Part shown: positions 1 to 64,000 of the stretch, one piece after another
How positions within the stretch are numbered: the first letter of the stretch is position 1
How the letters are laid out: each line of letters starts with the position of its first letter
Translations under genes and position numbers: made by a program
Notes under the pieces: model-generated
The model's database searches: none
The model's input: the letters and a program-made list of their open reading frames with translations, nothing else
Told to the model about the DNA's origin: nothing
Assembly (NCBI GenBank): GCA_004193545.1
Contig: RPGO01000024.1
Span: 1 to 64,000 of the forward strand
DNA length: 64,000 nt
Direction: 5' to 3'
Source: Candidatus Argoarchaeum ethanivorans
GTDB taxonomy: Archaea > Halobacteriota > Methanosarcinia > Methanosarcinales > EX4572-44

Positions 1-187
1 TTCGTGCAGAGATGCTTCGGTTTTCAAGGGCAGTATCGAGTGCATCCTCTGCAACCAGATCTATTTTTCGTGTAATGTCACGCGGTCGCACCTTTACCAG
101 TTCACCATAATCATCGCTGTTTGACATAGTCTCGATGACTACCTTTCGTATTTCCTGAGTGATTTCACATAGTGTATTAAGATTCAT
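1..187 (-). CDS. Inositol monophosphatase / fructose-bisphosphatase family protein (N-terminal fragment)
   Basis: An open frame starts at the ATG read from 187 and runs off the window edge after about 62 residues, so only the N-terminus is visible. It has the helical start of archaeal IMPase/FBPase proteins followed by RDITRKIDLVAEDAL, the usual segment where an Asp and an alternating-charge helix precede the metal site. The catalytic DPIDGT region lies outside the window. Family members remove phosphate from inositol-1-phosphate or fructose-1,6-bisphosphate. It lies downstream of the APS-kinase-like gene on the same strand, so it could instead be a CysQ-like nucleotidase, but the visible part cannot decide. 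Confidence 0.55.
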   Translation of the reverse strand, partial: MNLNTLCEITQEIRKVVIETMSNSDDYGELVKVRPRDITRKIDLVAEDALDTALENRSISAR

Positions 188-201
188 TAAATGCTTCACC
201 C

Positions 202-253
202 CTTGATTGCTAGCGCAATCAAGAACTAATTTCTGCACAACTTCGTTGCGCAG
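202..253. repeat. Hairpin repeat pair at the 3' end of the APS-kinase-like gene
   Basis: Two inverted repeats: a 22-bp palindrome at 202-223 with arms TTGATTGC/GCAATCAA, and a 21-bp hairpin at 233-253 with core GCACAACTTCGTTGCGC. They belong to the family dispersed through this window. The second hairpin supplies the last codons of the APS-kinase-like gene, giving its Cys/Ser-rich tail. Confidence 0.8.
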
Positions 254-785
254 AAAATAATTCACTTATTCGACTCGCTGCCTGTTTTGCGCATTCCTCG
301 ATACTGTTCTCTCTACTGTTAAGATGTATCCCCGGGTTTCGCGGTGCTTCATAAGCAATGTTCACTCCTGGAACGGTTGCATTTTTAGTAGTTGACTTTT
401 TATAGATGTCTGGCGGCGCATAAGTATTTTTTCTTCTCACTTCTCGCTCCATACACAGTTCAAGCGGGCATTCTATGTATGCTTCTGCAAAGTTTGGGAT
501 AAGCCCACGCGCAATATCACGGTATTGCTGTTTGTTGGCAGTTGCATCGATAAACACATTGATGCCGGATTCTGTCAACAGATATGCCATGTAAGCAAGT
601 GAAGCATACACAATATTTCGTTCTTCATCAGAGTATGTTGGGTCTGGTGTTATTATTTTTCGTATCTTGTCGAGCTGAAGTATCTTGATTTGATAGTTGT
701 GTTGGTTAAGTATCGCAGCAGTTTTTTCTGCGATAACGGTTTTTCCACTTCCAGGAAGTCCTGTGAACCAGACTGCGAAAGTCAT
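219..785 (-). CDS. cysC: Adenylylsulfate kinase-like P-loop kinase
   Basis: This 188-residue protein matches the APS kinase family in order: Walker A GLPGSGKT at about residues 9-16, a LQLDKIRK segment at the position of the LDGDxxR motif, SDEERN, a FIDAT stretch at the position of the substrate loop, ECPLELCMER, and a final YEAPRNP signature. APS kinase phosphorylates adenylylsulfate to PAPS; archaeal homologues of unknown substrate also exist, and the Asp-Gly-Asp of the classic motif is not intact here. It starts 4 bp after ilvC ends on the same strand and is probably cotranscribed with it and with the IMPase-like gene. The last ten or so residues come from an invading hairpin repeat, so the native C-terminus was probably shorter. 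Confidence 0.7.
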   Translation of the reverse strand: MTFAVWFTGLPGSGKTVIAEKTAAILNQHNYQIKILQLDKIRKIITPDPTYSDEERNIVYASLAYMAYLLTESGINVFIDATANKQQYRDIARGLIPNFAEAYIECPLELCMEREVRRKNTYAPPDIYKKSTTKNATVPGVNIAYEAPRNPGIHLNSRENSIEECAKQAASRISELFSAQRSCAEISS

Positions 786-789
786 AAAA

Positions 790-1782
790 TTATTGTTTAA
801 GCCATGTCATCCTGCTTCGTAGTTCTTTTCCGATTTGCTCGACTGGATGATTGTGCTCTTTTTTCTCCAGAGCATTCAGAACAGGCTTATTGGTTTTTCC
901 TTCAAGCACGAACTCGCGTGCAAATTCGCCGCTTTGAATTCGTTGCAGCGCCTCCTTCATAGCTTTGCGTGACTCGGCATTAATAATCTTTGGCCCAACA
1001 GTAAGCCCGCCATATTCTGCTGTATTTGAGACGTAGTACCACATCTTACTGAGACCTCCTTCATGAATAAGATCAACGATGAGCTTTAGTTCGTGAAGCG
1101 TCTCAAAGTATGCGATTTCTGGCTTGTATCCAGCCTCAACAAGTGTCTCAAAGGAGGCTTTTATAAGCTCGGTTACACCCCCGCAGAGATCCACCTGTTC
1201 ACCAAACAGATCGGTTTCGGTTTCTTCTGCAAAGCTTGTTTCGATTACACCAGCCCGCGTGCCACCAATTCCCCGGGCAAAGGCAAGACCAAGCTCTTTT
1301 GCTTTTCCACTTGCATCCTGGTATACTGCCAGAAGGCACGGCACACCAGCACCTTCAGTATATGTTCTGCGCACCAGGTAACCTGGGCCCTTTGGTGCTA
1401 CCATGAACACATCCACATCATCCGGTGGGATGATCTGATGATAATGAATATTAAAACCATGAGAGAACGAAATGGCACTGCCTTTGGAAATATTGGATGC
1501 AATCTCCTGCTGGTATACCATTGACTGCACCTCATCAGGCAGAAGGAGGTGAATAATATCTGCCTTCTTTGCAGCTTGTTCAATGCTTAATACATCCATT
1601 CCATCCGACAGAGCTGCATTCCATGAGTTTCCCCCCTCCCGTAAACCTACAACCACATTTAAACCAGAGTCAACAAGGTTTTGAGCCTGGGCAGCACCCT
1701 GGCTTCCATATCCAATAACTGCAATCGTCTTATCCTTCAGCAGATCGAGATTGGCATCTTCATCATAATACATCTGTACCAT
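790..1782 (-). CDS. ilvC: Ketol-acid reductoisomerase
   Basis: A class I (short) KARI of 330 residues, the usual length. It carries the Rossmann motif [12 protein letters not shown] near residue 24, the NADPH-binding loop GLREGG, the metal-binding segment [12 protein letters not shown] with its conserved Asp and Glu, and the C-terminal knotted domain with [12 protein letters not shown]. It catalyses isomerisation and reduction of acetolactate or acetohydroxybutyrate, the second common step of branched-chain amino-acid synthesis. ilvD lies upstream on the same strand, separated by about 165 bp that contain a hairpin repeat; the APS-kinase-like gene follows 4 bp downstream. The start at 1782 (MVQMYYDED) could also be the next Met, three codons in. 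Confidence 0.97.
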
Positions 1783-1876
1783 ACTTATTCATCACCTTAC
1801 AAACAGTCTTTCAGTGTTAAACTCTAAGCTGGTTAATGTTATATAAATTAGACTGGCACTGTATCATTTTCCAGAG

Positions 1877-1928
1877 CTGCACAACTTCGTTGTGCAGAAT
1901 TAGTTCTTGATTCTCGCTAGCAATCGAG
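1877..1928. repeat. Hairpin repeat between ilvD and ilvC
   Basis: A perfect hairpin at 1877-1897 (core GCACAACTTCGTTGTGC) is followed by a decayed second hairpin at 1906-1928. Its left arm is of the TTGATT type and its right arm of the AATCGAG type, so the arms no longer match fully. It is in the same order and spacing as the copies at 10.7 and 47.9 kb. Confidence 0.8.
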
Positions 1929-1947
1929 TGCAAAAAACAAATTTTGA

Positions 1948-3633
1948 TTATTTTGCAATCAATGTATTATCGAGTACGGCACCATTATCTGCACCACTTA
2001 CTATTTTCTGGTATCGGCTCAAATATCCCTTGACTTCTCTTTGTGGTGGCTTCCAGTTTTTCCTTCGCTCACCAAGAACTGATGAATTCACCAATGTGTT
2101 TAAAATGCGTTTTGGAATGTCGATTTCGATCAAATCGCCGTTTTCAATGAGAGCAATTGGTCCACCATCTGCTGCCTCTGGTGTTACATGTCCAATACAT
2201 GGACCGCGTGTGCCACCAGAGAATCGCCCATCAGTTATCAGTGCCACTGAATCAATTAGTCCGGCACCAGCAATGGCTGAAGTTGGTGAGAGCATCTCAC
2301 GCATGCCAGGACCGCCACGCGGTCCTTCGTAGCGGATGATTACCACATCGCCCTCTCGTATTTCTTTTTTTATTATGGACCGCATACAGTCTTCTTCACT
2401 GTCAAATACACGTGCTGGTCCAGTGTGGGTTAACATCTTCTCATTTACGGCAGACTGCTTTACAACAGCACCGGACGGTGCAAGATTGCCTTTTAGTATT
2501 GCAATACCACCTTCGCTGTGCAGTGGTTTTTCGATGGTTGCAATTATCTCCCTGTTTGCTTTTGGGTTAAGAATGATAAAATCTTCGAGGTTTTGTTTTA
2601 GCGTTTTGCCGGTTACTGTCAGAACATCGGTGTTGAGTTTTGAAGTTAGTCGCTGCATCACTGCCTGCACTCCACCCGCCCTTTTAAAATCAAGGATAAA
2701 TTTGTTACCCCCTGGTCGAAGGCTTGTTAGATGTGGTGTGCTGCGACTTAAGTCATCAAATCTCGACAGTTTCAGATCGATTCCGAATTCCCTGGCAATT
2801 GCTATAAGGTGCAGTGTGGTATTGGTACTGCCACCAATTGCCATATCTACCATGATGGCATTATCAAACGACTGCTCATTAACGATTCGTCGAGCACACA
2901 GGTCTTTTTCAAGAAGCGCAATTATTTGCATTCCGCTTTTCTTGGCAAGCCGTATTTTTCTGGCATCAGTGGCATGATCGGTAGCACACCCGGGAAGGCT
3001 TAAACCGAGTGCTTCTGCCATGATTGACATCGTATTAGCAGTAAAAAGTCCAGCGCAGGAACCAGCACCACAACAGGCGCACTCTTCAAGTTCGTAGAGC
3101 TCTTGCTCTGTAATAGAACCACTTTGATAAGCTCCCACTGCTTCGAATACTGAGATTACATCGCACTCTTTATCTTCGACAAACCCCGGGAGCATTGCAC
3201 CTCCAGTAACAACAACTGTGGGAATGTCCAACCGTCCGGCAGCCATTAAATGACCTGGTATGATTTTATCACAACTCGGAATCATCACCATGGCATCGAA
3301 TCTCTGTCCCTCCACCATCACTTCGATGCTGTCAGCAATAATCTCACGGCTTGGCAGTGAGTATTTCATGCCTTCATGCCCCATGCAGATGCCATCACAG
3401 ACTCCAATGGTGTTGAATTCAAAAGGCACTCCTCCGGATAGGCGAATGCCAGCTTTAACTGCCTCTGCAACTTTATTCAGATGAATATGCCCTGGAACAA
3501 TTTCATTCCACGAGTTTACCACTGCTATAAATGGTCGATTAATTTCTTCATCTATGATTCCCACGGCTTTAAGTAGCGAGCGGTGAGGAGCCCGTTCAAA
3601 ACCATCTGTAACACTTGAACTTCTAAGAGACAT
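1948..3633 (-). CDS. ilvD: Dihydroxy-acid dehydratase
   Basis: Full-length IlvD (561 residues from the preferred start). It contains [29 protein letters not shown] with the Fe-S cysteines, [49 protein letters not shown] and [16 protein letters not shown], all in family order. It dehydrates dihydroxyisovalerate and dihydroxymethylvalerate to the 2-keto acids, after IlvC. The frame opens seven codons earlier (3654), but the family begins at [11 protein letters not shown], so the start is placed at 3633. It is transcribed towards ilvC. No other branched-chain gene lies upstream; the neighbour there is the divergent prenyltransferase. Confidence 0.97.
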
Positions 3634-3753
3634 GATCGTTAAGCATGCATACATAAATCATAAACCTTTTCAAATGGACACAATAAAAAGCGTGGTTTGC
3701 GGCTGTGATTAATCAATGCGAGATTTGATTCTAATTTGACAGCCTCTGTTGGT

Positions 3754-3798
3754 GTTGACTGGCAGTATAGAAAAGTTTATACTTTCTTACATATAAAT
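3754..3798 (+). promoter_or_regulatory. Promoter block shared with the polyprenyl synthase gene
   Basis: GTTGACTGGCAGT is followed after four bases by a GAAAAGTTTATACTTTCTT stretch that contains an archaeal TATA box (AAAGTTTATA). Nearly the same block occurs at 62156-62200 in front of the polyprenyl synthase gene. The TATA box lies about 30 bp before the start codon and RBS of the gene at 3811, as expected for a core promoter. The GTTGACTGGCAGT part would be an operator or activator site; that part is inference. Confidence 0.65.
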
Positions 3799-3810
3799 AG
3801 GAGGACAAAT

Positions 3811-4692
3811 ATGGTTACTCTGCCAGCAGATGAAGATATACACGCGATGTTTGATGATTACTGCGCAAGCATTGGGATTGACGGTTCCAAAAAGAACATG
3901 AAACAGTTGGTTATATATGATATGACTGACGGAAACAGGACCTCCACCACTCTTGAAGGATCTGAAGCTTATTTTGATGGTGGACTTTTTGTGATGAGAT
4001 TCGTCCATTGTCTAAAAGTATTGGGTGCAAAAAATAGTTATATAAATGTTATACATGAGGGACACAAAAAGAGAATAAATTATAAAGAGATATATGAAGG
4101 CATGCGGCGACATGTCGAAGTGTACAGAGAATATGCTAAGAGCAATCGTGTAAGATTAAGGCCCATCGGCAATTATGACGCTCACATCAAGCCAGATGGT
4201 ACTGACTACGATCTAAGAGAAGACCTTAAACAGCTCGAAGAGATGACTGCAAAAAACAGGGAACATACTGTGCATTTTATGATTAATTATTCTACACGAT
4301 GGGCAGCAGAAGAAGGGGGAAAAGTTTTTAAAACACTGCCTGAAGCAAATGTGGTTCTACGGCATGCTAAAGGATATATAAATGGGGACATGTGGCTTTA
4401 TGGAAAATTGAACAACAACAGTTTTGTTTATGCCCAGAATGGTTCATCCAGCATTAACTGGAGTGATAGACAGATCATAATGCTTATTGCTTTATGTCTT
4501 AGAAGTATGCTGCTCAATAAAGGAACACACATGTCTAAAAAATATGAACAAGGAGAAAGAGAAACTGTACGAAGAAAAAGAGAGATAGAGCTCTCTCTTA
4601 TTCACCAATCATTATATAATAAAACAGATACAGCATTGCCAAAACGAGTTATTATTTTTAGTTCATACGGACCTGAGATTTATGAGTTTTAA
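3811..4692 (+). CDS. Divergent cis-prenyltransferase (UppS-family) homologue
   Basis: A 293-residue protein when started at 3811, where GGAGG sits seven bases upstream; an earlier in-frame ATG would fall inside the promoter. It shows the cis-prenyltransferase layout: a DGNR motif at about residues 40-43 (as in the MDGNRR active site), then a VLGAKNSYINVIHEG strand, then NYSTRWAAEE, equivalent to the NYGGR segment. The diphosphate-binding RxSGExRLSNFLxWQ motif is not recognisable and is replaced by VLRHAKGYINGDMW followed by an unusual Asn-rich stretch. The family joins isopentenyl units with Z geometry, or in some archaeal members makes irregular linkages. The substrate is unknown. Its promoter matches that of the polyprenyl synthase at 62.2 kb, which suggests a shared isoprenoid role. 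Confidence 0.6.
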   Translation: MVTLPADEDIHAMFDDYCASIGIDGSKKNMKQLVIYDMTDGNRTSTTLEGSEAYFDGGLFVMRFVHCLKVLGAKNSYINVIHEGHKKRINYKEIYEGMRRHVEVYREYAKSNRVRLRPIGNYDAHIKPDGTDYDLREDLKQLEEMTAKNREHTVHFMINYSTRWAAEEGGKVFKTLPEANVVLRHAKGYINGDMWLYGKLNNNSFVYAQNGSSSINWSDRQIIMLIALCLRSMLLNKGTHMSKKYEQGERETVRRKREIELSLIHQSLYNKTDTALPKRVIIFSSYGPEIYEF

Positions 4693-4860
4693 TCTCCAGA
4701 ATGGAATCGAAAGGTATATGTACTATTAAGCTATAGTAAGGTATGCAAGTGAGCAAGATAAGCTCTTTTTCGATACTCTAACCCCCACTTCCATCCCCTA
4801 ACTTGCTCACTTGCCCACCTCCTTGATTATATATCTACCCAACTCGATTTTTGGGTAGTT

Positions 4861-5319
4861 TTATATTTCTTTTTTTGCATCTTGAAGCATTTTGTTATGG
4901 TCAAAGGCAAGATTATCTGGTAACTGCCCCAGTGCAAATGTAGAAGCGTCTTTTGCATCAGTGGCAGCTTTTAGCTCACCTGCCCCCTTTGCGAGATAGG
5001 TAATGGATACGGTATGGCCACGTGGATCGCGCCCCGGGTCTGAGTATACACCAACCAGTTTTATAAGCGTCACATCAAGTCCAGTTTCCTCTTTTGCCTC
5101 ACGCACGGCAGCTTGCTCCACGGTTTCGCCGATTTCAACAAACCCGCCTGGAAAAGCATAACAATTTTGATATGGTTGGTTTTTTCGTTTGATTAAGACA
5201 ATCTGATTGTGATAGAAAATTATAATATCCACTGTGAGGGAGGGTGTCCGTGGTCTCGTGTCTGCACACAACGTGTGTGGAAATAACGAATCTTGGTGTG
5301 GTTTCATGTCTTTATTCAC
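4861..5319 (-). CDS. Nudix hydrolase
   Basis: A 152-residue Nudix protein with a full Nudix box: GGFVEIGETVEQAAVREAKEE followed by TG, i.e. GX5EX7REUXEEXGU, at about residues 57-79. The upstream strand (VDIIIFYHNQIVLIKRKNQP) and the downstream GVYSDPGRDPRGHTVS segment resemble the ADP-ribose pyrophosphatase subgroup of archaea. The likely reaction is hydrolysis of a nucleoside diphosphate linked to another group, such as ADP-ribose; the exact substrate cannot be read. The start may be MNKDMKPH or the Met at MKPH. It ends a minus-strand run that begins with hisB and the winged-helix gene, with 24 bp to the latter. Confidence 0.85.
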   Translation of the reverse strand: MNKDMKPHQDSLFPHTLCADTRPRTPSLTVDIIIFYHNQIVLIKRKNQPYQNCYAFPGGFVEIGETVEQAAVREAKEETGLDVTLIKLVGVYSDPGRDPRGHTVSITYLAKGAGELKAATDAKDASTFALGQLPDNLAFDHNKMLQDAKKEI

Positions 5320-5343
5320 TCAAGCTGTTGCTTTATTCGTTAC

Positions 5344-5625
5344 TTATTCACTTAATTGTTGCAGTTGATCAGTGATGTTTTTTATTCTTTCACCAAGTTG
5401 CTGCTTGAATTTGATAGCTTTTTCTGTAGGGCTTGCACCGTATTGTGTTGGGGTTATCATTCCTTTCTGTTCAAGCACACGCAGAGAATAGCGGATTTTA
5501 TGCTCCGGAATGTTAGTCTCATCTGCTATTTTTCGTATGCCAATCGGCATGCCATCAATTACTTTTTGTAACACAATCGTGTGTCGTTGAAGTAACTCCA
5601 GTTCATGTTCGATGCGCTCAAACAA
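5344..5625 (-). CDS. Small archaeal winged-helix protein
   Basis: A 93-residue protein. After an N-terminal helix (FERIEHELELLQRHTIVLQKV) it has a clear winged-helix pattern: IGIRKIADETNIPEHKIRYSLRVLEQ as helix-turn-helix, then KGMITPTQYGASPTEKA as the wing, then a C-terminal coiled-coil-like helix that probably dimerises. It resembles small archaeal regulators that follow a conserved gene. It sits 23 bp downstream of hisB on the same strand. Its target is unknown. Confidence 0.65.
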   Translation of the reverse strand: MFERIEHELELLQRHTIVLQKVIDGMPIGIRKIADETNIPEHKIRYSLRVLEQKGMITPTQYGASPTEKAIKFKQQLGERIKNITDQLQQLSE

Positions 5626-5648
5626 CAGATGCTCCCCTCCGCTCGTAT

Positions 5649-6227
5649 TTACAGAACCCCTTTCGTACTTGGCACACTGGCTCCTTCTATCACGCAGCTT
5701 CGCCGAAGCGCTACACCGAATGCCTTAAACAATGCTTCACAAATGTGATGGTCATTATCCCCCTTAGCTTCGATGTGAAGAGTGATTTCGGCATGCGATA
5801 CCAACGACAGAAAGAAATGCTCTACCATCTGTGTGTTCATGCTGCCAACAAAACTTGTTTTAAAGGCAGAGCTATAAACAAGGAAGCTTCGGCCACTCAC
5901 ATCGATTGCCGCCGATGCAATTGCTTCATCCATTGGTATGCGAGCCTCACCAAACCGTGCAATGCCCTTTTTATTTCCAAAGCTCTTAGCAATAGCAGAA
6001 CCAAGCACAATCCCGACATCCTCTATGGTGTGATGCTCGTCCACTTCAAGATCGCCAGATGCTTTCACTGTTAGATCAAATCGCCCATGTGTTGCAAAAC
6101 TGGTAAGTATATGGTCAAAAAAACCAATACCTGTAGCTACATCAGCAGTCCCGTTACCATCAAGAGAGAAATAAACCATAACATCTGTTTCGTTTGTTTT
6201 ACGGGTTATTTTAGCCGTCCTTGACAA
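5649..6227 (-). CDS. hisB: Imidazoleglycerol-phosphate dehydratase
   Basis: Archaeal monofunctional HisB. It carries the two metal-binding signatures FFDHILTSFATHG / DEHHTIEDVGI and HFFLSLVSHAEITLH / DNDHHICEALFKAFG, all in order. It dehydrates imidazole glycerol phosphate in histidine synthesis. The frame can open with an ATG at 6254, but family proteins start close to RTAKITRKTNETD. A TTG at 6225-6227 with GGTGAT a few bases upstream gives a 192-residue protein of normal length, so that start is preferred. No other his gene is in the window. The gene diverges from thiI across about 90 bp. Confidence 0.95.
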   Translation of the reverse strand: MSRTAKITRKTNETDVMVYFSLDGNGTADVATGIGFFDHILTSFATHGRFDLTVKASGDLEVDEHHTIEDVGIVLGSAIAKSFGNKKGIARFGEARIPMDEAIASAAIDVSGRSFLVYSSAFKTSFVGSMNTQMVEHFFLSLVSHAEITLHIEAKGDNDHHICEALFKAFGVALRRSCVIEGASVPSTKGVL

Positions 6228-6314
6228 ACAATCACCACATCTTACTTGTAACAAGTATTATTAAAGCTGTTTGTAGAAATCCTTATGTGTTACAATTGAT
6301 TACAACCAGCTTTA

Positions 6315-7478
6315 ATGCAACTAAAATCTGATGTTGTAATTGTCAGATATGGTGAGATCGCTCTTAAAAGCCAGAGAACTCGAAATCGATATGAACATAT
6401 CCTGATTAGCAATATAAAAAAGATGCTCGACTTAAACAATGTGGACTATAGCGAAGTTACTCGTGACCAGGGGCGCATTTTTATTCATACAACAGATGAG
6501 GTTGCTGTAGACGTTACTTCTAAGGTACTGGGAGTGGTTTCGGTGAGCCCGGCGGTTACAACTACGTCCAGGTTGGATGACATCACCAAGCTTGCTGCAA
6601 AGGTTGGAGAGCAAATCATTAGACATGGTGAAAGCTTTGCAATACGTGCACGGCGTGCTGGAGTCCACGAATTTACATCAATAGATATAGCCCGGCAATG
6701 TGGTGGTGCAGTTATTGAAAAGGTTGGGGATAAACATGCACACGTTAATCTTTCCTCGCCAGATAAACAGATCTTTGTTGAGGTTCGCCAGCGCCATTCC
6801 TATGTGCACACTGAAGTTGTCCAGGGCATGGGGGGGCTTCCTGTCGGTACGCAGGGAAAGATGGTAGCCCTTATCTCGGGCGGAATTGACTCGCCGGTTG
6901 CAGCATGGTTAATGATGAAGCGTGGGTGTGAGATTGTTTTTGTGTACTGCAATAATGAGCCGTTTTCAGATGAAAGCAATCGAGAGCGTGCAATGGAATG
7001 CATCGAAGCACTACAGGCATGGTCTCCCCGGAAACTCAAGGTATACGAAGCAGCGAATGGTAAAAACCTTGAAGCTTTTTTAGATACATGTAAAGAGAGT
7101 TTGTTGTGTGTGCTGTGTAGACGCATGATGTATCGGATTGCAGGCGAGATTATGAAAAAAGAAGGGGCGTATGGCATCATCACAGGTTCGTCACTGGGAC
7201 AGGTGGCATCACAAACATCAGAGAATTTGATGACTGAAATATATACTTTTAATTACCCAATCTACCACCCATTAATTGGACTGGATAAAAAAGAGATTAT
7301 CGCAATCGCACAAAGAATCGGGACATACGAACCTTCAATAATACCTGCCAAAGAATGCAGCGTGGTACCTGACCATCCGGCAACCGCAGCCAAAATAAGT
7401 GATGTGCTTGAAGCCGAAGAAAATCTTAATATCAAACAGATGTTACAACATACACTTGAATGCACGAAGAAACTTTAA
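6315..7478 (+). CDS. thiI: tRNA 4-thiouridine synthase / sulfurtransferase ThiI
   Basis: A 387-residue protein. It begins with a ferredoxin-like region and THUMP domain (VRYGEIALKSQRTRNRYE, residues about 10-165), then a PP-loop ATP pyrophosphatase domain with SGGIDSPVAAWLMMKRG near residue 188. It ends without a rhodanese domain, as is usual in methanogens. It adenylates U8 of tRNA for sulfur insertion; CVLCRRMM provides cysteines in the catalytic half. It stands alone, with hisB divergent and hairpin repeats directly downstream. Confidence 0.93.
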   Translation: MQLKSDVVIVRYGEIALKSQRTRNRYEHILISNIKKMLDLNNVDYSEVTRDQGRIFIHTTDEVAVDVTSKVLGVVSVSPAVTTTSRLDDITKLAAKVGEQIIRHGESFAIRARRAGVHEFTSIDIARQCGGAVIEKVGDKHAHVNLSSPDKQIFVEVRQRHSYVHTEVVQGMGGLPVGTQGKMVALISGGIDSPVAAWLMMKRGCEIVFVYCNNEPFSDESNRERAMECIEALQAWSPRKLKVYEAANGKNLEAFLDTCKESLLCVLCRRMMYRIAGEIMKKEGAYGIITGSSLGQVASQTSENLMTEIYTFNYPIYHPLIGLDKKEIIAIAQRIGTYEPSIIPAKECSVVPDHPATAAKISDVLEAEENLNIKQMLQHTLECTKKL

Positions 7479-7480
7479 AA

Positions 7481-7605
7481 ACTGCACAACTTCGCTTTCG
7501 CAGAAATACCAGTACCCTTTGATTCTTGACTCTCACAAGCACTGCACAACTTCGCTTTCGCAGAAATACCAGTACCCTTTGATTCTTGATTACGAAGTAA
7601 TCAAG
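7481..7605. repeat. Two tandem 60-bp units plus a hairpin, downstream of thiI
   Basis: Units at 7481-7540 and 7541-7600 are almost identical; each begins ACTGCACAACTTCGCTTTCG and continues with a pyrimidine-rich ACCAGTACCC segment. The second unit runs into a perfect hairpin at 7585-7605 (core TTGATTACGAAGTAATCAA). In both units the first hairpin has decayed (GTTG replaced by CTTTC). These are tandem copies of the dispersed composite repeat. Confidence 0.85.
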
Positions 7606-7670
7606 TGCAGAAATAACGAACGTTATCGAAAGTTTTATAAATAGGAAAATAGTAAAGTGAGATAAATAAA

Positions 7671-9113
7671 ATGGAGAAGAAAAAAATGAAAAGCAAAAGA
7701 AACATATCTTGGAAGATATCGGTGTTTGCACTTCTTTTCGCAGTACTGGCAGTTATAAGCATTGGATGCGCATCCGCTGATACGATTTATGTGCCTGACA
7801 ACCACACGACGATCCAGCAGGCAGTTAATAACGCTTCTTCAGGCGATATCATCATCGTTAGAGATGGCACACACAACGAAAACGTGGATGTGAACAAGTC
7901 GTATTTAACCATCCGCTCTGAGAACGGCAGTGTAAATTGCATCGTAAACGCAGCGGATTCAGGCGATCACGTCTTTAATGTAACTGCAAATTATGTCAAC
8001 ATCACTGGGTTCACGGTGGAAAATGCGACTGGAACTGACAAGGCAGGAATATATCTTAACAGCACGCAGCACTGCAACATTTCTGCTAATAACGTAATGA
8101 ACAACTACTTCGGCATCTACCTGTATTCTTCGAGCAACAACACGCTCACGGACAACAACGCAAGCTCGAACAACGACTACGGCATCTACCTGGAATCTTC
8201 GAGCAGCAACACGCTCATAAACAACACTGCGAACTCGAACACACAGCACGGCATCTTGCTGTATTCTTCGAGCAACAACAACCTCACGAGCAACACCGTT
8301 AACTCGAACACACAGCACGGCATCTCCCTGGAGTCTTCAAGCAACAACACACTCACGAGCAACACCGCTAACTCGAACACACAGCACGGCATCTGCCTGT
8401 GGTATTCGAGCAACAACAACACGCTCACAGAGAACACCGCTAACTCAAACGGTTGTGGCATCTACCTGTATTCTTCGAGCAACAACAACACGCTCACGAG
8501 TAACAACGCTTCGAGCAACAACTACGGCATCCGCCTGGATTCGAGCAACTACAACAATCTTTTGAGTAACAACGCCTACAACAATTCCTATGGCATCTAC
8601 CCGTGGTCTTCGAGCAACAACAACCTCACAGAGAACACTGCGAACTCGAACCATTATGGCGTCTACCTGCGATCTTCGAGCAACAACAGCATCTCCTGCA
8701 ATCTGGTGTATAACAATACAGAAGCGGGATTCTACTTAATTGATGGAAGCACTGGTAACACGATTGAGCGCAACAACATTGTCGAGAACGGCGCGTACAA
8801 CGGGACGAGCGGTGGCTGGGAATGGAACTTCTACAACGATCAATCAGATAATGTGAGTGCAAAATACAACTGGTGGGGAACTGTTGTTCCTTCAGAGATA
8901 GCAGCAAGCATCAACGAGGATACCGGAAGTGTGGACTACAGCGGCTATCTCGACGGGCCATCTCCGTGCGCACCCGGTTACCGACAACCAGCGCCAATAC
9001 CAGCGCCAATACCAGCGCCTGCATTCAGCGTAATTGGATTGCTTGCTTTGATTGGCATATTGAGCATCGTTCTTGCAGTAGCAACATTGAAGAGAAGTGA
9101 GAATAATAAATAA
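7671..9113 (+). CDS. Secreted parallel beta-helix (NosD-type) surface protein
   Basis: A 480-residue surface protein. Residues 1-37 form a signal peptide with a basic start, a hydrophobic core and an end at ASA before DTIYVP. A pectate-lyase-like start (TIQQAVNNASSGDIIIV) is followed by about a dozen right-handed beta-helix turns of the YGIYLxSSSNNTLTxNxANSN type. These are very rich in Asn-X-Ser/Thr sequons, so N-glycosylation is likely. The C-terminus has a PAPIPAPIPAPA linker, one membrane helix and a positive tail, so it is probably cell-anchored. A TATA-like TTTTATAAATA lies about 35 bp upstream. Its first 35 codons and a further block near 8010-8105 are almost identical to the gene at 9454, a recent duplicate or a gene-conversion partner. 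Confidence 0.85.
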   Translation: MEKKKMKSKRNISWKISVFALLFAVLAVISIGCASADTIYVPDNHTTIQQAVNNASSGDIIIVRDGTHNENVDVNKSYLTIRSENGSVNCIVNAADSGDHVFNVTANYVNITGFTVENATGTDKAGIYLNSTQHCNISANNVMNNYFGIYLYSSSNNTLTDNNASSNNDYGIYLESSSSNTLINNTANSNTQHGILLYSSSNNNLTSNTVNSNTQHGISLESSSNNTLTSNTANSNTQHGICLWYSSNNNTLTENTANSNGCGIYLYSSSNNNTLTSNNASSNNYGIRLDSSNYNNLLSNNAYNNSYGIYPWSSSNNNLTENTANSNHYGVYLRSSSNNSISCNLVYNNTEAGFYLIDGSTGNTIERNNIVENGAYNGTSGGWEWNFYNDQSDNVSAKYNWWGTVVPSEIAASINEDTGSVDYSGYLDGPSPCAPGYRQPAPIPAPIPAPAFSVIGLLALIGILSIVLAVATLKRSENNK

Positions 9114-9185
9114 TCCCCCCTCTTTTTTATTTTTTATTAAAAACAAATACCAAAATGTGATGGATAACATGGGCTCTATCCTGGT

Positions 9186-9392
9186 ATGAAGCCAACAAAC
9201 AATCTCAGCAAGCAGGTTATCAGAGAGCATGTACTCATGCGGAAGATCATAGGTGCTTTTAGGTCCAAGAAAGGCGCTGAATATTATCAGTACATCGCTT
9301 CAGTCTTCTCCACATGGCGATTACAAGGAAAAGATGTCTATGATGAACTCAAAGAATTGCTCACCAATGAACTTTGTTTGAGGTGCGCATAA
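9186..9392 (+). pseudogene. IS66-type transposase C-terminal remnant
   Basis: An open stretch encodes the very end of an IS66-like transposase: NNLSKQVIREHVLMRKI (normally NNLAERxIRPxVxxRK), then GAFRSKKGAEYYQYIASVFS and TWRLQGKDVYDELKELL. The DDE core upstream is absent, so this is a relic. It sits between the two beta-helix genes and may mark how they were duplicated. Confidence 0.75.
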
Positions 9393-9453
9393 AAATTTTC
9401 CGCATAAAAATTGAAACCCTTTTAAAAGGATATTTAGCTATACAAATATAAAA

Positions 9454-10662
9454 ATGGAGAAGAAAGAAATGAAAAGCAAAAGAAACATATCTTGGAAGAT
9501 ATCGGTGTTTGCACTTCTTTTCGCAGTACTGGCAGTTATAAGCATTGGATGCGCATCCGCTGATACGATTTACGTGCCTGAAGGCGGAAATCTGACGATC
9601 CAGCAGGCAGTTAATAACGCCTCAGAAGGTGACATCATCACCGTCCGCGACGCATACACCGGAACGAAAGAGAATATTGATGTGACTGTAGCTTATTTGA
9701 CGATTCAGTCAGAGAACGGCTCTGCAAGCTGCATCGTGAACGCATCGAATTCAAATGACCATGTCTTTGATGTGCAGCAAAATTACGTGAACATTACTGG
9801 GTTCACGGTGGAAAATGCGACTGGAACTGACAAGGCTGGAATATATCTTAACAGCACGCAGCACTGCAACATTTCTGCTAATAACGTAATGAACAGCTAC
9901 GACGGCATCCGCCTGTATTCTTCGAGCAACAACAATATCACGAACAACACCGCTAACTCGAACAATGTACTTGGCATCCGCCTGTGGGCTTCGAGCAACA
10001 ACACGCTCACGGACAACAACGCAAGCTCGAACAGCTACGGCATCCGCCTGTATCAGTCGAGCAGCAACACGCTCACGAACAACACTGCATCGAACAACGA
10101 CTACGGCATTTTCCTGCATTATTCGAGCAACAATATGCTCACGAGTAACACTGCATCGTACAACGACAACGGCATCTACCTGTATTCTTCGAGCAACAAT
10201 ATGCTCACGAACAACACCGCTAACTCGAACAACGACGATGGAATCCACCTACAATGGTTTTCAAGCAACAACAACATAGCGAACAACAATCTCATCAACA
10301 ACACCAACAACAACGCTTATGATACAAGCACCAACCAGTGGAACACCTCAACCGTTGGCAACTATTACTCAGACTACACAGGAAGCGACAACAACAGCGA
10401 TGGTATCGGCGACACTTCGTATCAGATTCCGGGTGGAAGCAACATTGATTACTTCCCACTCATGCATCCATGGGGAAAACCACCACTGAAAGGCGACCTT
10501 GACGGCGATTCCCAAATCACTTCAACAGATGCTGCAATCGTGCTTCAAATCGTAGTCGGCAGCAGCCCTTGCGATCCTGAAACCCTTGCTATTGCTGATA
10601 TGAACGGAGACGGTAGGGTTTCATCACTTGACGCTCTCATCATTCTACAGATGGCAGCATGA
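9454..10662 (+). CDS. Secreted beta-helix surface protein with C-terminal dockerin domain
   Basis: A 402-residue paralogue of the gene at 7671. It has the same signal peptide, the same beta-helix repeat type (roughly residues 45-300, YGIxLxxSSNNxLTxNxA), and a C-terminal end SDGIGDTSYQIPGGSNIDYFPL typical of NosD-like archaeal proteins. It then differs by ending in a type I dockerin module: two Ca-binding loops DLDGDSQITSTDA and DMNGDGRVSSLDA, each followed by a short helix. Dockerins bind cohesin modules, so this protein is probably docked non-covalently to another surface protein. No cohesin was seen in the window. The same module ends the giant protein at 41.4-45.4 kb. Confidence 0.87.
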   Translation: MEKKEMKSKRNISWKISVFALLFAVLAVISIGCASADTIYVPEGGNLTIQQAVNNASEGDIITVRDAYTGTKENIDVTVAYLTIQSENGSASCIVNASNSNDHVFDVQQNYVNITGFTVENATGTDKAGIYLNSTQHCNISANNVMNSYDGIRLYSSSNNNITNNTANSNNVLGIRLWASSNNTLTDNNASSNSYGIRLYQSSSNTLTNNTASNNDYGIFLHYSSNNMLTSNTASYNDNGIYLYSSSNNMLTNNTANSNNDDGIHLQWFSSNNNIANNNLINNTNNNAYDTSTNQWNTSTVGNYYSDYTGSDNNSDGIGDTSYQIPGGSNIDYFPLMHPWGKPPLKGDLDGDSQITSTDAAIVLQIVVGSSPCDPETLAIADMNGDGRVSSLDALIILQMAA

Positions 10663-10676
10663 GTGACCATAGGCAT

Positions 10677-10835
10677 TGTACAACTTCGTTGTGCAGAACT
10701 GTACACTTCGTGTACAGAGACAACTGGTAGCCTTTAACTATATAATACCGGCAACCCTTAATTCTCGACTACGAAGTAGTCGAGTGCGTTAGCAATCAAG
10801 TGCAGAAAATGATTCTTGATTACGAAGTAATCAAG
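10677..10835. repeat. Composite hairpin repeat, four hairpins, upstream of the adenosine-specific kinase gene
   Basis: In order: 10677-10696 (core ACAACTTCGTTGT), 10699-10717 (TGTACACTTCGTGTACA), a TATAATACCGGCAACC spacer, 10764-10784 (TCGACTACGAAGTAGTCGA) and 10815-10835 (TTGATTACGAAGTAATCAA). All share the ACTTCGT/ACGAAGT core but have different, self-complementary arms. The last hairpin ends inside the AGAGGTG Shine-Dalgarno of the next gene and could affect its translation. Confidence 0.85.
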
Positions 10836-10847
10836 AGGTGAAATAAT

Positions 10848-11345
10848 ATGGAATTATCAACCATGGAATTATCAACCGTTAAAATAGAAATCCCACAGGA
10901 TGCGAATGTGATAATCGGGCAGTCTCATTTCATAAAAAGCGTGGAAGACATTTACGAAGCAATTACAAGCACTGTGCCGCAGGCTAAATTTGGATTTGCC
11001 TTCTCTGAAGCAAGTGGTCCCTGCCTTATCAGATACGATGGAAACGATGATGAGTTAAAAAAGCTGGCAATTAGTTATGCACAAAACATCGGCTGTGGAC
11101 ACAGCTTTATAATAATTCTAAAAAATGCGTATCCCATAAACGTACTCAATACGATTCAAAACGTGCCTGAAGTGTGCAGGATATTCTGTGCCACTGCGAA
11201 CCCACTCGAGGTCATTGTGGCACAAAGCGAACAGGGACGGGGTATTCTTGGGGTAATCGATGGTGAAGTCCCAAAAGGGATTGAAACTGCTGAGCATATT
11301 AAAGAGCGCATAGAATTTTTAAAAAAGGTAGGATACAAGCGGTAA
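10848..11345 (+). CDS. Adenosine-specific kinase family protein
   Basis: A 165-residue protein of the archaeal/thermophile adenosine-specific kinase family. Seen: [98 protein letters not shown]. The [10 protein letters not shown] end is characteristic. The family name comes from adenosine binding and kinase activity; the physiological role is unclear. The first five codons are duplicated in tandem ([10 protein letters not shown]), so either ATG (10848 or 10863) could be used. A hairpin repeat overlaps the region just before the RBS. Confidence 0.88.
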
Positions 11346-11636
11346 CAACAGAGCGGCTTTGAGCAGGGGCGTACGTGAATTTCGTCCAAACAATGAATAG
11401 GAGAAATATATTAGTAAAAAACAAGGAAATGCAGGTGAAAAGGTGATAATTGAAAGAATGTGAAGATGGGCAGAAACGGAATGTTCAATGCCCTATGGAA
11501 TGAGTGTTTTGCATACGACTCTGCGCGGTTACCTTACAACCTTGCCTTTTTGGGTTGGACAACCTGTTGTATGTGATCTACACCTTCGAATGGCACTGAA
11601 AATGTTTAGACGCAATCACTAAAACAAGGTGACTAT
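11346..11636. other. 291-bp intergenic region, nothing recognised
   Basis: No convincing gene, RNA or terminator is seen here. A short frame starting MGRNGMFNALW near 11466 resembles nothing I know. Confidence 0.5.
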
Positions 11637-12380
11637 ATGACAACAAGAAGAGAAAAAATTATATCAAAGGCAATAGAGGTTCTCAAATCAAATCCCGACG
11701 GAGTCCGTTACTCAGACATTGGAAAAAAAATACACGAGGAATTTCCAGAGTTTCCCAATGGTACGATCCATGGAACGGTTTGGCAGTTAGACGTACTGGT
11801 GCCTGACGAGATCTACAAACCTGCACGAGGGCTCTTTCGTCACGTTTCATTTAGAGAGGAAGAAATCAGCGAAGAAGAGGAAATACATCTCCCAGAAATC
11901 GAAAAAATAAAAGAAGAGGATTTTTACAGCCCTTTTGCAGATTGGCTTGTCAATGAATTGGAAGAATGCACCGAAGCAATACCGTTGGGTGGAAATCGAT
12001 TTAGAGATAAATGGGGAACACCTGATGTGATAGGAAAGCGTGAATCTCGTAGAAGCGATATTGTTGTAGCACCCACTGAAATTGTTTCGACGGAGATAAA
12101 AACGAATACTCGCGAGTTAATTACAGCATTTGGACAGGCTTGTTCATACAAGCTATTTAGCCATAAATCGTACATCGTAATACCAAAAAATTCATCGCAA
12201 GACGATATCTCAAAACTGGATTCTTTATGTTTGATTTTTGGGATGGGTTTGGTTTTGTTTGACGCCAATAATGCAAATGATCCCCACTTTGAAATTAGGG
12301 TTCGACCACTCAAACAAGAGCCCGATATGTTTTATCTGAACAGATACATGAAATTGATAGAGAAGGAGCTATTCTGGTAA
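11637..12380 (+). CDS. Winged-helix plus PD-(D/E)XK-like nuclease-domain protein
   Basis: A 247-residue protein with an N-terminal winged-helix-like domain (residues 1-75; REKIISKAIEVLKSNPDGVRYSDIGKKI, then GTIHGTVWQL), an acidic linker (EEEISEEEEIHLPEI), and a C-terminal domain with the marks of a restriction-like fold: EEDFYSPFADWLVNELEE, WGTPDVIG (the PD) and VSTEIKT (the ExK), then FGQACSYKLFSHKSYIV. This suggests a DNA-cleaving or DNA-repair protein, or a lone restriction-type enzyme. No methylase is adjacent. GGTGACT just before the ATG serves as RBS. Function beyond the fold is not known. Confidence 0.65.
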   Translation: MTTRREKIISKAIEVLKSNPDGVRYSDIGKKIHEEFPEFPNGTIHGTVWQLDVLVPDEIYKPARGLFRHVSFREEEISEEEEIHLPEIEKIKEEDFYSPFADWLVNELEECTEAIPLGGNRFRDKWGTPDVIGKRESRRSDIVVAPTEIVSTEIKTNTRELITAFGQACSYKLFSHKSYIVIPKNSSQDDISKLDSLCLIFGMGLVLFDANNANDPHFEIRVRPLKQEPDMFYLNRYMKLIEKELFW

Positions 12381-12609
12381 TTGCAATGAAATAACTACGC
12401 TGGACAGCGGATAAAAGGAAAATCAGAAACTCCTCAATGTTACACTTTATGTTCCAAGACGTGAATGACCCCCGCAGTTGTCCACACTCACCCCAACACA
12501 TGAGGCTTTCAGCCCTGTCGATGCCCCGGAGTTGAACGGAACGAAGTCCGACAGTCTTTGGGTCTAAAATGGCAAACATTAAATCCTGAAACAACACAAC
12601 AATAGTGTA

Positions 12610-13792
12610 ATGATATCTATCGCTCTTGCTGGAAAACCGAACTCTGGCAAATCCACTTTTTTCAAGGCTGCTACCCTCTCGGATGTTGAGATAGCAAACT
12701 ATCCATTCACAACTATTGACGCCAATCATGGCATAGCTTACCTGCGTGTCGAATGCCCATGCCAGAAGCTGCATATCCAGCATTGTACCTCCTGTGTAAA
12801 TGGCATAAGATTTGTTCCTGTACAACTCGTTGATGTGGCAGGACTGGTGCCAGATGCCCATCTTGGGAAGGGACTTGGAAACGAATTCTTAGACGAGCTA
12901 AGCCGTGTTGACCTGATTATCCACGTTGTTGATGCAAGTGGCGGAACCGATATAGTTGGCAACCCGATTAATATTGGAGAACATAATCCTGTTGAAGATA
13001 TCACATTCTTGGAGCGGGAAATCGATATGTGGATATTTAAATATTCTACATCGCAACTGGCATCGCATATCAAGAAAGACAGAGATAGAAAACCTTGCCA
13101 TCGAACAGGCCATCGCAGAACAGCTCGGAGGTATCAAAGTCAATGATCGGCAGGTCAAAGCCGCTTTATCCAAGCTGGACATTCAAGCAAATAAACCCAG
13201 CAACTGGAGCGATGATGAACTTAAAGAGCTAATTACAGAGATTCGAAAGATAAACAAACCGATAATAATAGCTGCCAACAAAACAGATGTTGCACCAGAA
13301 GAGAATATAAAACAACTCAAGGATGTGGACTCTCGGGTGTTCTTTGTCAGCAGTGCAGCAGAACTTGCCTTGCGAATGGCAGCCAAAAAAGATGTCATTA
13401 CCTATCTTCCCGGGGATAAAGATTTTACAATAAATAGCACAAACCTGAATAAAGCACAGGAAAAAGGACTTGAACAGTTAAAAAAATTCATTAGACAAAA
13501 TAACGGAACTGGAGTACAGGAATGTATTAATAATGCAGTCTTTGATGTTCTTGGTCAAATCGTGGTATATCCGGTGGAAGATGAGAACAAATACTCAGAT
13601 AAGAATGGGAAAGTGCTTCCAGATGCTTTTGTGGCTGGTAGTAATTGTACTGCAAGAGAGCTTGCCTACATGGTGCACACTGATATTGGCGAGAGTTTCC
13701 TGTTTGGAATTGATGCCAAAAGCAAGATGCGAATATCTGACAAGCATCAATTAAAAAATGGGGATGTTATAAAAATAGTCTCGACAAAATGA
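12610..13792 (+). pseudogene. OBG/YchF-type GTPase with TGS domain, one frameshift
   Basis: An archaeal OBG-family GTPase split by a single-base shift. The first frame (from ATG 12610) has the G1 motif AGKPNSGKST, G2 region NYPFTTIDAN, G3 DVAGLVPDAHLGKGLGNEFL and runs to about 13040. The second frame resumes with ILHRNWHRISRKTEIENLA and continues through the G4-like NKTD and a C-terminal TGS domain (AFVAGSNCTARELAYMVH ... KNGDVIKIVSTK). Joining at TTTAAAT near 13036-13043 with one base removed restores a normal protein of about 393 residues. The rest of both halves is well conserved, so this is either a recent mutation or a sequence error. The family binds ribosomes and hydrolyses ATP or GTP. 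Confidence 0.85.
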
Positions 13793-13800
13793 ACTCAGCA

Positions 13801-13821
13801 CTCGATTACGCAGTAATCGAG
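13801..13821. repeat. Hairpin repeat after the GTPase gene
   Basis: A perfect 21-bp inverted repeat with core TCGATTACGCAGTAATCGA. The arm mixes the two other arm types, and the centre is ACGCAGT instead of ACGAAGT. A decayed ttgtgca half of the other hairpin type follows. Confidence 0.75.
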
Positions 13822-13870
13822 AGTTGTGCAATAAATAAACAAAACCATGTAGTTCATATAGAGGATTGTT

Positions 13871-14425
13871 ATGCGAAGCACAGCAGCAAGTTACATCATG
13901 TTATCGATCATATTTTTTCTATGTGTTGCAGTATCAGGTGGGACTAATTCAAGCAAGACGATAGAGAATGAATCTGAAATTCTGGTACATGATTCTGGTA
14001 TTTTTTTAAGAGCAGGTGAGACCTGGAGCTTTCACCAGGGGTACAGCATAACCTTGAGGGATGTGCATGATGATTATGCATGGCTTGATCTGTCACATGG
14101 TAATGTATCTGTAAAAGATACTATTGTCAGCAGTGGCTCAGTTTTTATATATAATCGAAGTATAAATAATGAAAGTATGACCATTTTTTATATTGTGATA
14201 GAAGGTATTTATGTCAATCCTTCGGGATATCTTGTGACATTATCACCTGTAATCCAGTATGTTGATCCAACACTGCCTGCAAGCGCCCCGGTATTTTTAA
14301 ACGCAACACCAGTGCCAACTGATACTACTATCGTTGATAGCCCTCCATCGGCACCTTCATACATACTGGCAGCCTCTGCATTAATATTATTAATTTTGAT
14401 TTTTTATATAATGAAAAAAATCTAA
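13871..14425 (+). CDS. Small membrane-anchored protein with one S-layer-type domain
   Basis: A 184-residue protein with a signal peptide (residues 1-25), a single beta-rich domain and a C-terminal membrane helix (SYILAASALILLILIFYIMKKI). The domain GETWSFHQGYSITLRDVHDDYAWLDLSHGN with VKDTIVSSGSVFIYN and a final VTLSPVIQYVD follows the same plan as the repeats of the giant S-layer protein at 41.4 kb (enwdLxxxYsLxxxdIdarxxxxWLqLskn ... VrLxdvyQYse). It is therefore probably an exported S-layer-related protein anchored in the membrane. It starts 79 bp after the GTPase gene and is unlikely to be cotranscribed in a functional sense. Confidence 0.6.
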   Translation: MRSTAASYIMLSIIFFLCVAVSGGTNSSKTIENESEILVHDSGIFLRAGETWSFHQGYSITLRDVHDDYAWLDLSHGNVSVKDTIVSSGSVFIYNRSINNESMTIFYIVIEGIYVNPSGYLVTLSPVIQYVDPTLPASAPVFLNATPVPTDTTIVDSPPSAPSYILAASALILLILIFYIMKKI

Positions 14426-14521
14426 CTTATGTGAAACTCGACCGATATGCAGCTTGGAGGGAAGAATGTGTTAACGCTCCAAAGCATATACATAATAGAA
14501 TAAATATATCTAAAGATTACA

Positions 14522-15583
14522 ATGCATGAGATTCAAGGACAACTAAAAACAGAATCAGTGATACTACCGAGTGATTTTATTGAAGAGATACATAACCAGA
14601 GCTTTTATGGAAGGATAGTAAAACAGGGTATCAAGTTAACATTATCGGAGGCAGCATACCTGCTGCATAAACAAAAAATCGAGATTGTTTCTGGCACGAA
14701 AAAACTGGACTTTGTTGATTTTTTCAAATTAGCATCGTCCAACGATGAAAATTTTGAAGTAAAATACATCGTGTATGAAGACCTTCGAGAGAGGGGTTAT
14801 TATGTGCAGCCGTCGGTGATGGATTTCAGAGTTTACCCACGAGGCGGGCACCCCGGCAAAACACCATCCAAATATCTTCTGCACATTCTCTCTGAGCGAA
14901 AAATAACGCCAGTGTGTGAATTAATCGAATGCGTTGAAACAGCAAACAACCTGAAAAAGCGAGTCGTGTTAGCAATTGTAGATGAAGAGAGCGATATAAC
15001 CTTCTACGAACTTAAAAAATCGGTCTTGGGTGAAGTTACAACGACCAGTCTGCCACAGCTTGAAGAAGAAGCGACATTTCTTGGAGATCGAACAATTATA
15101 TGGAACAGTAAAACCTCAAAGCAGCTCCATCAACAGGGATTTTACGGAAAATTCCTTGACAAAACACACCTTCAATTATCACTTGTAGAGACCGCTTACC
15201 TGTTAAAAGAACATGTCATCAGACTGCAGCGTGCAAACAATGAACCGATCACCTACAGCGAGTTCATAACGCTTGCAGGCACAATTGAGCCAGACTTCCA
15301 ACTAAAATACAGAACTTATGAAGATTTGAGACAGAGAAACCTCGTACCGAAAACAGGCTTTAAATTCGGAGCTCACTTCCGGGTGTATGTAAAATATAAC
15401 AGGGAAGACAAAACAACACACGCAGAGTATCTTGTTCACTCGATACCAAAGTCTCACCAGTTCTCGCTCTCTGATTTCAGCAGAGCTTCACGGCTTGCAC
15501 ACAGCGTGAGAAAGCACATCATATATGCAGTAATAAGTGGTGACAGCATCACCTATCTTGAAATTATGAGAATAAAATTATAG
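14522..15583 (+). CDS. endA: tRNA-splicing endonuclease (two-repeat archaeal type)
   Basis: A 353-residue EndA made of two homologous repeats. Repeat 1 (about 1-175) has FYGRIVKQGIKLTLSEAAYLL, RGYYVQPSVMDFRVYPRGG and KYLLHILSE; repeat 2 (about 185-353) has FYGKFLDKTHLQLSLVETAYLL, RNLVPKTGFKFGAHFRVYVK, EYLVHSIP and RLAHSVRKHIIYAVI. The Tyr/His/Lys set of the catalytic site is complete in the C-terminal repeat (VYVK, LVHS, VRKHI). Two-repeat EndA proteins work as homodimers and cut the bulge-helix-bulge of intron-containing pre-tRNA. AATAAATATAT about 15-20 bp upstream of the ATG suggests a very short or absent leader. The HAD gene follows after 11 bp. Confidence 0.92.
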   Translation: MHEIQGQLKTESVILPSDFIEEIHNQSFYGRIVKQGIKLTLSEAAYLLHKQKIEIVSGTKKLDFVDFFKLASSNDENFEVKYIVYEDLRERGYYVQPSVMDFRVYPRGGHPGKTPSKYLLHILSERKITPVCELIECVETANNLKKRVVLAIVDEESDITFYELKKSVLGEVTTTSLPQLEEEATFLGDRTIIWNSKTSKQLHQQGFYGKFLDKTHLQLSLVETAYLLKEHVIRLQRANNEPITYSEFITLAGTIEPDFQLKYRTYEDLRQRNLVPKTGFKFGAHFRVYVKYNREDKTTHAEYLVHSIPKSHQFSLSDFSRASRLAHSVRKHIIYAVISGDSITYLEIMRIKL

Positions 15584-15594
15584 GAACGCGCAAA

Positions 15595-16254
15595 ATGACC
15601 ATAAAGGCAGTGATTTTTGATATGGATGGCGTGCTTTCAGACAGCATGCCTGCACATGCCACAGCATGGCAGAAAATCTTCTATGAAATAGGTATTCACA
15701 TAGATCTGATAGATATATACCTGCTCGAAGGCTCAAACCACAGCAGTATCATAAAAATAATACTTGACAGGAACCAACGAGAATGCAGCGAAGAAATGAT
15801 AAGTAATTTATCCTCACAAAAGCTCAAAATGTTCAACTCCCTGTACGCGCCTGCAATATTTGACAAAGTGAGAACCATTTTATCTACACTAAAGTCCAAT
15901 GGTTTCAGATTAGCAGTGGCGTCAGGTTCAAACAGTTCGACAGTGCATGGGATAATAAACAGATGTTTTGGCGCCAATACCTTTGAGGCAGTAGTAACAG
16001 GAGATGATGTGATAAACTGCAAACCATCCCCGGATGCGTATCTTCTTGCAATTGATCAACTGCAACTGATGCCTTCAGAGTGCATCGTAGTTGAAAATGC
16101 ACCACGAGGGGTTGCTGCTGCCAAACGAGCAGGAAGCTTCTGCATTGCAATAACAACCACTCTTGATGCACAGTACTTGACGTGTGCAGACATCGTAGTA
16201 AAAGACCATCGCAAACTTTATTGGTACTTAACAGAAAAATTGTGTCTGGAATAG
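15595..16254 (+). CDS. HAD-superfamily phosphatase, beta-phosphoglucomutase/PGP-like
   Basis: A 219-residue HAD hydrolase with motif I FDMDGVLSDS (residues 8-17), an alpha-helical cap, motif II VASGSNSS, motif III K in INCKPSPDAYLLAI, and motif IV VVENAPRGVAAAKRAG. The closest layout is the subfamily containing beta-phosphoglucomutase and phosphoglycolate phosphatase; the substrate is not readable. It starts 11 bp after endA ends and is probably cotranscribed. Confidence 0.8.
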   Translation: MTIKAVIFDMDGVLSDSMPAHATAWQKIFYEIGIHIDLIDIYLLEGSNHSSIIKIILDRNQRECSEEMISNLSSQKLKMFNSLYAPAIFDKVRTILSTLKSNGFRLAVASGSNSSTVHGIINRCFGANTFEAVVTGDDVINCKPSPDAYLLAIDQLQLMPSECIVVENAPRGVAAAKRAGSFCIAITTTLDAQYLTCADIVVKDHRKLYWYLTEKLCLE

Positions 16255-16609
16255 TCTGTTATTTGTTAACTCTTCCAAGATTGTTATTGTCACGTTTGCG
16301 TGTTTCATGTAAGGCAAATCACAAATAATGATTTACCAGGGAACTGTATCATTTTTGTTGAATTTTTAAGACATAGATTTGTACTTGCCAGAATATGGTG
16401 TGGACAACATCCCAGGGAATTCAACCGCGAAACCAAGCAGAGGGTGCAGAGAGTGGGAAAGAAATGAGGTGCCTCTATAGTTCTCTGTGATCTCTGTGGT
16501 TGAGAGAAGTTATCTCGCAAACAGTTATTTAGCATGTTCACAAGCCTGGCGTGATGCTGTGGGTAAAAACACAACAACTTAAAATAATAGTTGATACTCT
16601 AATGATAAT
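16255..16609. repeat. Intergenic region with an inverted CAGAGA-type repeat
   Basis: No gene seen. At 16421-16506 a long imperfect inverted repeat has TCAACCGCGAAACC with GGTGCAGAGAG on the left and TTCTCTGTGATCTCTGTGG followed by TTGAG on the right. Related pairs lie at 27567-27666 and 41205-41329, so this is a second dispersed family. Confidence 0.5.
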
Positions 16610-17890
16610 ATGTTTAAAATTGATGGACATCTTGAAGTTTACAATCACCATCTGTTTGTCGGAGGAGTTGACTCCCTTGAACTCATAAAAGAATACGGCT
16701 CACCTCTTTTTGTGATAAACGAACAGCGTATCCGTGATAACTACAGACGATACCAGAGTGCCTTCCCAGATGCTGATATATACTATGCAGTAAAGGCAAA
16801 TAGCAATTTTTCGATACTTCGAATACTTGCGCGTGAAGGTGCTGGTGCAGATGTGTTCAGCGAAGGCGAATTATACCTGGCACTGCTTGCAGGCATACGC
16901 AAGGATAAGATACTCTTTAATGGCAATTCCAAAACAGATCATGAACTTAAATATGCAGTAGAAACAGGTGTTAAGGTATCAGTAGACTCTGTTGACGAAC
17001 TAAAAACACTTGCTGCTTTTGCAAAAGAGAGTGGCAAAACCATACCGATCGCTTTTCGAGTAAATCCTGACGTGTCACCAAAAACGCATCCAAAGATTGC
17101 AACAGGGCTTGCTACCAGCAAATTCGGGATACCTTTAGAAAAGATTATCGAAGCTTATGACATGGCACAAAAACTGGACACGATTGAACCTGTCGGAATA
17201 CACTGTCACATTGGAAGCCAGATTCTTGAGACTACGCCTTTTGTGGAGATGACAAATAAAATGATGGATCTGGTAGAACAGATTGATCGGCTTGGGATCA
17301 AATTTGAGTTTGTTGATCTTGGCTCAGGGCTTGGCATACCTTATAAAAAGGATGAGCCTGCACCAACACCACAGGATCTTGCAGATGCCATACTGCCAGT
17401 ATTTAATGAACGTGCAAATGCGATGGGTTTACATCCTCGCATCATACTTGAACCTGGACGATATATTACAGCTGATGCCACAGTACTGCTGACAACCGTC
17501 AACATGGTAAAAGAAGCGTATAAAAATTTTGTTGGAGTGGATGCAGGCTTTAACCTGCTGGTTAGACCGGCAATGTACGATTCGTATCACCACGTGCTTG
17601 TGGCAAACAAAGCAGATCTGAAATCAGAAGGACTCTACACTATTGCAGGACCGGTGTGCGAATCTGGTGACATTCTTGCAAGCGACCGAGAGCTTCCAGT
17701 GGTTGAAAAAGGTGATGTTATTGCTGTGCTTGACACCGGTGCTTATGGTTTCAGTATGAGCTCACAGTACAATGGGAGGCCACGCGCACCAGAAGTTTTG
17801 ATAACGCAAAGAAAAACATGCATTGTCAGGGAGCGCGAAAACATTGATGATTTGCTTGTAAAACAACGCCTGCCCCCGCATTTATTATAA
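16610..17890 (+). CDS. lysA: Diaminopimelate decarboxylase
   Basis: A 426-residue fold-III PLP enzyme. Seen in order: YYAVKANSNFSILRIL with the PLP-binding Lys (about residue 63), GADVFSEGELYLAL, GIHCHIGSQI, FVDLGSGLGIPY (glycine-rich phosphate loop), EPGRYITADA, GVDAGFNLLVRPAMYDSYH, and GPVCESGDILASDRE with the catalytic Cys, then GAYGFSMSSQYNGRPRAPEVL. It makes lysine from meso-diaminopimelate. The gene converges with serS across 22 bp and stands alone. Confidence 0.97.
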   Translation: MFKIDGHLEVYNHHLFVGGVDSLELIKEYGSPLFVINEQRIRDNYRRYQSAFPDADIYYAVKANSNFSILRILAREGAGADVFSEGELYLALLAGIRKDKILFNGNSKTDHELKYAVETGVKVSVDSVDELKTLAAFAKESGKTIPIAFRVNPDVSPKTHPKIATGLATSKFGIPLEKIIEAYDMAQKLDTIEPVGIHCHIGSQILETTPFVEMTNKMMDLVEQIDRLGIKFEFVDLGSGLGIPYKKDEPAPTPQDLADAILPVFNERANAMGLHPRIILEPGRYITADATVLLTTVNMVKEAYKNFVGVDAGFNLLVRPAMYDSYHHVLVANKADLKSEGLYTIAGPVCESGDILASDRELPVVEKGDVIAVLDTGAYGFSMSSQYNGRPRAPEVLITQRKTCIVRERENIDDLLVKQRLPPHLL

Positions 17891-17912
17891 TACAGCAGAA
17901 TTTTCAAAAGGT

Positions 17913-19409
17913 TCAGAGGAATTTTATGCCTTCAGGCATTTCCCCATACATATCTTGAATAACATCTGGCCAATCCTTAATGTTTAATCCCTTTTGTGCA
18001 AGCAAGGCACTTGCCCACCGCTCAAGCCCGATGCCCGAACATCCGCTCCAGAGTTGCTCTCTTGATTGTGATTTAACATTGAATCCGCCTGGATACTTAT
18101 CTCCATTAACACTAAGATTTTGGAATTCAAGCCAATCGTCCCGATACGGCATCACGGCTTCATAATCAATGGTTCCAACTTCTTTTTGCTCAGAAAGACC
18201 TGTAAGTCCTTCCTGTGCCATAAACCATGGCGTTACCCATGCTGTGCGCCATTCAAGTTCAAGCATGTCATTGAAAATCCGTTTATAGCATTCCTGAAGC
18301 TTTTTTGACTCGTCAAGCACCTGTTGTATCGTGCCGCACCATACGAGTTCTATGCGATGAAATTCGTCCACCCGCTCTATGCCATGAATGCCACCACTTT
18401 CGTACCTGTGAGATGTGCCTGAGCGGTCAAACACTTTAATAGGAAACGAGCTGTCTGCAATCGTTTCGCCCTTTAAGAACATCCAGAACGGTGGACACTG
18501 GGCATAGCACATTCCACCGATTGGCTTATCGATTTTCCCTGCAATCATATCAATCGGCACTTCAAGCGTTACTTTGTAGTGATCTATCACTTCTTCCCAG
18601 AATTCAGGATCCCGTGTCTTCGGGGGGCATACATAGTATATCTCCGGATACACACCCTTCGCATGACCCGAATGCTCCCAGACTTCCCAGGTTACAAGTT
18701 TTGGAAAAATCATCTCTTTGTAATCAAGCGGTGCGATGATCTCATCCAGAACTATTTGCTCAAACACCCTGAAAAGTTTTGTTATCTGTGGCCCATGTAT
18801 CCACTGGCCCCTGCTTGCACCGCGTTTGATCCAGCGAGCATCTAAAAGCTGCTTCGTAGGATCTATATCATTTTCATGCTGTTTTTTCTCGCTCTGCCAT
18901 AACAAGTTCCAATGTTCTGCTTTTCCACCATATTCCTGTGAACGTATTTTATCTTCTATAAGCGATATAATTCTATCAGGCACGCGGTTTTCAATCTCAG
19001 CTTCGCCGACATTTAGTGACAATATCAGTTGCTCATTCGTATACTCAATATTCTTCACATAAGGTATTTTATTTTTTAATGGTTTTTTCGATGGGAAAGA
19101 TATGATATAGCTGTCAATTTCAATTTTACGTATGCCTATTCGATATTTTTTTCCAATAAGAGCCGCAAGCGGTTTTCTAAGACGCAGTACAGCATCATGG
19201 GCACGTGCGTATCGGTCAGATACAACGGTAAAGTGGATGCAGTCATTCACACACTCAACACTGTCTACAACGGCACCCCTTCCATCTGGTACCCCCCTTT
19301 TCATCAATTCAACAGCAGTTGTTCGAAAGAACGTTTCCACATCATCTGCTGCAGCAGACAGATCACCGCTTGTTCTAAAATAGCCAGTAAGACGAAATTG
19401 CATTTCCAT
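17913..19409 (-). CDS. serS: Seryl-tRNA synthetase, methanogen type (class 2 SerRS)
   Basis: A 498-residue protein of the atypical SerRS found in methanogens and relatives. It has the N-terminal domain unlike the bacterial coiled coil ([25 protein letters not shown]), the core [22 protein letters not shown] and EEVIDHYKV, the zinc-site region [20 protein letters not shown], motif-2-like [20 protein letters not shown], and motif 3 [20 protein letters not shown]. It charges tRNA-Ser. This type supports placing the genome among methanogen-related archaea. Confidence 0.95.
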
Positions 19410-19471
19410 ATTGGATCATCTCAAATTTGTAGTACTTACACGCTTTTACTATATGCGTTTTACTGCTGCAA

Positions 19472-19797
19472 TATCGCGGTAGAATATTGGTTGGGGATGT
19501 TGCCCTTGTTACGGAAGGTATCATCTGAAAAACGTGCATTGAAATGGATATTCAAATCATAGATATGGCTGTGAATGTGGATCGCGTCCACCTCTTCATA
19601 GAATATCCACCAAAGCATTCTGTAAGCTGTATAAGCCAAGAGAGCTAAAAAGTAGAAGCAGTAGAATATTGAGACAACACTTCCCACATCTGAAGGAATG
19701 GTGTCCCAATCACCTATGGGCTCCAGGGTGCTATCACGGCTCGGTAGGACACGGCTGGGAGGTAGTTGAGAAATATATCCATACACAAGACAAATAA
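19472..19797 (+). pseudogene. IS200/IS605-type TnpA remnant
   Basis: Reading the plus strand with one frame change gives a Y1 transposase: YRGRILVGDVALVTEGII, a TGA stop, KTCIEMDIQIIDMAVNVD, RVHLFIEYPPKHSVSCISQ, then after a shift near 19645 ELKSRSSRILRQHFPHLKEW, LWAPGCYHGSVGHGWEVVEKY. The HUH motif is changed (VDRVHLF, where the first His would be expected) and the TGA interrupts the frame, so it is dead. The N-terminus is eroded. No tnpB is adjacent. Confidence 0.8.
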
Positions 19798-19929
19798 AAC
19801 GAGGTTGTAAACTCTCCGGGTGTTGGCGCTCATTATAGAAAGATCCATGCTGAAACACCTGTATCTTCTTTTTAAATCTGATTTTGTCTTATAATTCAAG
19901 TTTCTATCCAAAAATAAATCGAAAAATCT

Positions 19930-21175
19930 ATGCATAAGGAAAACAGAGTATGTACAATGAGTGTTACAATGTTATCTACTTTGAAAACAAACATCTCGCA
20001 GATTCAGCTTCTCTTGTCTGATTTTTCCAACGGCGTCCCTGAACCGGGGAAGATCATAGTAGAACGATTTTTGATGGATAATAAACCGTATCATGTGAAT
20101 AAAGGGGTGGTTCTTCTATTAAATAACCATTTTGAACTTGTTAATCCGATTTGTCCATATTGTGGATCTTATCATGTGATTCGGCAGGAGTTCCGGGAGC
20201 GAAATCCGATACTGGGTGAGTTTGGAGATTGTAGAATCTCTGTGAGGAGATATCTCTGCAAAAAGTGTGGTAAACGGTTTGTAACCCAGTTAAACTTAAT
20301 AATAGAGCCGAATCATCGATATGCATCGATATTCAAGGAGAAAATAGATGGTTTAGTCAAAACAGGCTACCGTTCCTTGCGAAAACTGGGGGAGGATCTC
20401 CATACGTTCTTCGGAATCTCGCCCTCTCACCAATCGATAAAGAACTGGTTAAAAATCGGGGATGAAAAGAGAATCAATAACCATATACCAGATTATTCTG
20501 GATATTACTGCTATGATGAGCAATATATCAAGATTGATGGTAGAAAAAGCTATCGTCTGACATTATTTGACGCTTTATTGAATATCCCAATCGCTGAAGA
20601 GATAGCCAAGAAAATAGATTACACGACAGTTTACAACTTTTTAAAATCAGTACTTGCAGATAAACCGCTTATTACAATAACAACGGATCACAAGAGGATG
20701 TACAATAGCATAATCGAGAAACTGGGAGCTTTACATCAATTATGCATATTCCACCTATTCAAAATGATAGGAAAGGATGTGTATGATCGTTTGAAGTCTA
20801 AAGCTGTCTCATATCGGAATAAAATCAAATTATGCATATACTTCACTAAAATTAAGGAAATATTCAGGACATACGACCTTAATATTGCAATAAAAAGATT
20901 AAATAAATTATTAGATAAATATGACGATATTCCACGCGTTTTACAAAAGTGGATACGAAAAAAGATCATCCCCGACTTTGAACGACTTAATATCTTCATG
21001 AGAGAATAGGTCAATCCCCAAAACGAATAATCAAGTTGAAAATTACTACCGACAGACCGATCCCAACCAAATAAAAAGGAAATACAAGACATATCAAGGA
21101 ATACTCGCCTTTCTAACAAGAAAAATGGAATACTGGACATCAAAACATGGGAAGATACAACACCCAACAAGTTGA
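19930..21175 (+). pseudogene. DDE transposase with zinc-ribbon N-terminus, frameshifted near the end
   Basis: The first frame (19930-21009) has two CxxC-type pairs (CPYCG ... CKKCGKRF, residues about 75-120), a DDE/MULE-like core (YDEQYIKIDGRK with the first Asp, TTDHKRMYNSIIEKLG with the second, HQLCIFHLFKMIG) and stops early. In the next frame TNNQVENYYRQTDPNQ with the final Glu continues to a TGA at 21173-21175. One extra T at about 21006 explains the shift. The 22-bp terminal sequence AACACCCAACAAGTTGACAG (plus CC) overlaps the end of the frame. The matching left end was not found. IS family is not assigned with certainty. Confidence 0.75.
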
Positions 21176-21180
21176 CAGCC
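21159..21180 (+). repeat. IS terminal sequence, copy 1
   Basis: This 22-bp sequence, CACCCAACAAGTTGACAGCC with AA in front, occurs three times in the IS region: here, at 21297-21318 in the same direction, and at 24014-24035 inverted. It is the end of the preceding transposon. Confidence 0.7.
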
Positions 21181-21217
21181 CCCTTGTAGCAAAGTCTTTA
21201 AATATTATAACTTTGTT

Positions 21218-21318
21218 TTTCGACTTGCTTGTGTATTCAGGTATAATGTCTACTGTTCTGGGTTTGAACGCATGAAAGAAATTAGGGTTCTGGTATAACA
21301 CCCAACAAGTTGACAGCC
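21218..21318. repeat. About 100-bp repeat block, copy 1 (includes IS terminal sequence)
   Basis: The reverse complement of this block matches 24014-24116 with only a few differences. It holds one 22-bp IS end (21297-21318) plus a piece coding FKPRTVDIIPEYT, which at the second location is in frame with a transposase. It directly abuts the truncated cbiD fragment, so an IS-linked rearrangement joined them. Confidence 0.75.
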
Positions 21319-21480
21319 TTCCAGAGTGTATGCCCTCTTCAAGCTCTCTTTTGGAATGTGTGAGCGTTCTATCCACTCAGGTGGTATTTCAAAGTTATTA
21401 ACAGGGTCGCTCATTGTATTGATTCTTCTATTTCTCGACTACTTCGTAGTCGAGAGTTAACCGGTATTATATTTCTACAC
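21319..21480 (-). pseudogene. Truncated 5' fragment of cbiD with its upstream region
   Basis: On the minus strand this stretch copies the region around the cbiD start at 47.93-48.09 kb: the GTGTAGAAATATAATACCGG spacer, the hairpin with core TCGACTACGAAGTAGTCGA, the AGAAGAATCAATACAATG leader, and codons for MSDPVNNFEIPPEWIERSHI. A one-base deletion relative to the intact gene then breaks the frame, and the copy is cut off by an IS end after about 30 codons. It is a partial duplicate or the remnant of a second cbiD. Confidence 0.9.
21434..21454. repeat. Hairpin repeat in front of the cbiD fragment
   Basis: A perfect 21-bp inverted repeat, core TCGACTACTTCGTAGTCGA. It corresponds to the hairpin upstream of intact cbiD at 47952-47972 and was carried with the fragment. 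Confidence 0.85.
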
Positions 21481-21484
21481 AATC

Positions 21485-21601
21485 AACATCTGCAAACACC
21501 TTGTGGAGAAAAATGGTATCAGATCGATTGAACGAATAACAGGCCACCACAGGGATACAATAGGAAATCTAATTGAAGATCTTGCCTTGCATGCTGAACT
21601 A
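21485..21601 (+). pseudogene. IS1-type transposase N-terminal remnant
   Basis: The plus strand encodes NICKHLVEKNGIRSIERITG then HHRDTIGNLIEDLALHAEL, the helix-turn-helix of IS1-like transposases. The frame is interrupted at CTAG by the following IS630 element. Beyond that element only a few more in-frame codons are plausible. Confidence 0.7.
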
Positions 21602-22845
21602 GTATAACGATTCCAAATTAATCTTACAATAATCATACCACAATTCTGCCAGGCATATCATCCATTTTGTATTTCCACTTAAATATCACTGGAGTTTCGT
21701 TTATATCATCAAAATATTGACTTATGCGATCAATCAGTTTCTCTTTTGAAGATACCCTCATCCCCCTCAACAAACTTCTTGTCATTTTACTGAACAAACT
21801 TTCAATAATATTCAGCCACGAAGCGTGTTTCGGAGTAAAGACGAATTGAAACCGTTGTGGAACACTTTCAAGATATTTTTGAGTTTCCTTTGACGTATGA
21901 ACCCTCAGATTGTCAAGGATGACTACGATTTTAAGTTTTTGTGGATAGTATAAATCCATTATCTTCAAAAAATCAATGAATTCAGCACTCCGGTGTTTTT
22001 CATAAACTTGATAATGAATTGTTCCGGTTAACAAGTCGATTCCTGCCAACAAAGAAAGAGTTCTGTTCCTTACATATTCATAATCACGCGAAATAGTAGG
22101 ATATTTATCAACTACTGGCATTAAATCCGGATATTTGTTCCCAACTGCTTGCATACCTGGTTTTTCATCATACGAAACAATTGCTACATCCACATCTTTG
22201 CCATTTTTCCTCACTTCCGGAAGTTTTTCTACCTGCTTATATGTATGCAAAACAACAGCACTCTTCGACTCGAAATCCGGATCGATTTGGTTAATATATG
22301 ATGAGATTTTATGTGGTTTTATGTTGCTTGCACTAAGAATTTTTGAAAATTGTTCCTGAAGATATCTTCACTGCCTCGGGATATCCTTTATCTATACAGT
22401 TATCGCGAATATATTCTGCCAATAGTCGTTGTGTCCAAAGTTCATGTGGATATCCAAAATCTTTTGGTTTCATACAGGCAAGAGAGATAATCCACGCACG
22501 TCCTTCGGGAGTGAGTTTTTTTGGTCTACCATTTCTCGGTAAATCATCGATCGCTTCATAAATCCCATAGGCGAGAGCCTTTTTTATACATCGGATTACT
22601 TTTTGACGATTTGTGTTTAATTCATTAGCTATTTGTGAATCATTCATTCCCTGATAACACAAAAGCAGAATTTTTGCCCTTTCAACTGTTCTTACGGGTT
22701 CGGTTCTTGAACGAGTCGATGAAATTAAGTATTCAAGTTCTTTATCAGCCAACTCTAATTTTGGACGTTTGCTTATAAATGGTATCAAGATTAATTAGCA
22801 GCCATTGTTAATAAATATTGTTATATTATTTTGGAATCGATACAC
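21602..22845. mobile_element. IS630-family insertion sequence (copy 1)
   Basis: A 1244-bp element with terminal inverted repeats GTATAACGATTCCAAA on the left and the complement of GTGTATCGATTCCAAA on the right. It is flanked by a TA duplication within a CTAG target (TA at 21600-21601 and at 22846-22847), the target preference known for IS630. Its transposase, on the minus strand, is frameshifted. It inserted into an IS1-type remnant. Confidence 0.88.
21633..22788 (-). pseudogene. IS630 transposase, frameshifted
   Basis: The first frame (22788-22333) holds the helix-turn-helix part: RTVERAKILLLCYQGMNDSQ, IANELNTNRQKVIRCIKKAL, GRPKKLTPEG. After a one-base shift in an A-run near 22340-22344 the second frame carries the DDE catalytic part: VSYDEKPGMQAVG, a VVILDNLRVHTSK strand with the second Asp, and FTPKHASWLNIIESLFSKM with the Glu. 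Both halves are otherwise complete. The shift is in the +1 sense (one A too many), and no classic slippery site was recognised, so a simple mutation is likelier than programmed frameshifting. Confidence 0.85.
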
Positions 22846-23513
22846 TAGTACAGGTTGAAAGTTCTCTGAGCCCTTGATTTCTCTGCCGGTAGACGCTGTA
22901 ATCAGCAAAAGTTGGCGAGTTAAAGAGAATCAACCACTGGGCAAACAAGATGTGGAAATCCAGAGGATCAAAACACACAAAAATCAATAAAAAGTTAAAA
23001 TTTCTCTATAAAAACAGAAGGCAGGGGCAGGTAGGCATGTATCTACGAAACCAGAACCTGAAAGACAAAACATTTTAGAGACTCATGCAAACTCAGGAGT
23101 GAATGCGAGAGAATACACGGACATATGAAAAACACAGTGAAATTTGACGTTCGCAGAGTAAGAAAAGAAAGCCGGGAACTCTACTCAAAGATTAACCTCG
23201 TAACATACCGGTTACTGTTACTAACCAACCTGCAAAACCACATTAAACCTGCAAACTCCTTCGAAAGCTATACTTAACCTAAGCCAAAGCAAAAACAAGC
23301 CTGAAAAAACAAGATAGCCACAGCTATCAACCTTTTTGACTAAATTAAACTCATACAACCATAAAAACCAGATAAAAATTTCAGGTCTGCTTAACAAGAT
23401 ATTTTCTCAGGATAAAAACCAAGGAAACCTCAAGAGAACAGAGAGATCCATCAAATTAGAAACACGAAATTCACGGGGTAATTTGACAGCCTCATTCGGA
23501 GATACTGTTATTT
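22846..23513. other. Intergenic region between two IS elements, nothing recognised
   Basis: No convincing gene. Short frames, such as one starting MKNTVKFDVRRVRKE near 23125 and one at 23336, look like decayed coding DNA but match no family I know. Confidence 0.4.
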
Positions 23514-23559
23514 ACGGCTGTGGGACAAAAATAGAAGATGCCTTTGGACCTGCAAAACT

Positions 23560-23721
23560 TCAATCTTTTAGTACAATTACAAACACTCTTTTTCTCATGT
23601 ATCTTTTTGGGGCATCAATCTTAGCGCCATTTCCGTAGGGTGTTATTCTTTTCTCATAAATCTCTTCGACAGTATCCTTAATTGTCACTTTTCCACCGGC
23701 AACGGCTTTAATTTCTCTCAT
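23560..23721 (-). CDS. DUF2080-type transposase-associated protein
   Basis: A 53-residue protein when started at the Met of MREIKAVAGG; the frame opens 15 codons earlier. It has the compact pattern of the DUF2080 family: VEEIYEKRITPYGNGAKIDA then PKRYMRKRVFVIVLKD, similar to an AbrB/SpoVT-like DNA-binding strand order. Such genes lie beside transposases in many archaeal IS elements, as here (divergent from the transposase across about 50 bp). Confidence 0.7.
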   Translation of the reverse strand: MREIKAVAGGKVTIKDTVEEIYEKRITPYGNGAKIDAPKRYMRKRVFVIVLKD

Positions 23722-23774
23722 ACATTTCGTATATACATGTAAACACTTAAATACTTTGCGATACAAGAACTGGT

Positions 23775-24566
23775 ATGATGCAAAGCAAAGATATTCAAGA
23801 CAGGTTAAAAGACATAGAAGAATTTCTCATGGAGCAGTATAAGGAGAACAGAGAGGAAAAGAAACGGGATTGGCGGACGTATGAACAACGATTAATGAAT
23901 CAGGTGAAAGGAGCGATCAAGAATCTTGAACCTTTGATAGACAAAGCAACAAACTTCGAGACTTATAGAAAGCAAGGGAGAAAACCGAACCTCAAGATTA
24001 AACAAAAAGTCGGGGCTGTCAACTTGTTGGGTGTTATACCAGAACTCTAATTTCTTTCATACGTTCAAACCCAGAACAGTAGACATTATACCTGAATATA
24101 CAACCAGGTCGAAACAATGCCAACACCCGACAACTTTACAACCACTTTATTCCTTTAAATTGCTCGACCTCGAATCAAAGATGTACGTAGCTTATGGGAT
24201 GAGCACAAAAAGTGAAAAAGAAGCCTTTGACAGGGCAATGGAAATGTTGGAATGTATCGATGTAGAAGTAAAAAGAGTGAGACTCGACAGGTATTACAGC
24301 TTTCCTTCTTATGTGGATAGATTTGGAGATGCTAAGGTTTATGTCATCCCACGGAAAAATGCTACTTTACACGGATCGTGGAAATGGAAGAATTTGTGAA
24401 AAACACGCTTTCTTACCTTGAACAGTATTATCTAAGAAATAATTCTGAATCTGGATTTTCAGCAGATAAAAGACGATTTGGCTGGAAGGTAATGCAAAAA
24501 AGAGAAGATGGGGTTGAAACCGCTTTAACCTGCACCAGCGTATGGCATAATTTGTTAAACTTGTAG
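23775..24566 (+). pseudogene. DDE transposase, interrupted and frameshifted
   Basis: The N-terminal part (from 23775) is MMQSKDIQDRLKDIEEFLME ... LEPLIDKATNFETYRKQGRK, then KQKVG. It is cut at 24014 by a 22-bp IS end. From about 24050 the C-terminal half resumes with RTVDIIPEYTTRSKQ, LDLESKMYVAYGMSTKSEKE, VKRVRLDRYYSFPSYVDRFG, then in a second frame EFVKNTLSYLEQYYLRNNSE, FSADKRRFGWKV and TALTCTSVWHNLLNL. The central catalytic part is missing, so it is inactive. Confidence 0.8.
24014..24116. repeat. About 100-bp repeat block, copy 2 (inverted relative to copy 1)
   Basis: It begins with the IS end GGCTGTCAACTTGTTGGGTG and matches the reverse complement of 21218-21318 at roughly 90% by eye. The pair encloses 2.7 kb that includes the cbiD fragment and IS630 copy 1. 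Confidence 0.75.
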
Positions 24567-24603
24567 CCCGCTTAATTATGTCCCACAGCCGTGATATCCG
24601 ATA

Positions 24604-24612
24604 GGTTTATAT
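24604..24612 (+). promoter_or_regulatory. TATA box for scpA
   Basis: GGTTTATATA is a strong archaeal TATA element. Transcription would start around 24630-24635, which lies after the ATG at 24619 and before the ATG at 24661; this is why the later start is preferred for scpA. Confidence 0.55.
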
Positions 24613-24660
24613 AATGAAATGATAAAACAATGTATAACATATTTAGGAATTCATAATTTT

Positions 24661-25335
24661 ATGTTAGATGTGCAACAGGATCCTACTGAAATTCTTGTCA
24701 ACATGGCAAAAAATGATGAAATAGATCCATGGCATATTGATATCGTAGAAGTTACTGATCGATTTTTAAAAAGAATTGAACAGCTTGAACTGCTGGATCT
24801 TAGAATATCTGGCAGAACACTTTTTTATGCTTCAGTGCTTTTGAAAATGAAGTCAAACACCTTAATTGAGCCAGACCTGCCAGAAGATGAAGATGATGAT
24901 TTCTTCGATGGAGCAGAGTTCGCTGATGCAGCAGACTTCCCAGTTCCAACACCCCCAATGCGCCATAAATCAGTAAGGCCTGCCACACTGGATGAACTGA
25001 TAGCAGAACTTAAAAAAGCTGAGGTGGTGGAGAGACGCAGACAAGGACGTGTACCTGACAAAAAAACAAATATAAAAAAAATAGATACCGATGAGGTAAT
25101 CGGTATAGCTCATGAAGAAAGTATTGAAAAAAAAGTAGCCCAGATCTACAAAAAGCTGGACGAACTGTTCAAGACCGGGGGCAATGTCAACTTCAACGAG
25201 CTTTTATTACAAAGCGGTGATGATAAAATAATGACTTTTATTGCATTGTTATTTCTTGCAGGAGAGAGAAAAATATGGCTTGAACAGCCAGAACTATTTG
25301 GAGAGCTCTGGATTTATAAGTGTGCAAAAGTGTAA
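24661..25335 (+). CDS. scpA: Segregation and condensation protein A (kleisin)
   Basis: A 224-residue kleisin from the preferred start. It has the N-terminal signature DPTEILVNMAKNDEIDPWHI, DIVEVTDRFL, LRISGRTLFYASVLLKMKSN, an acidic linker (DLPEDEDDDFFDGAEFADA), and the C-terminal winged helix ending in IMTFIALLFLAGERKIWLEQ with FGELWIY. It bridges the heads of the SMC ATPase in chromosome condensation, together with ScpB encoded next. No smc gene is in the window. About 150 bp with hairpin repeats separate it from scpB. The frame is open upstream to 24619, but that ATG lies too close to the TATA box. Confidence 0.93.
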   Translation: MLDVQQDPTEILVNMAKNDEIDPWHIDIVEVTDRFLKRIEQLELLDLRISGRTLFYASVLLKMKSNTLIEPDLPEDEDDDFFDGAEFADAADFPVPTPPMRHKSVRPATLDELIAELKKAEVVERRRQGRVPDKKTNIKKIDTDEVIGIAHEESIEKKVAQIYKKLDELFKTGGNVNFNELLLQSGDDKIMTFIALLFLAGERKIWLEQPELFGELWIYKCAKV

Positions 25336-25339
25336 AGAA

Positions 25340-25358
25340 CTGTAAACTACGTTTACAG
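25340..25358. repeat. Hairpin repeat after scpA
   Basis: A perfect inverted repeat, TGTAAACTACGTTTACA core. The arms resemble the 10699-10717 hairpin with compensating changes; the centre is CTACG rather than CTTCG. Confidence 0.7.
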
Positions 25359-25398
25359 AAAACAATCAGGTACAGGATATAGACAAATATGTACAGGG

Positions 25399-25507
25399 TG
25401 TAACGAAATGCAGGATGAAAAACTGGTTGAAGCCATCACACGTTATTTTCTGCACAACGAAGTTGTGCAGGTGTAAAGAGATGCAGGATGAAAAACTGGT
25501 TGAAGCA
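25399..25507. repeat. Duplicated scpB start region enclosing a hairpin
   Basis: The stretch GTGTAACGAAATGCAGGATG plus the next 16 bases (25399-25434) is repeated with three or four changes at 25471-25507. The second copy carries the true scpB start. Between the copies lies a perfect hairpin at 25450-25470 (core GCACAACGAAGTTGTGC). The first copy runs in frame through the hairpin into scpB, adding a spurious N-terminal extension (MKNWLKPSHVIFCTTKLCRC) in naive gene calls. Confidence 0.85.
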
Positions 25508-26584
25508 GCACTTTTCGTGGCTGGAAGACCTGTTAGCGATGCAGCACTTAAAAAAATTGTAGGTAGTCTCACAAGAGCCAGGAGGGCAGTAGAAAATCTC
25601 ATCTTCGAGTATCAGCAGCGTGCCACAGCTCTCGAGATCGTGGAGCTTGACAAAAAATATGTAATGCAGCTAAAACCAGAATATTCAAAGCATGTTAAAA
25701 CCGTATCGCCAAAGGAGATATCATCGCCTGCACTAAGAACACTCGCCATGATCGCCTACCATCAGCCTGTAACACAATCAAAACTTGTACAAATCAGGGG
25801 AAACGCCATTTATGACCATTTATCTGAACTAAAACAAAAAAATCTTATCACACCAAAACGTCATGGCAGAACATTTATATTAACCACAGGTGAAGCTTTT
25901 GCAGATTACTTTAACCTTAAAATCAATAATCAACAAGAAATAAGGGAGAAAATTATCGAGCTTGCAAAGGAGCAAAATGTTGGACTGGATCGGTGGCTTC
26001 GCAAAAAACCATCCATTATAACAACTCCTATGTATGAAAGTCTCCTCACGTACTGTGGTATTAAACAATTCCAGGTTTCAGACAAACTCTACACCAGTCC
26101 AGTGGGTGTGGCAGAACTGGGTGATGCAACGGTAGTAGTAATCAGCAGGGGATATGCTGAGCGCATAAGAGAACATTTTACAGGCGAGATAATAGAGGTC
26201 AGCGCTTCAACATTCAAAGATTTAATCGAATCAATGAAAAAACTAAAAAATTTTGCGAAAGAAAAAACAATTAATAAAAAAATAACTGAGATAACTGAGA
26301 TGAAGGAACAATACATTGATAAGACAATAGGTCTCACGACTGCTGTTTCACCCTCTACGAATATGGCGGTGGAGATTGCAAAAGAGCTTCGTCTCCCAAT
26401 CTCGGCAAAAGGCAAAAAATTAGCCCCGGACTACAGCATCACAACAGATGAAATCGATACTACAACTGGCACTTTAATACAGATACCAACGCATCAGAAA
26501 AACATCGATGTAATCGAGAGGATCAACGAGAGATACCGAAGCATCATCGACCAGATAAAACAAATCGAAGAAAGCTCGGGGTAA
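25481..26584 (+). CDS. scpB: ScpB with a long additional C-terminal domain
   Basis: 367 residues from ATG 25481. Residues 1-165 are ScpB: EKLVEAALFVAGRPVSDAAL, ISSPALRTLAMIAYHQPVTQ, SKLVQIRGNAIYDHLSELKQ, then RTFILTTGEAFADYF; two winged helices that bind the kleisin. Typical ScpB ends near residue 190. Here a further 180 or so residues follow, with a basic patch, KPSIITTPMYESLLTYCGI, a DATVVVISRGYAERIREHF strand, a Lys-rich helix and a Thr-rich end. I do not recognise this extra domain. The 5' end is partly duplicated upstream around a hairpin; the second copy is taken as the start because its sequence continues into the family match without the repeat. Confidence 0.9.
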   Translation: MQDEKLVEAALFVAGRPVSDAALKKIVGSLTRARRAVENLIFEYQQRATALEIVELDKKYVMQLKPEYSKHVKTVSPKEISSPALRTLAMIAYHQPVTQSKLVQIRGNAIYDHLSELKQKNLITPKRHGRTFILTTGEAFADYFNLKINNQQEIREKIIELAKEQNVGLDRWLRKKPSIITTPMYESLLTYCGIKQFQVSDKLYTSPVGVAELGDATVVVISRGYAERIREHFTGEIIEVSASTFKDLIESMKKLKNFAKEKTINKKITEITEMKEQYIDKTIGLTTAVSPSTNMAVEIAKELRLPISAKGKKLAPDYSITTDEIDTTTGTLIQIPTHQKNIDVIERINERYRSIIDQIKQIEESSG

Positions 26585-26621
26585 ACAATTATAATATCTT
26601 ACAGATCATAGATCACAAAAT

Positions 26622-27476
26622 ATGTGCCAGATCGCCAGAGTTCCAGAAAAGAATAATCTAACTGAAGAAGAAACGATTGAAATACTGTCAAAACTTCTTG
26701 TTCAAAGTGTAAAGAAGCTGAGCTTTCCAAAAACTGCAATTGCATTCTCCGGGGGGGTTGACAGCAGCCTCGTTGCTTATCTGCTTGACAAGGAGTGTAC
26801 TGTCGAACTCTTCACTACAAGCATAAAATCTTCACACGACAGAACAGCAGCCCCAAATGCAGCAGCAGCACTCCAGATGAGCGAACGACTGCACACACAC
26901 CATCTCAGCGAAAGTGAGATTGAACGTACACTGCCAGAATTGCTATCAGTTATTGGGTCTACTGATCTCTTTGATGTGAGTATCGCCTTTCCGTTATATA
27001 TTGCAGCAAGGGAAGCCCATTATAAAGGCTACGAGGTGATGTGTAGTGGCCAGGGTGCTGATGAGCTCTTTGCCGGATATAAACGCTACGAATCAATGGA
27101 TAGTGCAGAGCTTGAAAGAAACTTGATGAAGGACTTTTATCAAATGTCGCATGTGAGTCTCAATAGAGACTATAAATCTTCAATGGCAAATAGAGTTGAA
27201 CTTAGACTGCCCTTTATTGATTGCGAGCTTACAGACTTTGTTTGCAAAATACCAGTTGAATTAAAGATAAAAAACAACATTCGAAAGTATATCCTCAGAA
27301 AGACTGCACAATCACTTGGACTGCCAGAAGAGCTTGTATGGGCTCATAAAAAAGCAGCACAATACAGCAGCGGTGTGTACAAGGCACTGGTTAGAATCGC
27401 AAGAAAGAATGGATATAAAAAAGGAGAGGTTCAACAATATCTAAACAGTCTCGAATCAGGAGTTGCAACTATTTAG
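26622..27476 (+). CDS. Stand-alone asparagine-synthetase-type ATP pyrophosphatase domain
   Basis: A 284-residue protein containing only the synthetase half of AsnB: PP-loop AFSGGVDSSLVAYLL (near residue 42), SIAFPLYIAAREAHYKGYEV, MCSGQGADELFAGYKRY, MANRVELRLPFIDCELTDF, and RKTAQSLGLPEELVWAHKKA. The N-terminal glutamine amidotransferase domain with its catalytic Cys2 is absent, so it would need free ammonia or a partner. It may not make asparagine at all. It starts 37 bp after scpB. Archaea commonly encode such lone domains of unknown substrate. Confidence 0.8.
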   Translation: MCQIARVPEKNNLTEEETIEILSKLLVQSVKKLSFPKTAIAFSGGVDSSLVAYLLDKECTVELFTTSIKSSHDRTAAPNAAAALQMSERLHTHHLSESEIERTLPELLSVIGSTDLFDVSIAFPLYIAAREAHYKGYEVMCSGQGADELFAGYKRYESMDSAELERNLMKDFYQMSHVSLNRDYKSSMANRVELRLPFIDCELTDFVCKIPVELKIKNNIRKYILRKTAQSLGLPEELVWAHKKAAQYSSGVYKALVRIARKNGYKKGEVQQYLNSLESGVATI

Positions 27477-27566
27477 AAGATGTTCGTTTTTCACGTTTTC
27501 CTCCAATTTTTGTCATGCTTTTTCCTTACTCATTTTGGACACTGTCTGAAAATCAAGTGATTTATC

Positions 27567-27666
27567 ACCGCGGAGATCGCAGAGGGCGCAGAGTTTTGAG
27601 ACCGTTCCAATCCTCGCTGGGTTTTCTGATGCCTCCGCGTTCTCCGCGTACTCTGCGGTAAAACTT
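27567..27666. repeat. Inverted GCGGAGA/CAGAG repeat
   Basis: ACCGCGGAGATCGCAGAGGG on the left and CTCCGCGTTCTCCGCGTACT with CTGCGGTAAAACTT on the right form an imperfect inverted repeat of about 100 bp. It is the best copy of the family also seen at 16421 and 41205. Such sequences are widely scattered in bacterial and archaeal intergenic DNA. Confidence 0.6.
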
Positions 27667-27705
27667 AAGGATATAGTTATTTCACTGGAATTTTCGATTG
27701 TGCCC

Positions 27706-28335
27706 TCATTTTGTTGCCCTGATTACAACAAACGACCCTTCACCGCAGCCTTCCTTCACTTGCTCAATATCTTTTATCTCAGCCAAATTATGGAAAATTG
27801 TTTGAGTAAAATTGAAACTCTTGAAACCTGCCTTTTTCAGGTTAAAGACAACTTCATCTACTGTATAAAAAGTAGCTATCCTGTAAAACACACTCTCTTT
27901 TTTATGTTGCTGATATAATCTTCCAACAGGGCTGTTCTTATCGACAAATCCAATTATCAGAAACCCATCAGGTTTTAGCACCCGATATGCTTCCTCAAAA
28001 GCTGCTTCTATGTCGTCTACAAAGCAGATAGTAGTTACCATTAATGCAAAGTCAAACTGTGAATCATCAAAAGGAAGATTTTCAGCTACAGCATCGATGA
28101 CCCCAATGCCCCCCTTTCGAGCAATCTCACTCATCTTTGTTGATGGATCAACCCCAATTTTAATGCCTAATGGTATTGCAAATCTACCGCTTCCTACACC
28201 AATCTCAACGCCATTGTTACTTTTTGGCAATTGCCCCCCTATTGCCAGAAGCTCAGATTCAAAAACAAATTCGTTTTTTTCAAACCAATCTTCGTATTTG
28301 GATACATGTTCGTCAAAAGGCTTGGTTTTTGCCAT
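27706..28335 (-). CDS. Class I SAM-dependent methyltransferase
   Basis: A 209-residue methyltransferase of the type 11 group: motif I GVEIGVGSGRFAIPL (residues about 42-56), GVDPSTKMSEIAR, DAVAENLPFDDSQFDFALMV (motif II), then EEAYRVLKPDGFLIIGFVDK (motif III). The substrate is unknown. It ends a two-gene minus-strand unit after the LeuC/HacA gene, with 16 bp between them. Confidence 0.8.
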   Translation of the reverse strand: MAKTKPFDEHVSKYEDWFEKNEFVFESELLAIGGQLPKSNNGVEIGVGSGRFAIPLGIKIGVDPSTKMSEIARKGGIGVIDAVAENLPFDDSQFDFALMVTTICFVDDIEAAFEEAYRVLKPDGFLIIGFVDKNSPVGRLYQQHKKESVFYRIATFYTVDEVVFNLKKAGFKSFNFTQTIFHNLAEIKDIEQVKEGCGEGSFVVIRATK

Positions 28336-28351
28336 GGTCTATCTCCAAAAA

Positions 28352-29608
28352 TCAGCAAGATTCCAATCTTACTTCGCGCGGGTCTGCAATCTCTCCTTTT
28401 ATTGCGCTTGCAGCAGCAGTTTCTGGTGATGCGAGGTAGATCAGTCCGCCCTTTCCCATGCGTCCTTTGAAGTTGCGATTGGCTGTTGAGAGGCATACTT
28501 CCCCATCCCCTATCACACCCAGATGAGCGCCAAGACATGGCCCGCACCCGGGTGGTGCAATCATTGCTCCCGCTCTTACGAGTGCCTGGATATAGCCCTT
28601 CTCCATAGCATCAAGAAGTATCTGTCTTGAAGCTGGTATCACAATGGTGCGAACACAAAACTTATTGTTTTTCGTGATTTTTGCTGCTGCTTCAATGTCT
28701 TCTAACCTGCCGTTTGTGCATGTCCCGATGAACACTTGGTCAACAGGTGTACCAACCACCTCACTTACCGGGCAGACATTATCCACTTGATGGGGGCATG
28801 CAACCAGTGGCTCAAGATCTGAAACATCCATGTTATATTCGACAGTGTAGTCAGCATTTTGGTCAGCATATACCGCGGTGTAGTTTTCCACTGCACACTT
28901 TTTTATGAATTCAAAGGTTTTCTTATCAGGAGTTATGACGCTGTTTTTTGCTCCCATCTCAATAGCCATATTGCAGAGTGTCATTCTGCCATCCATGTTG
29001 AGGTGTTCTATTGCTTCACCATAGTATTCGATTGCCTGATAGGTCGCACCGTCAGATCCTATTCTTCCAACTACCATGAGTGCCAGATCCTTAGCCGATG
29101 TTCCTGCTGGCAGTTTGCCATTGATCACGACTTTGATTGTTTTTGGAACTCTAAGCCATATTCTACCAGTCGCAAAGATCTCTGCCATATCAGTTGCACC
29201 AACACCTGTTGCAAACGCACCAAATGCACCGTAAGTGCAGGTGTGAGAATCTGCTCCAATAATGAGCTTCCCGGGAAGTGCAAACCCGCGTTCTGGTAGA
29301 ACCTGATGACACACCCCTTCACCAACATCATAATAGTTCACGATACCCTGCTCTTCAATCCAGCTTCTAATATCATGCTGGAGGTTTGCTGCTGTCTCAT
29401 TATTGGCAGGAGCGAGATGATCAAAAGGGATGATAATTTTCTCCGGGTCAAAAACCTTTGAAACATTCATTTCTCTTAATGCCTTTACAGCAAGCACGCT
29501 GGTTCCATCATGTGCCATGGCAAAATCAACTCCTGCCTCAATAAAATCATCAGCAGATGCTTTTTCACCTGCTGCTCTTGATAATATCTTCTCACTCACA
29601 GTTGGCAT
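28352..29608 (-). CDS. leuC: 3-isopropylmalate / homoaconitate dehydratase large subunit
   Basis: A 418-residue archaeal-type large subunit with [57 protein letters not shown] with one cluster Cys, and [20 protein letters not shown] with the CxxC pair, completing the three [4Fe-4S] ligands. This group includes isopropylmalate isomerase (LeuC) and methanogen homoaconitase (HacA, coenzyme B synthesis); sequence reading does not separate them, and the small subunit is not in the window. The gene starts about 30 bp from tRNA-Gln on the same strand. Confidence 0.9.
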
Positions 29609-29637
29609 GGTTTAAAACCTGAAGAATTTGATTTGTA

Positions 29638-29710
29638 TAGCCCGGACAGGATTCGAACCTGTGTCGCAAGGTCCAGGGCCTTGCATGATTGACCCCTACA
29701 CTACCGGGCT
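29638..29710 (-). tRNA. tRNA-Gln (anticodon CTG)
   Basis: The minus strand folds as a full cloverleaf: acceptor AGCCCGG/CCGGGCT, TAGTGTAGGGG D-arm, anticodon stem CAAGG/CCTTG around loop CCCTGGA (anticodon CTG), and the T-arm ACAGG-TTCGAAT-CCTGT. 73 nt including the discriminator A; CCA not encoded. Confidence 0.95.
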
Positions 29711-29836
29711 TCAACAGACATTATCACATCCTTCCTACTAATTAAACTATCGACACCACGAGAACAGATCACTACACAAAGCAAAACCTTCTAAAGGGAA
29801 GTGGACTAAAAAGAAATACCATTAAAGAAGGTAAAG

Positions 29837-30979
29837 ATGAATGAAATTCCAGCCGACATAGATATAGATAAAATTGCAGAGTTGTTTCATACAACAAAAC
29901 AGCGAGTAAGAGGCTTACTGAACAGGAGAACTCTACACAAAACACCAGATGGAAATTTAATCTTAGACAAAAGCATATCAGGTGTTGAAAGTGGAACCAA
30001 TGTATTTTTAAAAAACTATGAAGTGGTGTGTGGTTTTCCAAAAATCCAGAGGGCAATGATGTTACAATCTGCACTGGCTGCACACTTTAGCTGCAAGAGC
30101 GTTGCAGTGGAAGAAAAAATGAATGGTTATAATACAAGAGTAGCGTATATTGACAATAAAATAATTGCACTCACAAGAGGGGGTCACACTTGCCCCTACA
30201 CCACAGAAAAAGCACAGACCTTGATACCTAAAGAAATATTTACTGATCACCCTGGTATTGTGTTGTGCGGTGAAATGGCAGGACCTGATAGCCCTTATGT
30301 TCCAAAAAACATCTACAACGTTAAATCCCTCGAATTTTTTCTCTTTGACATAAGAGAGAAAAACACCGGAATGCCGTTATCAGTGGCAGCCAAATACAAC
30401 ATTGCAGAGCAATACAACATAACCTGCACGAAACTCTTTGGAGTGTATCCTCTAACTGAAGCATACAATAAAATCACCAGAATAATAAAAAATCTTGGAG
30501 CATGCGGGCGAGAAGGCGTAGTCATAAAAGACCCAGCGATGAAACAACCACCACTTAAGTACACCAGTTCACAGAGCAACTGCTCAGATCTGCAACATGC
30601 CTTCACATACTACCATGATTACGCAAAAAGTTTCTTCTACTCACGAATTGCAAGAGAAGCTTTCCAGTCAGTGGAATGGAATGAGACTCCGGAAGAGATA
30701 CAAAGTCGATGTATCCAACTCGGGGAAGGCATCCTCCAGCCGATGATTACAACGATCAAAAAAATACAGGAGGAAGAGAAAATTAGCGAAAACGTGCAAA
30801 TACTGGTAAAAAGCCTCAATACCGCTGAGAAATTCAAGGAACATCTTCGCATACTTGGCATAGATGCCATATTCCACAGACCGGAAAAGATCAATAACGA
30901 ATACTTGGTAAAAATACAAAAAATCAACCAGCGAACCAACGACAAAACCGAATCCATTCTTACTGGAAATACCTGGTGA
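29837..30979 (+). CDS. Archaeal ATP-dependent RNA ligase
   Basis: A 380-residue protein of the archaeal RNA ligase family (Pab1020-like). The nucleotidyl-accepting motif I is EEKMNGYNTRV (KxNG, Lys near 94), followed by motif III-like LCGEMAGPDSPYVP, motif IV EGVVIKDP and motif V PLKYTSSQSN. An N-terminal region and a long C-terminal helical region, which in the family forms the homodimer, flank the core. The family joins or circularises RNA 5'-phosphate and 3'-hydroxyl ends; the in vivo substrates are unsettled. It lies alone between the tRNA gene and the aromatic operon. Confidence 0.88.
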   Translation: MNEIPADIDIDKIAELFHTTKQRVRGLLNRRTLHKTPDGNLILDKSISGVESGTNVFLKNYEVVCGFPKIQRAMMLQSALAAHFSCKSVAVEEKMNGYNTRVAYIDNKIIALTRGGHTCPYTTEKAQTLIPKEIFTDHPGIVLCGEMAGPDSPYVPKNIYNVKSLEFFLFDIREKNTGMPLSVAAKYNIAEQYNITCTKLFGVYPLTEAYNKITRIIKNLGACGREGVVIKDPAMKQPPLKYTSSQSNCSDLQHAFTYYHDYAKSFFYSRIAREAFQSVEWNETPEEIQSRCIQLGEGILQPMITTIKKIQEEEKISENVQILVKSLNTAEKFKEHLRILGIDAIFHRPEKINNEYLVKIQKINQRTNDKTESILTGNTW

Positions 30980-30982
30980 CCG

Positions 30983-30996
30983 ATATTTTTATATAC
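30983..30996 (+). promoter_or_regulatory. TATA box upstream of the ADH synthase gene
   Basis: ATATTTTTATATAC lies about 40 bp before the ATG at 31029, at the expected distance for a short leader. It would drive the aromatic operon. Confidence 0.5.
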
Positions 30997-31028
30997 TAAC
31001 CGTGCTACAGTGACACACTATATCACTG

Positions 31029-31835
31029 TTGGAGTTAAGCATGTCAGAAATTGGAAAAAATATTAGACTTGAGAGAATAATGGATCGAGAGAGCAGAAAT
31101 ATGGTAATCATCCCGATGGACCACGGTATTTCCATAGGTCCTGTTGCTGGTATTGTGAACCTGCCAGAAGCTGTTAACAAGGCAGCAGAAGGCGGCGCCA
31201 ATGCTGTTCTCATGCAGAAAGGAATGGCAAAACATGGGCACCGTGGATACGGGCAGGACATAGGACTCATTATCCACATGAGTGCCTCAACAAGTCGTGC
31301 ACCAGATCCTAATGACAAAGTACAGGTGTGCACTGTTGAAGAAGCAATAAAACTCGGAGCAGATGCTGTTAGCGTTCATATTAACATTGGCTCTGAAACA
31401 GAATCCAAACAGCTTCGGAAACTCGGGGTGGTTGCAGAAAGCTGTGATGCATGGGGAATGCCTTTAATTGCCATGATGTATCCTCGCGGGAAAAACGTCA
31501 CAAACCAGAACGATCCCGAACTTGTAGCACATGTTTCACGTGCCGGGGCAGAGCTTGGGGCAGACATCATCAAAACAAACTACACAGGCGACCCTGACAG
31601 CTTCAAAGACGTTGTTGCTGGATGCCCGGTGCCAGTGGTAATGGCTGGAGGACCAAAGGCGAACACTGACAGAGAGTTTCTTGAAATGGTAGCAGGTGCA
31701 ATGAAAGGTGGTGCACGCGGTGTCGCCATCGGGAGAAACGTGTTCCAGCATAAAAACCCCGCCGCAATGACCCGTGCTCTTACAAAAATAGTTCACAAAA
31801 ACACCACGGTGGACAAAGCAATGGAGGAACTTTAA
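31029..31835 (+). CDS. 2-amino-3,7-dideoxy-D-threo-hept-6-ulosonate synthase (AroA')
   Basis: A 268-residue class I aldolase-fold protein. Seen: [82 protein letters not shown] with the Schiff-base Lys, and [15 protein letters not shown] then [14 protein letters not shown]. In methanogen-type archaea it condenses a 6-deoxy-5-ketofructose phosphate with aspartate semialdehyde, the first step of the alternative aromatic pathway. DHQ synthase II follows in the same operon, after a 96-bp duplicated junction. Confidence 0.93.
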
Positions 31836-31937
31836 GTGAAACATACATTCATCAGAGTAAAACACCTTTGGATAAATTCAAACCAGTATCGCTTTGCGAT
31901 GCTGAGATGCAAAGCAATGGAGGGACTTTAAGTGAAA
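31814..31937. repeat. 96-bp tandem duplication at the aroA'/aroB' junction, with a chimaeric mini-ORF
   Basis: CAAAGCAATGGAGGAACTTT followed by AAGTGAAA occurs at 31814-31841 and, with one change, at 31910-31937. The segment between (31836-31931) reads as one 31-codon frame from GTG to TAA. Its start (VKHTFIRVKHLWIN) echoes the start of DHQ synthase II (MKYLWIKAD) and its end (CKAMEGL) echoes the end of the aldolase (DKAMEEL). The ribosome-binding GGAGG is present in both copies, so translation could pass from the aldolase to the mini-ORF and then to DHQ synthase. Confidence 0.85.
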
Positions 31938-33059
31938 TACCTTTGGATAAAAGCAGACAGTAACGTCTGGGACAACGACAAAGAAAGGATCACAACTGCT
32001 CTTGAATCGGGATTTGACTTCACTCTTGTAAGCGAGGACGATATTGGAAAAGTACAAGCACTCGGCAATATCAAAATAGCAGCCCACACCACGAGCGAAT
32101 ACAGCAACGCAGACGTCCTTGTAATCGGGAAAAACAGCGAAGGAGACGGAACTATTCCACTCAGTGAAAGCTCAGAGGATATAAAAACCGCAGAAAAACT
32201 TACAAAAAGCGGAAAAACAGTTGCAGGATACGTAGTAATACACAACAAGGAATATGAAGCGTTCGCATCCAAAATAGCACAACACTGTAAGTACCTGATC
32301 GTCATGGGAACTGACTGGAAAGTCATACCACTTGAAAACCTTATAGCGGACCTCCAGTCACTGGATGTTGAAATAATCGCAGGCATAACCGATGCAGCAG
32401 AAACAAAACTCGCGCTTGAAACACTGGAACACGGCTCAGACGGCGTACTTGTTGACACTGATGACGCAAGCGAGATAAAAAGAATAGCAGACGCACGCGA
32501 AAAAAGCGAAATGAAACCAGTGGAACTTACAGCAGCAACCATCACAAAAGTAAAACCGGTAAGCATGGGAGACCGCGTCTGCATAGACACATGCAGCCTG
32601 ATGAAACTCGGCGAAGGCATGCTCATCGGAAGCCAATCCAACGGGTTATTCCTCGTGCACGCAGAAAGCGAAGAGAGCCCTTATGTCGCAGCACGACCAT
32701 TTCGGGTGAACGCTGGAGCAGTACACGCCTACATAAAAATCGGAGAAAAAACCAGATACCTATCAGAAATGGAAGCAGGAGATGATGTGCTGATCGTAAA
32801 CAAGGACGGCGAACAGAAAAAAGCAGTGGTAGGAAGAGTCAAAATCGAAAAACGACCACTGATGTTAATCGAAGCAACAGTAAACAACACCACGATCAAA
32901 ACACTACTGCAAAACGCAGAAACCATCAAACTCGTGAAACCAGACGGCACACCACTATCAGTAGCAGACATCAAAGAAGGAGATGAAGTACTGGTACACT
33001 TTGAAGACACTGCACGACACTTTGGAATGCAGATAGAAGAGACTATTATAGAGAAATAG
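31932..33059 (+). CDS. 3-dehydroquinate synthase II (AroB')
   Basis: A 375-residue archaeal DHQ synthase, starting at GTG 31932 with GGAGG about 13 bases upstream. Seen: [31 protein letters not shown]-type helices, the central [40 protein letters not shown], and [12 protein letters not shown]. It oxidatively deaminates and cyclises the product of the preceding enzyme to 3-dehydroquinate. Downstream is about 200 bp of unassigned DNA, then the accessory region. The later aromatic steps aroK and chorismate mutase are at 45-46 kb. Confidence 0.94.
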
Positions 33060-33260
33060 AGTGCTTGTCAGCTTTCAGAATGTTGGAGGAAAATAAGAAA
33101 TCCTCTGGACTTAATCTTCAATGATGTGAAGTTAATGGATTTATATGCGAAGTGAGTTTGGATATAACGCCAATTTGAGTGGATATACGAACTTGACTTC
33201 AGATATACCAAAGTTATACAAAACTGCTGGCTATGGAAAAACGAATAGGAGTTGAATCTT

Positions 33261-34221
33261 ATGGTTAAACGCTGTTTTGTAATCATGCCTTTCTCGGCGA
33301 CGACAGAGAAACATACGGAGTCATACTGGAATAACTTCTTTTTTAAGTTCGTGAAGCCCTCAATTGAAAAACTTGGGTACTCCTGTAGTCGGTCTAATGC
33401 CCAACCATCAAACATAATCAAGGACATTCTCAAAGAACTCCTAGATGCAGATTTAGTTTTAGCAGTTTTGACGGACTTCAACGCGAATGTTTGGTATGAG
33501 TTAGGAAGCCGACACGCTTTACGGAAGGGCACTATTATGATGATTGAAGAAGGACAAAAACTACCCCTTTGATATAAGCCAATATGGTGTCATCAAGTAT
33601 GAAGACACAATTGCAGGTGCATCCGACTTTGAAGAGAAGTTACGAAGCTTTATTGAGAAAATTGAGGTTGACCAACCTGCAGATAGTCCAGCAATCGACT
33701 TTCTAGGAACTCAGACTCGTAATGATTATCAACAACGCATAGAGGACATGGAAACTAACTATCGTAGCAAGCTCGACAAAATTGTGCAGTTGCTACAAGA
33801 TTTACAGAAAGAGCGTGTAATAACTGAAGAGCCTAAAGAAAAGAAGCCGAAACTAGTCAAAAGAAAATGCCTATGGGTTGACGATTATCCTTCCAACAAT
33901 GAGGCAATAATCGATCTTTACCGCCAGCAGGGCGTGGAATTTGATCTTGCACTTAACACAGCACAGGCTTTGGATTGCCTAGCTAAAGGAGAATATGATC
34001 TTGTCATTTCTGACATTGGAAGGGGTTCTGAAGCAGACGCTGGGGTGCGGATGATTCGTGAGATCAACCGCCATCTTGGGAGTCCTCCCCCCATCTTGAT
34101 TTTCTCCAGCATCCAAGCAGTTGAACGATTCGGTAAAAGTGCAAAGAAGGAAGGGGCTTCACTTGTTACAGCATCTGCCCGGGATTTAGTTCTAAAGATG
34201 ACGGAGATGTTGGATTTATGA
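33261..34221 (+). pseudogene. TIR-like / deoxyribosyltransferase-like domain fused to a response-regulator receiver, frameshifted
   Basis: The first frame (ATG 33261, GGAG about ten bases upstream) encodes CFVIMPFSATTEKHTESYWN, DILKELLDADLVLAVLTD and NANVWYELGSRHALRKG, the pattern of TIR-like/nucleoside deoxyribosyltransferase-like domains (N-x-[WF]-YELG). The frame breaks in a CCCC run near 33565. With one C removed it continues as LPFDISQYGVIKYEDT, a linker with a coiled coil (QQRIEDMETNYRSKLDKIVQ), and a C-terminal receiver domain: LWVDDYPSNNEA, LVISDIGRGSEADAGVRMI with the phosphoacceptor Asp, ILIFSSIQ and a final K-rich helix. The whole would be about 320 residues. Everything but the single shift is preserved. 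Confidence 0.75.
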
Positions 34222-34257
34222 TGGAACGGTTCACGGAGATTGGAGGGGCATCAGCAG

Positions 34258-34360
34258 CATCGTATAACATGGTGTGTGCGGTTCGGGCTTGCGCCCTCAC
34301 CCAAATTGCCCCCATCGGTCGCAACGTCGTATATGCCCGAAACGTTATCTGATATTCGCC
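34258..34360. repeat. attC-like intergenic element, copy 1
   Basis: It starts 37 bp after the TIR-like/receiver gene. It has ATCGTATAACA at the left, GGTTCGGGCTTGCGCCCTCA, CCCAAATTGCCC in the middle and CGTCGTATATGCC, then GAAACGTTATCTG, at the right. The ends (TATAAC ... GTTAT) are inverted, and the spacing and internal words match the element at 36608. This layout recalls the recombination sites of integron cassettes. The assignment is tentative. Confidence 0.35.
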
Positions 34361-34389
34361 TTGGTAGATAACATCTTTAAGAGCAATAC

Positions 34390-35567
34390 TAGTGTCTCAG
34401 CAACTTAATTTTTAGACAAAGTTTATAAACCTGTGAGTCCAACCATATTCTATGGAAAAAATAAAACTTACAGAGAAAGAGGTGGAGTATCTCAACGATT
34501 TCGTGAAAATGGGGCGTAAAAGCGCGAGAGAATTGACCCGGGCACATATTTTGCTTCTGGTCAATGATGGAAAAAAGGAAATGGAGATAAAAGATACGCT
34601 GCGGATCAGCAGGGCAACCGTTTCCAACACCAAGAAGAAATACCGCGAAGAAAGTCTCCAAAACGCCCTCGCGGAGAAACCAAGATCCGGTCAGCCTAAA
34701 AAGTATACAGAGAAACATGCGGCGGAAGTTATAGCGCAGGCATGCACCGAATCACCTGATGGGCGCAAGAGATGGACACTTACACTACTAACAGAAGAAA
34801 TGCGAAAGAAGGATGGGTTTGAAACGATAAACAAAGAGAGTATCAGGCTTATTTTAAAAAAAGCAAAACTAAACCTTGGTTAAGGCGGATGTGGTGCATA
34901 CAGACGATCGACACCGAATACAGAGAACGGATGTACGATGTTCTCGATCTGTACGAAGAACCGTACGACCCGGGAAGTCCCATTGTCTGTTTTGACGAGA
35001 AACCAAAGCAACTTCTTGGAGATAAAAGGATTTCCATCCCTATGAAGCCTGGAATCCCTGTGAAATATGATTATGAATACGTCAGGAACGGCACAGCAAA
35101 CATTTTCATGGCGGTCGAATTCAAAGCAGGGAAACGTGTGACCCAGATCACCAAAAGAAGAACCATGGTGGATTTTACACAATTTGTGAGGATGCTTGTC
35201 GATGAAGAATACCCAGACGTTGAAAACATCCAACTGGTCATGGATAACCTCAATACTCACAAGGAAAAGTCATTTTACGAGGCATTCAGTGAGGAGGAGG
35301 CGGAAAGGATTTTGAGCAAGATCGAGTTTCATTACACGCCAAAACATGCAAGCTGGCTTAATGCCGCTGAAATCGAGATCAATGTGATGGATATCGAATG
35401 CACTGACAGACGGATTGGAGATATGGAGATACTGACTCATGAGGTGACAGCGTGGACCAGGAGACGGAATGACGATGAAAAGAAAATCAACTGGGGGTTT
35501 ACGAGGGGGAAGGCGGATAAGAAACTGTCCAAGTATTATGTCTAAGAACTAAATTGTCGAGACACTA
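34390..35567. mobile_element. IS630-family insertion sequence (copy 2)
   Basis: An approximately 1.18-kb element with inverted ends TAGTGTCTCAGCAACTTAAT and the complement of TAGTGTCTCGACAATTTAG, each including the TA target duplication. It sits immediately before the GGAGG ribosome-binding site of hicB at 35581, so it separates that gene from its old promoter. Its two transposase frames overlap. Confidence 0.88.
34452..35545 (+). CDS. IS630 transposase in two overlapping frames
   Basis: Frame 1 (34452-34883): helix-turn-helix part with ARELTRAHILLLVNDGKKE, IKDTLRISRATVSNTKKKY, EKPRSGQPKKY, ending KKAKLNLG. Frame 2 (visible from about 34857): KPWLRRMWCIQ, then VCFDEKPKQLLGD (first Asp), IQLVMDNLNTHKEKSFYEAF (second Asp) and HYTPKHASWLNAAEIEINVM (Glu). 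At 34856-34863, TTAAAAAAAGC supplies an A-AAA-AAA heptamer in the zero frame; slipping back one base joins the frames as ILKKSKTKPWLRRMW. The gene may therefore work by programmed -1 frameshifting, known in other IS families, or be a simple mutant. Confidence 0.8.
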
Positions 35568-35580
35568 GGAGGTGTTTGAA

Positions 35581-35793
35581 ATGGCAATACGAACCTTTAC
35601 CGCGGTTCTCCACAAGGAAGAAGATATATACGTAGCAGAATGCCCTGAAGTTGGGATGGTTAGCCAGGGATACACTATCGAGGAAGCCATCGCCAATCTG
35701 AAAGAAGCGACAGAACTCTATCTGGAAGAGTTTCCCCTGCCTGAAGTTGCCAGGCCATTGATGACCACTTTTGATGCCATAGTGTATGCCTAA
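35581..35793 (+). CDS. hicB: HicB-family antitoxin
   Basis: A 70-residue HicB-like protein: IRTFTAVLHKEEDIYVAECP, EVGMVSQGYTIEEAIANLKE, ATELYLEEF, the partial RNase-H-like fold of the family. GGAGG lies eight bases before ATG 35581. It overlaps the start of the following hicA pseudogene by 8 bp, the usual coupled order. IS630 copy 2 ends directly upstream. As the partner toxin is dead, this antitoxin is an orphan. Confidence 0.85.
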   Translation: MAIRTFTAVLHKEEDIYVAECPEVGMVSQGYTIEEAIANLKEATELYLEEFPLPEVARPLMTTFDAIVYA

Positions 35794-36020
35794 GTTGCGC
35801 AGGATATCAGGAAAAGAAGCCGTGCGTGCACTGACGCTTGGGCTTCGAGAGAGTACGGCAACGCGGCAGCCACGGGGTGCTCAAGAAGCAAACGCCAGAT
35901 GGCGCTTCGGATGCGTGGTTCTTCTACATCGTGAGCTGGCGATAGGCACGTTAAGGGGCAGTCTACGGTAAGCCATGATAACACCTGACGAGTTTAGGGA
36001 GAACCTCTATCGAACGACCG
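35786..36020 (+). pseudogene. hicA toxin pseudogene
   Basis: The frame starts as a normal HicA (MPKLRRISGKEAVRAL), shifts so that the core QRGSHGVLKKQTPDGA is readable only in another frame, then returns to CVVLLHRELAIGTLRGSLR. It meets TAA where CAA (Gln) is expected, followed by AMITPDEFRENL, the family's normal end. Two frameshifts and one nonsense change make it inactive. The dsRNA-binding HicA His (GSH) is still legible. Confidence 0.82.
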
Positions 36021-36110
36021 CCGAACGTCAGATAACACGGCACCTGTGGCTAACGCCCAAATGCTGACGCGTGTAAAAGATTTTAATGTGATGGTGGCTG
36101 AGGTTGCTGT

Positions 36111-36371
36111 ATGGATAAGGGTCGTATACTTGAAGAGTTGAAAAGGAACCCAAAGAAGATTCGTTTTAAGAGGCTATGCACGGTCGCTGGGGCTTTTGGG
36201 TTTAGATTTAAAGGCGGAATGGGCAGCCATCGTATTTATGTGCGAGATGGAATAGATGAAATGTTAAATTTTCAAAATATAAGTGGTAAGGTAAAACCTT
36301 ATCAAGTAAAACAGCTTATAAAGATTATTGAAAAGTATAACCTCTTAAAGGAAGATGAAAGAGATGTATAA
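36111..36371 (+). CDS. hicA: HicA-family toxin (mRNA interferase)
   Basis: An 86-residue HicA-like protein. The N-terminal half is an extended helix (GRILEELKRNPKKIRFKRLC), then the dsRBD-like core with GFRFKGGMGSHRIYVRDGID and the conserved His in GSH, then NISGKVKPYQVKQLIKIIEK. It would degrade mRNA until bound by HicB. It overlaps the next gene by 8 bp or so. This module is of a different subtype from the one at 35.6 kb (order toxin-antitoxin here, antitoxin-toxin there). Confidence 0.82.
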   Translation: MDKGRILEELKRNPKKIRFKRLCTVAGAFGFRFKGGMGSHRIYVRDGIDEMLNFQNISGKVKPYQVKQLIKIIEKYNLLKEDERDV

Positions 36372-36624
36372 GTACGCAATAGAGATATTCCACAGCGAAG
36401 AAGACGAGGGGTCTATCGCGGTGGTACCAGAATTACCGGGATGCACAGCGTTCGGAGAAAACGAAGAAAAGGCATTGGAAGAGATAAAAATAGCTATGGA
36501 ACTATGGATAGAGACTGCGAAAAAAGAAGGGAGAAATATACCACAACCCCCTGGAAAAGAGATTCTAAAACTAATCTATGAGAATTCCTTTCGCACCACA
36601 CACCTTGATGGGGCCGGCGCATAA
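36364..36624 (+). CDS. hicB: HicB-family antitoxin (second module)
   Basis: An 86-residue HicB: KYAIEIFHSEEDEGSIAVVP, ELPGCTAFGENEEKALEEIK, IAMELWIETAKKEGRNIPQP. The Met at 36364 (MYKYAIEIF) is preferred; the frame is open three codons earlier. Its stop TAA lies inside the left end (GCATAAC) of the attC-like element, as often seen when a cassette gene runs into its recombination site. Confidence 0.84.
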   Translation: MYKYAIEIFHSEEDEGSIAVVPELPGCTAFGENEEKALEEIKIAMELWIETAKKEGRNIPQPPGKEILKLIYENSFRTTHLDGAGA

Positions 36625-36716
36625 CAGAGCGTATCTGGCTTTGGCTATCACCTTCACCAAAATTGGCCTTACTGGCAACTTTGTATACTTGCAGAACGTT
36701 ATATGCAATCGTGGAC
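36608..36716. repeat. attC-like intergenic element, copy 2
   Basis: GGCGCATAACAGAGCGTATC, GGCTTTGGCTATCACCTTCA, CCAAAATTGGCC, GGCAACTTTGTATACTTGC and GAACGTTATATGC follow each other in the same order and spacing as in 34258-34360. The outermost GCATAAC and GTTATATGC are inverted. A weaker relative may lie after the hicA pseudogene (about 36000-36066, with CGTCAG/CTGACG arms). Confidence 0.4.
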
Positions 36717-37134
36717 AAAATATTAATAACTATGAGTATATTAAAAAAGGAATTGACATCAAGATGCCGCTATTTGATGCGAAGGAGGTTGTACCCATAA
36801 ATTCCGGCGTGTGTTCGATGGATAAGATGCTAACCGATGTTGATTACGTGAGTTTTTTGGTCGAAATTTTGTTAAAGTTCGGTTAGAAACCGCCCGGAAT
36901 TTTGTTCAGAAGTTGAAGAACCATCTTGAAAGGTGGACAGATGGAGAGAAATGAACGGAGTTTGGAACTCTCGCCCGCCTTAGAAAATATGGCTTCTCTG
37001 ATAACTCGCGTTGAACAATCTGATAAATCATCATGCGTGTTCGGTTAAGAGACAAATCATGCTAAGTCAGGGGAACACAATAAATTATTAGATATGCAAT
37101 ACCTGGAATTATGGAAATACAAAAATATTTTAAG
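36717..37134. other. Intergenic region, nothing recognised
   Basis: Only short frames with no family resemblance, for example one starting MPLFDAKEVVPINSGV near 36764. The composition is like decayed coding DNA. Confidence 0.4.
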
Positions 37135-37207
37135 TGCTCCGATCGGGATTTGAACCCGAGTCCTCGGCTCGAAAGGCCGAAATGATTGGCCGCTACACTA
37201 TCGGAGC
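37135..37207 (-). tRNA. tRNA-Glu (anticodon TTC)
   Basis: Acceptor GCTCCGA/TCGGAGC, D-arm TAGTGTAGCGG, anticodon stem TCGGC/GCCGA with loop CTTTCGA (TTC), T-arm CTCGG-GTTCAAATCCCGA. Only 17 bp separate it from tRNA-Gln on the same strand. Confidence 0.95.
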
Positions 37208-37224
37208 GCTGAAGCATTTCCCAG

Positions 37225-37297
37225 TAGTCCCGGGCGGATTCGAACCGCCGTCGCCGGCTCCAAAGGCCGGCAGGATTGACCACTACCCTACAGGACT
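37225..37297 (-). tRNA. tRNA-Gln (anticodon TTG)
   Basis: Acceptor AGTCCTG/CGGGACT (one G-T pair), anticodon stem CCGGC/GCCGG around loop CTTTGGA (TTG), T-arm with GGTTCGAATCC. It is transcribed first, ahead of tRNA-Glu. Confidence 0.95.
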
Positions 37298-37369
37298 GCT
37301 TTTTTTTACATCAATACACCATCATACATATTCTTTGTGGCAAAAAGTGTAAACAAGTGTAACATCTTT

Positions 37370-38394
37370 TTAAAACAATGGTTTATCGGTTTGTGGCAGA
37401 ATCTGTTGTTCTCGCGCAAGCTGAAAGAGTGTTTCGACCGCTGCTTTACCATCTACTCCTATGTCGATGGTGTAATCATTAACGTACATGCCGATATGGG
37501 CTTGTATCACATCGTCTGCCATTTCCTGTGCATACTGTTTTACATATTGCATTGCTGCACCAGGGTTTTTATTTGCATACTTGATGCTCTCACAAAGAGC
37601 TGTGTCGATAGTATCTATGGCTTTTTTGCCAATACTTCGCTTTGCAGCAACACAACCGAGGGGAATTAACTTCCCAGTCTCATCTTCCCACCATTCTCCA
37701 AGATCCACCACTTTCTTTAGCCCATAGTGTGGATAGGTAAAGCGGCTTTCATGAATGAACTTCGCTTTGCAGCAACACAACCGAGGGGAATTAACTTCCC
37801 AGTCTCATCTTCCCACCATTCTCCAAGATCCACCACTTTCTTTAGCCCATAGTGTGGATAGGTAAAGCGGCTTTCATGAATGATTGCTCCCGCATCAACA
37901 ATTCCATCTGCTACCGCAGGCATTATTTTGTCAAATGGCATGGCGACTATGTTTTTTATTTTTGGCTCAAACAATTGCAACAACAGGTATGCAGTGGTAA
38001 ATTTTCCTGGCACAGCAATTGTTTTTCCAGTAAGCTCTGCCTGTTTGAAACTCTCTTGTGCAACAATAATTGGCCCACACCCTCTTCCAAGTGCACTTCC
38101 ACTTCGCAGAAGAGAGTATTCATCAAGCAGGAATCCAAGTGCATGGTAGGAAAGCTTGCTTACATCATAGCATCCTGAAAATGCCTGCCGGTTCAATGTC
38201 TCAATATCATGCAGGTGCGGGTTGAATCTGACGTTGCATATATCAACAGGTAAATTTGTTTCTGCTTGCGTTGTATGTGGGTGTTGGTTAAATCTGACGT
38301 TGCATGTATCGACAAGGTTGTGGGCTAAAGCATGAAATATAAAGGTATCATTAGGGCACGTTGAATAGCCAAGTGAATAATATTTGTTTACCAT
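37370..38394 (-). pseudogene. MqnD-like menaquinone biosynthesis gene broken by a 125-bp tandem duplication
   Basis: The N-terminal part (38394 down to about 37760) is an MqnA/MqnD periplasmic-binding-fold enzyme: YSLGYSTCPNDTFIFHALAH, GCYDVSKLSYHALGFLLDEY, GSALGRGCGPIIVAQESF, AVPGKFTTAYLLLQLF. The C-terminal part (to 37370) continues as IGKKAIDTIDTALCESIKYA, QEMADDVIQAHIGMYVNDYT. A perfect 125-bp tandem duplication lies between; because 125 is not a multiple of three, it shifts the frame. Removing one unit restores about 295 residues. The family makes 1,4-dihydroxy-6-naphthoate in the futalosine route. Near the N-terminus a short segment is also repeated (CNVRFNQHPH / CNVRFNPHLH). Function is lost unless the duplication is excised. 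Confidence 0.85.
37634..37883. repeat. Perfect 125-bp tandem duplication
   Basis: Units 37634-37758 and 37759-37883 are identical, beginning ACTTCGCTTTGCAGCAACAC and ending CTTTCATGAATGA. The absence of any mismatch points to a very recent event, or to an assembly error. Confidence 0.95.
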
Positions 38395-38412
38395 CTCAAA
38401 TCCATGCAGTAA

Positions 38413-39225
38413 TCAGTCTATCAGTTCTTTTACAATCGGCACGAGTTCATCTAACCGATTGATGGTTTTATCCACACTCTCAAGAAGCCTAGCTGGACGC
38501 ATATTATACTGCTGCAAAGTTAGTATCGCCATGTCTGAAGCCTCAAAGGCAAGTAAATCATTTATAGCATCTCCTACCATGATTACTGGATTATATTCCT
38601 TTTTAAGTCGATTGACTATCTCCCTTTTACGAAGAGGAGTGGATAAACCAAAGGATTTCTCTTGCGTAATTCCAATACAGTCAGCCAAGTGCTCAATATC
38701 CAGTTGTCGATCGCCAGAAGCTATGTACACATCAACTCCAAGCTGGTGCAGGGCTGCGATAATCTTTTTTACATGAGGAAATAAACTCCCCCTGCTGCTT
38801 AAAGCGTATGGGATGTTCTGGGCTTCCATATCTACCATGATACCGATTCCAACATAATAACGATTATTGTAACCGGACAATACCTCATCCAGTACCTCTT
38901 GAAGGTCTCTTACTGTTGCCTTATTATCCTTTTTAACAGCTTTGATGACCGCATCTTTTGTTATAGGCTGCGATGTGCAGGTAATACCAATATCAATGTT
39001 ATAGGTGTCAAGAAAATCACGGATTGGCATTGAAGATGGGAGTTGTTGTATATCTTCAACATCTTCCATGTGGATTACTGCAATCACACATTCCTTTTTT
39101 TTACTAGCCATTGCAACAGTAGACACATCACACAGCATCAAATTTTTATTTATGTCTTTGGCTATTCGATACATAGAAAGCAGAGTGCCAGCACTATCAA
39201 ACACCACAGCAGCATGTTTAGACAT
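38413..39225 (-). CDS. Archaeal HAD-superfamily hydrolase
   Basis: A 270-residue HAD protein with motif I VVFDSAGTLLSMYRI (residues 7-21), an unusual inserted N-terminal cap, motif II YIASGDRQLDIEHLA, motif III Lys in LRKREIVNRLKKEY, and motif IV IMVGDAINDLLAFEASDMAI. It is like the soluble P-type-ATPase-related phosphatases of methanogens, whose substrate is unknown. It ends 18 bp before the mqnD-like gene on the same strand and would be cotranscribed. Confidence 0.75.
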   Translation of the reverse strand: MSKHAAVVFDSAGTLLSMYRIAKDINKNLMLCDVSTVAMASKKKECVIAVIHMEDVEDIQQLPSSMPIRDFLDTYNIDIGITCTSQPITKDAVIKAVKKDNKATVRDLQEVLDEVLSGYNNRYYVGIGIMVDMEAQNIPYALSSRGSLFPHVKKIIAALHQLGVDVYIASGDRQLDIEHLADCIGITQEKSFGLSTPLRKREIVNRLKKEYNPVIMVGDAINDLLAFEASDMAILTLQQYNMRPARLLESVDKTINRLDELVPIVKELID

Positions 39226-39447
39226 TACAAAACATAGTAACCTAATTCTAATAATATATGTGTTTCCACCAATAGTATCATGTCAGGCTTGTGAAATCAT
39301 AGACAATTTAGTCATTTTGGGGGCTCATAGTAACTTCTGGGCTTTTTCCTTAATCAAGTTTCAGGTCAATCATCATCGCTCAGGTTTAAGTAAAACTTTT
39401 CGGAAATAATATAAATAAGCAGGAACAACGACACTCTGGTACTACGT

Positions 39448-40641
39448 ATGAAGATCATTCGCGATCCAGTGCATGGACATATTCAGCTTGACGATCTTGC
39501 TGTTCAAATCATCGATACGCCATACTTCCAGAGGCTGAGGCGGATACGGCAGCTTGGATTGTCGTATCTTGTATACCCTGGTGCAAATCATACAAGATTC
39601 GAACACAGTCTTGGGAGTTATTATCTTGCATGCCAGCTCACACACCTTATAGAGGATCCACAGGCAAAAAAAGAAATACAGATAGCAGCCTTGCTTCATG
39701 ATATTGGACATGGGCCGCTATCTCACACCACTGAAGAACTAATTCACAGATACACCAGAAAAACTCATATTGATGTGGAAGATATTGTTGAACATACGGT
39801 TATTGCAAGCATACTTGAAGCATACGAAATCTCGCCAAAACAGATAGTAAAACATATAAAAGGCCAGACTTATGAAAGCCAGATACTTACAAGCGAAATT
39901 GATGTTGACCGTATGGATTATCTGATCAGGGATTCTCACTATACAGGTGTTGCTTATGGGCTCATTGACCATCTGAGACTCCTTCACGAAATACATTTTC
40001 ATGGAAACAAACTTGCAGTAGAAACGGGTGGGTTGCAGGCGGTAGAAGCTTTACTTATATCACGATTCTTTATGCATCCAACAGTATATTATCATCATGT
40101 AAGTCGTATAGCAGAAAGCATGTGCCAGAAAGCCATTGAACACCTGCTGGATAAACAAAAACTGCAACCTTTAGAGCTACGCTCAATGGATGATACAACT
40201 CTTATCACAACCCTGCAACAATCAGATAAATACACAAAAGAAATAGCAAATCGGTTGAATAACAGAAACCTCTTCAAACGAGCCATATACACAGGATTTG
40301 CCAATCTTCCTGCAAACATTTTAACATACATTGGGCATTCCAAACGACTTGAACATGAAATAGCAGAAACAGCAAATATCAATCCGGACTATGTAATTGT
40401 TGACATACCACCACAGCCAGAGATATGTGAAAGTAAAGCACAGATTATAATCAATGACACTACACTACCGTTGGACAGGGCCTCACCAATAGTAGCTTCC
40501 CTTGAAAAATCACAGCACGATAACTGGAGGCTTGGGATATATACGCTGCCGGAGTACAGGAATCGTATAGCGACTGCTTCACGAGAGATACTCCAGATAG
40601 AAAGAGAAACAAAGCAATATCGGTTGGATAACATGCCGTGA
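39448..40641 (+). CDS. HD-domain phosphohydrolase (SamHD1/dGTPase-like)
   Basis: A 397-residue HD protein. It begins IRDPVHGHIQLDDLAVQIID then FQRLRRIRQLGLSYLVYPGA, the family start. The metal site is HTRFEHSLGSYYLA, AALLHDIGHGPLSH (HD) and SEIDVDRMDYLIRDSHYTG (final Asp). It probably hydrolyses (d)NTPs; archaeal members are often annotated as dNTP triphosphohydrolases. A TATA-like AATAATATAAATA lies about 40 bp upstream. The next gene follows after 70 bp. Confidence 0.9.
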   Translation: MKIIRDPVHGHIQLDDLAVQIIDTPYFQRLRRIRQLGLSYLVYPGANHTRFEHSLGSYYLACQLTHLIEDPQAKKEIQIAALLHDIGHGPLSHTTEELIHRYTRKTHIDVEDIVEHTVIASILEAYEISPKQIVKHIKGQTYESQILTSEIDVDRMDYLIRDSHYTGVAYGLIDHLRLLHEIHFHGNKLAVETGGLQAVEALLISRFFMHPTVYYHHVSRIAESMCQKAIEHLLDKQKLQPLELRSMDDTTLITTLQQSDKYTKEIANRLNNRNLFKRAIYTGFANLPANILTYIGHSKRLEHEIAETANINPDYVIVDIPPQPEICESKAQIIINDTTLPLDRASPIVASLEKSQHDNWRLGIYTLPEYRNRIATASREILQIERETKQYRLDNMP

Positions 40642-40711
40642 AATAAACACACATTTATAGTTTAATACCTACTCTATAATCTTAAAGATATGAAAAACAA
40701 TTTAAAATCGT

Positions 40712-41176
40712 ATGAATGATTTGATTTACACCGTTGTGCAACCTTTCAAAATAAAAGGTGAACGCAGCATTAAGACAAAAGAATTCATCCTCAGCCTTGT
40801 ACTGGATTTAAAATGGTTTAAACCGGATGAAGCAAAAACTGTGCTCTCAACTGCTGTAAACAACGGACTGCTGCAACAAGAAGGAGATTTTGTAACAGTA
40901 AACTTTGATCTTACACAGGTAAACCCCCCATTTGATTTCAAGCCAACCACCGATATAATAACTACAGCAGAAGAAAGCTTGTTTGAAAAAATAATTGAGC
41001 GGATCATCGTTAACACTGGAGAGGATAAACGGAAGGTCATAGCAGCTATCAACCAGAACCAGGAAAAATTATCTAGATTGGTTGATATAAATGTAAGCGC
41101 TTTGATAATAGCTATGGAAAATGATGTTGACGTGTCAGACCTGATTAACGCTGCCTATCACGAGCTTGAAATATAA
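40712..41176 (+). CDS. DUF2240-family archaeal protein
   Basis: A 154-residue protein conserved in archaea (DUF2240): YTVVQPFKIKGERSIKTKEF, LDLKWFKPDEAKTVLSTAVN, NGLLQQEGDFVTVNFD, an FDFKPTTDI linker, and a C-terminal helical part ending in DVDVSDLINAAYHELE. The N-terminal half looks like a winged helix; no function is established. Confidence 0.7.
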   Translation: MNDLIYTVVQPFKIKGERSIKTKEFILSLVLDLKWFKPDEAKTVLSTAVNNGLLQQEGDFVTVNFDLTQVNPPFDFKPTTDIITTAEESLFEKIIERIIVNTGEDKRKVIAAINQNQEKLSRLVDINVSALIIAMENDVDVSDLINAAYHELEI

Positions 41177-41204
41177 TATTGGTATTTGTTTAGCTCCTTT
41201 TTGT

Positions 41205-41329
41205 AACCACGAGATTACACAGATTTTCACGAGAAAATATGAACATGCAAGATATAAAATGCAAATCTAACTAATATCGTATGCCTAAGTATCATCTTCT
41301 TGTATTAGTCTCGTGGAATCTCGTGGTTT
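41205..41329. repeat. Inverted CACGAGATTACACAGA repeat upstream of the S-layer gene
   Basis: Left arm AACCACGAGATTACACAGAT with TTTCACGAGA (41205-41236), right arm TCTCGTGGAATCTCGTGGTT (41309-41328). Same family as 16421 and 27567. It makes the frame appear open upstream of the true start of the next gene. Confidence 0.6.
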
Positions 41330-41417
41330 TTCCGCCTCAGCTCGAAACATATACTTTACCAAAAATAATGATGAGTTTTTATATGATGTGGAAAATAAGA
41401 TTAAACGAACGATTAAG

Positions 41418-44400
41418 GTGAAGCACTTGACTACCGAACGCAGCTATCTGTTATTAATAACGTTATTTTTCATATCTGTTATGTGTGCCTGTCCGGTCGC
41501 TTCTGCTGATGATAAAATAAGTCTTGAATTTCCACTTGAAACTGGAGATAGTATATATTTTGAAGATGGCTACTACAAGGTAACACTTGTCGGTACTGAA
41601 TGGCAGTTTGGTTGGGCACTGCTTAATATTAGCTGTGATGGTTGTTTATACGAGCCGCGAGAGGTCTACGGTCGTAAAAACCAGACAATTCATTATCCAA
41701 CTACTGATAACCCAATAATATCTATAACTAATACAAGAGACGTTAGTAGAGATAGTGCCAGAGTAACCATATCATTTCCAGAACGCTGGAGTTATAAGCT
41801 CGTCACTGGAGAAGAGGTGGATAAAGTAGAGGTGGATAAAGTGGAAATACGTGGTGACGTGTATGATAACCTTACTAACCATAAACCCAATGTCACTGGT
41901 AAAGGTATAGCAAGCTGGAATTCATACAACTTTGCCGGTTTTTTCTATGATTTTGATAATGATTTTTGGAGCGAGACGTTGACGGTTGAAAATGTATCTG
42001 GCCGCAGTATCGATGAAAATGATTTAGTCTATGAATCTAAGCCTGTGAATATAAAATACGAACACAAGGCATGGGGTAACTACACTGCGATTGGCTTTCT
42101 GGCTGCGAAATATTTTGCAGGATACACCGACAATGGCGTTGTGGAAAAAAAAGATATGGTTTCGAAAGGGTACCTTTCTAAAGTGTTAATCGATGAAGAC
42201 GAAAAACACACCATCACCATTGGAAGCACTCTGTCCCTCAAGGAAGGGTATGCACTAAAAGCTATTGACATCAGCGTAAAAGATACACTGGTACGCTTTG
42301 TACTACTAAAAGATGGTGAAGAAGTCTCCAACAGTGATGAAATTGTCGATAAAGGTAAAAACTACGTATACGAGAAAAAGATTGGGAATGTCAGCGATAT
42401 TCCAATAATAATCGTGTATGTTGAAACTGTTTTTCATGGCAGAGAAACGGATGCAGCCTTCATTCATGGAGTATTCCAAATTTCAGAGAACCCCATAAAA
42501 CTCGAAACTGGTAATGAGTACAGGATAATGGAAGTAATGAATCTAAGCAATGGCATCACAATGAAGAACACAGAAACAATATCTCTATATGCTGGTGACA
42601 CGATCGATGTGATGGGAGAAGTTCGTTTTAAGGTAGCAGATTCTGATGAGTTGAGATTTTATCCATTTATAGACTGCTCCGGGTATTGTGAGATCAGAGG
42701 AATGTTGGCAAGCGGTACAGAAGCTCAAACATGGGATCCGTATTCTTTTGCAGGGCTTTATTACGATTTGGATCAGGATATTAAAACTGAAAAATTGGAG
42801 ATTTCAGGAATTTCTGGCAGAACGATAGAAAAAGGAAATCTGACGTATCAGACCCATAGTACTCATAAATATTTCAATGTTTATACATATAAAGGACTTT
42901 TAGTGAATGGAGAAGCTAATTATTCAGTTATTGGCTGGAAAGGAGAGCAGTATGCAGCCATCAACGAAAAGGCAAATAAGATTGCCAGGATAGTTGTTGA
43001 GCAGGATAATACTCCAAGTGATAAAAAAACCTTGACGATTGGCGAGACATGGGATATTGGAGATGGCTGGAGTTTGACGGCTCAGGGGATCGATGCCAGA
43101 GCAACTCCAAGACAGGCATGGCTTGTCCTAAGCAAGGATGGCGTAAAGCTTGAAGATGAAGTTGTAGCTGATGGAGATGTGGTTACCTACCAAGAGGATC
43201 TCAGTGGTGAAAGTGATGTCCCTCTCTTTGTAACTTATGTAGACAGCGTGTTTGCAGGTGCAACCACTGATATGGTGCAGCTAAGATACACATGGGCGAT
43301 TTCCACTGATGTAACTATTATAAAAAGCGGGGATAAATTTGGTAAACTGGAAGTTGTCAATGCCACACAGAAGAAACTTATTCTAGATAACAACTATAAT
43401 TTTTCCCTTGATCGAGGAAGTAATAAACACATAATTGGCAAGATCAATTTTAAAATTGCAGATTCTGATGAGTTGAGATTTTATCCATTTATAGCTATAA
43501 ACAGCTTCCCCCCTCCTCCCCTTGCTGCATGGCCAGGTATAGCCAAGTGGAATCTCTATGAAAATTATACCCTTGCCCTGATAGCCATTGATGCGAAATC
43601 ATCCCCGCGTCAGGCGTGGCTGCAGTTATCAAAAGATGACTATGTTGTAGAGGATATTGTTGTGAGGCAGGGAAATATCTACAGGTATAACGGGACACAA
43701 TGCGAGATATTCAGCGCTAAAATAGAAGCTGTTTTCAAAGGAACCACTACTGACCTGGTGAGGCTGACAGATGTCTACCAGTACTCGGAGACAAATGGAA
43801 GTCTTCTCATAAACAATAATACTTACTCATTCATACACGGTTCTCCTGATAGACAGGACTGGGAGATATATGAAAACCATAATTTTTCCCTTGTGGATAT
43901 CGATGCAAGAGTAACACCAAGGCAGGCGTGGCTGCAGCTTTCAAAGAACAATGTAACAGTTATGGATAGCGTGGTTGTATCAGACGATTGCTTCTCGTAC
44001 AGACCAAACACAACCATCTTCAGGGCATGTGTAGGTGATATTTTCTGGGGCATTAACAATGCAACAAGCAGCAAGCTGGTTACACTTGAGGATGTTTATC
44101 AATATTCTGAGATAAATGGAAGTGTTTTGATAAACAATGCAACCTATTTATTCATGCCAGAGGAAGCTGCGCCCCTTGAAACATCAGAGCTTGAAGAAAA
44201 TTATACTCTCTCTTTGATGGAAATCGATGCAAGGGCTACACCCAGGGAGGCGTGGCTACAGATTTCCAATGGCACTCACAGGAGCAATGCAATAGTTTAT
44301 GATGGTGAGAGATACACTGATGGCGCTCTGGAGATTGTTATCGGTTCTGTGTTCTATGGAAGGAAATCAACAAACCTGGTACTTTTAAGCAGCGTAAGAC

Positions 44401-45449
44401 AGCACTCTGCGAACGGCACCCTGATCTTAAACCAGTCCATGCTACTCGCTGATCAGTATCCAAATGGAGAGATATGGGCGCTGCACGAGAACTACGCCCT
44501 CAACCCAAGAGAGATTGGTGCATATACGAGACAGGTCTGGTTCACACTCCTCAAAAACGGCACGCCTGTATATGATACCGTGATGAGAAGCAAACAAGTG
44601 TATACCTACTATAACGGTTCCATGAAAGTATTCACTGCTAAAATAGATTCTGTGTTTGCAGGAGCCACCACTGACATGGTGCAACTCAGAGAGATCAAGC
44701 AGTATTCAGAGCTTGATGAAAGAGAATTTGCAGATCTTCCAGCCTGGTATCCAGTACATCTAACATACGGATATGACATTGCAGCCAAACAGATCAATTG
44801 GTGCACCATCGCTTTACAACTCTCAAAAAACAACCGAATAATCGACGAGGGAATTTTCTCTGACACATTTATGCTGGAAGACAGTGGCAATCAAATAACA
44901 GTGAGTGGAAGCCTTGACTCACATAATGTTACACAATATTATGGTGATATAGAAGTACTCAATCTGACAAATGTTATATTAAAAGCTGGTTATTCCAAGA
45001 AAACTCTTACGATATCACCTCGATCACTGAAAATATCAATCACATCTCCTATTCATAGACTACAGAGAAACCCGATTGCCTTTGCAAGCAGTGTAATCGG
45101 CGGCACACCACCATACAGCTACAACTGGACCTCAACTATCAACAACCACATCGGAAGTACTGATACCTTCAGCAGAAATCTGTCAAATGGTTCTCACACA
45201 ATCACGGCAAGAGTAACCGACAGCAGAGGGGTTACAGTAACAGACAGTATCGTTATTTCCTCTTATAACAAGCTTAGAGGTGATGTAAATAGCGATACCC
45301 AAATCACTTCAGCAGATGCTGCAATCGTGCTTCAAATAGCAGTTGGCAGCAGTCTCTGTGATTCCAAAACCCTCGCTGTTGCTGATGTTAGTGGGGACGG
45401 CAAGGTAACATCCCTTGATGCACTGATGATTTTACAACAGATAAGATAA
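41418..45449 (+). CDS. Giant S-layer-type surface protein with PKD-like and dockerin domains
   Basis: About 1340 residues from GTG 41418, just before a signal peptide (SYLLLITLFFISVMCACPVA SADD); the frame is open upstream only because of an intergenic repeat. Two full S-layer family domains (WNSYNFAGFFYDFDND and WDPYSFAGLYYDLDQD landmarks) are followed by about five shorter repeats of the ENYTLxLxxIDARxxPRQAW type, each ending in VRLxDVYQYSE. Then come a PKD-like beta-sandwich (FASSVIGGTPPYSYNWTSTI) and a C-terminal type I dockerin with loops DVNSDTQITSADA and DVSGDGKVTSLDA. No membrane anchor is seen, so retention may depend on dockerin-cohesin binding or lattice contacts. aroK begins 5 bp downstream. 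Confidence 0.87.
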   Translation: MKHLTTERSYLLLITLFFISVMCACPVASADDKISLEFPLETGDSIYFEDGYYKVTLVGTEWQFGWALLNISCDGCLYEPREVYGRKNQTIHYPTTDNPIISITNTRDVSRDSARVTISFPERWSYKLVTGEEVDKVEVDKVEIRGDVYDNLTNHKPNVTGKGIASWNSYNFAGFFYDFDNDFWSETLTVENVSGRSIDENDLVYESKPVNIKYEHKAWGNYTAIGFLAAKYFAGYTDNGVVEKKDMVSKGYLSKVLIDEDEKHTITIGSTLSLKEGYALKAIDISVKDTLVRFVLLKDGEEVSNSDEIVDKGKNYVYEKKIGNVSDIPIIIVYVETVFHGRETDAAFIHGVFQISENPIKLETGNEYRIMEVMNLSNGITMKNTETISLYAGDTIDVMGEVRFKVADSDELRFYPFIDCSGYCEIRGMLASGTEAQTWDPYSFAGLYYDLDQDIKTEKLEISGISGRTIEKGNLTYQTHSTHKYFNVYTYKGLLVNGEANYSVIGWKGEQYAAINEKANKIARIVVEQDNTPSDKKTLTIGETWDIGDGWSLTAQGIDARATPRQAWLVLSKDGVKLEDEVVADGDVVTYQEDLSGESDVPLFVTYVDSVFAGATTDMVQLRYTWAISTDVTIIKSGDKFGKLEVVNATQKKLILDNNYNFSLDRGSNKHIIGKINFKIADSDELRFYPFIAINSFPPPPLAAWPGIAKWNLYENYTLALIAIDAKSSPRQAWLQLSKDDYVVEDIVVRQGNIYRYNGTQCEIFSAKIEAVFKGTTTDLVRLTDVYQYSETNGSLLINNNTYSFIHGSPDRQDWEIYENHNFSLVDIDARVTPRQAWLQLSKNNVTVMDSVVVSDDCFSYRPNTTIFRACVGDIFWGINNATSSKLVTLEDVYQYSEINGSVLINNATYLFMPEEAAPLETSELEENYTLSLMEIDARATPREAWLQISNGTHRSNAIVYDGERYTDGALEIVIGSVFYGRKSTNLVLLSSVRQHSANGTLILNQSMLLADQYPNGEIWALHENYALNPREIGAYTRQVWFTLLKNGTPVYDTVMRSKQVYTYYNGSMKVFTAKIDSVFAGATTDMVQLREIKQYSELDEREFADLPAWYPVHLTYGYDIAAKQINWCTIALQLSKNNRIIDEGIFSDTFMLEDSGNQITVSGSLDSHNVTQYYGDIEVLNLTNVILKAGYSKKTLTISPRSLKISITSPIHRLQRNPIAFASSVIGGTPPYSYNWTSTINNHIGSTDTFSRNLSNGSHTITARVTDSRGVTVTDSIVISSYNKLRGDVNSDTQITSADAAIVLQIAVGSSLCDSKTLAVADVSGDGKVTSLDALMILQQIR

Positions 45450-45454
45450 AAACT

Positions 45455-46312
45455 ATGACATATTATGGCAAAGCAGCCGCCTGTGGTGCAGGAAGCATAA
45501 TAAATGCGATTTCAACATGGAAAGGCGCTGCCTTCGCTCTTGACCTACACACCATAGCGGAAGTAACACTAACTTCTCATCGAAGCGGCATAAAAGGAAT
45601 CATCGAAGGCGGTGGAGACACGCGTCTGATCGAACTTGCAGTAAAACACACATTATCGCATTTCAATCTAAACTGCGGAGGCATTGTGAAAACGATCAGT
45701 AATATCCCACAGGCAAGCGGACTAAAAAGCAGTAGTGCTGCAGCAAATGCCACCGTTCTGGCAACACTTTTTGCAATAGAAGAGGAACTCCAGCCGATGG
45801 ATGCGATAAATATTGGTGTTGATGCTTCAGTTGAAGCAGGCGTTACCATCACCGGTGCCTTCGATGATGCCGCTGCTTCTTATCTTGGTGGTGTTGTTGT
45901 AACTGATAATAAAAAGCGATCGATCATCAGACATGAGCAGATCGAGGCTGAAGCAGTTGTGTACGCTCCAACAGTGCAGGCATTCAGTAAGGATGTGAAT
46001 GTCTCAAGGTGCAGACTTGTGTCGCCCTGGATTGTTGATGCAAATACAATGGCTGAAAGTGGAAATTACTGGCATGCTATGACCCTAAACGGCATAATAT
46101 ACTCTGCTGCTCTTGGTTTTAGTCCTGAGCCAATACTTACTGCTCTTGAAGCTGGGGCAGTGTCTGCAAGTCTCAGCGGAACAGGACCCTCTTATGTAGC
46201 AATCACACACGGTGATAATACTAAAAAAGTTGCAGAAGCATGGAGTGGTCTGGACGGAAAAGTCATAAATACGAAGATTAATAATAAGGGTGCATACAGG
46301 ATAGAGGATTAA
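45455..46312 (+). CDS. aroK: Shikimate kinase, archaeal GHMP type
   Basis: A 285-residue GHMP-superfamily kinase unrelated to bacterial AroK. Seen: GAGSIINAISTWKGAAFALD, the phosphate-binding loop PQASGLKSSSAAANATVLAT, GVDASVEAGVTITGAFDDAA, and the C-terminal motif SASLSGTGPSYVAIT. It phosphorylates shikimate. It begins 5 bp after the S-layer gene and ends 3 bp before the chorismate mutase gene, forming a tight pair with it. Confidence 0.94.
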   Translation: MTYYGKAAACGAGSIINAISTWKGAAFALDLHTIAEVTLTSHRSGIKGIIEGGGDTRLIELAVKHTLSHFNLNCGGIVKTISNIPQASGLKSSSAAANATVLATLFAIEEELQPMDAINIGVDASVEAGVTITGAFDDAAASYLGGVVVTDNKKRSIIRHEQIEAEAVVYAPTVQAFSKDVNVSRCRLVSPWIVDANTMAESGNYWHAMTLNGIIYSAALGFSPEPILTALEAGAVSASLSGTGPSYVAITHGDNTKKVAEAWSGLDGKVINTKINNKGAYRIED

Positions 46313-46315
46313 GCC

Positions 46316-46600
46316 ATGACACTTCAACATGCTCGTGATGAGATATCAAAGCTCGATTGGGATATTATATCGCTTATAGCTAAACGAACAAAACTTGCAG
46401 AAGATGTACTCAGGGAAAAACGAATAGAAGACATGCAGATCAATGATGAACTGCAGAGTAAGATTGTACTCAACCGTGCTACTGAGAATGCCACAGAGCT
46501 GGGTCTTGATGTTGGCGAAATAAAAAAGATTTTTGAAATTTTAATCCGGATTAATATCGAAAAACAGAAAGAGCTGATGGGCGGGGGCAACCTCCCATAA
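46316..46600 (+). CDS. Chorismate mutase (AroQ type)
   Basis: A 94-residue all-helical AroQ-class protein: ARDEISKLDWDIISLIAKRT, KLAEDVLREKRIEDM, and GEIKKIFEILIRINIEKQKE. The spacing of Arg/Lys residues fits the AroQ active site. It converts chorismate to prephenate. It lies in one operon with aroK. Confidence 0.9.
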   Translation: MTLQHARDEISKLDWDIISLIAKRTKLAEDVLREKRIEDMQINDELQSKIVLNRATENATELGLDVGEIKKIFEILIRINIEKQKELMGGGNLP

Positions 46601-46851
46601 TAGTTAGGAACATGCTTAAGTTAAGCTGTTTGTGAGATAATTTTTTTCAACTGATGGGGGGGTGTGGAGAACTGGAAAAGCACCCACTTCCTCTTACCCC
46701 CCTGCCTGGATCCGCTGTTAAATTCCCTGGCTTTAATCCAATGCCTTTTGGTGTTAGGATACTACCCACACAGTATTCTGGCAGATACATTCTACTTACG
46801 TTGTGTGTAGTTGAATGCTTTTCAGCCTTATGTTTTTTAAAGTAAAACACA
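46601..46851. other. Intergenic region, nothing firm
   Basis: The minus strand is open across most of it (YCVGSILTPKGIGLKPGNLT then ADPGRG) but resembles no family I know; it may be decayed mobile DNA or an RNA. Confidence 0.3.
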
Positions 46852-47769
46852 TTATATCGAGTGTGGAAACAGCAGACTAAAACAGTAATACGTGTTGAGC
46901 ATATCGTTAGCAAGCCCATCCACATCATCCTTGATTGTAATCACACCCCCCGGTGCATGGATCGCGCCGTCTATATATGCAGTTTCATGAAAAGTAACCT
47001 TGTTTGCATCGACATCACCCATGATACGAGTGCCGCGAAGAATGTTAATTTCTGTCTTTGATTCGAGTGCTCCATGGATAATGCAGCCGGTACCAATGTG
47101 CATGTCCTGATCTGTACGGATACTTCCAAAAAGATTGTTTCGATCGCCCATACACAGCGATCTTGCCTTTACATTCCCAAAAAGGCGACAGTCGCTGCAT
47201 ATAATTGCTGCCTCGTGTACTATTATATCTGTTAAGCTGATAATAGCATGATCCGGTATTGTTAGCATGTTCGTAGACAGCAACTGCTCCTCTTCACTGA
47301 ACAGGTGATTTAGTGCTTTTTCTATTTCTTCACCCCCCCTGTCAAGTTGAAACAGGGTTATCAGATAGAGAAATATGTAGGTAAATACAGGCAGTGGATT
47401 TCGTACTATTATCCAGCCTTTGGCAGTGTAGCCCTCTTTGATTTGGACATTGTTTCCTACATCAAGGCTGCCATCTACTGTAAGCTTCCCGCTTACGTTA
47501 ACGAATTCCCCAAAGTATGCATCATCATCAGTTTGTACGCTGCCGTTAATCTTTGTCCAGAGATCTACTCGCAGATCAGAACGTGCTATTATATTTCCCT
47601 CTATACTGGAGTGCTCTCCAATAGTGATGCTGTCTGCAATAATACCATAACCAATGCTTACACGGTTTCCAATGATAGCATCGCCAACTGTTGCAATGGT
47701 GTGCTCTTCCATCTGTGTACGATCTGGAATTACAAGGTCGTGTAAGATCTCTTCATCCTCATCAGCCAT
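46852..47769 (-). CDS. Bactofilin-like polymer-forming / hexapeptide-repeat protein
   Basis: About 305 residues from the Met of MADEDEEILHDL; the frame opens six codons earlier. Most of it consists of left-handed beta-helix turns: VGDAIIGNRVSIGYGIIADS, ITIGEHSSIEGNIIARSDLR, VSGKLTVDGSLDVGNNVQIK, then after a short hydrophobic segment (FTYIFLYLITLFQL) further turns RDNLFGSIRTDQDMHIGTG-like. Such proteins resemble bactofilins and archaeal polymer-forming cytoskeletal proteins. The central hydrophobic stretch could attach it to the membrane. Role unknown. Confidence 0.65.
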   Translation of the reverse strand: MADEDEEILHDLVIPDRTQMEEHTIATVGDAIIGNRVSIGYGIIADSITIGEHSSIEGNIIARSDLRVDLWTKINGSVQTDDDAYFGEFVNVSGKLTVDGSLDVGNNVQIKEGYTAKGWIIVRNPLPVFTYIFLYLITLFQLDRGGEEIEKALNHLFSEEEQLLSTNMLTIPDHAIISLTDIIVHEAAIICSDCRLFGNVKARSLCMGDRNNLFGSIRTDQDMHIGTGCIIHGALESKTEINILRGTRIMGDVDANKVTFHETAYIDGAIHAPGGVITIKDDVDGLANDMLNTYYCFSLLFPHSI

Positions 47770-47851
47770 GGTAACTCTTATAATCATTATAGCCTATGTT
47801 ATACTAAGTACTTTCCTTTATTAAAACATAAACATAGGTTATCTTCAAGCA

Positions 47852-47972
47852 CTGCATAACTTCGTTGTGCAGAAAATAATTCTTGATTGCGTCAGCAATC
47901 AAGTGCCGCAAGCAATCGAGTGTAGAAATATAATACCGGTAACCATTAACTCTCGACTACGAAGTAGTCGAG
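47852..47972. repeat. Composite hairpin repeat upstream of cbiD
   Basis: Hairpins at 47852-47872 (core GCATAACTTCGTTGTGC, one mismatch), 47882-47903 (TTGATTGCGTCAGCAATCAA) and 47952-47972 (TCGACTACGAAGTAGTCGA), with an AATATAATACCGGTAACC spacer between the last two. Same order as at 10.7 kb; part was copied with the cbiD fragment at 21.4 kb. Confidence 0.87.
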
Positions 47973-47991
47973 AAATAGAAGAATCAATACA

Positions 47992-49017
47992 ATGAAGGAC
48001 CCTGTTAATAACTTTGAAATACCACCTGAGTGGATAGAACGCTCACGCATTCAAGGAAGAGAGCTTGAAGAGGGCATACACTCTGGAAAACTGGTACTGC
48101 TCTCAACAGGTGAGGTACTTCATCGTGGGTATACCACAGGAACCACTGCTGCTGCTGCATCAAAGGCAGCAGTATTATCCCTCAAAAAATACCATACCAG
48201 CGAGGTTAATATAATGACCCCTGCAGGCATTACAATCAGCGTGCCAGTACGCGCTGAAAATGGAAAAGCCGTTGCAATCAAATACTCTGGCGATCATGGT
48301 GAAGATGTGACTAGTGGCATCGACATCATTGCCGAGGCGAAAACAGCAGCAGCAACCACACTTGCAGCAGGAGAAGGTATCGGTACTGCAAGTCGTGACG
48401 TGTTCTATCTGAAAAAGGGAGAAGCTGCCATAAACCCGGCCCCGCGAAAGCAGATACTAACAGCTATAAAAGAAGCATTAAAAGAGATTGATATGCACGG
48501 CGTAGAAGTTCTGCTAACGGTACCTTATGGCAGACAAATAGCAGAGCACACCATTAATGGAAAGCTTGGAATACAGGGAGGCATCTCCATACTTGGAACC
48601 ACTGGCTTTGTTGAACCATGGAATGAGCACCTGCAAGCCTCCAATAAAGAGCAGATCAAAAACGCTGAGAGACCGGTATTAACTACAGGAAGGAGGGGCA
48701 TGCGATATGCTCACATGTTATTTCCTGATTGCGTTGTAATACTCATTGGAAGCGGCATAGAACAAGCGGTTGAAACCTCAAGGGAATACGGCAAAAAAAC
48801 CATTCTCTGCGGGCTTCCGGCTCTCATACTAAAATGGGCAAACCCGCAGATATTAACCCAGACAGAATACCACACAGTAACAGAATTAATTGAAAAAGAT
48901 CCATCCCATCCTGTCATCAGCGAGAGCATCAATGTCGCTTCAAAAAAATACGACATTAGAATCGTAATAGTTGATGGAAACGGTACACAGATATATGATA
49001 CAGGAGGAACAAAATGA
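47992..49017 (+). CDS. cbiD: Cobalt-precorrin-5B (C1)-methyltransferase
   Basis: A 341-residue CbiD: LHRGYTTGTTAAAASKAAVL near residue 45, VKYSGDHGEDVTSGIDIIA-type region (IKYSGDHGEDVTSG), PAPRKQILTAIKEAL, GRQIAEHTINGKLGIQGGIS, ILGTTGFVEPWNEH, GRRGMRYAHMLFPDC. It methylates C1 in anaerobic corrin-ring synthesis and releases acetaldehyde. Its stop overlaps the start of cbiE (ATGA). A hairpin repeat lies just upstream of the leader. A truncated copy of its 5' end is at 21.3-21.5 kb. Confidence 0.95.
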   Translation: MKDPVNNFEIPPEWIERSRIQGRELEEGIHSGKLVLLSTGEVLHRGYTTGTTAAAASKAAVLSLKKYHTSEVNIMTPAGITISVPVRAENGKAVAIKYSGDHGEDVTSGIDIIAEAKTAAATTLAAGEGIGTASRDVFYLKKGEAAINPAPRKQILTAIKEALKEIDMHGVEVLLTVPYGRQIAEHTINGKLGIQGGISILGTTGFVEPWNEHLQASNKEQIKNAERPVLTTGRRGMRYAHMLFPDCVVILIGSGIEQAVETSREYGKKTILCGLPALILKWANPQILTQTEYHTVTELIEKDPSHPVISESINVASKKYDIRIVIVDGNGTQIYDTGGTK

Positions 49018-49598
49018 ATATTGTCGGGGTCGGTATAGGACCAATGCAAATTACCAAAGAAGCAATCAGAACAATAGAAAATGCAACGATCATTTATGGT
49101 TCAAAGCGGGCAATAGAGATTGCACAGGATCACATACATGTTAAAGCCAACCTCATTAAGGACTACTCAGAGATACCGTTTCTTCCGGACGAAACTGTGG
49201 TGCTCTCGACAGGTGACCCCATGCTCTCCGGACTTGGAAAATACAAAAAACCAACAGATATTGTAATACCAGGAATATCCAGCATGCAGATAGCCTGTGC
49301 CAGACTTGGGATTGTGGAAGAAACCGTGGAGATCGTTACTGTACATGGCAGGGATTACACCACACAACAAAACAGAATCATCGAAGCAATAGAGCAAGGA
49401 AGAACGTTGTTCTTGCTGCCAGATCCCAAAACATTTGGCACAGTTGAGCTTGCCAATCTATTGACCAGGCATGACATCGAAGCCACGATGGCAGTATGCG
49501 AAAAACTTACTTATTCCGATGAACGGATACTTATTACAGACACCAGGCATCCTCCAACTGTTTCAACCAATTTATATTGCATCGTTGTGTGGAGATAA
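49014..49598 (+). CDS. cbiE: Cobalt-precorrin-7 (C5)-methyltransferase
   Basis: A 194-residue tetrapyrrole methylase: MNIVGVGIGPMQITKEAIRT, IIYGSKRAIEIA, VVLSTGDPMLSGLGKY, VIPGISSMQIACARLG, LLPDPKTFGTVELANLL. It methylates C5 of the corrin ring, normally with CbiT, which is not in the window. It overlaps cbiD by 4 bp, indicating translational coupling. Confidence 0.93.
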   Translation: MNIVGVGIGPMQITKEAIRTIENATIIYGSKRAIEIAQDHIHVKANLIKDYSEIPFLPDETVVLSTGDPMLSGLGKYKKPTDIVIPGISSMQIACARLGIVEETVEIVTVHGRDYTTQQNRIIEAIEQGRTLFLLPDPKTFGTVELANLLTRHDIEATMAVCEKLTYSDERILITDTRHPPTVSTNLYCIVVWR

Positions 49599-49751
49599 AC
49601 AACAAACAAAAATCAAAATGTAAGTTTGAAAACTCTTCCGTGCGTTCTTATCGATTTTTGCCTGCTCTGGAATTCTTATCTGAAACGCACTGCCAATATC
49701 ATCTTTGTGTGCGTTTGGAGGCATAAGATTAATATTATCCGGGTTATGGCG

Positions 49752-50660
49752 TTATTTTTTCTTTTGTATGCCTCTTAAAACTTCACGATGCAGCGTTACC
49801 AATAGGTCGCCCAGCAATCCAAACATAAATATCTGTATTCCACCCATGATAAGAAGTGTTGCAAGGATAGTCAGTGGTATGTGGTCGACATTTTTTAACC
49901 ATTCAAGCACGATGTAGATGCCAACCGCCAAACCTGTAATTGTCATCAGTATTCCAATTATTCCAAAGTAGAAGAGCGGGTTGTGTAGCTTTGTAAGTTT
50001 GAATATGGTACTCATAATCTTGATGCCATCTTTGAATGGATGCAGTTTTGTTGGGTCACCCCTCCGCCGGAGGTATGTGATAGGCACTTCTGTTACGGTA
50101 AGATGTTTTTTAATGGTTTCTATGGTCATTTCAGTTTCTATTTCAAAACCTGTCTCATTAAGTTCAAACGTTTTAATCGCTTTATTATTAAATCCACGGT
50201 ATCCGGTGAGGATGTCATTAAACCATACTCCATAAGCGAATCCAAACATCTTATTCAATATTTTGTTTCCAACCATGTTTAAATGCGTGAAAGCACCCTC
50301 TTTATAGTTTGCGAACCGATTCCCCATTACATGATCGATTCCTTCCTGAAGTGGCTTTAGGAGTGTAGACACCTCTTCTGGTTTGTAGGTGGCATCTCCA
50401 TCGATCATGATGGTGTACGGTGTCCGTATGTGTTTAAAAGCCTGTTTTATAGCCTGACCTTTTCCTTTTCCATGTTGTGTGATTACGGTTGCTCCTGCAT
50501 CCTGCGCGATTTCTGGAGTTTTATCGCTGCTGTGCCCATCGACAACAAGGATGTTGCTATACCCCTGCTCCTTGAACTGTGTTATTAATTTTTTAATATT
50601 CTTAGCTTCATTCAGGGTTGGTATAAAAATGCAGACATCGTCTTTGTTTATTTCTTTCAT
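49752..50660 (-). CDS. Family 2 glycosyltransferase (AglJ/dolichol-phosphate type) with membrane domain
   Basis: A 302-residue GT2. Residues 1-230 are the catalytic part: VCIFIPTLNEAKNIKKLI, NILVVDGHSSDKTPEIAQDA, a GKGKGQAIKQAF stretch, TIMIDGDATYKPEEV with the DxD-like metal site, and FNDILTGYRGFNNKAIKTF. Two membrane helices follow (FGIIGILMTITGLAVGIYIV and LTILATLLIMGGIQIFMFGL). It probably transfers the first sugar to a dolichol carrier for protein N-glycosylation, which fits the sequon-rich surface proteins in this window. It is last in a four-gene minus-strand run with pepQ and map. Confidence 0.85.
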   Translation of the reverse strand: MKEINKDDVCIFIPTLNEAKNIKKLITQFKEQGYSNILVVDGHSSDKTPEIAQDAGATVITQHGKGKGQAIKQAFKHIRTPYTIMIDGDATYKPEEVSTLLKPLQEGIDHVMGNRFANYKEGAFTHLNMVGNKILNKMFGFAYGVWFNDILTGYRGFNNKAIKTFELNETGFEIETEMTIETIKKHLTVTEVPITYLRRRGDPTKLHPFKDGIKIMSTIFKLTKLHNPLFYFGIIGILMTITGLAVGIYIVLEWLKNVDHIPLTILATLLIMGGIQIFMFGLLGDLLVTLHREVLRGIQKKK

Positions 50661-50679
50661 TGCTACTCTATATTTTATG

Positions 50680-51399
50680 TTATTTTCTCCGGTAAAGTAT
50701 GATTAGAATGATTATCAATAATACCGGAATGGCAAATACTATAAAGTATATATTGTCTGTTTTGCTTTTCTGGCTGGTAGTTGTTTCCACTTCGCTTGTA
50801 TTTATACATTCGGTAGTGTTTTGAACAATCGGTGCTTCTTTCTCTATGGCAAGCTTGAACATTGTTGTGTTGTTGTTTTGTAATGTTGCCTGGTGGTAGC
50901 AGCCAACTTCTTTTGTTTTAAGAAGTGGTATTGTCTGCTCAATTTTGACATTCTCATGGATAAAGATGGTTGTTTTATTATCGAGGGGTGTTATTGTAAT
51001 GATTGTTTTATTTTTACATGTATAAACGCTCTCTATCGTCGTGCTTATATTTATCTGCCGTGTTGTACTAGTTTTCCCTATTATTTCATGGTTTATCGCC
51101 ACATCTTTGTTTGTTCGTTGCAGAGAGATGTTTTCTATCGTGTATGGTATTGAAGCTAGCTGTTTTCTCTTTGTGTTTTCGTATTTTAGTAGTTCCCATG
51201 CATTGACATAGCTGTTGTTATCTCCCTGTACGTCAATCATCGTTTGCAGGCGTGTTGAATCGTTGCCGGTGTAATAGACCGTGTTAGTACTGGTTATGTT
51301 CTGGGAATTGATGGTTATGGTGGTGTCCTGTGTTATGCAGGCTGTGGCAGTGTTCGTCAACAATAGTAATGTTAAGAAGATGACGATTTTTAGTAACAT
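50680..51399 (-). CDS. Exported membrane-anchored protein of unknown function
   Basis: A 239-residue protein with a signal peptide (LKIVIFLTLLLLTNTATA), a Thr/Asn-rich beta-like ectodomain with many N-x-T sequons, two Cys that may pair (CKNKT, GCYHQ), and a C-terminal membrane helix IYFIVFAIPVLLIIILIILY followed by RRK. No family recognised. It lies 5 bp after map and 19 bp before the glycosyltransferase, so it is probably cotranscribed; it may be a glycosylated cell-surface protein. Confidence 0.6.
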   Translation of the reverse strand: MLLKIVIFLTLLLLTNTATACITQDTTITINSQNITSTNTVYYTGNDSTRLQTMIDVQGDNNSYVNAWELLKYENTKRKQLASIPYTIENISLQRTNKDVAINHEIIGKTSTTRQINISTTIESVYTCKNKTIITITPLDNKTTIFIHENVKIEQTIPLLKTKEVGCYHQATLQNNNTTMFKLAIEKEAPIVQNTTECINTSEVETTTSQKSKTDNIYFIVFAIPVLLIIILIILYRRK

Positions 51400-51404
51400 G
51401 ATAT

Positions 51405-52310
51405 CTATTTAGTTAGAACCTCACACCCGTTCTCTGTGATTATTACTGTGTGTTCTGCTTGTGATACCAATCCGCCGCTTACATCCCTTAATACCGGGTA
51501 TCCGGAGACGATACCTGCTTTTTCAAGTTGCAGCAGTGCAAAATCAATTCGTGTGCCAGTAAGCCACCGTTTTGCAAAAGGCAGTGTTTTATATTCAGCT
51601 ATCTGTGAAAACACCTTCCTTACTACCGGGTGGCGTATCGGTTTTTCCCCAACCAGATGATATATTTCTTTAAGGTGTCCATCTGTCACCTTTCCTGCAC
51701 CATCACTTGCAAAAGGTTCGATTGCTATAATATCTCCTTCTTCAAGCACCACCCCATGTTCAACTTTCACATTAGGTATAGATGGCGGAGTGTGTGCGAA
51801 GTACTGCATGAGCCCATGTCCTGTAAGATTTGAGACTGGCTTGTACCCATAACTCAGAATTATCTCTTCGATGACCTCTCCAATCTCTTTTGTGTTTATG
51901 CCAGCATGCAGTATTTTAATGGCACTCTCCAGAGCGTCTTTTGATGATTTTACAAGATCGCCTTTACCAGCAAGGTCAACTGTTACAGCAGTATCTCCAA
52001 TGTACCCGTCGAAATGTGTACCAATATCAATCTTTACAACATCCTCACCAAACACTGACGTATCATCTTTTTTAGGAGTTGCATGAGCTGCATCGCTATT
52101 GAGCGATATATTCACTGGAAAAGCAGGTTTGCAGCCTTCTTCAACGATTCTCTGCTCAACAAAGGTTGCAACCTCAAGCAAGCTTGCCCCAATCCGTACT
52201 TTCTTTACCGCTTCACTGCGAACCATTGAGGCTACCTTTCCAGCTTTAACATACTTTGTTAGAATCTCTTTTGCAGTTTCATCCTCTGGCAATCCTTTTA
52301 GTTGATTCAT
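51405..52310 (-). CDS. map: Methionine aminopeptidase, type II
   Basis: A 301-residue archaeal MetAP2: FPVNISLNSDAAHATPKKDD (first metal-site His), VVKIDIGTHFDGYIGDTAVT (Asp ligands), NLTGHGLMQYFAHTPPSIPN, GDIIAIEPFASDGAGKVTDG, and the final SQAEHTVIITENGCEVLT. The helical insert between is that of type II. It removes the initiator Met from nascent proteins. Its start overlaps the end of pepQ by 4 bp. Confidence 0.95.
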   Translation of the reverse strand: MNQLKGLPEDETAKEILTKYVKAGKVASMVRSEAVKKVRIGASLLEVATFVEQRIVEEGCKPAFPVNISLNSDAAHATPKKDDTSVFGEDVVKIDIGTHFDGYIGDTAVTVDLAGKGDLVKSSKDALESAIKILHAGINTKEIGEVIEEIILSYGYKPVSNLTGHGLMQYFAHTPPSIPNVKVEHGVVLEEGDIIAIEPFASDGAGKVTDGHLKEIYHLVGEKPIRHPVVRKVFSQIAEYKTLPFAKRWLTGTRIDFALLQLEKAGIVSGYPVLRDVSGGLVSQAEHTVIITENGCEVLTK

Positions 52311-53434
52311 TCGGTTCCCTCTATTATTAATTTTTTATGATATGAATTTAAACTTTTGCAGCCCTTTTCAGTTACAACAACGATATCTTCGATCCGCACT
52401 CCTCCTGTATCCTGGTAATACAACCCAGGTTCAATAGTGATAACGTTTCCTACTTTTAGAGGTTCACTCCCGGCTCCAATCGCTGGCAGTTCGTGAACAT
52501 CCAATCCAACACCATGACCAGTGGAGTGAATGAACCCCTCTCTTTTACCGACATCATAGCCACCTGATTCAAAGACCTCACACACAAGATTATGAATCTC
52601 ACTCGCAGCAATTCCAGGCTTCACCATCTCAATTGCGGCTTCTTGGGCAGCAAGTACCATCTCATGCATATTGATAAGCTCCTGCCGCGGCTTCCCATAC
52701 ACGAAGGTTCTGGTCATGTCACCATGATACCTGTTGAGTTTGCTCTGTGGAAATACATCGATTACAATCGGTTCGCCATATTTTATAGAGCCTGAACCTG
52801 TGTTGTGCGGATCAGCACTCGATGCACCTGCTGCAACGATGGTTGTTTCTGTAGCATAACCATCGTAGAGAAGGCTTACTTCTATGATACTTCTAAGTTT
52901 TTCACAGGTGAGAACTTCCCTGTTAATATACAGGGTGCCCTCTCTTACTGTTGATTGTTTTAGTGTGTTCTCTGCTTTTTTTATAGCTTTCTCAGCTGCA
53001 CCCTGGGCACTTCGTATAAATGAGATTTCGGTGCTGCTCTTCTGTGCTCTTGATCGTTGAACAGGGCTACTCACAGGCGTAACCTCAATATTTTTTGATC
53101 GCAACCCGTCTGCAAGGTACAGCCCGAAGCTTCGCGGCACTGCTATCTTTTGAACCCCAAGGTCACTTACAAAATCTGCAACAACATCAGGATATTCCTT
53201 TCCATGCCTTGAAAGAGGGGCTATTTCGTCAACGTCTGCCTGTTTTTCCGCTCTTCCTGCTTCCATGTTGGATATCAGCAGGACATCCTTTTCCCTGGTA
53301 TGCACATATAAAAAAGGATCATAAGCGAGAAACTTTGTCGTATAATACAGATCGGAGTCTGCTGCACTATCAGCATATATCATATACGCATCCATGCCAT
53401 ATTTTTTTATGAAGTCAATTAATACTTGTTTCAC
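52307..53434 (-). CDS. pepQ: Xaa-Pro dipeptidase / aminopeptidase P family protein
   Basis: A 375-residue M24 peptidase with the N-terminal creatinase-like domain (MDAYMIYADSAADSDLYYTT) and the pita-bread catalytic domain: PIVIDVFPQSKLNRYHGDMT (Asp ligands), HSTGHGVGLDVHELPAIGAG (His), NVITIEPGLYYQDTGGVRIE (Glu). It cleaves Xaa-Pro bonds. First gene of a minus-strand run pepQ, map, membrane protein, glycosyltransferase. Confidence 0.9.
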   Translation of the reverse strand: MKQVLIDFIKKYGMDAYMIYADSAADSDLYYTTKFLAYDPFLYVHTREKDVLLISNMEAGRAEKQADVDEIAPLSRHGKEYPDVVADFVSDLGVQKIAVPRSFGLYLADGLRSKNIEVTPVSSPVQRSRAQKSSTEISFIRSAQGAAEKAIKKAENTLKQSTVREGTLYINREVLTCEKLRSIIEVSLLYDGYATETTIVAAGASSADPHNTGSGSIKYGEPIVIDVFPQSKLNRYHGDMTRTFVYGKPRQELINMHEMVLAAQEAAIEMVKPGIAASEIHNLVCEVFESGGYDVGKREGFIHSTGHGVGLDVHELPAIGAGSEPLKVGNVITIEPGLYYQDTGGVRIEDIVVVTEKGCKSLNSYHKKLIIEGTE

Positions 53435-53531
53435 GTTATTTCCTTTTATTAAAATTATATCTCTTAAAGCTTGTTAATCTATGATTGTATACGGGAAGAA
53501 TTAAGTATCAATTTGACAATTTTAAGTGTAA

Positions 53532-54449
53532 ATGATGTACAAGAAAATAGTGGTGGCTATAGTTTTGATGGCTGCATTCGTCTTTGCACTTGGGTGTACT
53601 GAAAGAACGTCAGTTTCTATTGATGGCTCAAGTACGGTGTTTCCAATATCAGAGGCAGTGGCAGAGGAGTTCCAACTGGCAAATCCAGGTATTATCGTTA
53701 CTGTTGGCGTAAGCGGCACAGGTGGTGGATTTAAAAAATTCTGTGCTGGTGAAATTGACATTGCTGATGCTTCAAGACCGATTAAGCAGAGTGAGATTGA
53801 AGCATGCGACAAGGAGGGTATTGAATATATTGAGTTTGTCACAGCTTATGATGGCTTATCTGTAGTAGTAAACCCAGGGGATTATTTTGTTGATTGTCTA
53901 GCTATTGAAGAACTCAGGCAAATATGGGAGCCAGAAAGCACTGTTTCAAAGTGGAGTGATGTGCGACCGGAATGGCCTGATGAAAAGATATTTCTTGCTG
54001 GAGCTGACACTGATTCCGGGAGCTTTGATTACTTTACTGAAACAGTTACCGGAGAAAGCGGTGCAAGCCGTTCCGATTACACTGCAAGTGCTGACGATAA
54101 CGTGCTGGTGCAGGCTGTAAGCGGGCAGAAGGGAGCACTTGCATATTTTGGATATGCATATTATACTGAGAACAAAAATAAGCTTAAAGTGGTGCCAATC
54201 GATAACGGTGGAGGGTGCATAACTCCTTCTATAGAAAATATTACAAGTGGCGAGTATCCGTTATCCCGACCTCTTTTTATCTATGTAAACGCAGAGTCAT
54301 TGAAACGTCCAGAAGTTTCTGCTTTTGTTGAATATTATCTTGAAAGTAGTAAACCGCTTGTTGAAGATGTAGGTTACGTGGCTGTTAGCAGCACTGAGAA
54401 AGATGAGATGATTAAAAGGCTTGCAGGGTACTATCCAGAAAACCAGTGA
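53532..54449 (+). CDS. pstS: Phosphate ABC transporter substrate-binding lipoprotein
   Basis: A 305-residue PstS-like protein. The signal sequence ends in a lipobox (FALGC), and the PBP domain contains [75 protein letters not shown], and [18 protein letters not shown]. It binds phosphate outside the membrane. No pstC, pstA, pstB or phoU is adjacent, so it is an orphan or works with a transporter elsewhere. Either ATG at 53532 or 53535 may start it. Confidence 0.9.
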
Positions 54450-54614
54450 TTTTGATCATTATCTTCAGCTTTTGCCTTATTTCTCCAAGATATCGTCTTT
54501 TATACCACATTTACACGACAATCTTCATCAGGAACTAAACCCTTTTAGGAAGTACTGCATGTGCAAACACTTAAATGTATCTAAAATCTCATACGTCCAC
54601 TGGTGAGGTAATAC

Positions 54615-55094
54615 ATGTTCATCAAAATTGATGGATGGATGGCAAAACTTCGATTCTCTGCATGCCATCTCATACCAAATCATCATAAATGTGGAAGGCT
54701 GCACGGTCACACCTATGCAGTAACTGTACATATAGAAGGTGAACAAAAAAATGAATTCATCATCGACTTCGAGGAATTAAAACAGATGGTAACAAACATC
54801 TGCGACACACTTGATCACAGAGTTATCCTTGCAAGAGATGATAATCGCATCAGAATACACGAAGATAACAAGAGTGTTGAAATGGTGGTTTTGCAATCTA
54901 ACAAAAGATATGTGTTTCCAGTAGAAGATGTAGTCCTTCTGCCAATTCCATCGGTCAGTGCGGAAGAGCTCTGCCAGTACATTAATTCACTGATTGCATC
55001 ACAACTTGAAGATAGGGATAACATCAAAAGCATCATGGTGCAGCTGGATGAAGGCATTGGGCAGGGAGCAGGGTGCACACTCGAACTGAAATAA
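54615..55094 (+). CDS. queD: 6-pyruvoyl-tetrahydropterin synthase / QueD family protein
   Basis: A 159-residue PTPS/QueD homologue: KLRFSACHLI (first Zn His), HHKCGRLHGHTYAVTVHIEG with the catalytic Cys and the HGH Zn pair, FIIDFEELKQMV, DTLDHRVIL, then VSAEELCQYINS and an EGIGQGAGC end. It probably makes 6-carboxytetrahydropterin for the archaeosine/queuosine pathway; the family also has other pterin activities. The 3' part of the gene is duplicated 4.6 kb downstream, at the far side of the STAND island. Confidence 0.9.
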   Translation: MFIKIDGWMAKLRFSACHLIPNHHKCGRLHGHTYAVTVHIEGEQKNEFIIDFEELKQMVTNICDTLDHRVILARDDNRIRIHEDNKSVEMVVLQSNKRYVFPVEDVVLLPIPSVSAEELCQYINSLIASQLEDRDNIKSIMVQLDEGIGQGAGCTLELK

Positions 55095-55177
55095 CACGCT
55101 ACAAAAAGTACAGTGTCACTGGCAGAAGTATACACCCCATCAAATGACTCTTTCGAACATTAAGATAATGCGGAAGC
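54871..55177. repeat. 307-bp direct duplication, left copy
   Basis: It covers the last 75 codons of queD and the very end of the downstream permease gene. It matches 59485-59791 with about 15 mismatches (about 95%) and no gaps. To its right the sequence changes abruptly to the GC-richer island. Confidence 0.97.
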
Positions 55178-55224
55178 TCAGCCAAACCCTGGGGCCGCTA
55201 TGCCATGCGACAGGATAACCCTTA

Positions 55225-55905
55225 TCAGACACAACTCCGCCGTAAATAGTCTGCAAGCTGGCTATGCGACTTACAATAAGCCCCAGACAAGTCTGCCTCT
55301 GGCGACGCCATACCCAAGTAGCGGTGGCAGACAGCAAAGCGCAGCTGGTCGTGGAAGAAGTCGATCAGCCCCATGCCTCTTGTCTTATCAACGGGACGCA
55401 GATACGGCTCAAGTGAGCGGTAGAACTGCGTCCAGTGGATGCGCGATAACTCCTCCTCCCAAGCAAACCAAGTATCTCCGACTCAAGAAGATCCAACCTG
55501 GGTACTGCAAACAATCGCAGGATTGATTCGGTGCGGTCACTGGTATGATCCTGCTCAAGAATACGCGGGTGTCAGATCGAGATGGTTCAAATGCACCTTC
55601 ATTTATCTCCTGCGGGATATCTTCAGGGACGGGTATCCAGCCGTATCGATCCCCAATCAATGAGACAAAGAAGTTGCACAGCCTAATCTCATCCAGACAG
55701 ACCGATAGAACCCCGCGCTGTTCGATCTCCTTCTCTGTGACCCCCCAGCGCAGGTCAACCCGACGAACTCAACCCCATGTTGTATGCAGCGGCTGCGCAG
55801 CTCCGGGAATGCGAACCGGTTGATGTAGTCCCGCTCCGCATGCATATCGCTGAATGTCGAGGAGATGAAGACGCGGGCGGTTGTTATTCTTGTGGATTTT
55901 GCTGG
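55225..55905 (-). pseudogene. DUF4062/STAND NTPase pseudogene with internal deletion
   Basis: Read on the minus strand right after the TIR-STAND gene. The N-terminal part TTARVFISSTFSDMHAERDY, FAFPELRSRCIQHGVEFVG is a DUF4062 domain. After a shift it continues VDLRWGVTEKEIEQRGVLSV, CLDEIRLCNFFVSLIGDRYG. Then the nucleotide-binding core is missing, and a third segment, WTQFYRSLEPYLRPVDKTRG, LIDFFHDQLRFAVCHRYL, HSQLADYLRRSC, is the helical region that normally follows a NACHT domain. At least two frameshifts and a large deletion; inactive. Confidence 0.78.
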
Positions 55906-55918
55906 GTGATGCAACGTC

Positions 55919-58900
55919 TTATCCTGCCCCCCGCAAACGCAGGAAATGCACCGCGCCTGATGCATCGCCTGCGACGATGGTTCTGCCGTCTGGCGATATG
56001 GCGCAGGCGCGAAGAGGGGCGTCCCCGCTGAACGAAGCGATGATTTCTCCGGTTTTTATGTCCCAGTCCCAGACCTTGAGTGTTCGGTCGTCTGATGCTG
56101 ATATCGCATACTCCCCATCTGATGTAACAGCAATCGCATCGACCCAGCTGGTGTGACCTTCCAATGTTCGCAGTTCTTCCCCGCTCTCAATATTCCAGAC
56201 CTTAAATGTCTCATCGCGCGAGGCTGATATGGCACGGCTTCCATCTGGTGTAACAGCAACCGCCCTGACCGATCTGGTGTGACCTTTGAATCTCTGTGTT
56301 TCTTCTCCACGCTCAATGTCCCAGACCTTGAGGGTGCGGTCGTCTGATGCTGATATCGCATACTTTCCATCTGGTGTAACAGCAACCGCCCTGACCGATC
56401 TGGTGTGACCTTTGAATCTCTGTGTTTCTTCTCCACGCTCAATGTCCCAGACCTTGAGGGTGCGGTCGTCTGATGCTGATATCGCATACTTTCCATCTGG
56501 TGTAACAGCAACAGCATTTATCTCCCCAGTATGGCCGCTAAGTGTTAGCAGTTTTTCTCCACTCTCGATATCCCAGACCCTGAGGGTGTTGTCCCATGCT
56601 CCTGAGATTGCGTATCTTCCATCCGGTGTAACAGCAACCGCCCTGACCGATCTGGTGTGACCTTCGAGTCTCTGTGTTTCTTCTCCACTCTCGATATCCC
56701 AGACCCTGAGGGTCTTGTCACTTGATCCTGAGATTGCGTGTCTTCCATCTGGCGTAACAGCAACCGCCTTGACCCCGCCGATATGACCTTCGAGTGTCTG
56801 TATTTCTTCTCCACTCTCGATATCCCAGACCCTGAGGGTCTTGTCACTTGATCCTGAGATTGCGTGTCTTCCATCTGGCGTAACAGCAACCGCCTTGACC
56901 CCGCCGATATGACCTTCGAGTGTCTGTATTTCTTCTCCACTCTCGATATCCCAGACCCTGAGGGTCTTGTCACTTGATCCTGAGATTGCGTGTCTTCCAT
57001 CTGGCGTAACAGCAACCGCCTTGACCCCGCCGATATGACCTTCCAGCACACGTATCAATGGTCCTCCGGGCGGTATCAGACTGGCTGTACGCGGGCAGAG
57101 CCACATACCACCACTCCATCCACGAGCCTGCTCAAGCATCGATTGAATCCCGGATTCCTTAAAGGTTTGCAAGCGACCCAAAAGCTGTCCGGCAAGCTGT
57201 GTCTTATCCCGGGCTAACACATGCGCAGACAGCCGGATTGCGCCCTGCACGAGGTGCAGATCAGAGTCATCAGGCAGATGATCATAATCGCTGACGAGGG
57301 AGTTGACGTCGGTTGCAACAAGTTTCGCCTGCAGCCAGTTAAAATCAAGTAAAAGCTCGTGTAGATCCTCTTTTCTTCCAGCCTCGACCAAGTGGTACGC
57401 CAGATGCTCAAAGAAGTAATCGTCATTTGGACCGCTCTTCCAGCCATCTACACACCTCTCTTGATACGCATCCAGCAGCCGATCGTGAAGACTGCTCAGA
57501 TCGCCCACAACCGCACGCAGGTAATCATGCTGCAAGTCGTGCAGCGAGACAAGACGATGAGGCGCTTCGCCTTCGAGCCGCAGCAGTGCTTTTCGTTCCA
57601 GTGTGGTGAGCAGTCTGCGTGCATCACGCTCCTTCAATCCATCTGTATGAAGCCAGAATGTCAGCACAGCCGCCTCTGGTACTGCCTCGTCTACAGGGAA
57701 GACCGCCAGTTCATGGTAATGTTGTGCTGCGGCAGTATTCTCTTTAGCCAGCGCATCGACGCTCACTTTCAGTGCCTTCAAGACATCCGGATAAGGGTAA
57801 TTCGGAATCTTCCCCTCGATGAACGTGAGATCAGCCTCCTCCAGAGCCTCAAGCATGTCAGACCATGGTATGCCGTCGCGTGCCATCGCACCACAGAGGG
57901 AAAGTGCAAGCGGCAGGTTTCCGCACTCACTGGCAACTAACACTGCTTCAGGAGGCAACGATCCCACATCCTGATCACACCAGTTCGCAAGAAGCTGAAG
58001 AGCGGCAGCGTCGGTCAGCACATCCATGCTATGCTCCTCTGCACCCAGTGCGGTTACCAGACTGCCATCACGCGTGGTTACGAGCAGCCGACAGCGCGGA
58101 CCAAGAGCATTGACGAAGGGGGTGGCATGAGCGACATTCCAGACATCATCCAGCACGATCAGATAGACCTTGTCTGAAAGAACCCCAGGCAGACGCGCCC
58201 TTGCGCTATCGAGATCAACGTAATTTGCAGGATCATCATCAAAAGCCGTGCCCACAAGTTTAAGGTTCGAAAGCAGGTCTGGTTTCAGTCCGATCGTAAG
58301 CCAGATAACACCGTCAGTAAATGCACGACGCGTCTCGGTAGCCCGTGCAAACGCAGCCGCAATAACCGATTTTCCGACACCGCCCATTCCCTGGAGTGCG
58401 GTTGTCTGTCTTGCCGATGTGATCGCTGTTGGTCGCTGTACGTCTGCAAGCACTGTTTCCCCAAGGCGGGTAATCTCGTCGCTGCGTGGCAGGAAATGCG
58501 GCGGCAGGGATGGAACCGCAGTGAGCAAGGGACCGGGTGGCGGAACTGGCTCGGCGAGGATGCGGAGCAGCTCGTCAAGGGCTTCGTTGTAAGGGCGCTC
58601 TCTCTGAAAGTCCGGGCAGTGGAACTTCGAGAGTTCATCCGGGATCAGGCTGTAGTCGCCCTCACGCAAAATCGGAACCACGCCCCTGCTGAAGAGGAGA
58701 GCATGCTCCCATTCTGCCCGGACATAATCTGATCTGACCGCATTCGGACCGATGACGGCAATCAGGCGGTCCGACCCCTCGACCGCGTCACGGAGTTCCT
58801 GCAAGAAGGTCCGACCGCGGCTCTGCATGGTCTGTTGATCCCACCAGACATCGAAACCATGCTCGATTAGATCGTCGTGGAGCTGCTTGACGAATGACTC

Positions 58901-58939
58901 ATCATCGGCACGTGCGTATGAGATGAAAATGTGTCCCAT
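55919..58939 (-). CDS. TIR-NB-ARC-WD40 STAND (NLR-like) protein
   Basis: A 1006-residue protein. TIR domain at 1-130 (GHIFISYARADDESFVKQL, HGFDVWWDQQ, SDYVRAEWEHAL, with a Glu at the usual NADase position). NB-ARC at about 150-480: P-loop GMGGVGKS (184-191), Walker B LIVLDDVW, LLVTTRDGS (sensor), GNLPLALSLCGAMA (GLPL-like). A helical linker (480-620) precedes nine WD40 blades, the first three identical in sequence at the DNA level (126-bp period), and a deviant last blade. Such proteins sense a ligand with the repeats, oligomerise through NB-ARC and activate the TIR to destroy NAD, as in antiphage systems. Base composition is clearly more GC-rich than in neighbours, suggesting transfer. Confidence 0.92.
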   Translation of the reverse strand: MGHIFISYARADDESFVKQLHDDLIEHGFDVWWDQQTMQSRGRTFLQELRDAVEGSDRLIAVIGPNAVRSDYVRAEWEHALLFSRGVVPILREGDYSLIPDELSKFHCPDFQRERPYNEALDELLRILAEPVPPPGPLLTAVPSLPPHFLPRSDEITRLGETVLADVQRPTAITSARQTTALQGMGGVGKSVIAAAFARATETRRAFTDGVIWLTIGLKPDLLSNLKLVGTAFDDDPANYVDLDSARARLPGVLSDKVYLIVLDDVWNVAHATPFVNALGPRCRLLVTTRDGSLVTALGAEEHSMDVLTDAAALQLLANWCDQDVGSLPPEAVLVASECGNLPLALSLCGAMARDGIPWSDMLEALEEADLTFIEGKIPNYPYPDVLKALKVSVDALAKENTAAAQHYHELAVFPVDEAVPEAAVLTFWLHTDGLKERDARRLLTTLERKALLRLEGEAPHRLVSLHDLQHDYLRAVVGDLSSLHDRLLDAYQERCVDGWKSGPNDDYFFEHLAYHLVEAGRKEDLHELLLDFNWLQAKLVATDVNSLVSDYDHLPDDSDLHLVQGAIRLSAHVLARDKTQLAGQLLGRLQTFKESGIQSMLEQARGWSGGMWLCPRTASLIPPGGPLIRVLEGHIGGVKAVAVTPDGRHAISGSSDKTLRVWDIESGEEIQTLEGHIGGVKAVAVTPDGRHAISGSSDKTLRVWDIESGEEIQTLEGHIGGVKAVAVTPDGRHAISGSSDKTLRVWDIESGEETQRLEGHTRSVRAVAVTPDGRYAISGAWDNTLRVWDIESGEKLLTLSGHTGEINAVAVTPDGKYAISASDDRTLKVWDIERGEETQRFKGHTRSVRAVAVTPDGKYAISASDDRTLKVWDIERGEETQRFKGHTRSVRAVAVTPDGSRAISASRDETFKVWNIESGEELRTLEGHTSWVDAIAVTSDGEYAISASDDRTLKVWDWDIKTGEIIASFSGDAPLRACAISPDGRTIVAGDASGAVHFLRLRGAG

Positions 58940-59258
58940 ATTGGATTTCCTTCAACTGGTTCGTTTGAGGAGATTGTGATGGTTGTTATTTATGGCTTTT
59001 CTCTGTTTTGTCTGTTAAGCGAGGATGTGTACCAATTTTTCTGTAATTTCACCTTATCCTGTTATCCAAATACAATCACTCAACACCACAACAAGGTAAA
59101 TTATTATTTATGAGTTCCATAAGCAGTGTAAACGCCTGCATAGTATACTAATTTCTATGTTTCCATGCAACTGCCATCCACAAGTTTCAACCACTACACT
59201 CCCGAATAAACTGTATAGGCACCCACAGTTGTTTGGATGAAACATAAACAGTTCTCTT

Positions 59259-59475
59259 TTATTTACCACCAATCTTTTCATACTTCAAAATTGAAAGGTT
59301 ACCGGCAGAATCGCCGACAAGCATATAATTTGTATTGGGAATTATCCCGATGTAAGTCACGCGACCTTCCGCTGGAAAAAAACCCGACGACCCGATCAGA
59401 CTCAACCAACATCGCGAAAATATCCTGACTATGGCGAAGGTCGCCAATATAACCCAGCATGCTGGGTTTTATTAT
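59259..59475 (-). pseudogene. Beta-propeller (WD40) C-terminal remnant
   Basis: Read with one frame change: PSMLGYIGDLRHSQDIFAML, VESDRVVGFF, then AEGRVTYIGIIPNTNYMLVG, DSAGNLSILKYEKIGGK and stop. The end resembles the last blade of the neighbouring STAND protein (VAGDASGAVHFLRL). It is what remains of another propeller-ended gene, cut off at the right-hand host duplication. Confidence 0.55.
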
Positions 59476-59484
59476 ACTAAGTGG

Positions 59485-59791
59485 AGAGTGTTGAAATGGT
59501 GGTTTTGCAATCTGACAAAAGATGTGTGTTTCCAGTAGAAGATGCAATCCTTCTGCCAATTCCATCAGTTAGTGCGGAAGAGCTCTGCCAGTACATTAAT
59601 TCAATGATTGCAGCACAACTTGAAGATAGGGATAACATCAAAAGCATCATGGTGCAACTGGATGAAGGCATTGGGCAGGGAGCAGGATGCACACTCGATC
59701 TAAAATAACACGCTACAAAAAGTACAGCGTTACTGGCAGAAGTATACAGCCCATCAAATGACTCTTTCGAACATTAAGATAATGCGGAAGC
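59485..59791. repeat. 307-bp direct duplication, right copy
   Basis: Holds a queD 3' fragment (ESVEMVVLQSDKRC and onwards to GCTLDLK, no start of its own in context) and the true 3' end of the permease gene. Together with the left copy it brackets 4307 bp of island DNA (55178-59484). Confidence 0.97.
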
Positions 59792-60996
59792 ATTCCAATT
59801 GGAATAGCAATTGCAAAAATAACAAGTCCAAACACACCAGTAAATATTACAACAATTAATAAAAGTCCGGACAGAATTACGGTGGACAATTTTGTATAGT
59901 TTATTTTTTTAAAGAGTTTAACGGCTTGTTTTCCAATAAAAATGGTTGTAGGATAAGATAATAGTGCTGTAACAACTATGACCACAAATAGTAGTACCAT
60001 CAGGTCAAGGTTCAATTGAATAATCTGGTTTATGGCAGAGACTGCACCACTACGGCTTTTGCCGATCACATAGAGTGCTATCAGGCTAAATAGTGCATTT
60101 GACGTATTAGCACCACTCAAAGAGACAATGAATTCATTGTGAGAGTGTTCATTGTTTCTGGGAAGTGCAATGCGTGCTATGATCGTTGCAACTGCCGAGG
60201 ATACCCCGGGAAACCATGCTACAAGCGAACCCGCGGTGCTCCCGAAAAAGATTCCTCTGAGGAGGTTTGCAGCAGGAAGATTGTATTTTGTATCCTGCTG
60301 TTCCGGGAGAGTAGTTTTCGAGAGCATGCTTATGAGGAGTACGGAAGCCCCAAAAAGACCGCTTAATAACGGCAGAAAAACAGTCTCCCCAACAGTTGGA
60401 ATTATTGAGTTCATCAATGCTTCTTTTTCAAAAGCAAAGAGTCCGAGAAGGCCTGACAATAAAAATACGATCACTGCATAAGATTTATATTTCAGGTGTA
60501 CGAGGCTCCCCCCTCCTTGTATCTGCTCGCCTTTTTCAGTTAAAACCATCATAAGAATCAATGTGATGAGCAGCCACGCCGTGTATTCCTGCAATACAGT
60601 ATAATAATTTTTAAATATCCAGATCATGGGCAGTGCGAGCAATAACGAGGTAAGGATTGCTCCTGCACTTCCAATAGCAGACAAACGTATGGCTTCGATT
60701 CCACGCCCTTCCATTGTCAATGCATGACCCGGGAGAACCGCGAGAGCAGTGTCCGACTCCGGAACTCCAATGAGCACTGCTGGTATGATATCGATAAAAG
60801 TGTGGGTTATAGAGTTAGAGAGGATTACTATTACAATATAAAGCGGTAATACGTTGTATTGAGATAATAAAGGCGTTATGGCAAGAAGGATTACTGCGAT
60901 GTTGTTAACATGGAAACCAGGAACCATCCCGGTTATTATGCCAAGAAAGTATCCAAAGAAGATTGATAATATCACCAACGGAATAGATACTTCCAT
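59713..60996 (-). CDS. TctA-like multi-pass membrane permease
   Basis: A 427-residue integral membrane protein with about ten helices. The N-terminal GYFLGIITGMVPGFHVNNIA and the internal RGIFFGSTAGSLVAWFPGVS are the two repeated glycine-rich signatures of the TctA (tripartite tricarboxylate transporter) superfamily; GVPESDTALAVLPGHALTME lies between. Archaea have TctA-like proteins without the TctB/TctC partners, and the cargo is unknown. It is cotranscribed with, and 31 bp downstream of, the methanogenesis marker 12 gene. Its last 26 codons lie in the duplicated 307-bp block, which shows the original neighbour was queD. Confidence 0.82.
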   Translation of the reverse strand: MEVSIPLVILSIFFGYFLGIITGMVPGFHVNNIAVILLAITPLLSQYNVLPLYIVIVILSNSITHTFIDIIPAVLIGVPESDTALAVLPGHALTMEGRGIEAIRLSAIGSAGAILTSLLLALPMIWIFKNYYTVLQEYTAWLLITLILMMVLTEKGEQIQGGGSLVHLKYKSYAVIVFLLSGLLGLFAFEKEALMNSIIPTVGETVFLPLLSGLFGASVLLISMLSKTTLPEQQDTKYNLPAANLLRGIFFGSTAGSLVAWFPGVSSAVATIIARIALPRNNEHSHNEFIVSLSGANTSNALFSLIALYVIGKSRSGAVSAINQIIQLNLDLMVLLFVVIVVTALLSYPTTIFIGKQAVKLFKKINYTKLSTVILSGLLLIVVIFTGVFGLVIFAIAIPIGMLPHYLNVRKSHLMGCILLPVTLYFL

Positions 60997-61027
60997 TTTT
61001 GCACCCTCCCCCTTAGCCCAACCGAAC

Positions 61028-61999
61028 TCAACGTTTCTCTACCTTAATGCCAGTAATGTTTGTTGCTCCATTGTAGATATCCTCTGCGATTTCTGCCAAT
61101 CCCACTGCTGCACTCCTTTTCCCTACTGAGATGGTCTGCGCGTGAAGGTGTTTTTCAATCTGCTTTTTCACATATTCTATTTCGCTGACTGAACCTGAAA
61201 GATATACCTGACAGTGGTCAGGTGATATGTTATAGTCGCGCATAAAAACCTTCATGGCGGCAATCTCCATGGCACAAAGAAGGGAGAGACTGTCAAAAGA
61301 TAGTATTGCGTCTGCTTTACGTTGATTGTATGCCTGTGTAAGCTCGTAGAGATTCTTATATGGTGTGTGCTTGATCACGCCCGCTCGTGTGAATGCCTCG
61401 TTTGCTGTGCACTCTCTGGCATCTATTTTTCGAATGGCTTCAACATCGAGCGGTCCATGCCGGATGCCTGGTGCAAAGATACAGGCATCAATTGCCCCGA
61501 TTATCCTTCCGTTGGCTACTGCAATGGTTACTGTATTGGAGCTAATATCGCACACAATAAAATCGTTTGTTCCTTTTTTATAAATATGGTATACGATTCC
61601 AATTTTTTCAGGGCTTGTCCCGTGAGAATAGACATCGAGCCGCATGTCACAGCCACTGCCCCTGTGGACTCCGGGTATTACCACTGCACGCAGCCCGGAC
61701 GACCGTATCAGGTCAAAAACACGGGTGCCGCCTCCTACATGCAGTCCTGCACCCCCTCTATTTATAAGAGCGCGATTGGTGGTTTTTTCGATCGGTGTAA
61801 TGCTGTTAATGCCATCCCCCATGGAATATGTCAAAGCGAACATTTTAATTTCATTTCGCTCCACATTGAGTTTTTCTTCTATGTGCGCAAACAGTGTTTC
61901 GCAATCAAGAGCTGCTGCTGCTTCGCGAGATAATTCAAAATAATCATATTTTGTTGCAAATCGGATGGCAGTTGTGCCGTGCTCAACTCCTATGAACAT
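61028..61999 (-). CDS. Methanogenesis marker protein 12 (UPF0285 family)
   Basis: A 323-residue ASKHA-fold protein: FIGVEHGTTAIRFATKYDYF (phosphate-1-like loop), INSITPIEKTTNRALINRGG, AGLHVGGGTRVFDLIRSSGL, DFIVCDISSNTVTIAVANGR, GAIDACIFAPGIRHGPLDVE, QVYLSGSVSEIEYV, GKRSAAVGLAEIAEDIYNGA. This family is a phylogenetic marker of methanogens and related alkane-oxidising archaea. The function is not established; the fold suggests an ATP-dependent enzyme. It heads a two-gene unit with the TctA-like permease. Confidence 0.9.
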   Translation of the reverse strand: MFIGVEHGTTAIRFATKYDYFELSREAAAALDCETLFAHIEEKLNVERNEIKMFALTYSMGDGINSITPIEKTTNRALINRGGAGLHVGGGTRVFDLIRSSGLRAVVIPGVHRGSGCDMRLDVYSHGTSPEKIGIVYHIYKKGTNDFIVCDISSNTVTIAVANGRIIGAIDACIFAPGIRHGPLDVEAIRKIDARECTANEAFTRAGVIKHTPYKNLYELTQAYNQRKADAILSFDSLSLLCAMEIAAMKVFMRDYNISPDHCQVYLSGSVSEIEYVKKQIEKHLHAQTISVGKRSAAVGLAEIAEDIYNGATNITGIKVEKR

Positions 62000-62155
62000 A
62001 TATGTTTCAAGTGGTGTTCCTCAATATAGACATTACTATTGATGCCATCAGGCGTGCCTGGTACTAAAAATTACACGAGGCACACTTTGCAGATTTATCA
62101 AAACCTGTAAAAACAGCACAGTTCTGTATGAAAAATAGCTGCTGCTTTCACTATA

Positions 62156-62200
62156 GTTGACTGGCAGTCATGGGAAAGTTTATACTTTCTTTACACATTT
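62156..62200 (+). promoter_or_regulatory. Promoter block shared with the cis-prenyltransferase homologue
   Basis: GTTGACTGGCAGT, four variable bases, GGAAAGTTTATACTTTCTT: almost the same as 3754-3798. The TATA box is AAAGTTTATA. Here the start codon (62264) is about 80 bp further on, leaving a leader of about 60 nt; at 3811 it is short. Confidence 0.65.
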
Positions 62201-62263
62201 AAGTGAGAAATTACGAGGCACCGACAGGAGAAGAGTTCACAAAGTGTACTCTGGTGGTAAAAT

Positions 62264-63385
62264 ATGGTAAACTATCATTCAAACAAAGAAATAATAACAA
62301 AGGAAATTGGAGATCGTAGAAAGATTATCTATGATTACATTTTTGAAAACATTCAAAAATTCAGACCAGATGATATTTATGAATCTGTAATGTTGTATCC
62401 GGGAAGTTCTGGAAAATCATTGAGACCGTCTGTACTTCTACTTTGTTGTGGTGCTGTTGGCGGGGACGAGAAAACTGCTCTGCCAGCAGCCGCAGCAGTG
62501 GAGCTGTTTCATACATGGACTCTTGTTCATGATGATTGGATTGATCGGGATTCTTTCAGGCGCGGCGTACCAACTGTACATTCCCTGATGAAGGAAAAAG
62601 CTCTGGAAACATATAAGTTTGATCAGGATGAGGCAGAACATTACGGTGGAACTATTTCCATGTTAACTGGTGATGTTCAGCAGGGCTGGTCTATTGGCGG
62701 ATTTATGACAAATCTCAGCCTTGAACATTCGGTTGATCCAATGATTACGCTAAATCTAATTAAAAAATTAGCTCTGGAAATCAACATTCAAATCGTAGAG
62801 GGAGAGACCTTAGACGTTCTTTATTCAAAAAAACCAATAAACGAAATATCTGAAGAAAATATCATCATGATGCTGTATCTAAAAACAGGTGTACTTTACC
62901 AATTTTGCGGGGAGGCTGGTGCTGTTATAGGTTTAAAGCGATATGAACCTGAGAACGAGTACGTGCAATCCCTATCAGAGTTTACTAAACACTGTGGTAT
63001 AGCGTTTCAGATCCAGGATGATGTTATTGGTGTTGTTGGAAATGAAACGGTCGTCGGGAAACCCCGCTGGTCAGATATAAAAGAGGGGAAAAGAACAATT
63101 ATCTTGTGGAAAGCGTACCAGGAAGCTAATAGTAAACAAATAAAATTTTTGGAATCAATTCTTGGAAATCAGCATGCTACTACAGAAGAACTGCAATCAG
63201 TGGAAGATTTGTTTATAGATCTTGGTGCAGTTGACTATACAAAAGAGCTTGCTAAGGCGTATATAGTAGGGGACCGCAACCGGTCTATCAAAGGTGCATT
63301 GAACTATCTTGATGTTTTGCCAGATAGTAATTATAAAGATATTTTAAAAGCATGGGCATATTATATGATTGAACGTGATTTTTAG
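62264..63385 (+). CDS. Polyprenyl (trans-type isoprenyl) diphosphate synthase
   Basis: A 373-residue trans-prenyltransferase: GKSLRPSVLLLCCGAVGG, ELFHTWTLVHDDWIDRDSFR RG with the first Asp-rich DDxxD motif, TGDVQQGWSIGG, GETLDVLYSKK, LYLKTGVLYQFCGEAG, and the second motif FQIQDDVIGVVG (DDxxG instead of DDxxD). It extends isoprenoid chains; chain length and product cannot be read, though the residues just before the first motif (FHTWTLV) include bulky ones, suggesting a short to medium chain. GGTGG seven bases upstream is the RBS. The promoter matches that of the cis-type homologue at 3.8 kb. Confidence 0.88.
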   Translation: MVNYHSNKEIITKEIGDRRKIIYDYIFENIQKFRPDDIYESVMLYPGSSGKSLRPSVLLLCCGAVGGDEKTALPAAAAVELFHTWTLVHDDWIDRDSFRRGVPTVHSLMKEKALETYKFDQDEAEHYGGTISMLTGDVQQGWSIGGFMTNLSLEHSVDPMITLNLIKKLALEINIQIVEGETLDVLYSKKPINEISEENIIMMLYLKTGVLYQFCGEAGAVIGLKRYEPENEYVQSLSEFTKHCGIAFQIQDDVIGVVGNETVVGKPRWSDIKEGKRTIILWKAYQEANSKQIKFLESILGNQHATTEELQSVEDLFIDLGAVDYTKELAKAYIVGDRNRSIKGALNYLDVLPDSNYKDILKAWAYYMIERDF

Positions 63386-63506
63386 CATCAATCAATTCCT
63401 GTTGGGAGTCCTGATCTTTTTTGTCGTAATCAAACGCAAGGAATATACAATGATATGAATCACAAGATTGCATAGATCTTCACGAGCTACAACAGAGTTT
63501 CAATTT

Positions 63507-63866
63507 TTATTTCTTTTTTTCTATAGTTTTTTTCTTTTTGTGCTGGTCGAAGATTGTTGTTAGTGGTACTATATATTCGCCTTCGTTTTTCAGTCCAAAT
63601 ACTATATCATCTCTCTTGAGCAGGGAATCAAGGTTGAGTTCGTATTCACCTGACGAGACTATTCGTACTGATTCTACACTCTCGGGTGTTATTTTTCTTC
63701 TTTTCTTGGTCGCAGGTGCTTCTTGAATGATGTTATCAATATCTACTTTATCTTTTCTCTCTTTGATGTACTCGAATTTGTTGTTCCCGCATTTTGGGCA
63801 GCCGTTCAGTATCACGGTACTGCCTTCTTGATAAATGGCATGGCATTTTGTGCATTGGTGCGGCAT
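63507..63866 (-). CDS. Zn-ribbon protein, DUF2072 / OapC family
   Basis: A 119-residue protein with an N-terminal zinc ribbon (CTKCHAIYQEGS ... GCPKCGNNKFEY), a basic linker, and a short beta-rich C-terminal part (ESVRIVSSGEYELNLDSLLK). In archaea this family (OapC) is encoded beside DUF2073 (OapB) and an Era-like GTPase. The fragment upstream fits OapB. Function unsettled. Confidence 0.8.
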   Translation of the reverse strand: MPHQCTKCHAIYQEGSTVILNGCPKCGNNKFEYIKERKDKVDIDNIIQEAPATKKRRKITPESVESVRIVSSGEYELNLDSLLKRDDIVFGLKNEGEYIVPLTTIFDQHKKKKTIEKKK

Positions 63867-63887
63867 GATTACATCATCTTTATTCTA

Positions 63888-64000
63888 TTATTTTGTTACG
63901 ATGGCTGTGATCATGTCCCTATCTTTTTTGATCGTTTTGAGCTGATCGGCTGGTCCAATAACTGTTAGACGTGTTTTGGTGGTGGTTTTGCCCAGTATTT
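63888..64000 (-). CDS. DUF2073 / OapB-like protein (C-terminal fragment)
   Basis: Only the last 37 residues are in the window: ILGKTTTKTRLTVIGPADQL followed by KTIKKDRDMITAIVTK and TAA at 63888-63890. The RLTVIGPADxxKxIKKD pattern fits the DUF2073 C-terminus, and the gene order with the Zn-ribbon gene 21 bp downstream agrees. Confidence 0.6.
   Translation of the reverse strand, partial: ILGKTTTKTRLTVIGPADQLKTIKKDRDMITAIVTK

What the first reader, a model, noticed from the sequence alone, without database searches (positions are those of the whole stretch)
33261..34221. Fusion of a TIR-like/deoxyribosyltransferase-like domain to a two-component receiver
A VxMPF ... NxWYELG domain joined by a coiled coil to a receiver with an intact phosphoacceptor Asp (LVISDIG) implies an NAD- or nucleotide-acting effector switched by phosphorelay. 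I do not know this architecture as a described system. One C too many in a CCCC run breaks it in this copy.
Basis: partly seen in the sequence, partly recalled or inferred. Interest (0 to 1): 0.7.

Follow-up and report, generated by a model that had tools for sequence, protein, structure and literature searches.

The report
Nucleotide-cleaving enzyme joined to orphan receiver
An archaeal gene, broken by a one-base frame break in this copy but intact in relatives, joins a probable NAD- or nucleotide-cleaving domain to a phosphorelay-type receiver that seems to work without any kinase partner, which looks like a new mix of parts from microbial antivirus defence proteins.

Summary
Window 33261-34221 is one ancestral gene cut by a single-base frame break at a C run (33564-33567). 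The front half is a nucleoside deoxyribosyltransferase/DNPH1-type domain (related to TIR), with the catalytic-type Glu conserved. A helix then leads to a receiver domain. The fusion is real: an ANME-1 archaeon has an intact 91%-identical copy, and a Clostridium MAG has an intact 42%-identical copy beside Hachiman genes.

The "switched by phosphorelay" reading is not supported. The receiver subfamily keeps the Asp triad but never the conserved Lys. The host genome (82% complete) has this one receiver and no histidine kinase that I could find. No examined locus of the subfamily has a kinase neighbour. The same receiver type occurs behind transmembrane segments (the architecture described for Cam2) and inside MoxR/SAV_2336 conflict proteins. 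In a third archaeon the receiver was replaced in place by a pYEATS domain, leaving a receiver stump.

Best reading: a defence-type effector in which a kinase-independent receiver senses a ligand or partner and turns on an N-glycosidase acting on NAD+ or nucleotides. Effector and sensor classes are known separately. I found no published description of this pairing, but a key paper (Burroughs and Aravind 2020) was not readable here.

The parts
33247..33251 (+). AGGAG, probable ribosome-binding site, 9 nt before the ATG
   Evidence: read directly from the sequence
33261..33572 (+). ORF1: NDT/DNPH1-type (TIR-DrHyd superfamily) domain, residues 1-103, cut short by a TGA at 33570-33572
33498..33500 (+). 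codon of the Glu in NxNVWYELG (Glu80), invariant in 18 of 18 family members and aligned with the YELG Glu of DNPH1/Rcl
33564..33567 (+). C run at which the reading frame is broken by a single-base length change; intact copies exist elsewhere
33544..34221 (+). ORF2: end of the NDT-type domain, helical linker and receiver
33721..33810 (+). long helix joining the domains (possible coiled coil)
   Evidence: AlphaFold model of the intact homologue, heptad count
33859..34218 (+). receiver domain, subfamily LWVDDxPxNN ... (S/T)D(M/I)xR, without the canonical Lys
   Evidence: PF00072 E 1.1e-7; subfamily alignment; Foldseek to receivers
33880..33885 (+). acidic pair Asp-Asp of the receiver
34012..34014 (+). 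candidate phosphoacceptor Asp of the receiver
34452..35545 (+). IS630-type transposase in two ORFs (HTH; DDE_3), just downstream; not part of the gene
36111..36624 (+). HicA/HicB pair; a related pair follows the homologous gene in Methanophagales G37ANME1 (75% DNA identity)

Best explanation
The gene encodes (or, in this copy, recently encoded) a two-part defence-type effector. The N-terminal NDT/DNPH1-like domain of the TIR-DrHyd-SLOG superfamily is an N-glycosidase that attacks NAD+ or a (deoxy)nucleotide through its conserved Glu. The C-terminal receiver-like domain works as a sensor or adaptor switch independent of histidine kinases. On binding a small ligand (perhaps a nucleotide signal) or a partner protein at its Asp-rich pocket, it would drive dimerisation or oligomerisation through the helix and switch the enzyme on, stopping the infected cell. 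Shown: the fusion, the folds, conserved Glu and Asp, loss of the Lys, purifying selection on both halves, swap of the receiver for pYEATS in a relative, and absence of detectable kinases in the host genome and neighbourhoods. Inferred: enzymatic activity, substrate, ligand, oligomerisation and defence role. The frame break implies that this copy is newly inactivated or carries a sequencing or assembly error.
For: Front domain: profile match to DNPH1/Rcl (E 3e-5), Foldseek to DNPH1, MilB and NDT structures (E 8e-5 to 1e-3, TM about 0.6) with a TIR-STING hit at rank 21, invariant R44, N74, N76, E80, F103, D104, Y113 in 18 of 18. Receiver: fold matches; in all members with sequence there the Asp pair and Asp are kept and the Lys column is S, S, G, S, D, R or D. 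No kinase: the only Response_reg in the host genome is this one, HisKA gives 0, and the four HATPase_c hits read as GyrB, two RsbT/RsbW-like proteins and TopoVI-B; three same-genus genomes have neither receiver nor HisKA. Contexts: beside Hachiman HamA/HamB in Clostridium, beside a STAND NTPase in ANME-1; the receiver subfamily also follows TM segments beside an Alw26I-type R-M gene set or an AriA/PtuA/GajA-like ATPase in E. coli, and lies inside a SAV_2336/MoxR system. Domain swap: L058 keeps the front domain at 73%, then has pYEATS (E 3e-16) at 31% GC against 52% upstream, and a receiver stump in another frame. Selection: dN/dS 0.087 and 0.179. Literature parallel: Cam2 TM-REC, proposed to bind a cyclic oligoadenylate (PMC11229360); kinase-independent receivers as nucleotide-responsive switches (PMC8195603).
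Against: No activity has been measured. Only two intact fusion copies and one decayed copy were found besides the window. Each neighbour association (Hachiman, STAND) is a single case. No Cas10 and no clear CD-NTase was found in the host or in the ANME-1 genome, so a cyclic-oligonucleotide signal has no evident source there. The Asp triad is fully conserved, which phosphorylation would also explain, and the ANME-1 hosts of relatives do have histidine kinases. The host genome is only 82% complete.
Confidence: 0.5

Rival explanations
1. One reading: a true response regulator. A histidine kinase phosphorylates the Asp and thereby turns the enzyme on or off, as in Detocs-like defensive two-component systems.
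For: Asp pair and phosphoacceptor Asp conserved in every member with sequence there. The ANME-1 hosts of two relatives have 15 and 3 receivers and 7 and 1 HisKA domains. Detocs is a precedent for a two-component-type defence system with a nucleotide-degrading effector (PMC11249213).
Against: Lys missing throughout the subfamily. No kinase gene beside any of the loci examined (window, L056, L057, L058, L101, L105, L107; partly by reading ORFs). No histidine kinase found in the host genome.
Confidence: 0.15
2. The receiver-like domain is itself an enzyme or brake, like the predicted cyclic-phosphate-processing cREC, trimming or sequestering the product of the front domain.
For: cREC is predicted to use the receiver Asp residues and is linked to NAD/ADPr enzymes, never to histidine kinases (PMC7824862, PMC9503650). 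The E. coli TM-REC relative has a sub-threshold PF20274 hit (E 0.0046).
Against: No PF20274 match for the window protein or the intact homologues. The same receiver is fused to TM segments without any NAD enzyme.
Confidence: 0.1
3. A housekeeping nucleotide-sanitising enzyme (DNPH1-like) under ordinary regulation, with no defence role.
For: Nearest solved relatives are DNPH1 and NDT, and DNPH1 is a sanitation enzyme (own knowledge).
Against: Very sparse distribution: 2 of 394 phylum genomes besides the host carry the close front domain. The gene has a 91% relative in another family of the phylum, with homology confined to the gene and short flanks. Domain swapping and defence neighbours fit poorly with housekeeping.
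Confidence: 0.1
4. On the state of this copy: the frame break is real and the gene is dead here, the two ORFs being leftovers.
For: The break is clear in the assembly, an IS630 element sits next door, and the related locus in G37ANME1 and a Lachnospiraceae copy are also remodelled or decayed.
Against: Only one indel in 1060 bases, no other stop, and low dN/dS on both sides of the break, equally compatible with a sequencing or assembly error. The break makes a CTT-TGA string that resembles the prfB +1 shift site (own knowledge), but intact relatives lack it, so a programmed shift is unlikely.
Confidence: 0.5

Closest known systems
Cam2 (CRISPR-associated membrane protein 2; PMC11229360)
   Same: Effector part at the N-terminus, kinase-less REC domain at the C-terminus, REC proposed to be switched by a bound ligand and not by phosphorylation
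   Different: Cam2 carries a TM effector and sits in type III CRISPR loci; here the effector is an NDT/DNPH1-type enzyme and no Cas10 was found in the host or in the ANME-1 relative. Cam2 sequences were not compared.
WP-TM-receiver and WP-TM-HEPN proteins (Anantharaman 2013, PMC3710099)
   Same: Receiver module fused behind an interchangeable N-terminal module; relatives here have the same TM-REC layout (L090, L100, L106)
   Different: The TM segment is replaced by an enzymatic domain
TIR-SAVED, CARF-TIR and TIR-STING effectors
   Same: NAD/nucleotide-cleaving domain of the TIR-DrHyd-SLOG class plus a sensor domain
   Different: The sensor is a receiver and not SAVED, CARF or STING; no clear CD-NTase or Cas10 found in the host
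Detocs (defensive two-component system with a PNP effector)
   Same: Receiver fused to a nucleotide-degrading effector (DtcC; partly from own knowledge)
   Different: Detocs has a histidine kinase and a second receiver gene beside it (own knowledge); none here
DNPH1/Rcl and nucleoside 2-deoxyribosyltransferase
   Same: Fold, profile similarity, catalytic-type Glu in YELG
   Different: Below the PF05014 cut-off, extra conserved N-x-N and R44, fused to a receiver

Membership tests
Two-component response regulator | receiver fold | tested here: met
   PF00072 above cut-off; Foldseek E to 4e-7
Two-component response regulator | acidic pair and phosphoacceptor Asp | tested here: met
   conserved in all members with sequence there
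Two-component response regulator | conserved Lys after strand 5 | tested here: not met
   S, S, G, S, D, R, D at that column
Two-component response regulator | conserved Thr/Ser after strand 4 | tested here: inconclusive
   Ser in the window and ANME-1, Ala in Clostridium, E. coli and Rhizobium
Two-component response regulator | partner histidine kinase | tested here: not met
   none adjacent; none found in host genome, which is 82% complete
NDT/DNPH1 (DrHyd) superfamily | fold | tested here: met
   model pLDDT 82, pTM 0.79, best hits DNPH1, MilB and NDT
NDT/DNPH1 (DrHyd) superfamily | catalytic-type Glu | tested here: met
   YELG Glu aligned to Rcl and invariant 18 of 18
NDT/DNPH1 (DrHyd) superfamily | curated Pfam cut-off of PF05014 | tested here: not met
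   16.8 bits against 28.8; 10 of 18 family members match PF05014, best E 1.4e-6
NDT/DNPH1 (DrHyd) superfamily | N-glycosidase activity | not testable with these tools
   needs an enzyme assay
TIR domain | TIR profile match | tested here: inconclusive
   PADLOC TIR effector 1.3e-6; TIR_2 in only 4 of 18 members, best 0.0028; none for the intact homologue
Cam2 | C-terminal REC without a kinase | tested here: met
Cam2 | N-terminal TM segment | tested here: not met
   N-terminus is a soluble NDT/DNPH1-type domain
Cam2 | type III CRISPR locus | tested here: not met
   no Cas10 palm domain in G000, G293 or G156
Detocs | adjacent kinase and second receiver gene | tested here: not met
   neighbouring genes in window, L056, L057
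CBASS TIR effector | CD-NTase partner | tested here: not met
   SMODS hits in the host and in ANME-1 read as CCA-adding enzymes
cREC | PF20274 match | tested here: not met
   no hit for window or intact homologues

The most novel reading that the evidence does not exclude
The LWVDDxPxNN receiver is a portable, histidine-kinase-independent sensor (probably for a nucleotide signal) that defence proteins place behind different killing modules: NDT/TIR-type enzymes, membrane segments and multidomain conflict proteins. It is interchangeable with pYEATS. The window family would then be a new receiver-gated N-glycosidase defence effector.
Probability: 0.35. Interest if true: 0.7.

Novelty: new variant of a known kind. 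Interest (0 to 1): 0.48.

Why it matters
If right, it shows a receiver domain doing a job other than phosphorelay: gating a nucleotide-destroying enzyme, in an archaeon that appears to lack histidine kinases altogether. It also gives a natural swap experiment (the same enzyme with a receiver or with pYEATS) pointing to a shared sensor role for two poorly understood domains. That makes the open question 'what do kinase-less receivers sense?' testable with one small soluble protein.

Tried and rejected
Programmed +1 frameshift at CTT-TGA: rejected, because intact relatives lack the site. Cyclic-oligonucleotide signalling from CBASS or type III CRISPR in the host: no Cas10, and the SMODS hits read as CCA-adding enzymes. 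Plasmid and phage searches with the fused protein found only front-domain relatives such as TRAFs-binding proteins and Streptococcus/Staphylococcus phage proteins; a receiver-half search of phages gave one weak hit. Two viral-contig scans found no fusion. NCBIfam gave only generic response-regulator hits. Paper searches found no NDT/TIR-receiver description, but Burroughs and Aravind 2020, cited in PMC8195603 for conflict-system receivers, was not held under the DOI I tried, so a prior description there cannot be excluded. Search in the Clostridium clade was not possible because that genome has no handle.

Full report
OBSERVATION. ORF1 has VIMPF...NANVWYELG; ORF2 has a helical stretch and a receiver (PF00072, E 1.1e-7, above cut-off). 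The front half is weak against PF05014 (E 0.0076) but matches a PADLOC TIR-effector model (E 1.3e-6).

ONE GENE, INTACT ELSEWHERE. A search of 394 genomes of the phylum found an intact 323-aa homologue, 91% identical over all 319 residues. It lies on contig QBUL01000106 of ANME-1 cluster archaeon GoMg1 (L056). A scan of 84,980 genomes added an intact 305-aa protein in a Clostridium MAG (L057, 42% over residues 3-303) and a decayed copy in a Lachnospiraceae MAG (L059). Window and ANME-1 DNA align over 1060 bases, from 35 bases before the ATG to 64 after the stop, at 91% with one gap. dN/dS is 0.087 before the break and 0.179 after it. Both halves have been under purifying selection, and the break is very recent or an error. 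The tools cannot decide which.

FRONT DOMAIN. An 18-member alignment matches DNPH1/Rcl in the PDB sequence set (E 3e-5). AlphaFold (pLDDT 82, pTM 0.79) followed by Foldseek gives DNPH1, MilB and NDT as best hits (E 8e-5 down, TM about 0.6), with TIR-STING at rank 21. Invariant in all 18 are F6, P10, R44, N74, N76, E80, F103, D104 and Y113. E80 aligns with the YELG Glu of Rcl, which from established knowledge of DNPH1 is the nucleophile. The domain therefore belongs to the TIR-DrHyd-SLOG group described in PMC9503650, on the DrHyd/NDT side. The substrate (NAD+ or deoxynucleotides) is inferred, not shown.

RECEIVER. Foldseek and Pfam agree on a receiver. In an alignment with related receivers the acidic pair and the Asp are kept in every member with sequence there. 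The canonical Lys column reads S, S, G, S, D, R or D, and the Thr/Ser is Ala in Clostridium, E. coli and Rhizobium. The subfamily signature is LWVDDxPxNN ... (S/T)D(M/I)xR. It recurs behind a TM segment in a relative of the same class (L090, L100), in E. coli (27 of 5426 genomes) and in Proteus, and inside a SAV_2336 protein with a SLOG domain next to MoxR in Rhizobium. The WP-TM-receiver layout is described in PMC3710099. Receivers without kinases in conflict systems are described in PMC7159879 and PMC8195603. Cam2 (TM-REC) in type III CRISPR loci is described in PMC11229360 and is proposed to bind a cyclic oligoadenylate. I did not have Cam2 sequences, so identity of the receiver subfamilies is not tested.

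NO KINASE. In the window's own genome (82% complete) the only Response_reg domain is this one. HisKA gives nothing, and the four HATPase_c hits read as GyrB, two RsbT/RsbW-like proteins and TopoVI-B. Three same-genus genomes (56 to 78% complete) have neither receiver nor HisKA. The ANME-1 genomes do have two-component genes, so phosphorylation there cannot be excluded. None of the examined loci has a kinase neighbour (partly by reading the ORFs).

DOMAIN SWAP. In Methanophagales G37ANME1 (L058) the front domain is 73% identical. After the shared KKPKL linker the receiver is replaced by a pYEATS domain (PF20305, E 3e-16). The swapped stretch has 31% GC against 52% upstream and 49% downstream; only 2 of 2068 windows of the locus are as AT-rich. 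A stump of the receiver's last 54 residues (56% identical) survives in another frame behind it. A HicA/HicB pair follows, as it follows the window gene beyond an IS630 element. This suggests that receiver and pYEATS serve as alternative input modules for one enzyme.

NEIGHBOURS. Clostridium: HamA and HamB of Hachiman (PADLOC E 7e-122 and 2e-228). ANME-1: a STAND NTPase with TPRs, about 200 bases upstream. TM-REC relatives: an Alw26I-type R-M gene set and an AriA/PtuA/GajA-like ATPase in E. coli. Each is a single case, but together they lean to defence.

MECHANISM. Best supported is a defence-type effector in which a kinase-independent receiver senses a ligand or partner and gates an N-glycosidase. 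Confidence is about 0.5 for the whole statement, higher for the anatomy. The most likely signal class is a nucleotide, by analogy with Cam2 and TIR-SAVED only. No Cas10 or clear CD-NTase was found in the host or the ANME-1 relative, so the source of a signal is unknown. Phosphorelay control gets about 0.15.

NOVELTY. New variant of a known kind: known effector class, known kinase-less receiver class, pairing not found described in the papers held. A key paper (Burroughs and Aravind 2020) could not be read.

Noticed in passing
window 37619-37883: A 125-base stretch is present twice in tandem, 100% identical by Tandem Repeats Finder, inside a minus-strand gene (ORFs 37370-37780 and 37717-38394 share about 40 residues). 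It is a fresh duplication or an assembly artefact.
   Followed up: partly
window 34452-35545: IS630-type transposase split over two ORFs directly behind the gene.
   Followed up: partly
window 8099-10236 and 56066-57043: Long coding-type tandem arrays with units of about 66-69 and 126 bases, suggestive of repeat proteins.
   Followed up: no
L058:10001-10980: In-place replacement of a receiver by an AT-rich pYEATS domain with a receiver stump left behind.
   Followed up: yes
L107:6961-9705 (E. coli chromosome): AAA ATPase resembling AriA/PtuA/GajA next to a TM-REC 'response regulator' with no kinase nearby; the TM-REC gene is in 27 of 5426 E. coli genomes: a candidate defence pair for laboratory tests.
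   Followed up: partly
L109 (G000:C10): Cluster in the host archaeon that reads like RsbR/RsbS/RsbT plus a PP2C phosphatase (stressosome type), in a genome without detectable histidine kinases.
   Followed up: no
L022:2464-3237 (G000:C43): A second TIR/NDT-like protein in the host genome (32% identity), without a receiver.
   Followed up: partly

Follow-up and report, generated by a model that had tools for sequence, protein, structure and literature searches.

In Candidatus Argoarchaeum ethanivorans (G000), an island carrying STAND-type genes lies between queD and a convergent TctA-family gene, bounded by two copies of the host DNA in which these two genes end. With moderate confidence, we propose that foreign DNA entered the queD-TctA junction after the split from the congener G003, duplicating 307 host bases and leaving both host genes intact. 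The island was apparently a later addition, made through imprecise recombination rather than a transposon; the route we favour is a duplicative, partly illegitimate integration, for example of a recircularised fragment by one crossover. All positions refer to the 64,000-nucleotide stretch of contig RPGO01000024.1 that was analysed (the window).

Table. Features of the island and its host flanks in the window
Feature	Position	Strand	Evidence
QueD / 6-pyruvoyl-tetrahydropterin-synthase-family gene, intact, 3' end duplicated	54615..55094	+	PF01242 E 7e-22
Left copy (3' end of queD, intergenic bases, final 79 bases of TctA)	54871..55177	+	
Left joint, with up to 7 putative shared bases (GCTTCCG, - strand), STAND 'AELP' vs TctA 'MLPHYL'	55171..55177	.	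from homologue motif ELPYHL
DUF4062-type STAND gene remnant: frameshifted, internally deleted, cut at left joint	55178..55965	-	DUF4062 22.6 bits, cut-off 24.7
TIR-NB-ARC-APAF1_C-WD40 gene, open, 1006 aa	55919..58939	-	
WD40 array, 126-bp units	56067..57074	-	
APAF1_C helical domain, residues 481-554	57278..57499	-	PF17908 E 3e-14
NB-ARC domain; GMGGVGKS (residue 184), LIVLDDV (residue 260)	57755..58408	-	
TIR_2 domain, residues 4-125; RAEWEHAL stretch from residue 74	58565..58930	-	PF13676 E 5e-24
AT-rich segment, 482 bases, between TIR gene upstream region and right copy	59003..59484	.	no recognisable source
Right copy (orphan queD 3' fragment, then TctA 3' end)	59485..59791	+	
TctA-family gene, intact, convergent to queD	59713..60996	-	PF01970 E 9e-69

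The two copies align over 307 of 307 bases without a gap and with 15 differences (95.1% identity), confirming the gapless 307-bp duplication of about 95% identity, holding the 3' ends of queD and TctA, that an earlier sequence-only reading had described. When the right copy was searched against its own genome (an assembly of 46 contigs, 82% complete), the two copies were the sole matches (E = 1.5e-138), and the 4307 bases separating them are single-copy in that 82%-complete genome. The intact QueD gene scores 75 bits against TIGR03367, under the cut-off of 89. The intervening DNA had also been described as GC-richer than its surroundings; this holds for the left 3.76 kb (0.54-0.548 at 55178-58939, with 0.423 for the window) and fails for 58940-59484, where the GC fraction is 0.393.

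Comparison with relatives indicates that the island is the derived state. In G003, queD and TctA are adjacent and the junction is undivided, carrying a hairpin insertion of ~110 bases that is common to G001 and G003 and missing from both G000 copies; both G000 flanks are collinear with G003, save for extra G003 stretches of ~0.1 and 1.1 kb. The queD-permease junction in a close relative is thus undivided in the very comparison that the sequence-only reading had proposed, and its claim of an insertion between the two genes is supported. The three genomes differ at this place, with the island in G000, a transposase piece in G001 and no insert in G003, while G002 gave no QueD or TctA match. In G001, the frame of an IS1182-type transposase is joined to queD at TAGAAGATG, 9 shared bases which occur both in a paralogous transposase and in queD; the contig begins 27 bases ahead of the transposase frame, and an intact queD is therefore not visible there. 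This joint, at 54922, lies 51 bases from the G000 breakpoint at 54871, so that an independent joint to foreign DNA, with micro-homology, stands very close to it in G001.

The main gene of the island has all features of a TIR-NB-ARC-WD40 receptor, namely TIR, NB-ARC with Walker motifs, APAF1_C and WD40, and two of its WD40 units, starting at 56697 and 56823, are identical. It probably encodes a working receptor; none of the full-length PADLOC or NCBIfam models matches the protein, and its closest solved relative is APAF-1 (E 3e-31). It resembles APAF-1-like STAND receptors in the order TIR, NB-ARC, APAF1_C and WD40, but has a TIR domain where a CARD would be expected. By analogy with these families we suggest an immune role, in which the WD40 domain would sense an invader, NB-ARC would oligomerise and TIR would degrade NAD+, halting the infected cell. 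The second gene aligns to intact homologues in L065 and L090 and is 87-92% identical in DNA to a G042 homologue over parts; it may have been broken on arrival, or have decayed afterwards. It begins as a DUF4062-type protein, like the DUF4062 TIR-like NADases and Swarozyc as described in PMC13174449, but unlike Swarozyc it is broken and its domain match stays below the cut-off. The view that the island holds only STAND genes and remnants thus stands for these two genes and does not extend to the right 482 bases, which have no recognisable STAND derivation.

The cargo is, on sequence identity, foreign. Pieces found in four genomes from other families (G033, G042, G018 and G025) match it at 75-85% identity, while the QueD proteins of the same four genomes are only 55-59% identical, which bears out the idea of an origin outside the lineage. 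Contig C2 of G042 also has pieces of both island genes, ordered and oriented as in the island, at 78-92% DNA identity.

The left joint lies inside two unrelated genes, TctA and the broken STAND gene. In the remnant, 'GLAELP' is followed in frame by 'HYLNVRK' of TctA; its alignment with the intact L065 homologue reaches 'ELPYHL' and has a score of 61, which 0 of 200 shuffles matched, while the L090 alignment ends before the joint. Up to 7 bases may be shared there, an upper estimate that depends on the codons of the lost STAND sequence; L065 uses codons other than GCTTCCG at this motif. In homology-facilitated illegitimate recombination one joint has 3-10 bp of shared sequence, a range into which the putative overlap of up to 7 bases at the left joint may fall, with 9 bases at the separate G001 joint; the deletion of host DNA that also belongs to that process is replaced here by a duplication. 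The right joint cannot be typed, because 59003-59484 has no recognisable source.

Together, the duplication and a left joint inside two unrelated genes argue that at least one side was joined by an illegitimate or duplicative step. The earlier reading is supported in respect of the insertion and the foreign cargo, and its proposal of capture by homologous recombination only in part. On the route we favour, a linear fragment with the STAND genes, an AT-rich piece and a 3' portion from a queD-TctA junction would have been circularised by end joining of the STAND gene to TctA. The circle would then have entered by one crossover within the 307-base host homology; it counts against this route that neither a circle nor a donor nor an intermediate was observed. 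In E. coli, integrants are described in which 109-950 bp of target DNA is duplicated, and which their authors attributed to a single crossover with a recircularised molecule (PMC3240628). The likeness lies in a target duplication of a few hundred bases flanking the insert, 109-950 bp there and 307 here; the difference is that the E. coli work used a laboratory plasmid into which part of the target had been cloned, whereas here the event is natural and archaeal, and the copies have diverged by 5%. Merodiploid formation by Streptococcus transformation was rejected as a model, as the duplications reported for it span ~100-900 kb (PMC3784515).

Sister chromosomes could yield the same product as the circle, through template switching or end joining. 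DNA synthesis or break repair would have left TctA for STAND DNA and then resumed at an earlier position in queD, so that 307 bases were copied a second time, and the 4.9% difference would be later drift, faster in unconstrained parts. We regard this as possible, with a minor share of the probability. The order of the joints suits a backward jump, and the divergence of 15/307 (synonymous 0.103) is not above that of TctA orthologues in the genus (0.153-0.203; 0.10-0.20 for genus orthologues overall). Neither copy has the hairpin insertion found in G001 and G003, and relaxed constraint is compatible with the orphan queD fragment of the right copy, which has Cys at Tyr99 of QueD, a position that is Tyr in 30/30 aligned loci (our own included). 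However, template switching brings in no foreign DNA by itself and needs a foreign template in the cell, and three sites that share alleles crosswise with G001 and G003 would require repeated mutation: two sites join the left copy with G003 and the right copy with G001, one does the reverse, and two others join the left and right copies. Neither these site patterns nor the synonymous counts tell which copy is native. Since the copies diverge no more than genus orthologues do and both lack the hairpin, drift after duplication explains the difference as well as a flank from a divergent donor would; such a donor, which the sequence-only reading had invoked, is possible and not needed.

A bolder reading, which we consider doubtful, is that gene-end duplications are attachment sites run by the host, and that these alkane-oxidising archaea move defence and other accessory genes as circles, each with a few hundred bases from the end of a host gene, which go in and out through the cell's own recombination where other strains have the matching gene end. 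If this were true, queD-TctA, fpoO and similar junctions would be integrase-free docking sites, and the imperfect repeats would document exchange between lineages. The family does have other inserts bounded by two copies of a gene end, which also speak for the preferred route: under stricter criteria repeat pairs occurred in 5/11 test stretches and 0/9 controls, and under looser ones in 8/11 and 3/9. One duplication-flanked insert, behind fpoO, is an island of TIR, STAND, HicBA and nucleotidyltransferase-HEPN genes. A strict 3'-end rule with defence-only cargo failed when tested on 400 kb more of G004, which held a 3'-end pair (412014/414355) around secreted-protein genes and a 5'-end pair (790549/792771) with no recognised defence genes. 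As defence genes accompany only some of these duplications, a docking site is a modest hypothesis. For the queD junction, where such a site had been suggested, it gains from the foreign DNA that joins queD so close by in G001, and loses from the fact that only three genomes are compared and that the G001 piece is a transposase and not a defence gene.

Clean homologous replacement, in which a donor queD-island-TctA block recombined in the conserved genes on both flanks, seems improbable to us. Bacterial hotspots lacking mobile genes are described as recombining at flanking core genes (PMC5635113), and G003, G001 and G000 do differ at the junction. Such an exchange would relocate an existing island, but would create neither the duplication nor the joint inside TctA, and the divergence of the flanks from G003 and G001 has no clear step at 250-base resolution.

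The four island reading frames scanned with Pfam contain no transposase or recombinase families, the island has no tRNA, and Rfam gave no matches at 53000-62500, which bears out the earlier remark that no recombinase, tRNA or IS is seen. The AT-rich segment has a sole short match elsewhere, a stretch of 24-31 bases with unrelated flanks in G029, G042 (twice), G181 and G007; it corresponds to a 29-base motif at 59095-59123, and the window has an imperfect copy of this motif near 16308. As the end of a mobile element this motif was dropped, because these loci have no inverted partner with up to 9 mismatches allowed and share no longer interior (29-41 bases). Its exact 22-base core is absent from the viral contigs searched. 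A virus or plasmid origin was likewise rejected, since the 50,697 phage records hold no relative, none was confirmed in IMG/VR, and the 40 of 72,556 plasmid records that match are all below 60% identity; one scan of genome contigs found 2 distant loci.

Integrase-type elements such as the coliphages at icd restore the 3' end of their target gene, and the island could be the remnant of one; we think this very unlikely. In its favour, the host gene on the left is whole, the right copy amounts to a displaced 3' fragment, and comparable 3'-end orphans exist elsewhere. Yet the four scanned frames hold no integrase, the copies cover the ends of two convergent genes, one end of the island lies inside a STAND gene, and the gene-end pairs of two sampled genomes (3' in 5/7, 5' in 2/7) follow no clear 3' rule. 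An assembly artefact, a strain chimera or mis-joined repeat, deserves hardly any weight: the assembly is fragmented and the identical WD40 units invite mis-assembly within the gene, but the copies differ at 15 sites with a longest identical run of 43 bases, both flanks are collinear with G003, and pieces of the same genes stand in the same order in G042.

To our knowledge, the entry of defence genes into archaeal genomes without integrases or transposons has mostly been inferred from bacteria. Three states can be compared at this locus: one relative lacks the insert, one genome carries it, and another relative has a different foreign joint at almost the same position. Taken with the similar inserts in the family, they give a model of integrase-free gene capture that can be tested for a group of uncultured archaea.

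Among the closest known parallels is the microcin H47 island of E. coli, described as integrase-free and lying between imperfect repeats (PMC3191183, PMC5426353). As described there, that island is small, lacks a recombinase of its own, has extensive imperfect direct repeats and has relatives with empty sites; here the corresponding features are the 307-bp repeats with 15 differences, the four scanned frames free of recombinases and the empty site of G003. The two differ in that excision and integration have been shown for H47, whose cargo is a microcin (PMC3191183), whereas the archaeal repeats are the ends of two host genes. The island is thus a new archaeal case of a known type, the integrase-free island between imperfect repeats.

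A TIR-NB-ARC-WD40 gene lies between queD and the TctA gene as a real and derived insertion, accompanied by a partial duplication of the host genes and with no integrase found. The left (54871-55177) and right (59485-59791) copies form a gapless 307-base alignment that contains 15 differences, each copy completing one intact host gene, so the duplication described in a sequence-only reading of this DNA is confirmed. Searched against the own genome, the right copy recovered the left at E = 1.5e-138 and gave no third match, while the 4307 bases between the copies occur once in this assembly (82% complete). The same reading called the island GC-richer, which holds for 55178-58939 (0.54-0.548, vs 0.423 for the window) and fails for 58940-59484 (0.393). 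For the 482 bases at the right end of the island (59003-59484), the longest match in the other 184 of the 185 genomes of the order is 31 bases. A 29-base motif, GGTAAATTATTATTTGTGAGTTGCCTAAG, is found at 59095-59123, with an imperfect copy near 16308; it also occurs, between unrelated flanks, in four further genomes of the order: G029, G042 (twice), G181 and G007.

The island protein combines TIR_2, NB-ARC and APAF1_C domains with a WD40 array, shows the NB-ARC motifs GMGGVGKS (loop) and LIVLDDV, and has APAF-1 as its closest solved sequence (E 3e-31); apart from its gene, the own genome assembly has no NB-ARC match. Two adjacent WD40 units, at 56697-56822 and 56823-56948, have the same sequence along all 126 bases, and mis-assembly may have changed the unit count; for fungal NLR-like proteins, strong conservation among the repeats within a protein is reported (PMC4986451). 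The gene is followed downstream by a DUF4062-type remnant (22.6 bits against a cut-off of 24.7), disrupted by frameshifts and an internal deletion; in a recent preprint DUF4062 is described as a TIR-like NADase domain that belongs to an antiphage system (PMC13174449). PADLOC and NCBIfam models matched the TIR-NB-ARC-WD40 protein only in part.

The TIR-NB-ARC part was matched in 23 of 185 genomes of the order (own included), and in none of the three other genus genomes or the two sister-genus genomes searched. Capture from outside, as first proposed, is borne out by four genomes in which pieces of the cargo, short or broken in the assemblies, are far more similar than QueD: 85% over 149 residues vs 58% in G033; 80, 75 and 81% (118, 118 and 67 residues) vs 58% in G042; 76% (114 residues) vs 55% in G018; and 79% (62 residues) vs 59% in G025. 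On contig C2 of G042, whose genus has a GC content of ~0.50-0.52 (five fetched loci), the TIR and early NB-ARC part is followed by a WD40 end and DUF4062 in the order and orientation of the island, with other TIR and TPR genes separating the two pieces. Longer relatives at lower similarity (57-61%) are present in G094, G153, G051 and G029. Locus L090 (7012-17350; G051:C69) carries three consecutive genes judged by sequence to be STAND-type, namely TIR, DUF4062 with TPR-like repeats, and a TIR-NB-ARC-WD40 gene of 1313 aa, and has no gene-end duplication under the fixed rule of our survey (see below).

In the congener G003, queD and TctA are adjacent and the island is missing from the junction; it is therefore derived within the genus. 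A hairpin-like insertion of ~110 bases separates the two genes there; a shorter form (~60) is found in the congener G001, and both copies in the own genome (G000) lack it. Neither QueD nor TctA was matched in the third congener, G002, and in the sister-genus genome G004 they are distant (727,518 and 12,506). In G003 and G001, units like AACTTCGCTTTGCAG sit in the queD-TctA interval and alter the QueD end, and a tandem 125-base repeat at window 37619-37868 contains units of this type. At 7668-10649 and 45273-45436 the window further holds 66/69-base repeat arrays and dispersed repeats of 130-300 bases.

The synonymous difference between the two copies is 0.103 (5/48.5 sites; dN/dS-type ratio 0.40), compared with 0.103 for full-length queD between G000 and G003 and 0.153-0.203 for TctA orthologues. 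For the 3' part of queD it is 0.129 (left) and 0.218 (right) against G003, and ~0.17 for either copy against G001. Over 54920-55177, two sites unite the copies, two place the left copy with G003 and the right copy with G001, and one shows the reverse; three are private to the left copy and four to the right. Tyr99 of QueD, conserved in 30/30 aligned loci (the own locus among them), is replaced by Cys in the right copy, and the queD fragment there is therefore free of QueD constraint. Divergence shows no clear step along the right flank. A divergent donor for one flank, as in the sequence-only reading, is possible; the divergence of the copies does not require it, and the claim was too specific.

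At the left joint, on the minus strand, the remnant (...RPQGLAELP) reads through, without a change of frame, to the end of TctA (HYLNVRK...). Its frame aligns with the intact DUF4062-WD40 protein of locus L065 through ELPYHL (score 61; 0/200 shuffles reached this, the highest being 50), and an alignment with the L090 homologue (score 89, 0/200 shuffles) ends short of the joint. The joint GAGCTTCCG and TctA ATGCTTCCG would have 7 bases in common, provided that the STAND gene had the same Leu and Pro codons. In G001, contig C7 (L063 1-650) starts with a frame of an IS1182-type transposase that runs into queD at TAGAAGATG; an intact TctA gene follows immediately to the right. A complete 505-aa transposase paralogue elsewhere in G001 reads GAAACAAATAGAAGATGCAGGC and G000 queD reads CCAGTAGAAGATGTAGTCC, so the two have 9 or more bases in common at this joint. 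The duplication begins at 54871 in G000 and the homology at the equivalent of 54922 in G001; the two joints are distinct and illegitimate-looking, both in the 3' part of queD.

A clean double crossover cannot produce the duplication; capture by homologous recombination as originally put forward is too specific. A recircularised fragment integrating by one crossover can yield a duplication of this kind, as in E. coli (see below); the main rival is that the duplication originated by template switching.

A survey, prompted by a gene-end repeat next to a STAND gene of G153, covered 20-kb stretches at TIR-type hits in 11 of the 22 other genomes with such hits (G153 included) and nine control stretches. 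The fixed rule (direct, >= 80 bases, >= 80%, starts 600-8000 apart, >= 400 bases between, not tandem) gave pairs in 5/11 TIR stretches vs 0/9 controls, and a looser rule gave pairs of any kind in 8/11 vs 3/9. Two of the five, L131 and L132, pair the 3' end of a gene with an orphan copy on the opposite side. At L131 8966-9460 (G179:C163), near two DUF4143 ATPase genes, a TIR domain is followed by same-frame letters resembling, by eye, out-of-frame WD40; this is probably a decayed STAND locus.

Host genes and surveyed repeat pairs (G000, own genome; G004, sister genus; C, contig; L, fetched locus)
Feature	Position	Strand	Size, identity	Genes concerned
QueD-family gene, intact	54615-55094			3' end within left copy
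TIR-NB-ARC-WD40 gene, sole long open gene of island	55919-58939	-	1006 aa	
TctA gene, intact, convergent to queD	59713-60996			3' end within right copy
Pair, TIR stretch	L131			helicase 3' end and orphan, flanking DUF4143 ATPase
Pair, TIR stretch (prompting case)	L132			CYTH gene 3' end and orphan, flanking phosphoribosyltransferase gene
Pair, TIR stretch	L124			whole paralogous genes
Pairs, TIR stretches	L125, L126			no contact to any gene of 100 aa
Pair, G000	C4 154620/157475 (L147 10620-13557; 154620-157557)		83 bp	radical-SAM gene 3' end
Pair, G000	C14 66185/68001 (L154 3299-10121; C14:63299-70121)		180 bp, 85.6%	type IIG R-M gene 3' end
Pair, G004	C1 282525/289225 (L184 2525-9385; 282525-289385)		161 bp, 94.4%	fpoO 3' end
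Pair, G004	367670/369366			semialdehyde dehydrogenase gene 5' end; adjoins N6-methylase gene
Pair, G004	412014/414355			437-aa gene 3' end, other copy within 160-aa frame; secreted proteins between
Pair, G004	790549/792771			5' ends of two frames

Under the fixed rule, 669,659 bases of the own genome gave five pairs, the window's included; one is a ten-copy element and one a three-copy pair within a gene. Two proteins are encoded in the C4 insert, one of PPR/TPR type and one of 187 aa, and PADLOC matched neither; at this junction (154.6 kb) the insert in G001 is a largely different one of 3.4 kb, with 181 bases that match the right-hand end of the insert in G000. The C14 insert encodes an Exo_endo_phos-like protein, and a SIR2-like gene comes next. 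In G004, 800,000 bases gave eight pairs, four being two-copy gene-end pairs and four multi-copy or within genes. Its fpoO-flanked cargo, with TIR, STAND-type ATPase (PDC-S60, E 2e-73), HicB, HicA, nucleotidyltransferase, HEPN and nuclease genes, parallels the window's island in the sister genus. Across both genomes, gene-end pairs involve 3' ends in 5/7 and 5' ends in 2/7; clear defence cargo lies inside two (one being the window's), and defence genes adjoin two more. From these pairs we conclude that duplicative insertion recurs in the family; that it is specific to defence genes or 3' ends is unproven, and selection that keeps host genes intact could influence where these insertions are observed.

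The McrA-type gene of the own genome has ethyl-coenzyme M reductase 7b1s as by far its closest solved relative (942 bits; next 482), and this match places the host among the ethane oxidisers of the GoM-Arc1 cluster and, tentatively at genus level, near Argoarchaeum or Ethanoperedens. No archaeal case of this form was recognised among the titles and abstract openings listed by open-access literature searches for archaeal or island cases; work on Sulfolobus islandicus (PMC3718332) and on Halorubrum islands (PMC11078007) may be relevant. For E. coli, PMC3240628 reports a PCR product diagnostic of duplication in 56/60 Lac- integrants, and 109-950 bp duplicated in the 14 sequenced. The microcin H47 island is described as lying between extensive imperfect repeats, with integrase-free mobility shown (PMC3191183), and hotspots that recombine at the core genes on their flanks are also reported from bacteria (PMC5635113). 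Duplication-flanked, integrase-free insertion is of a kind already known, and is apparently new to these archaea.
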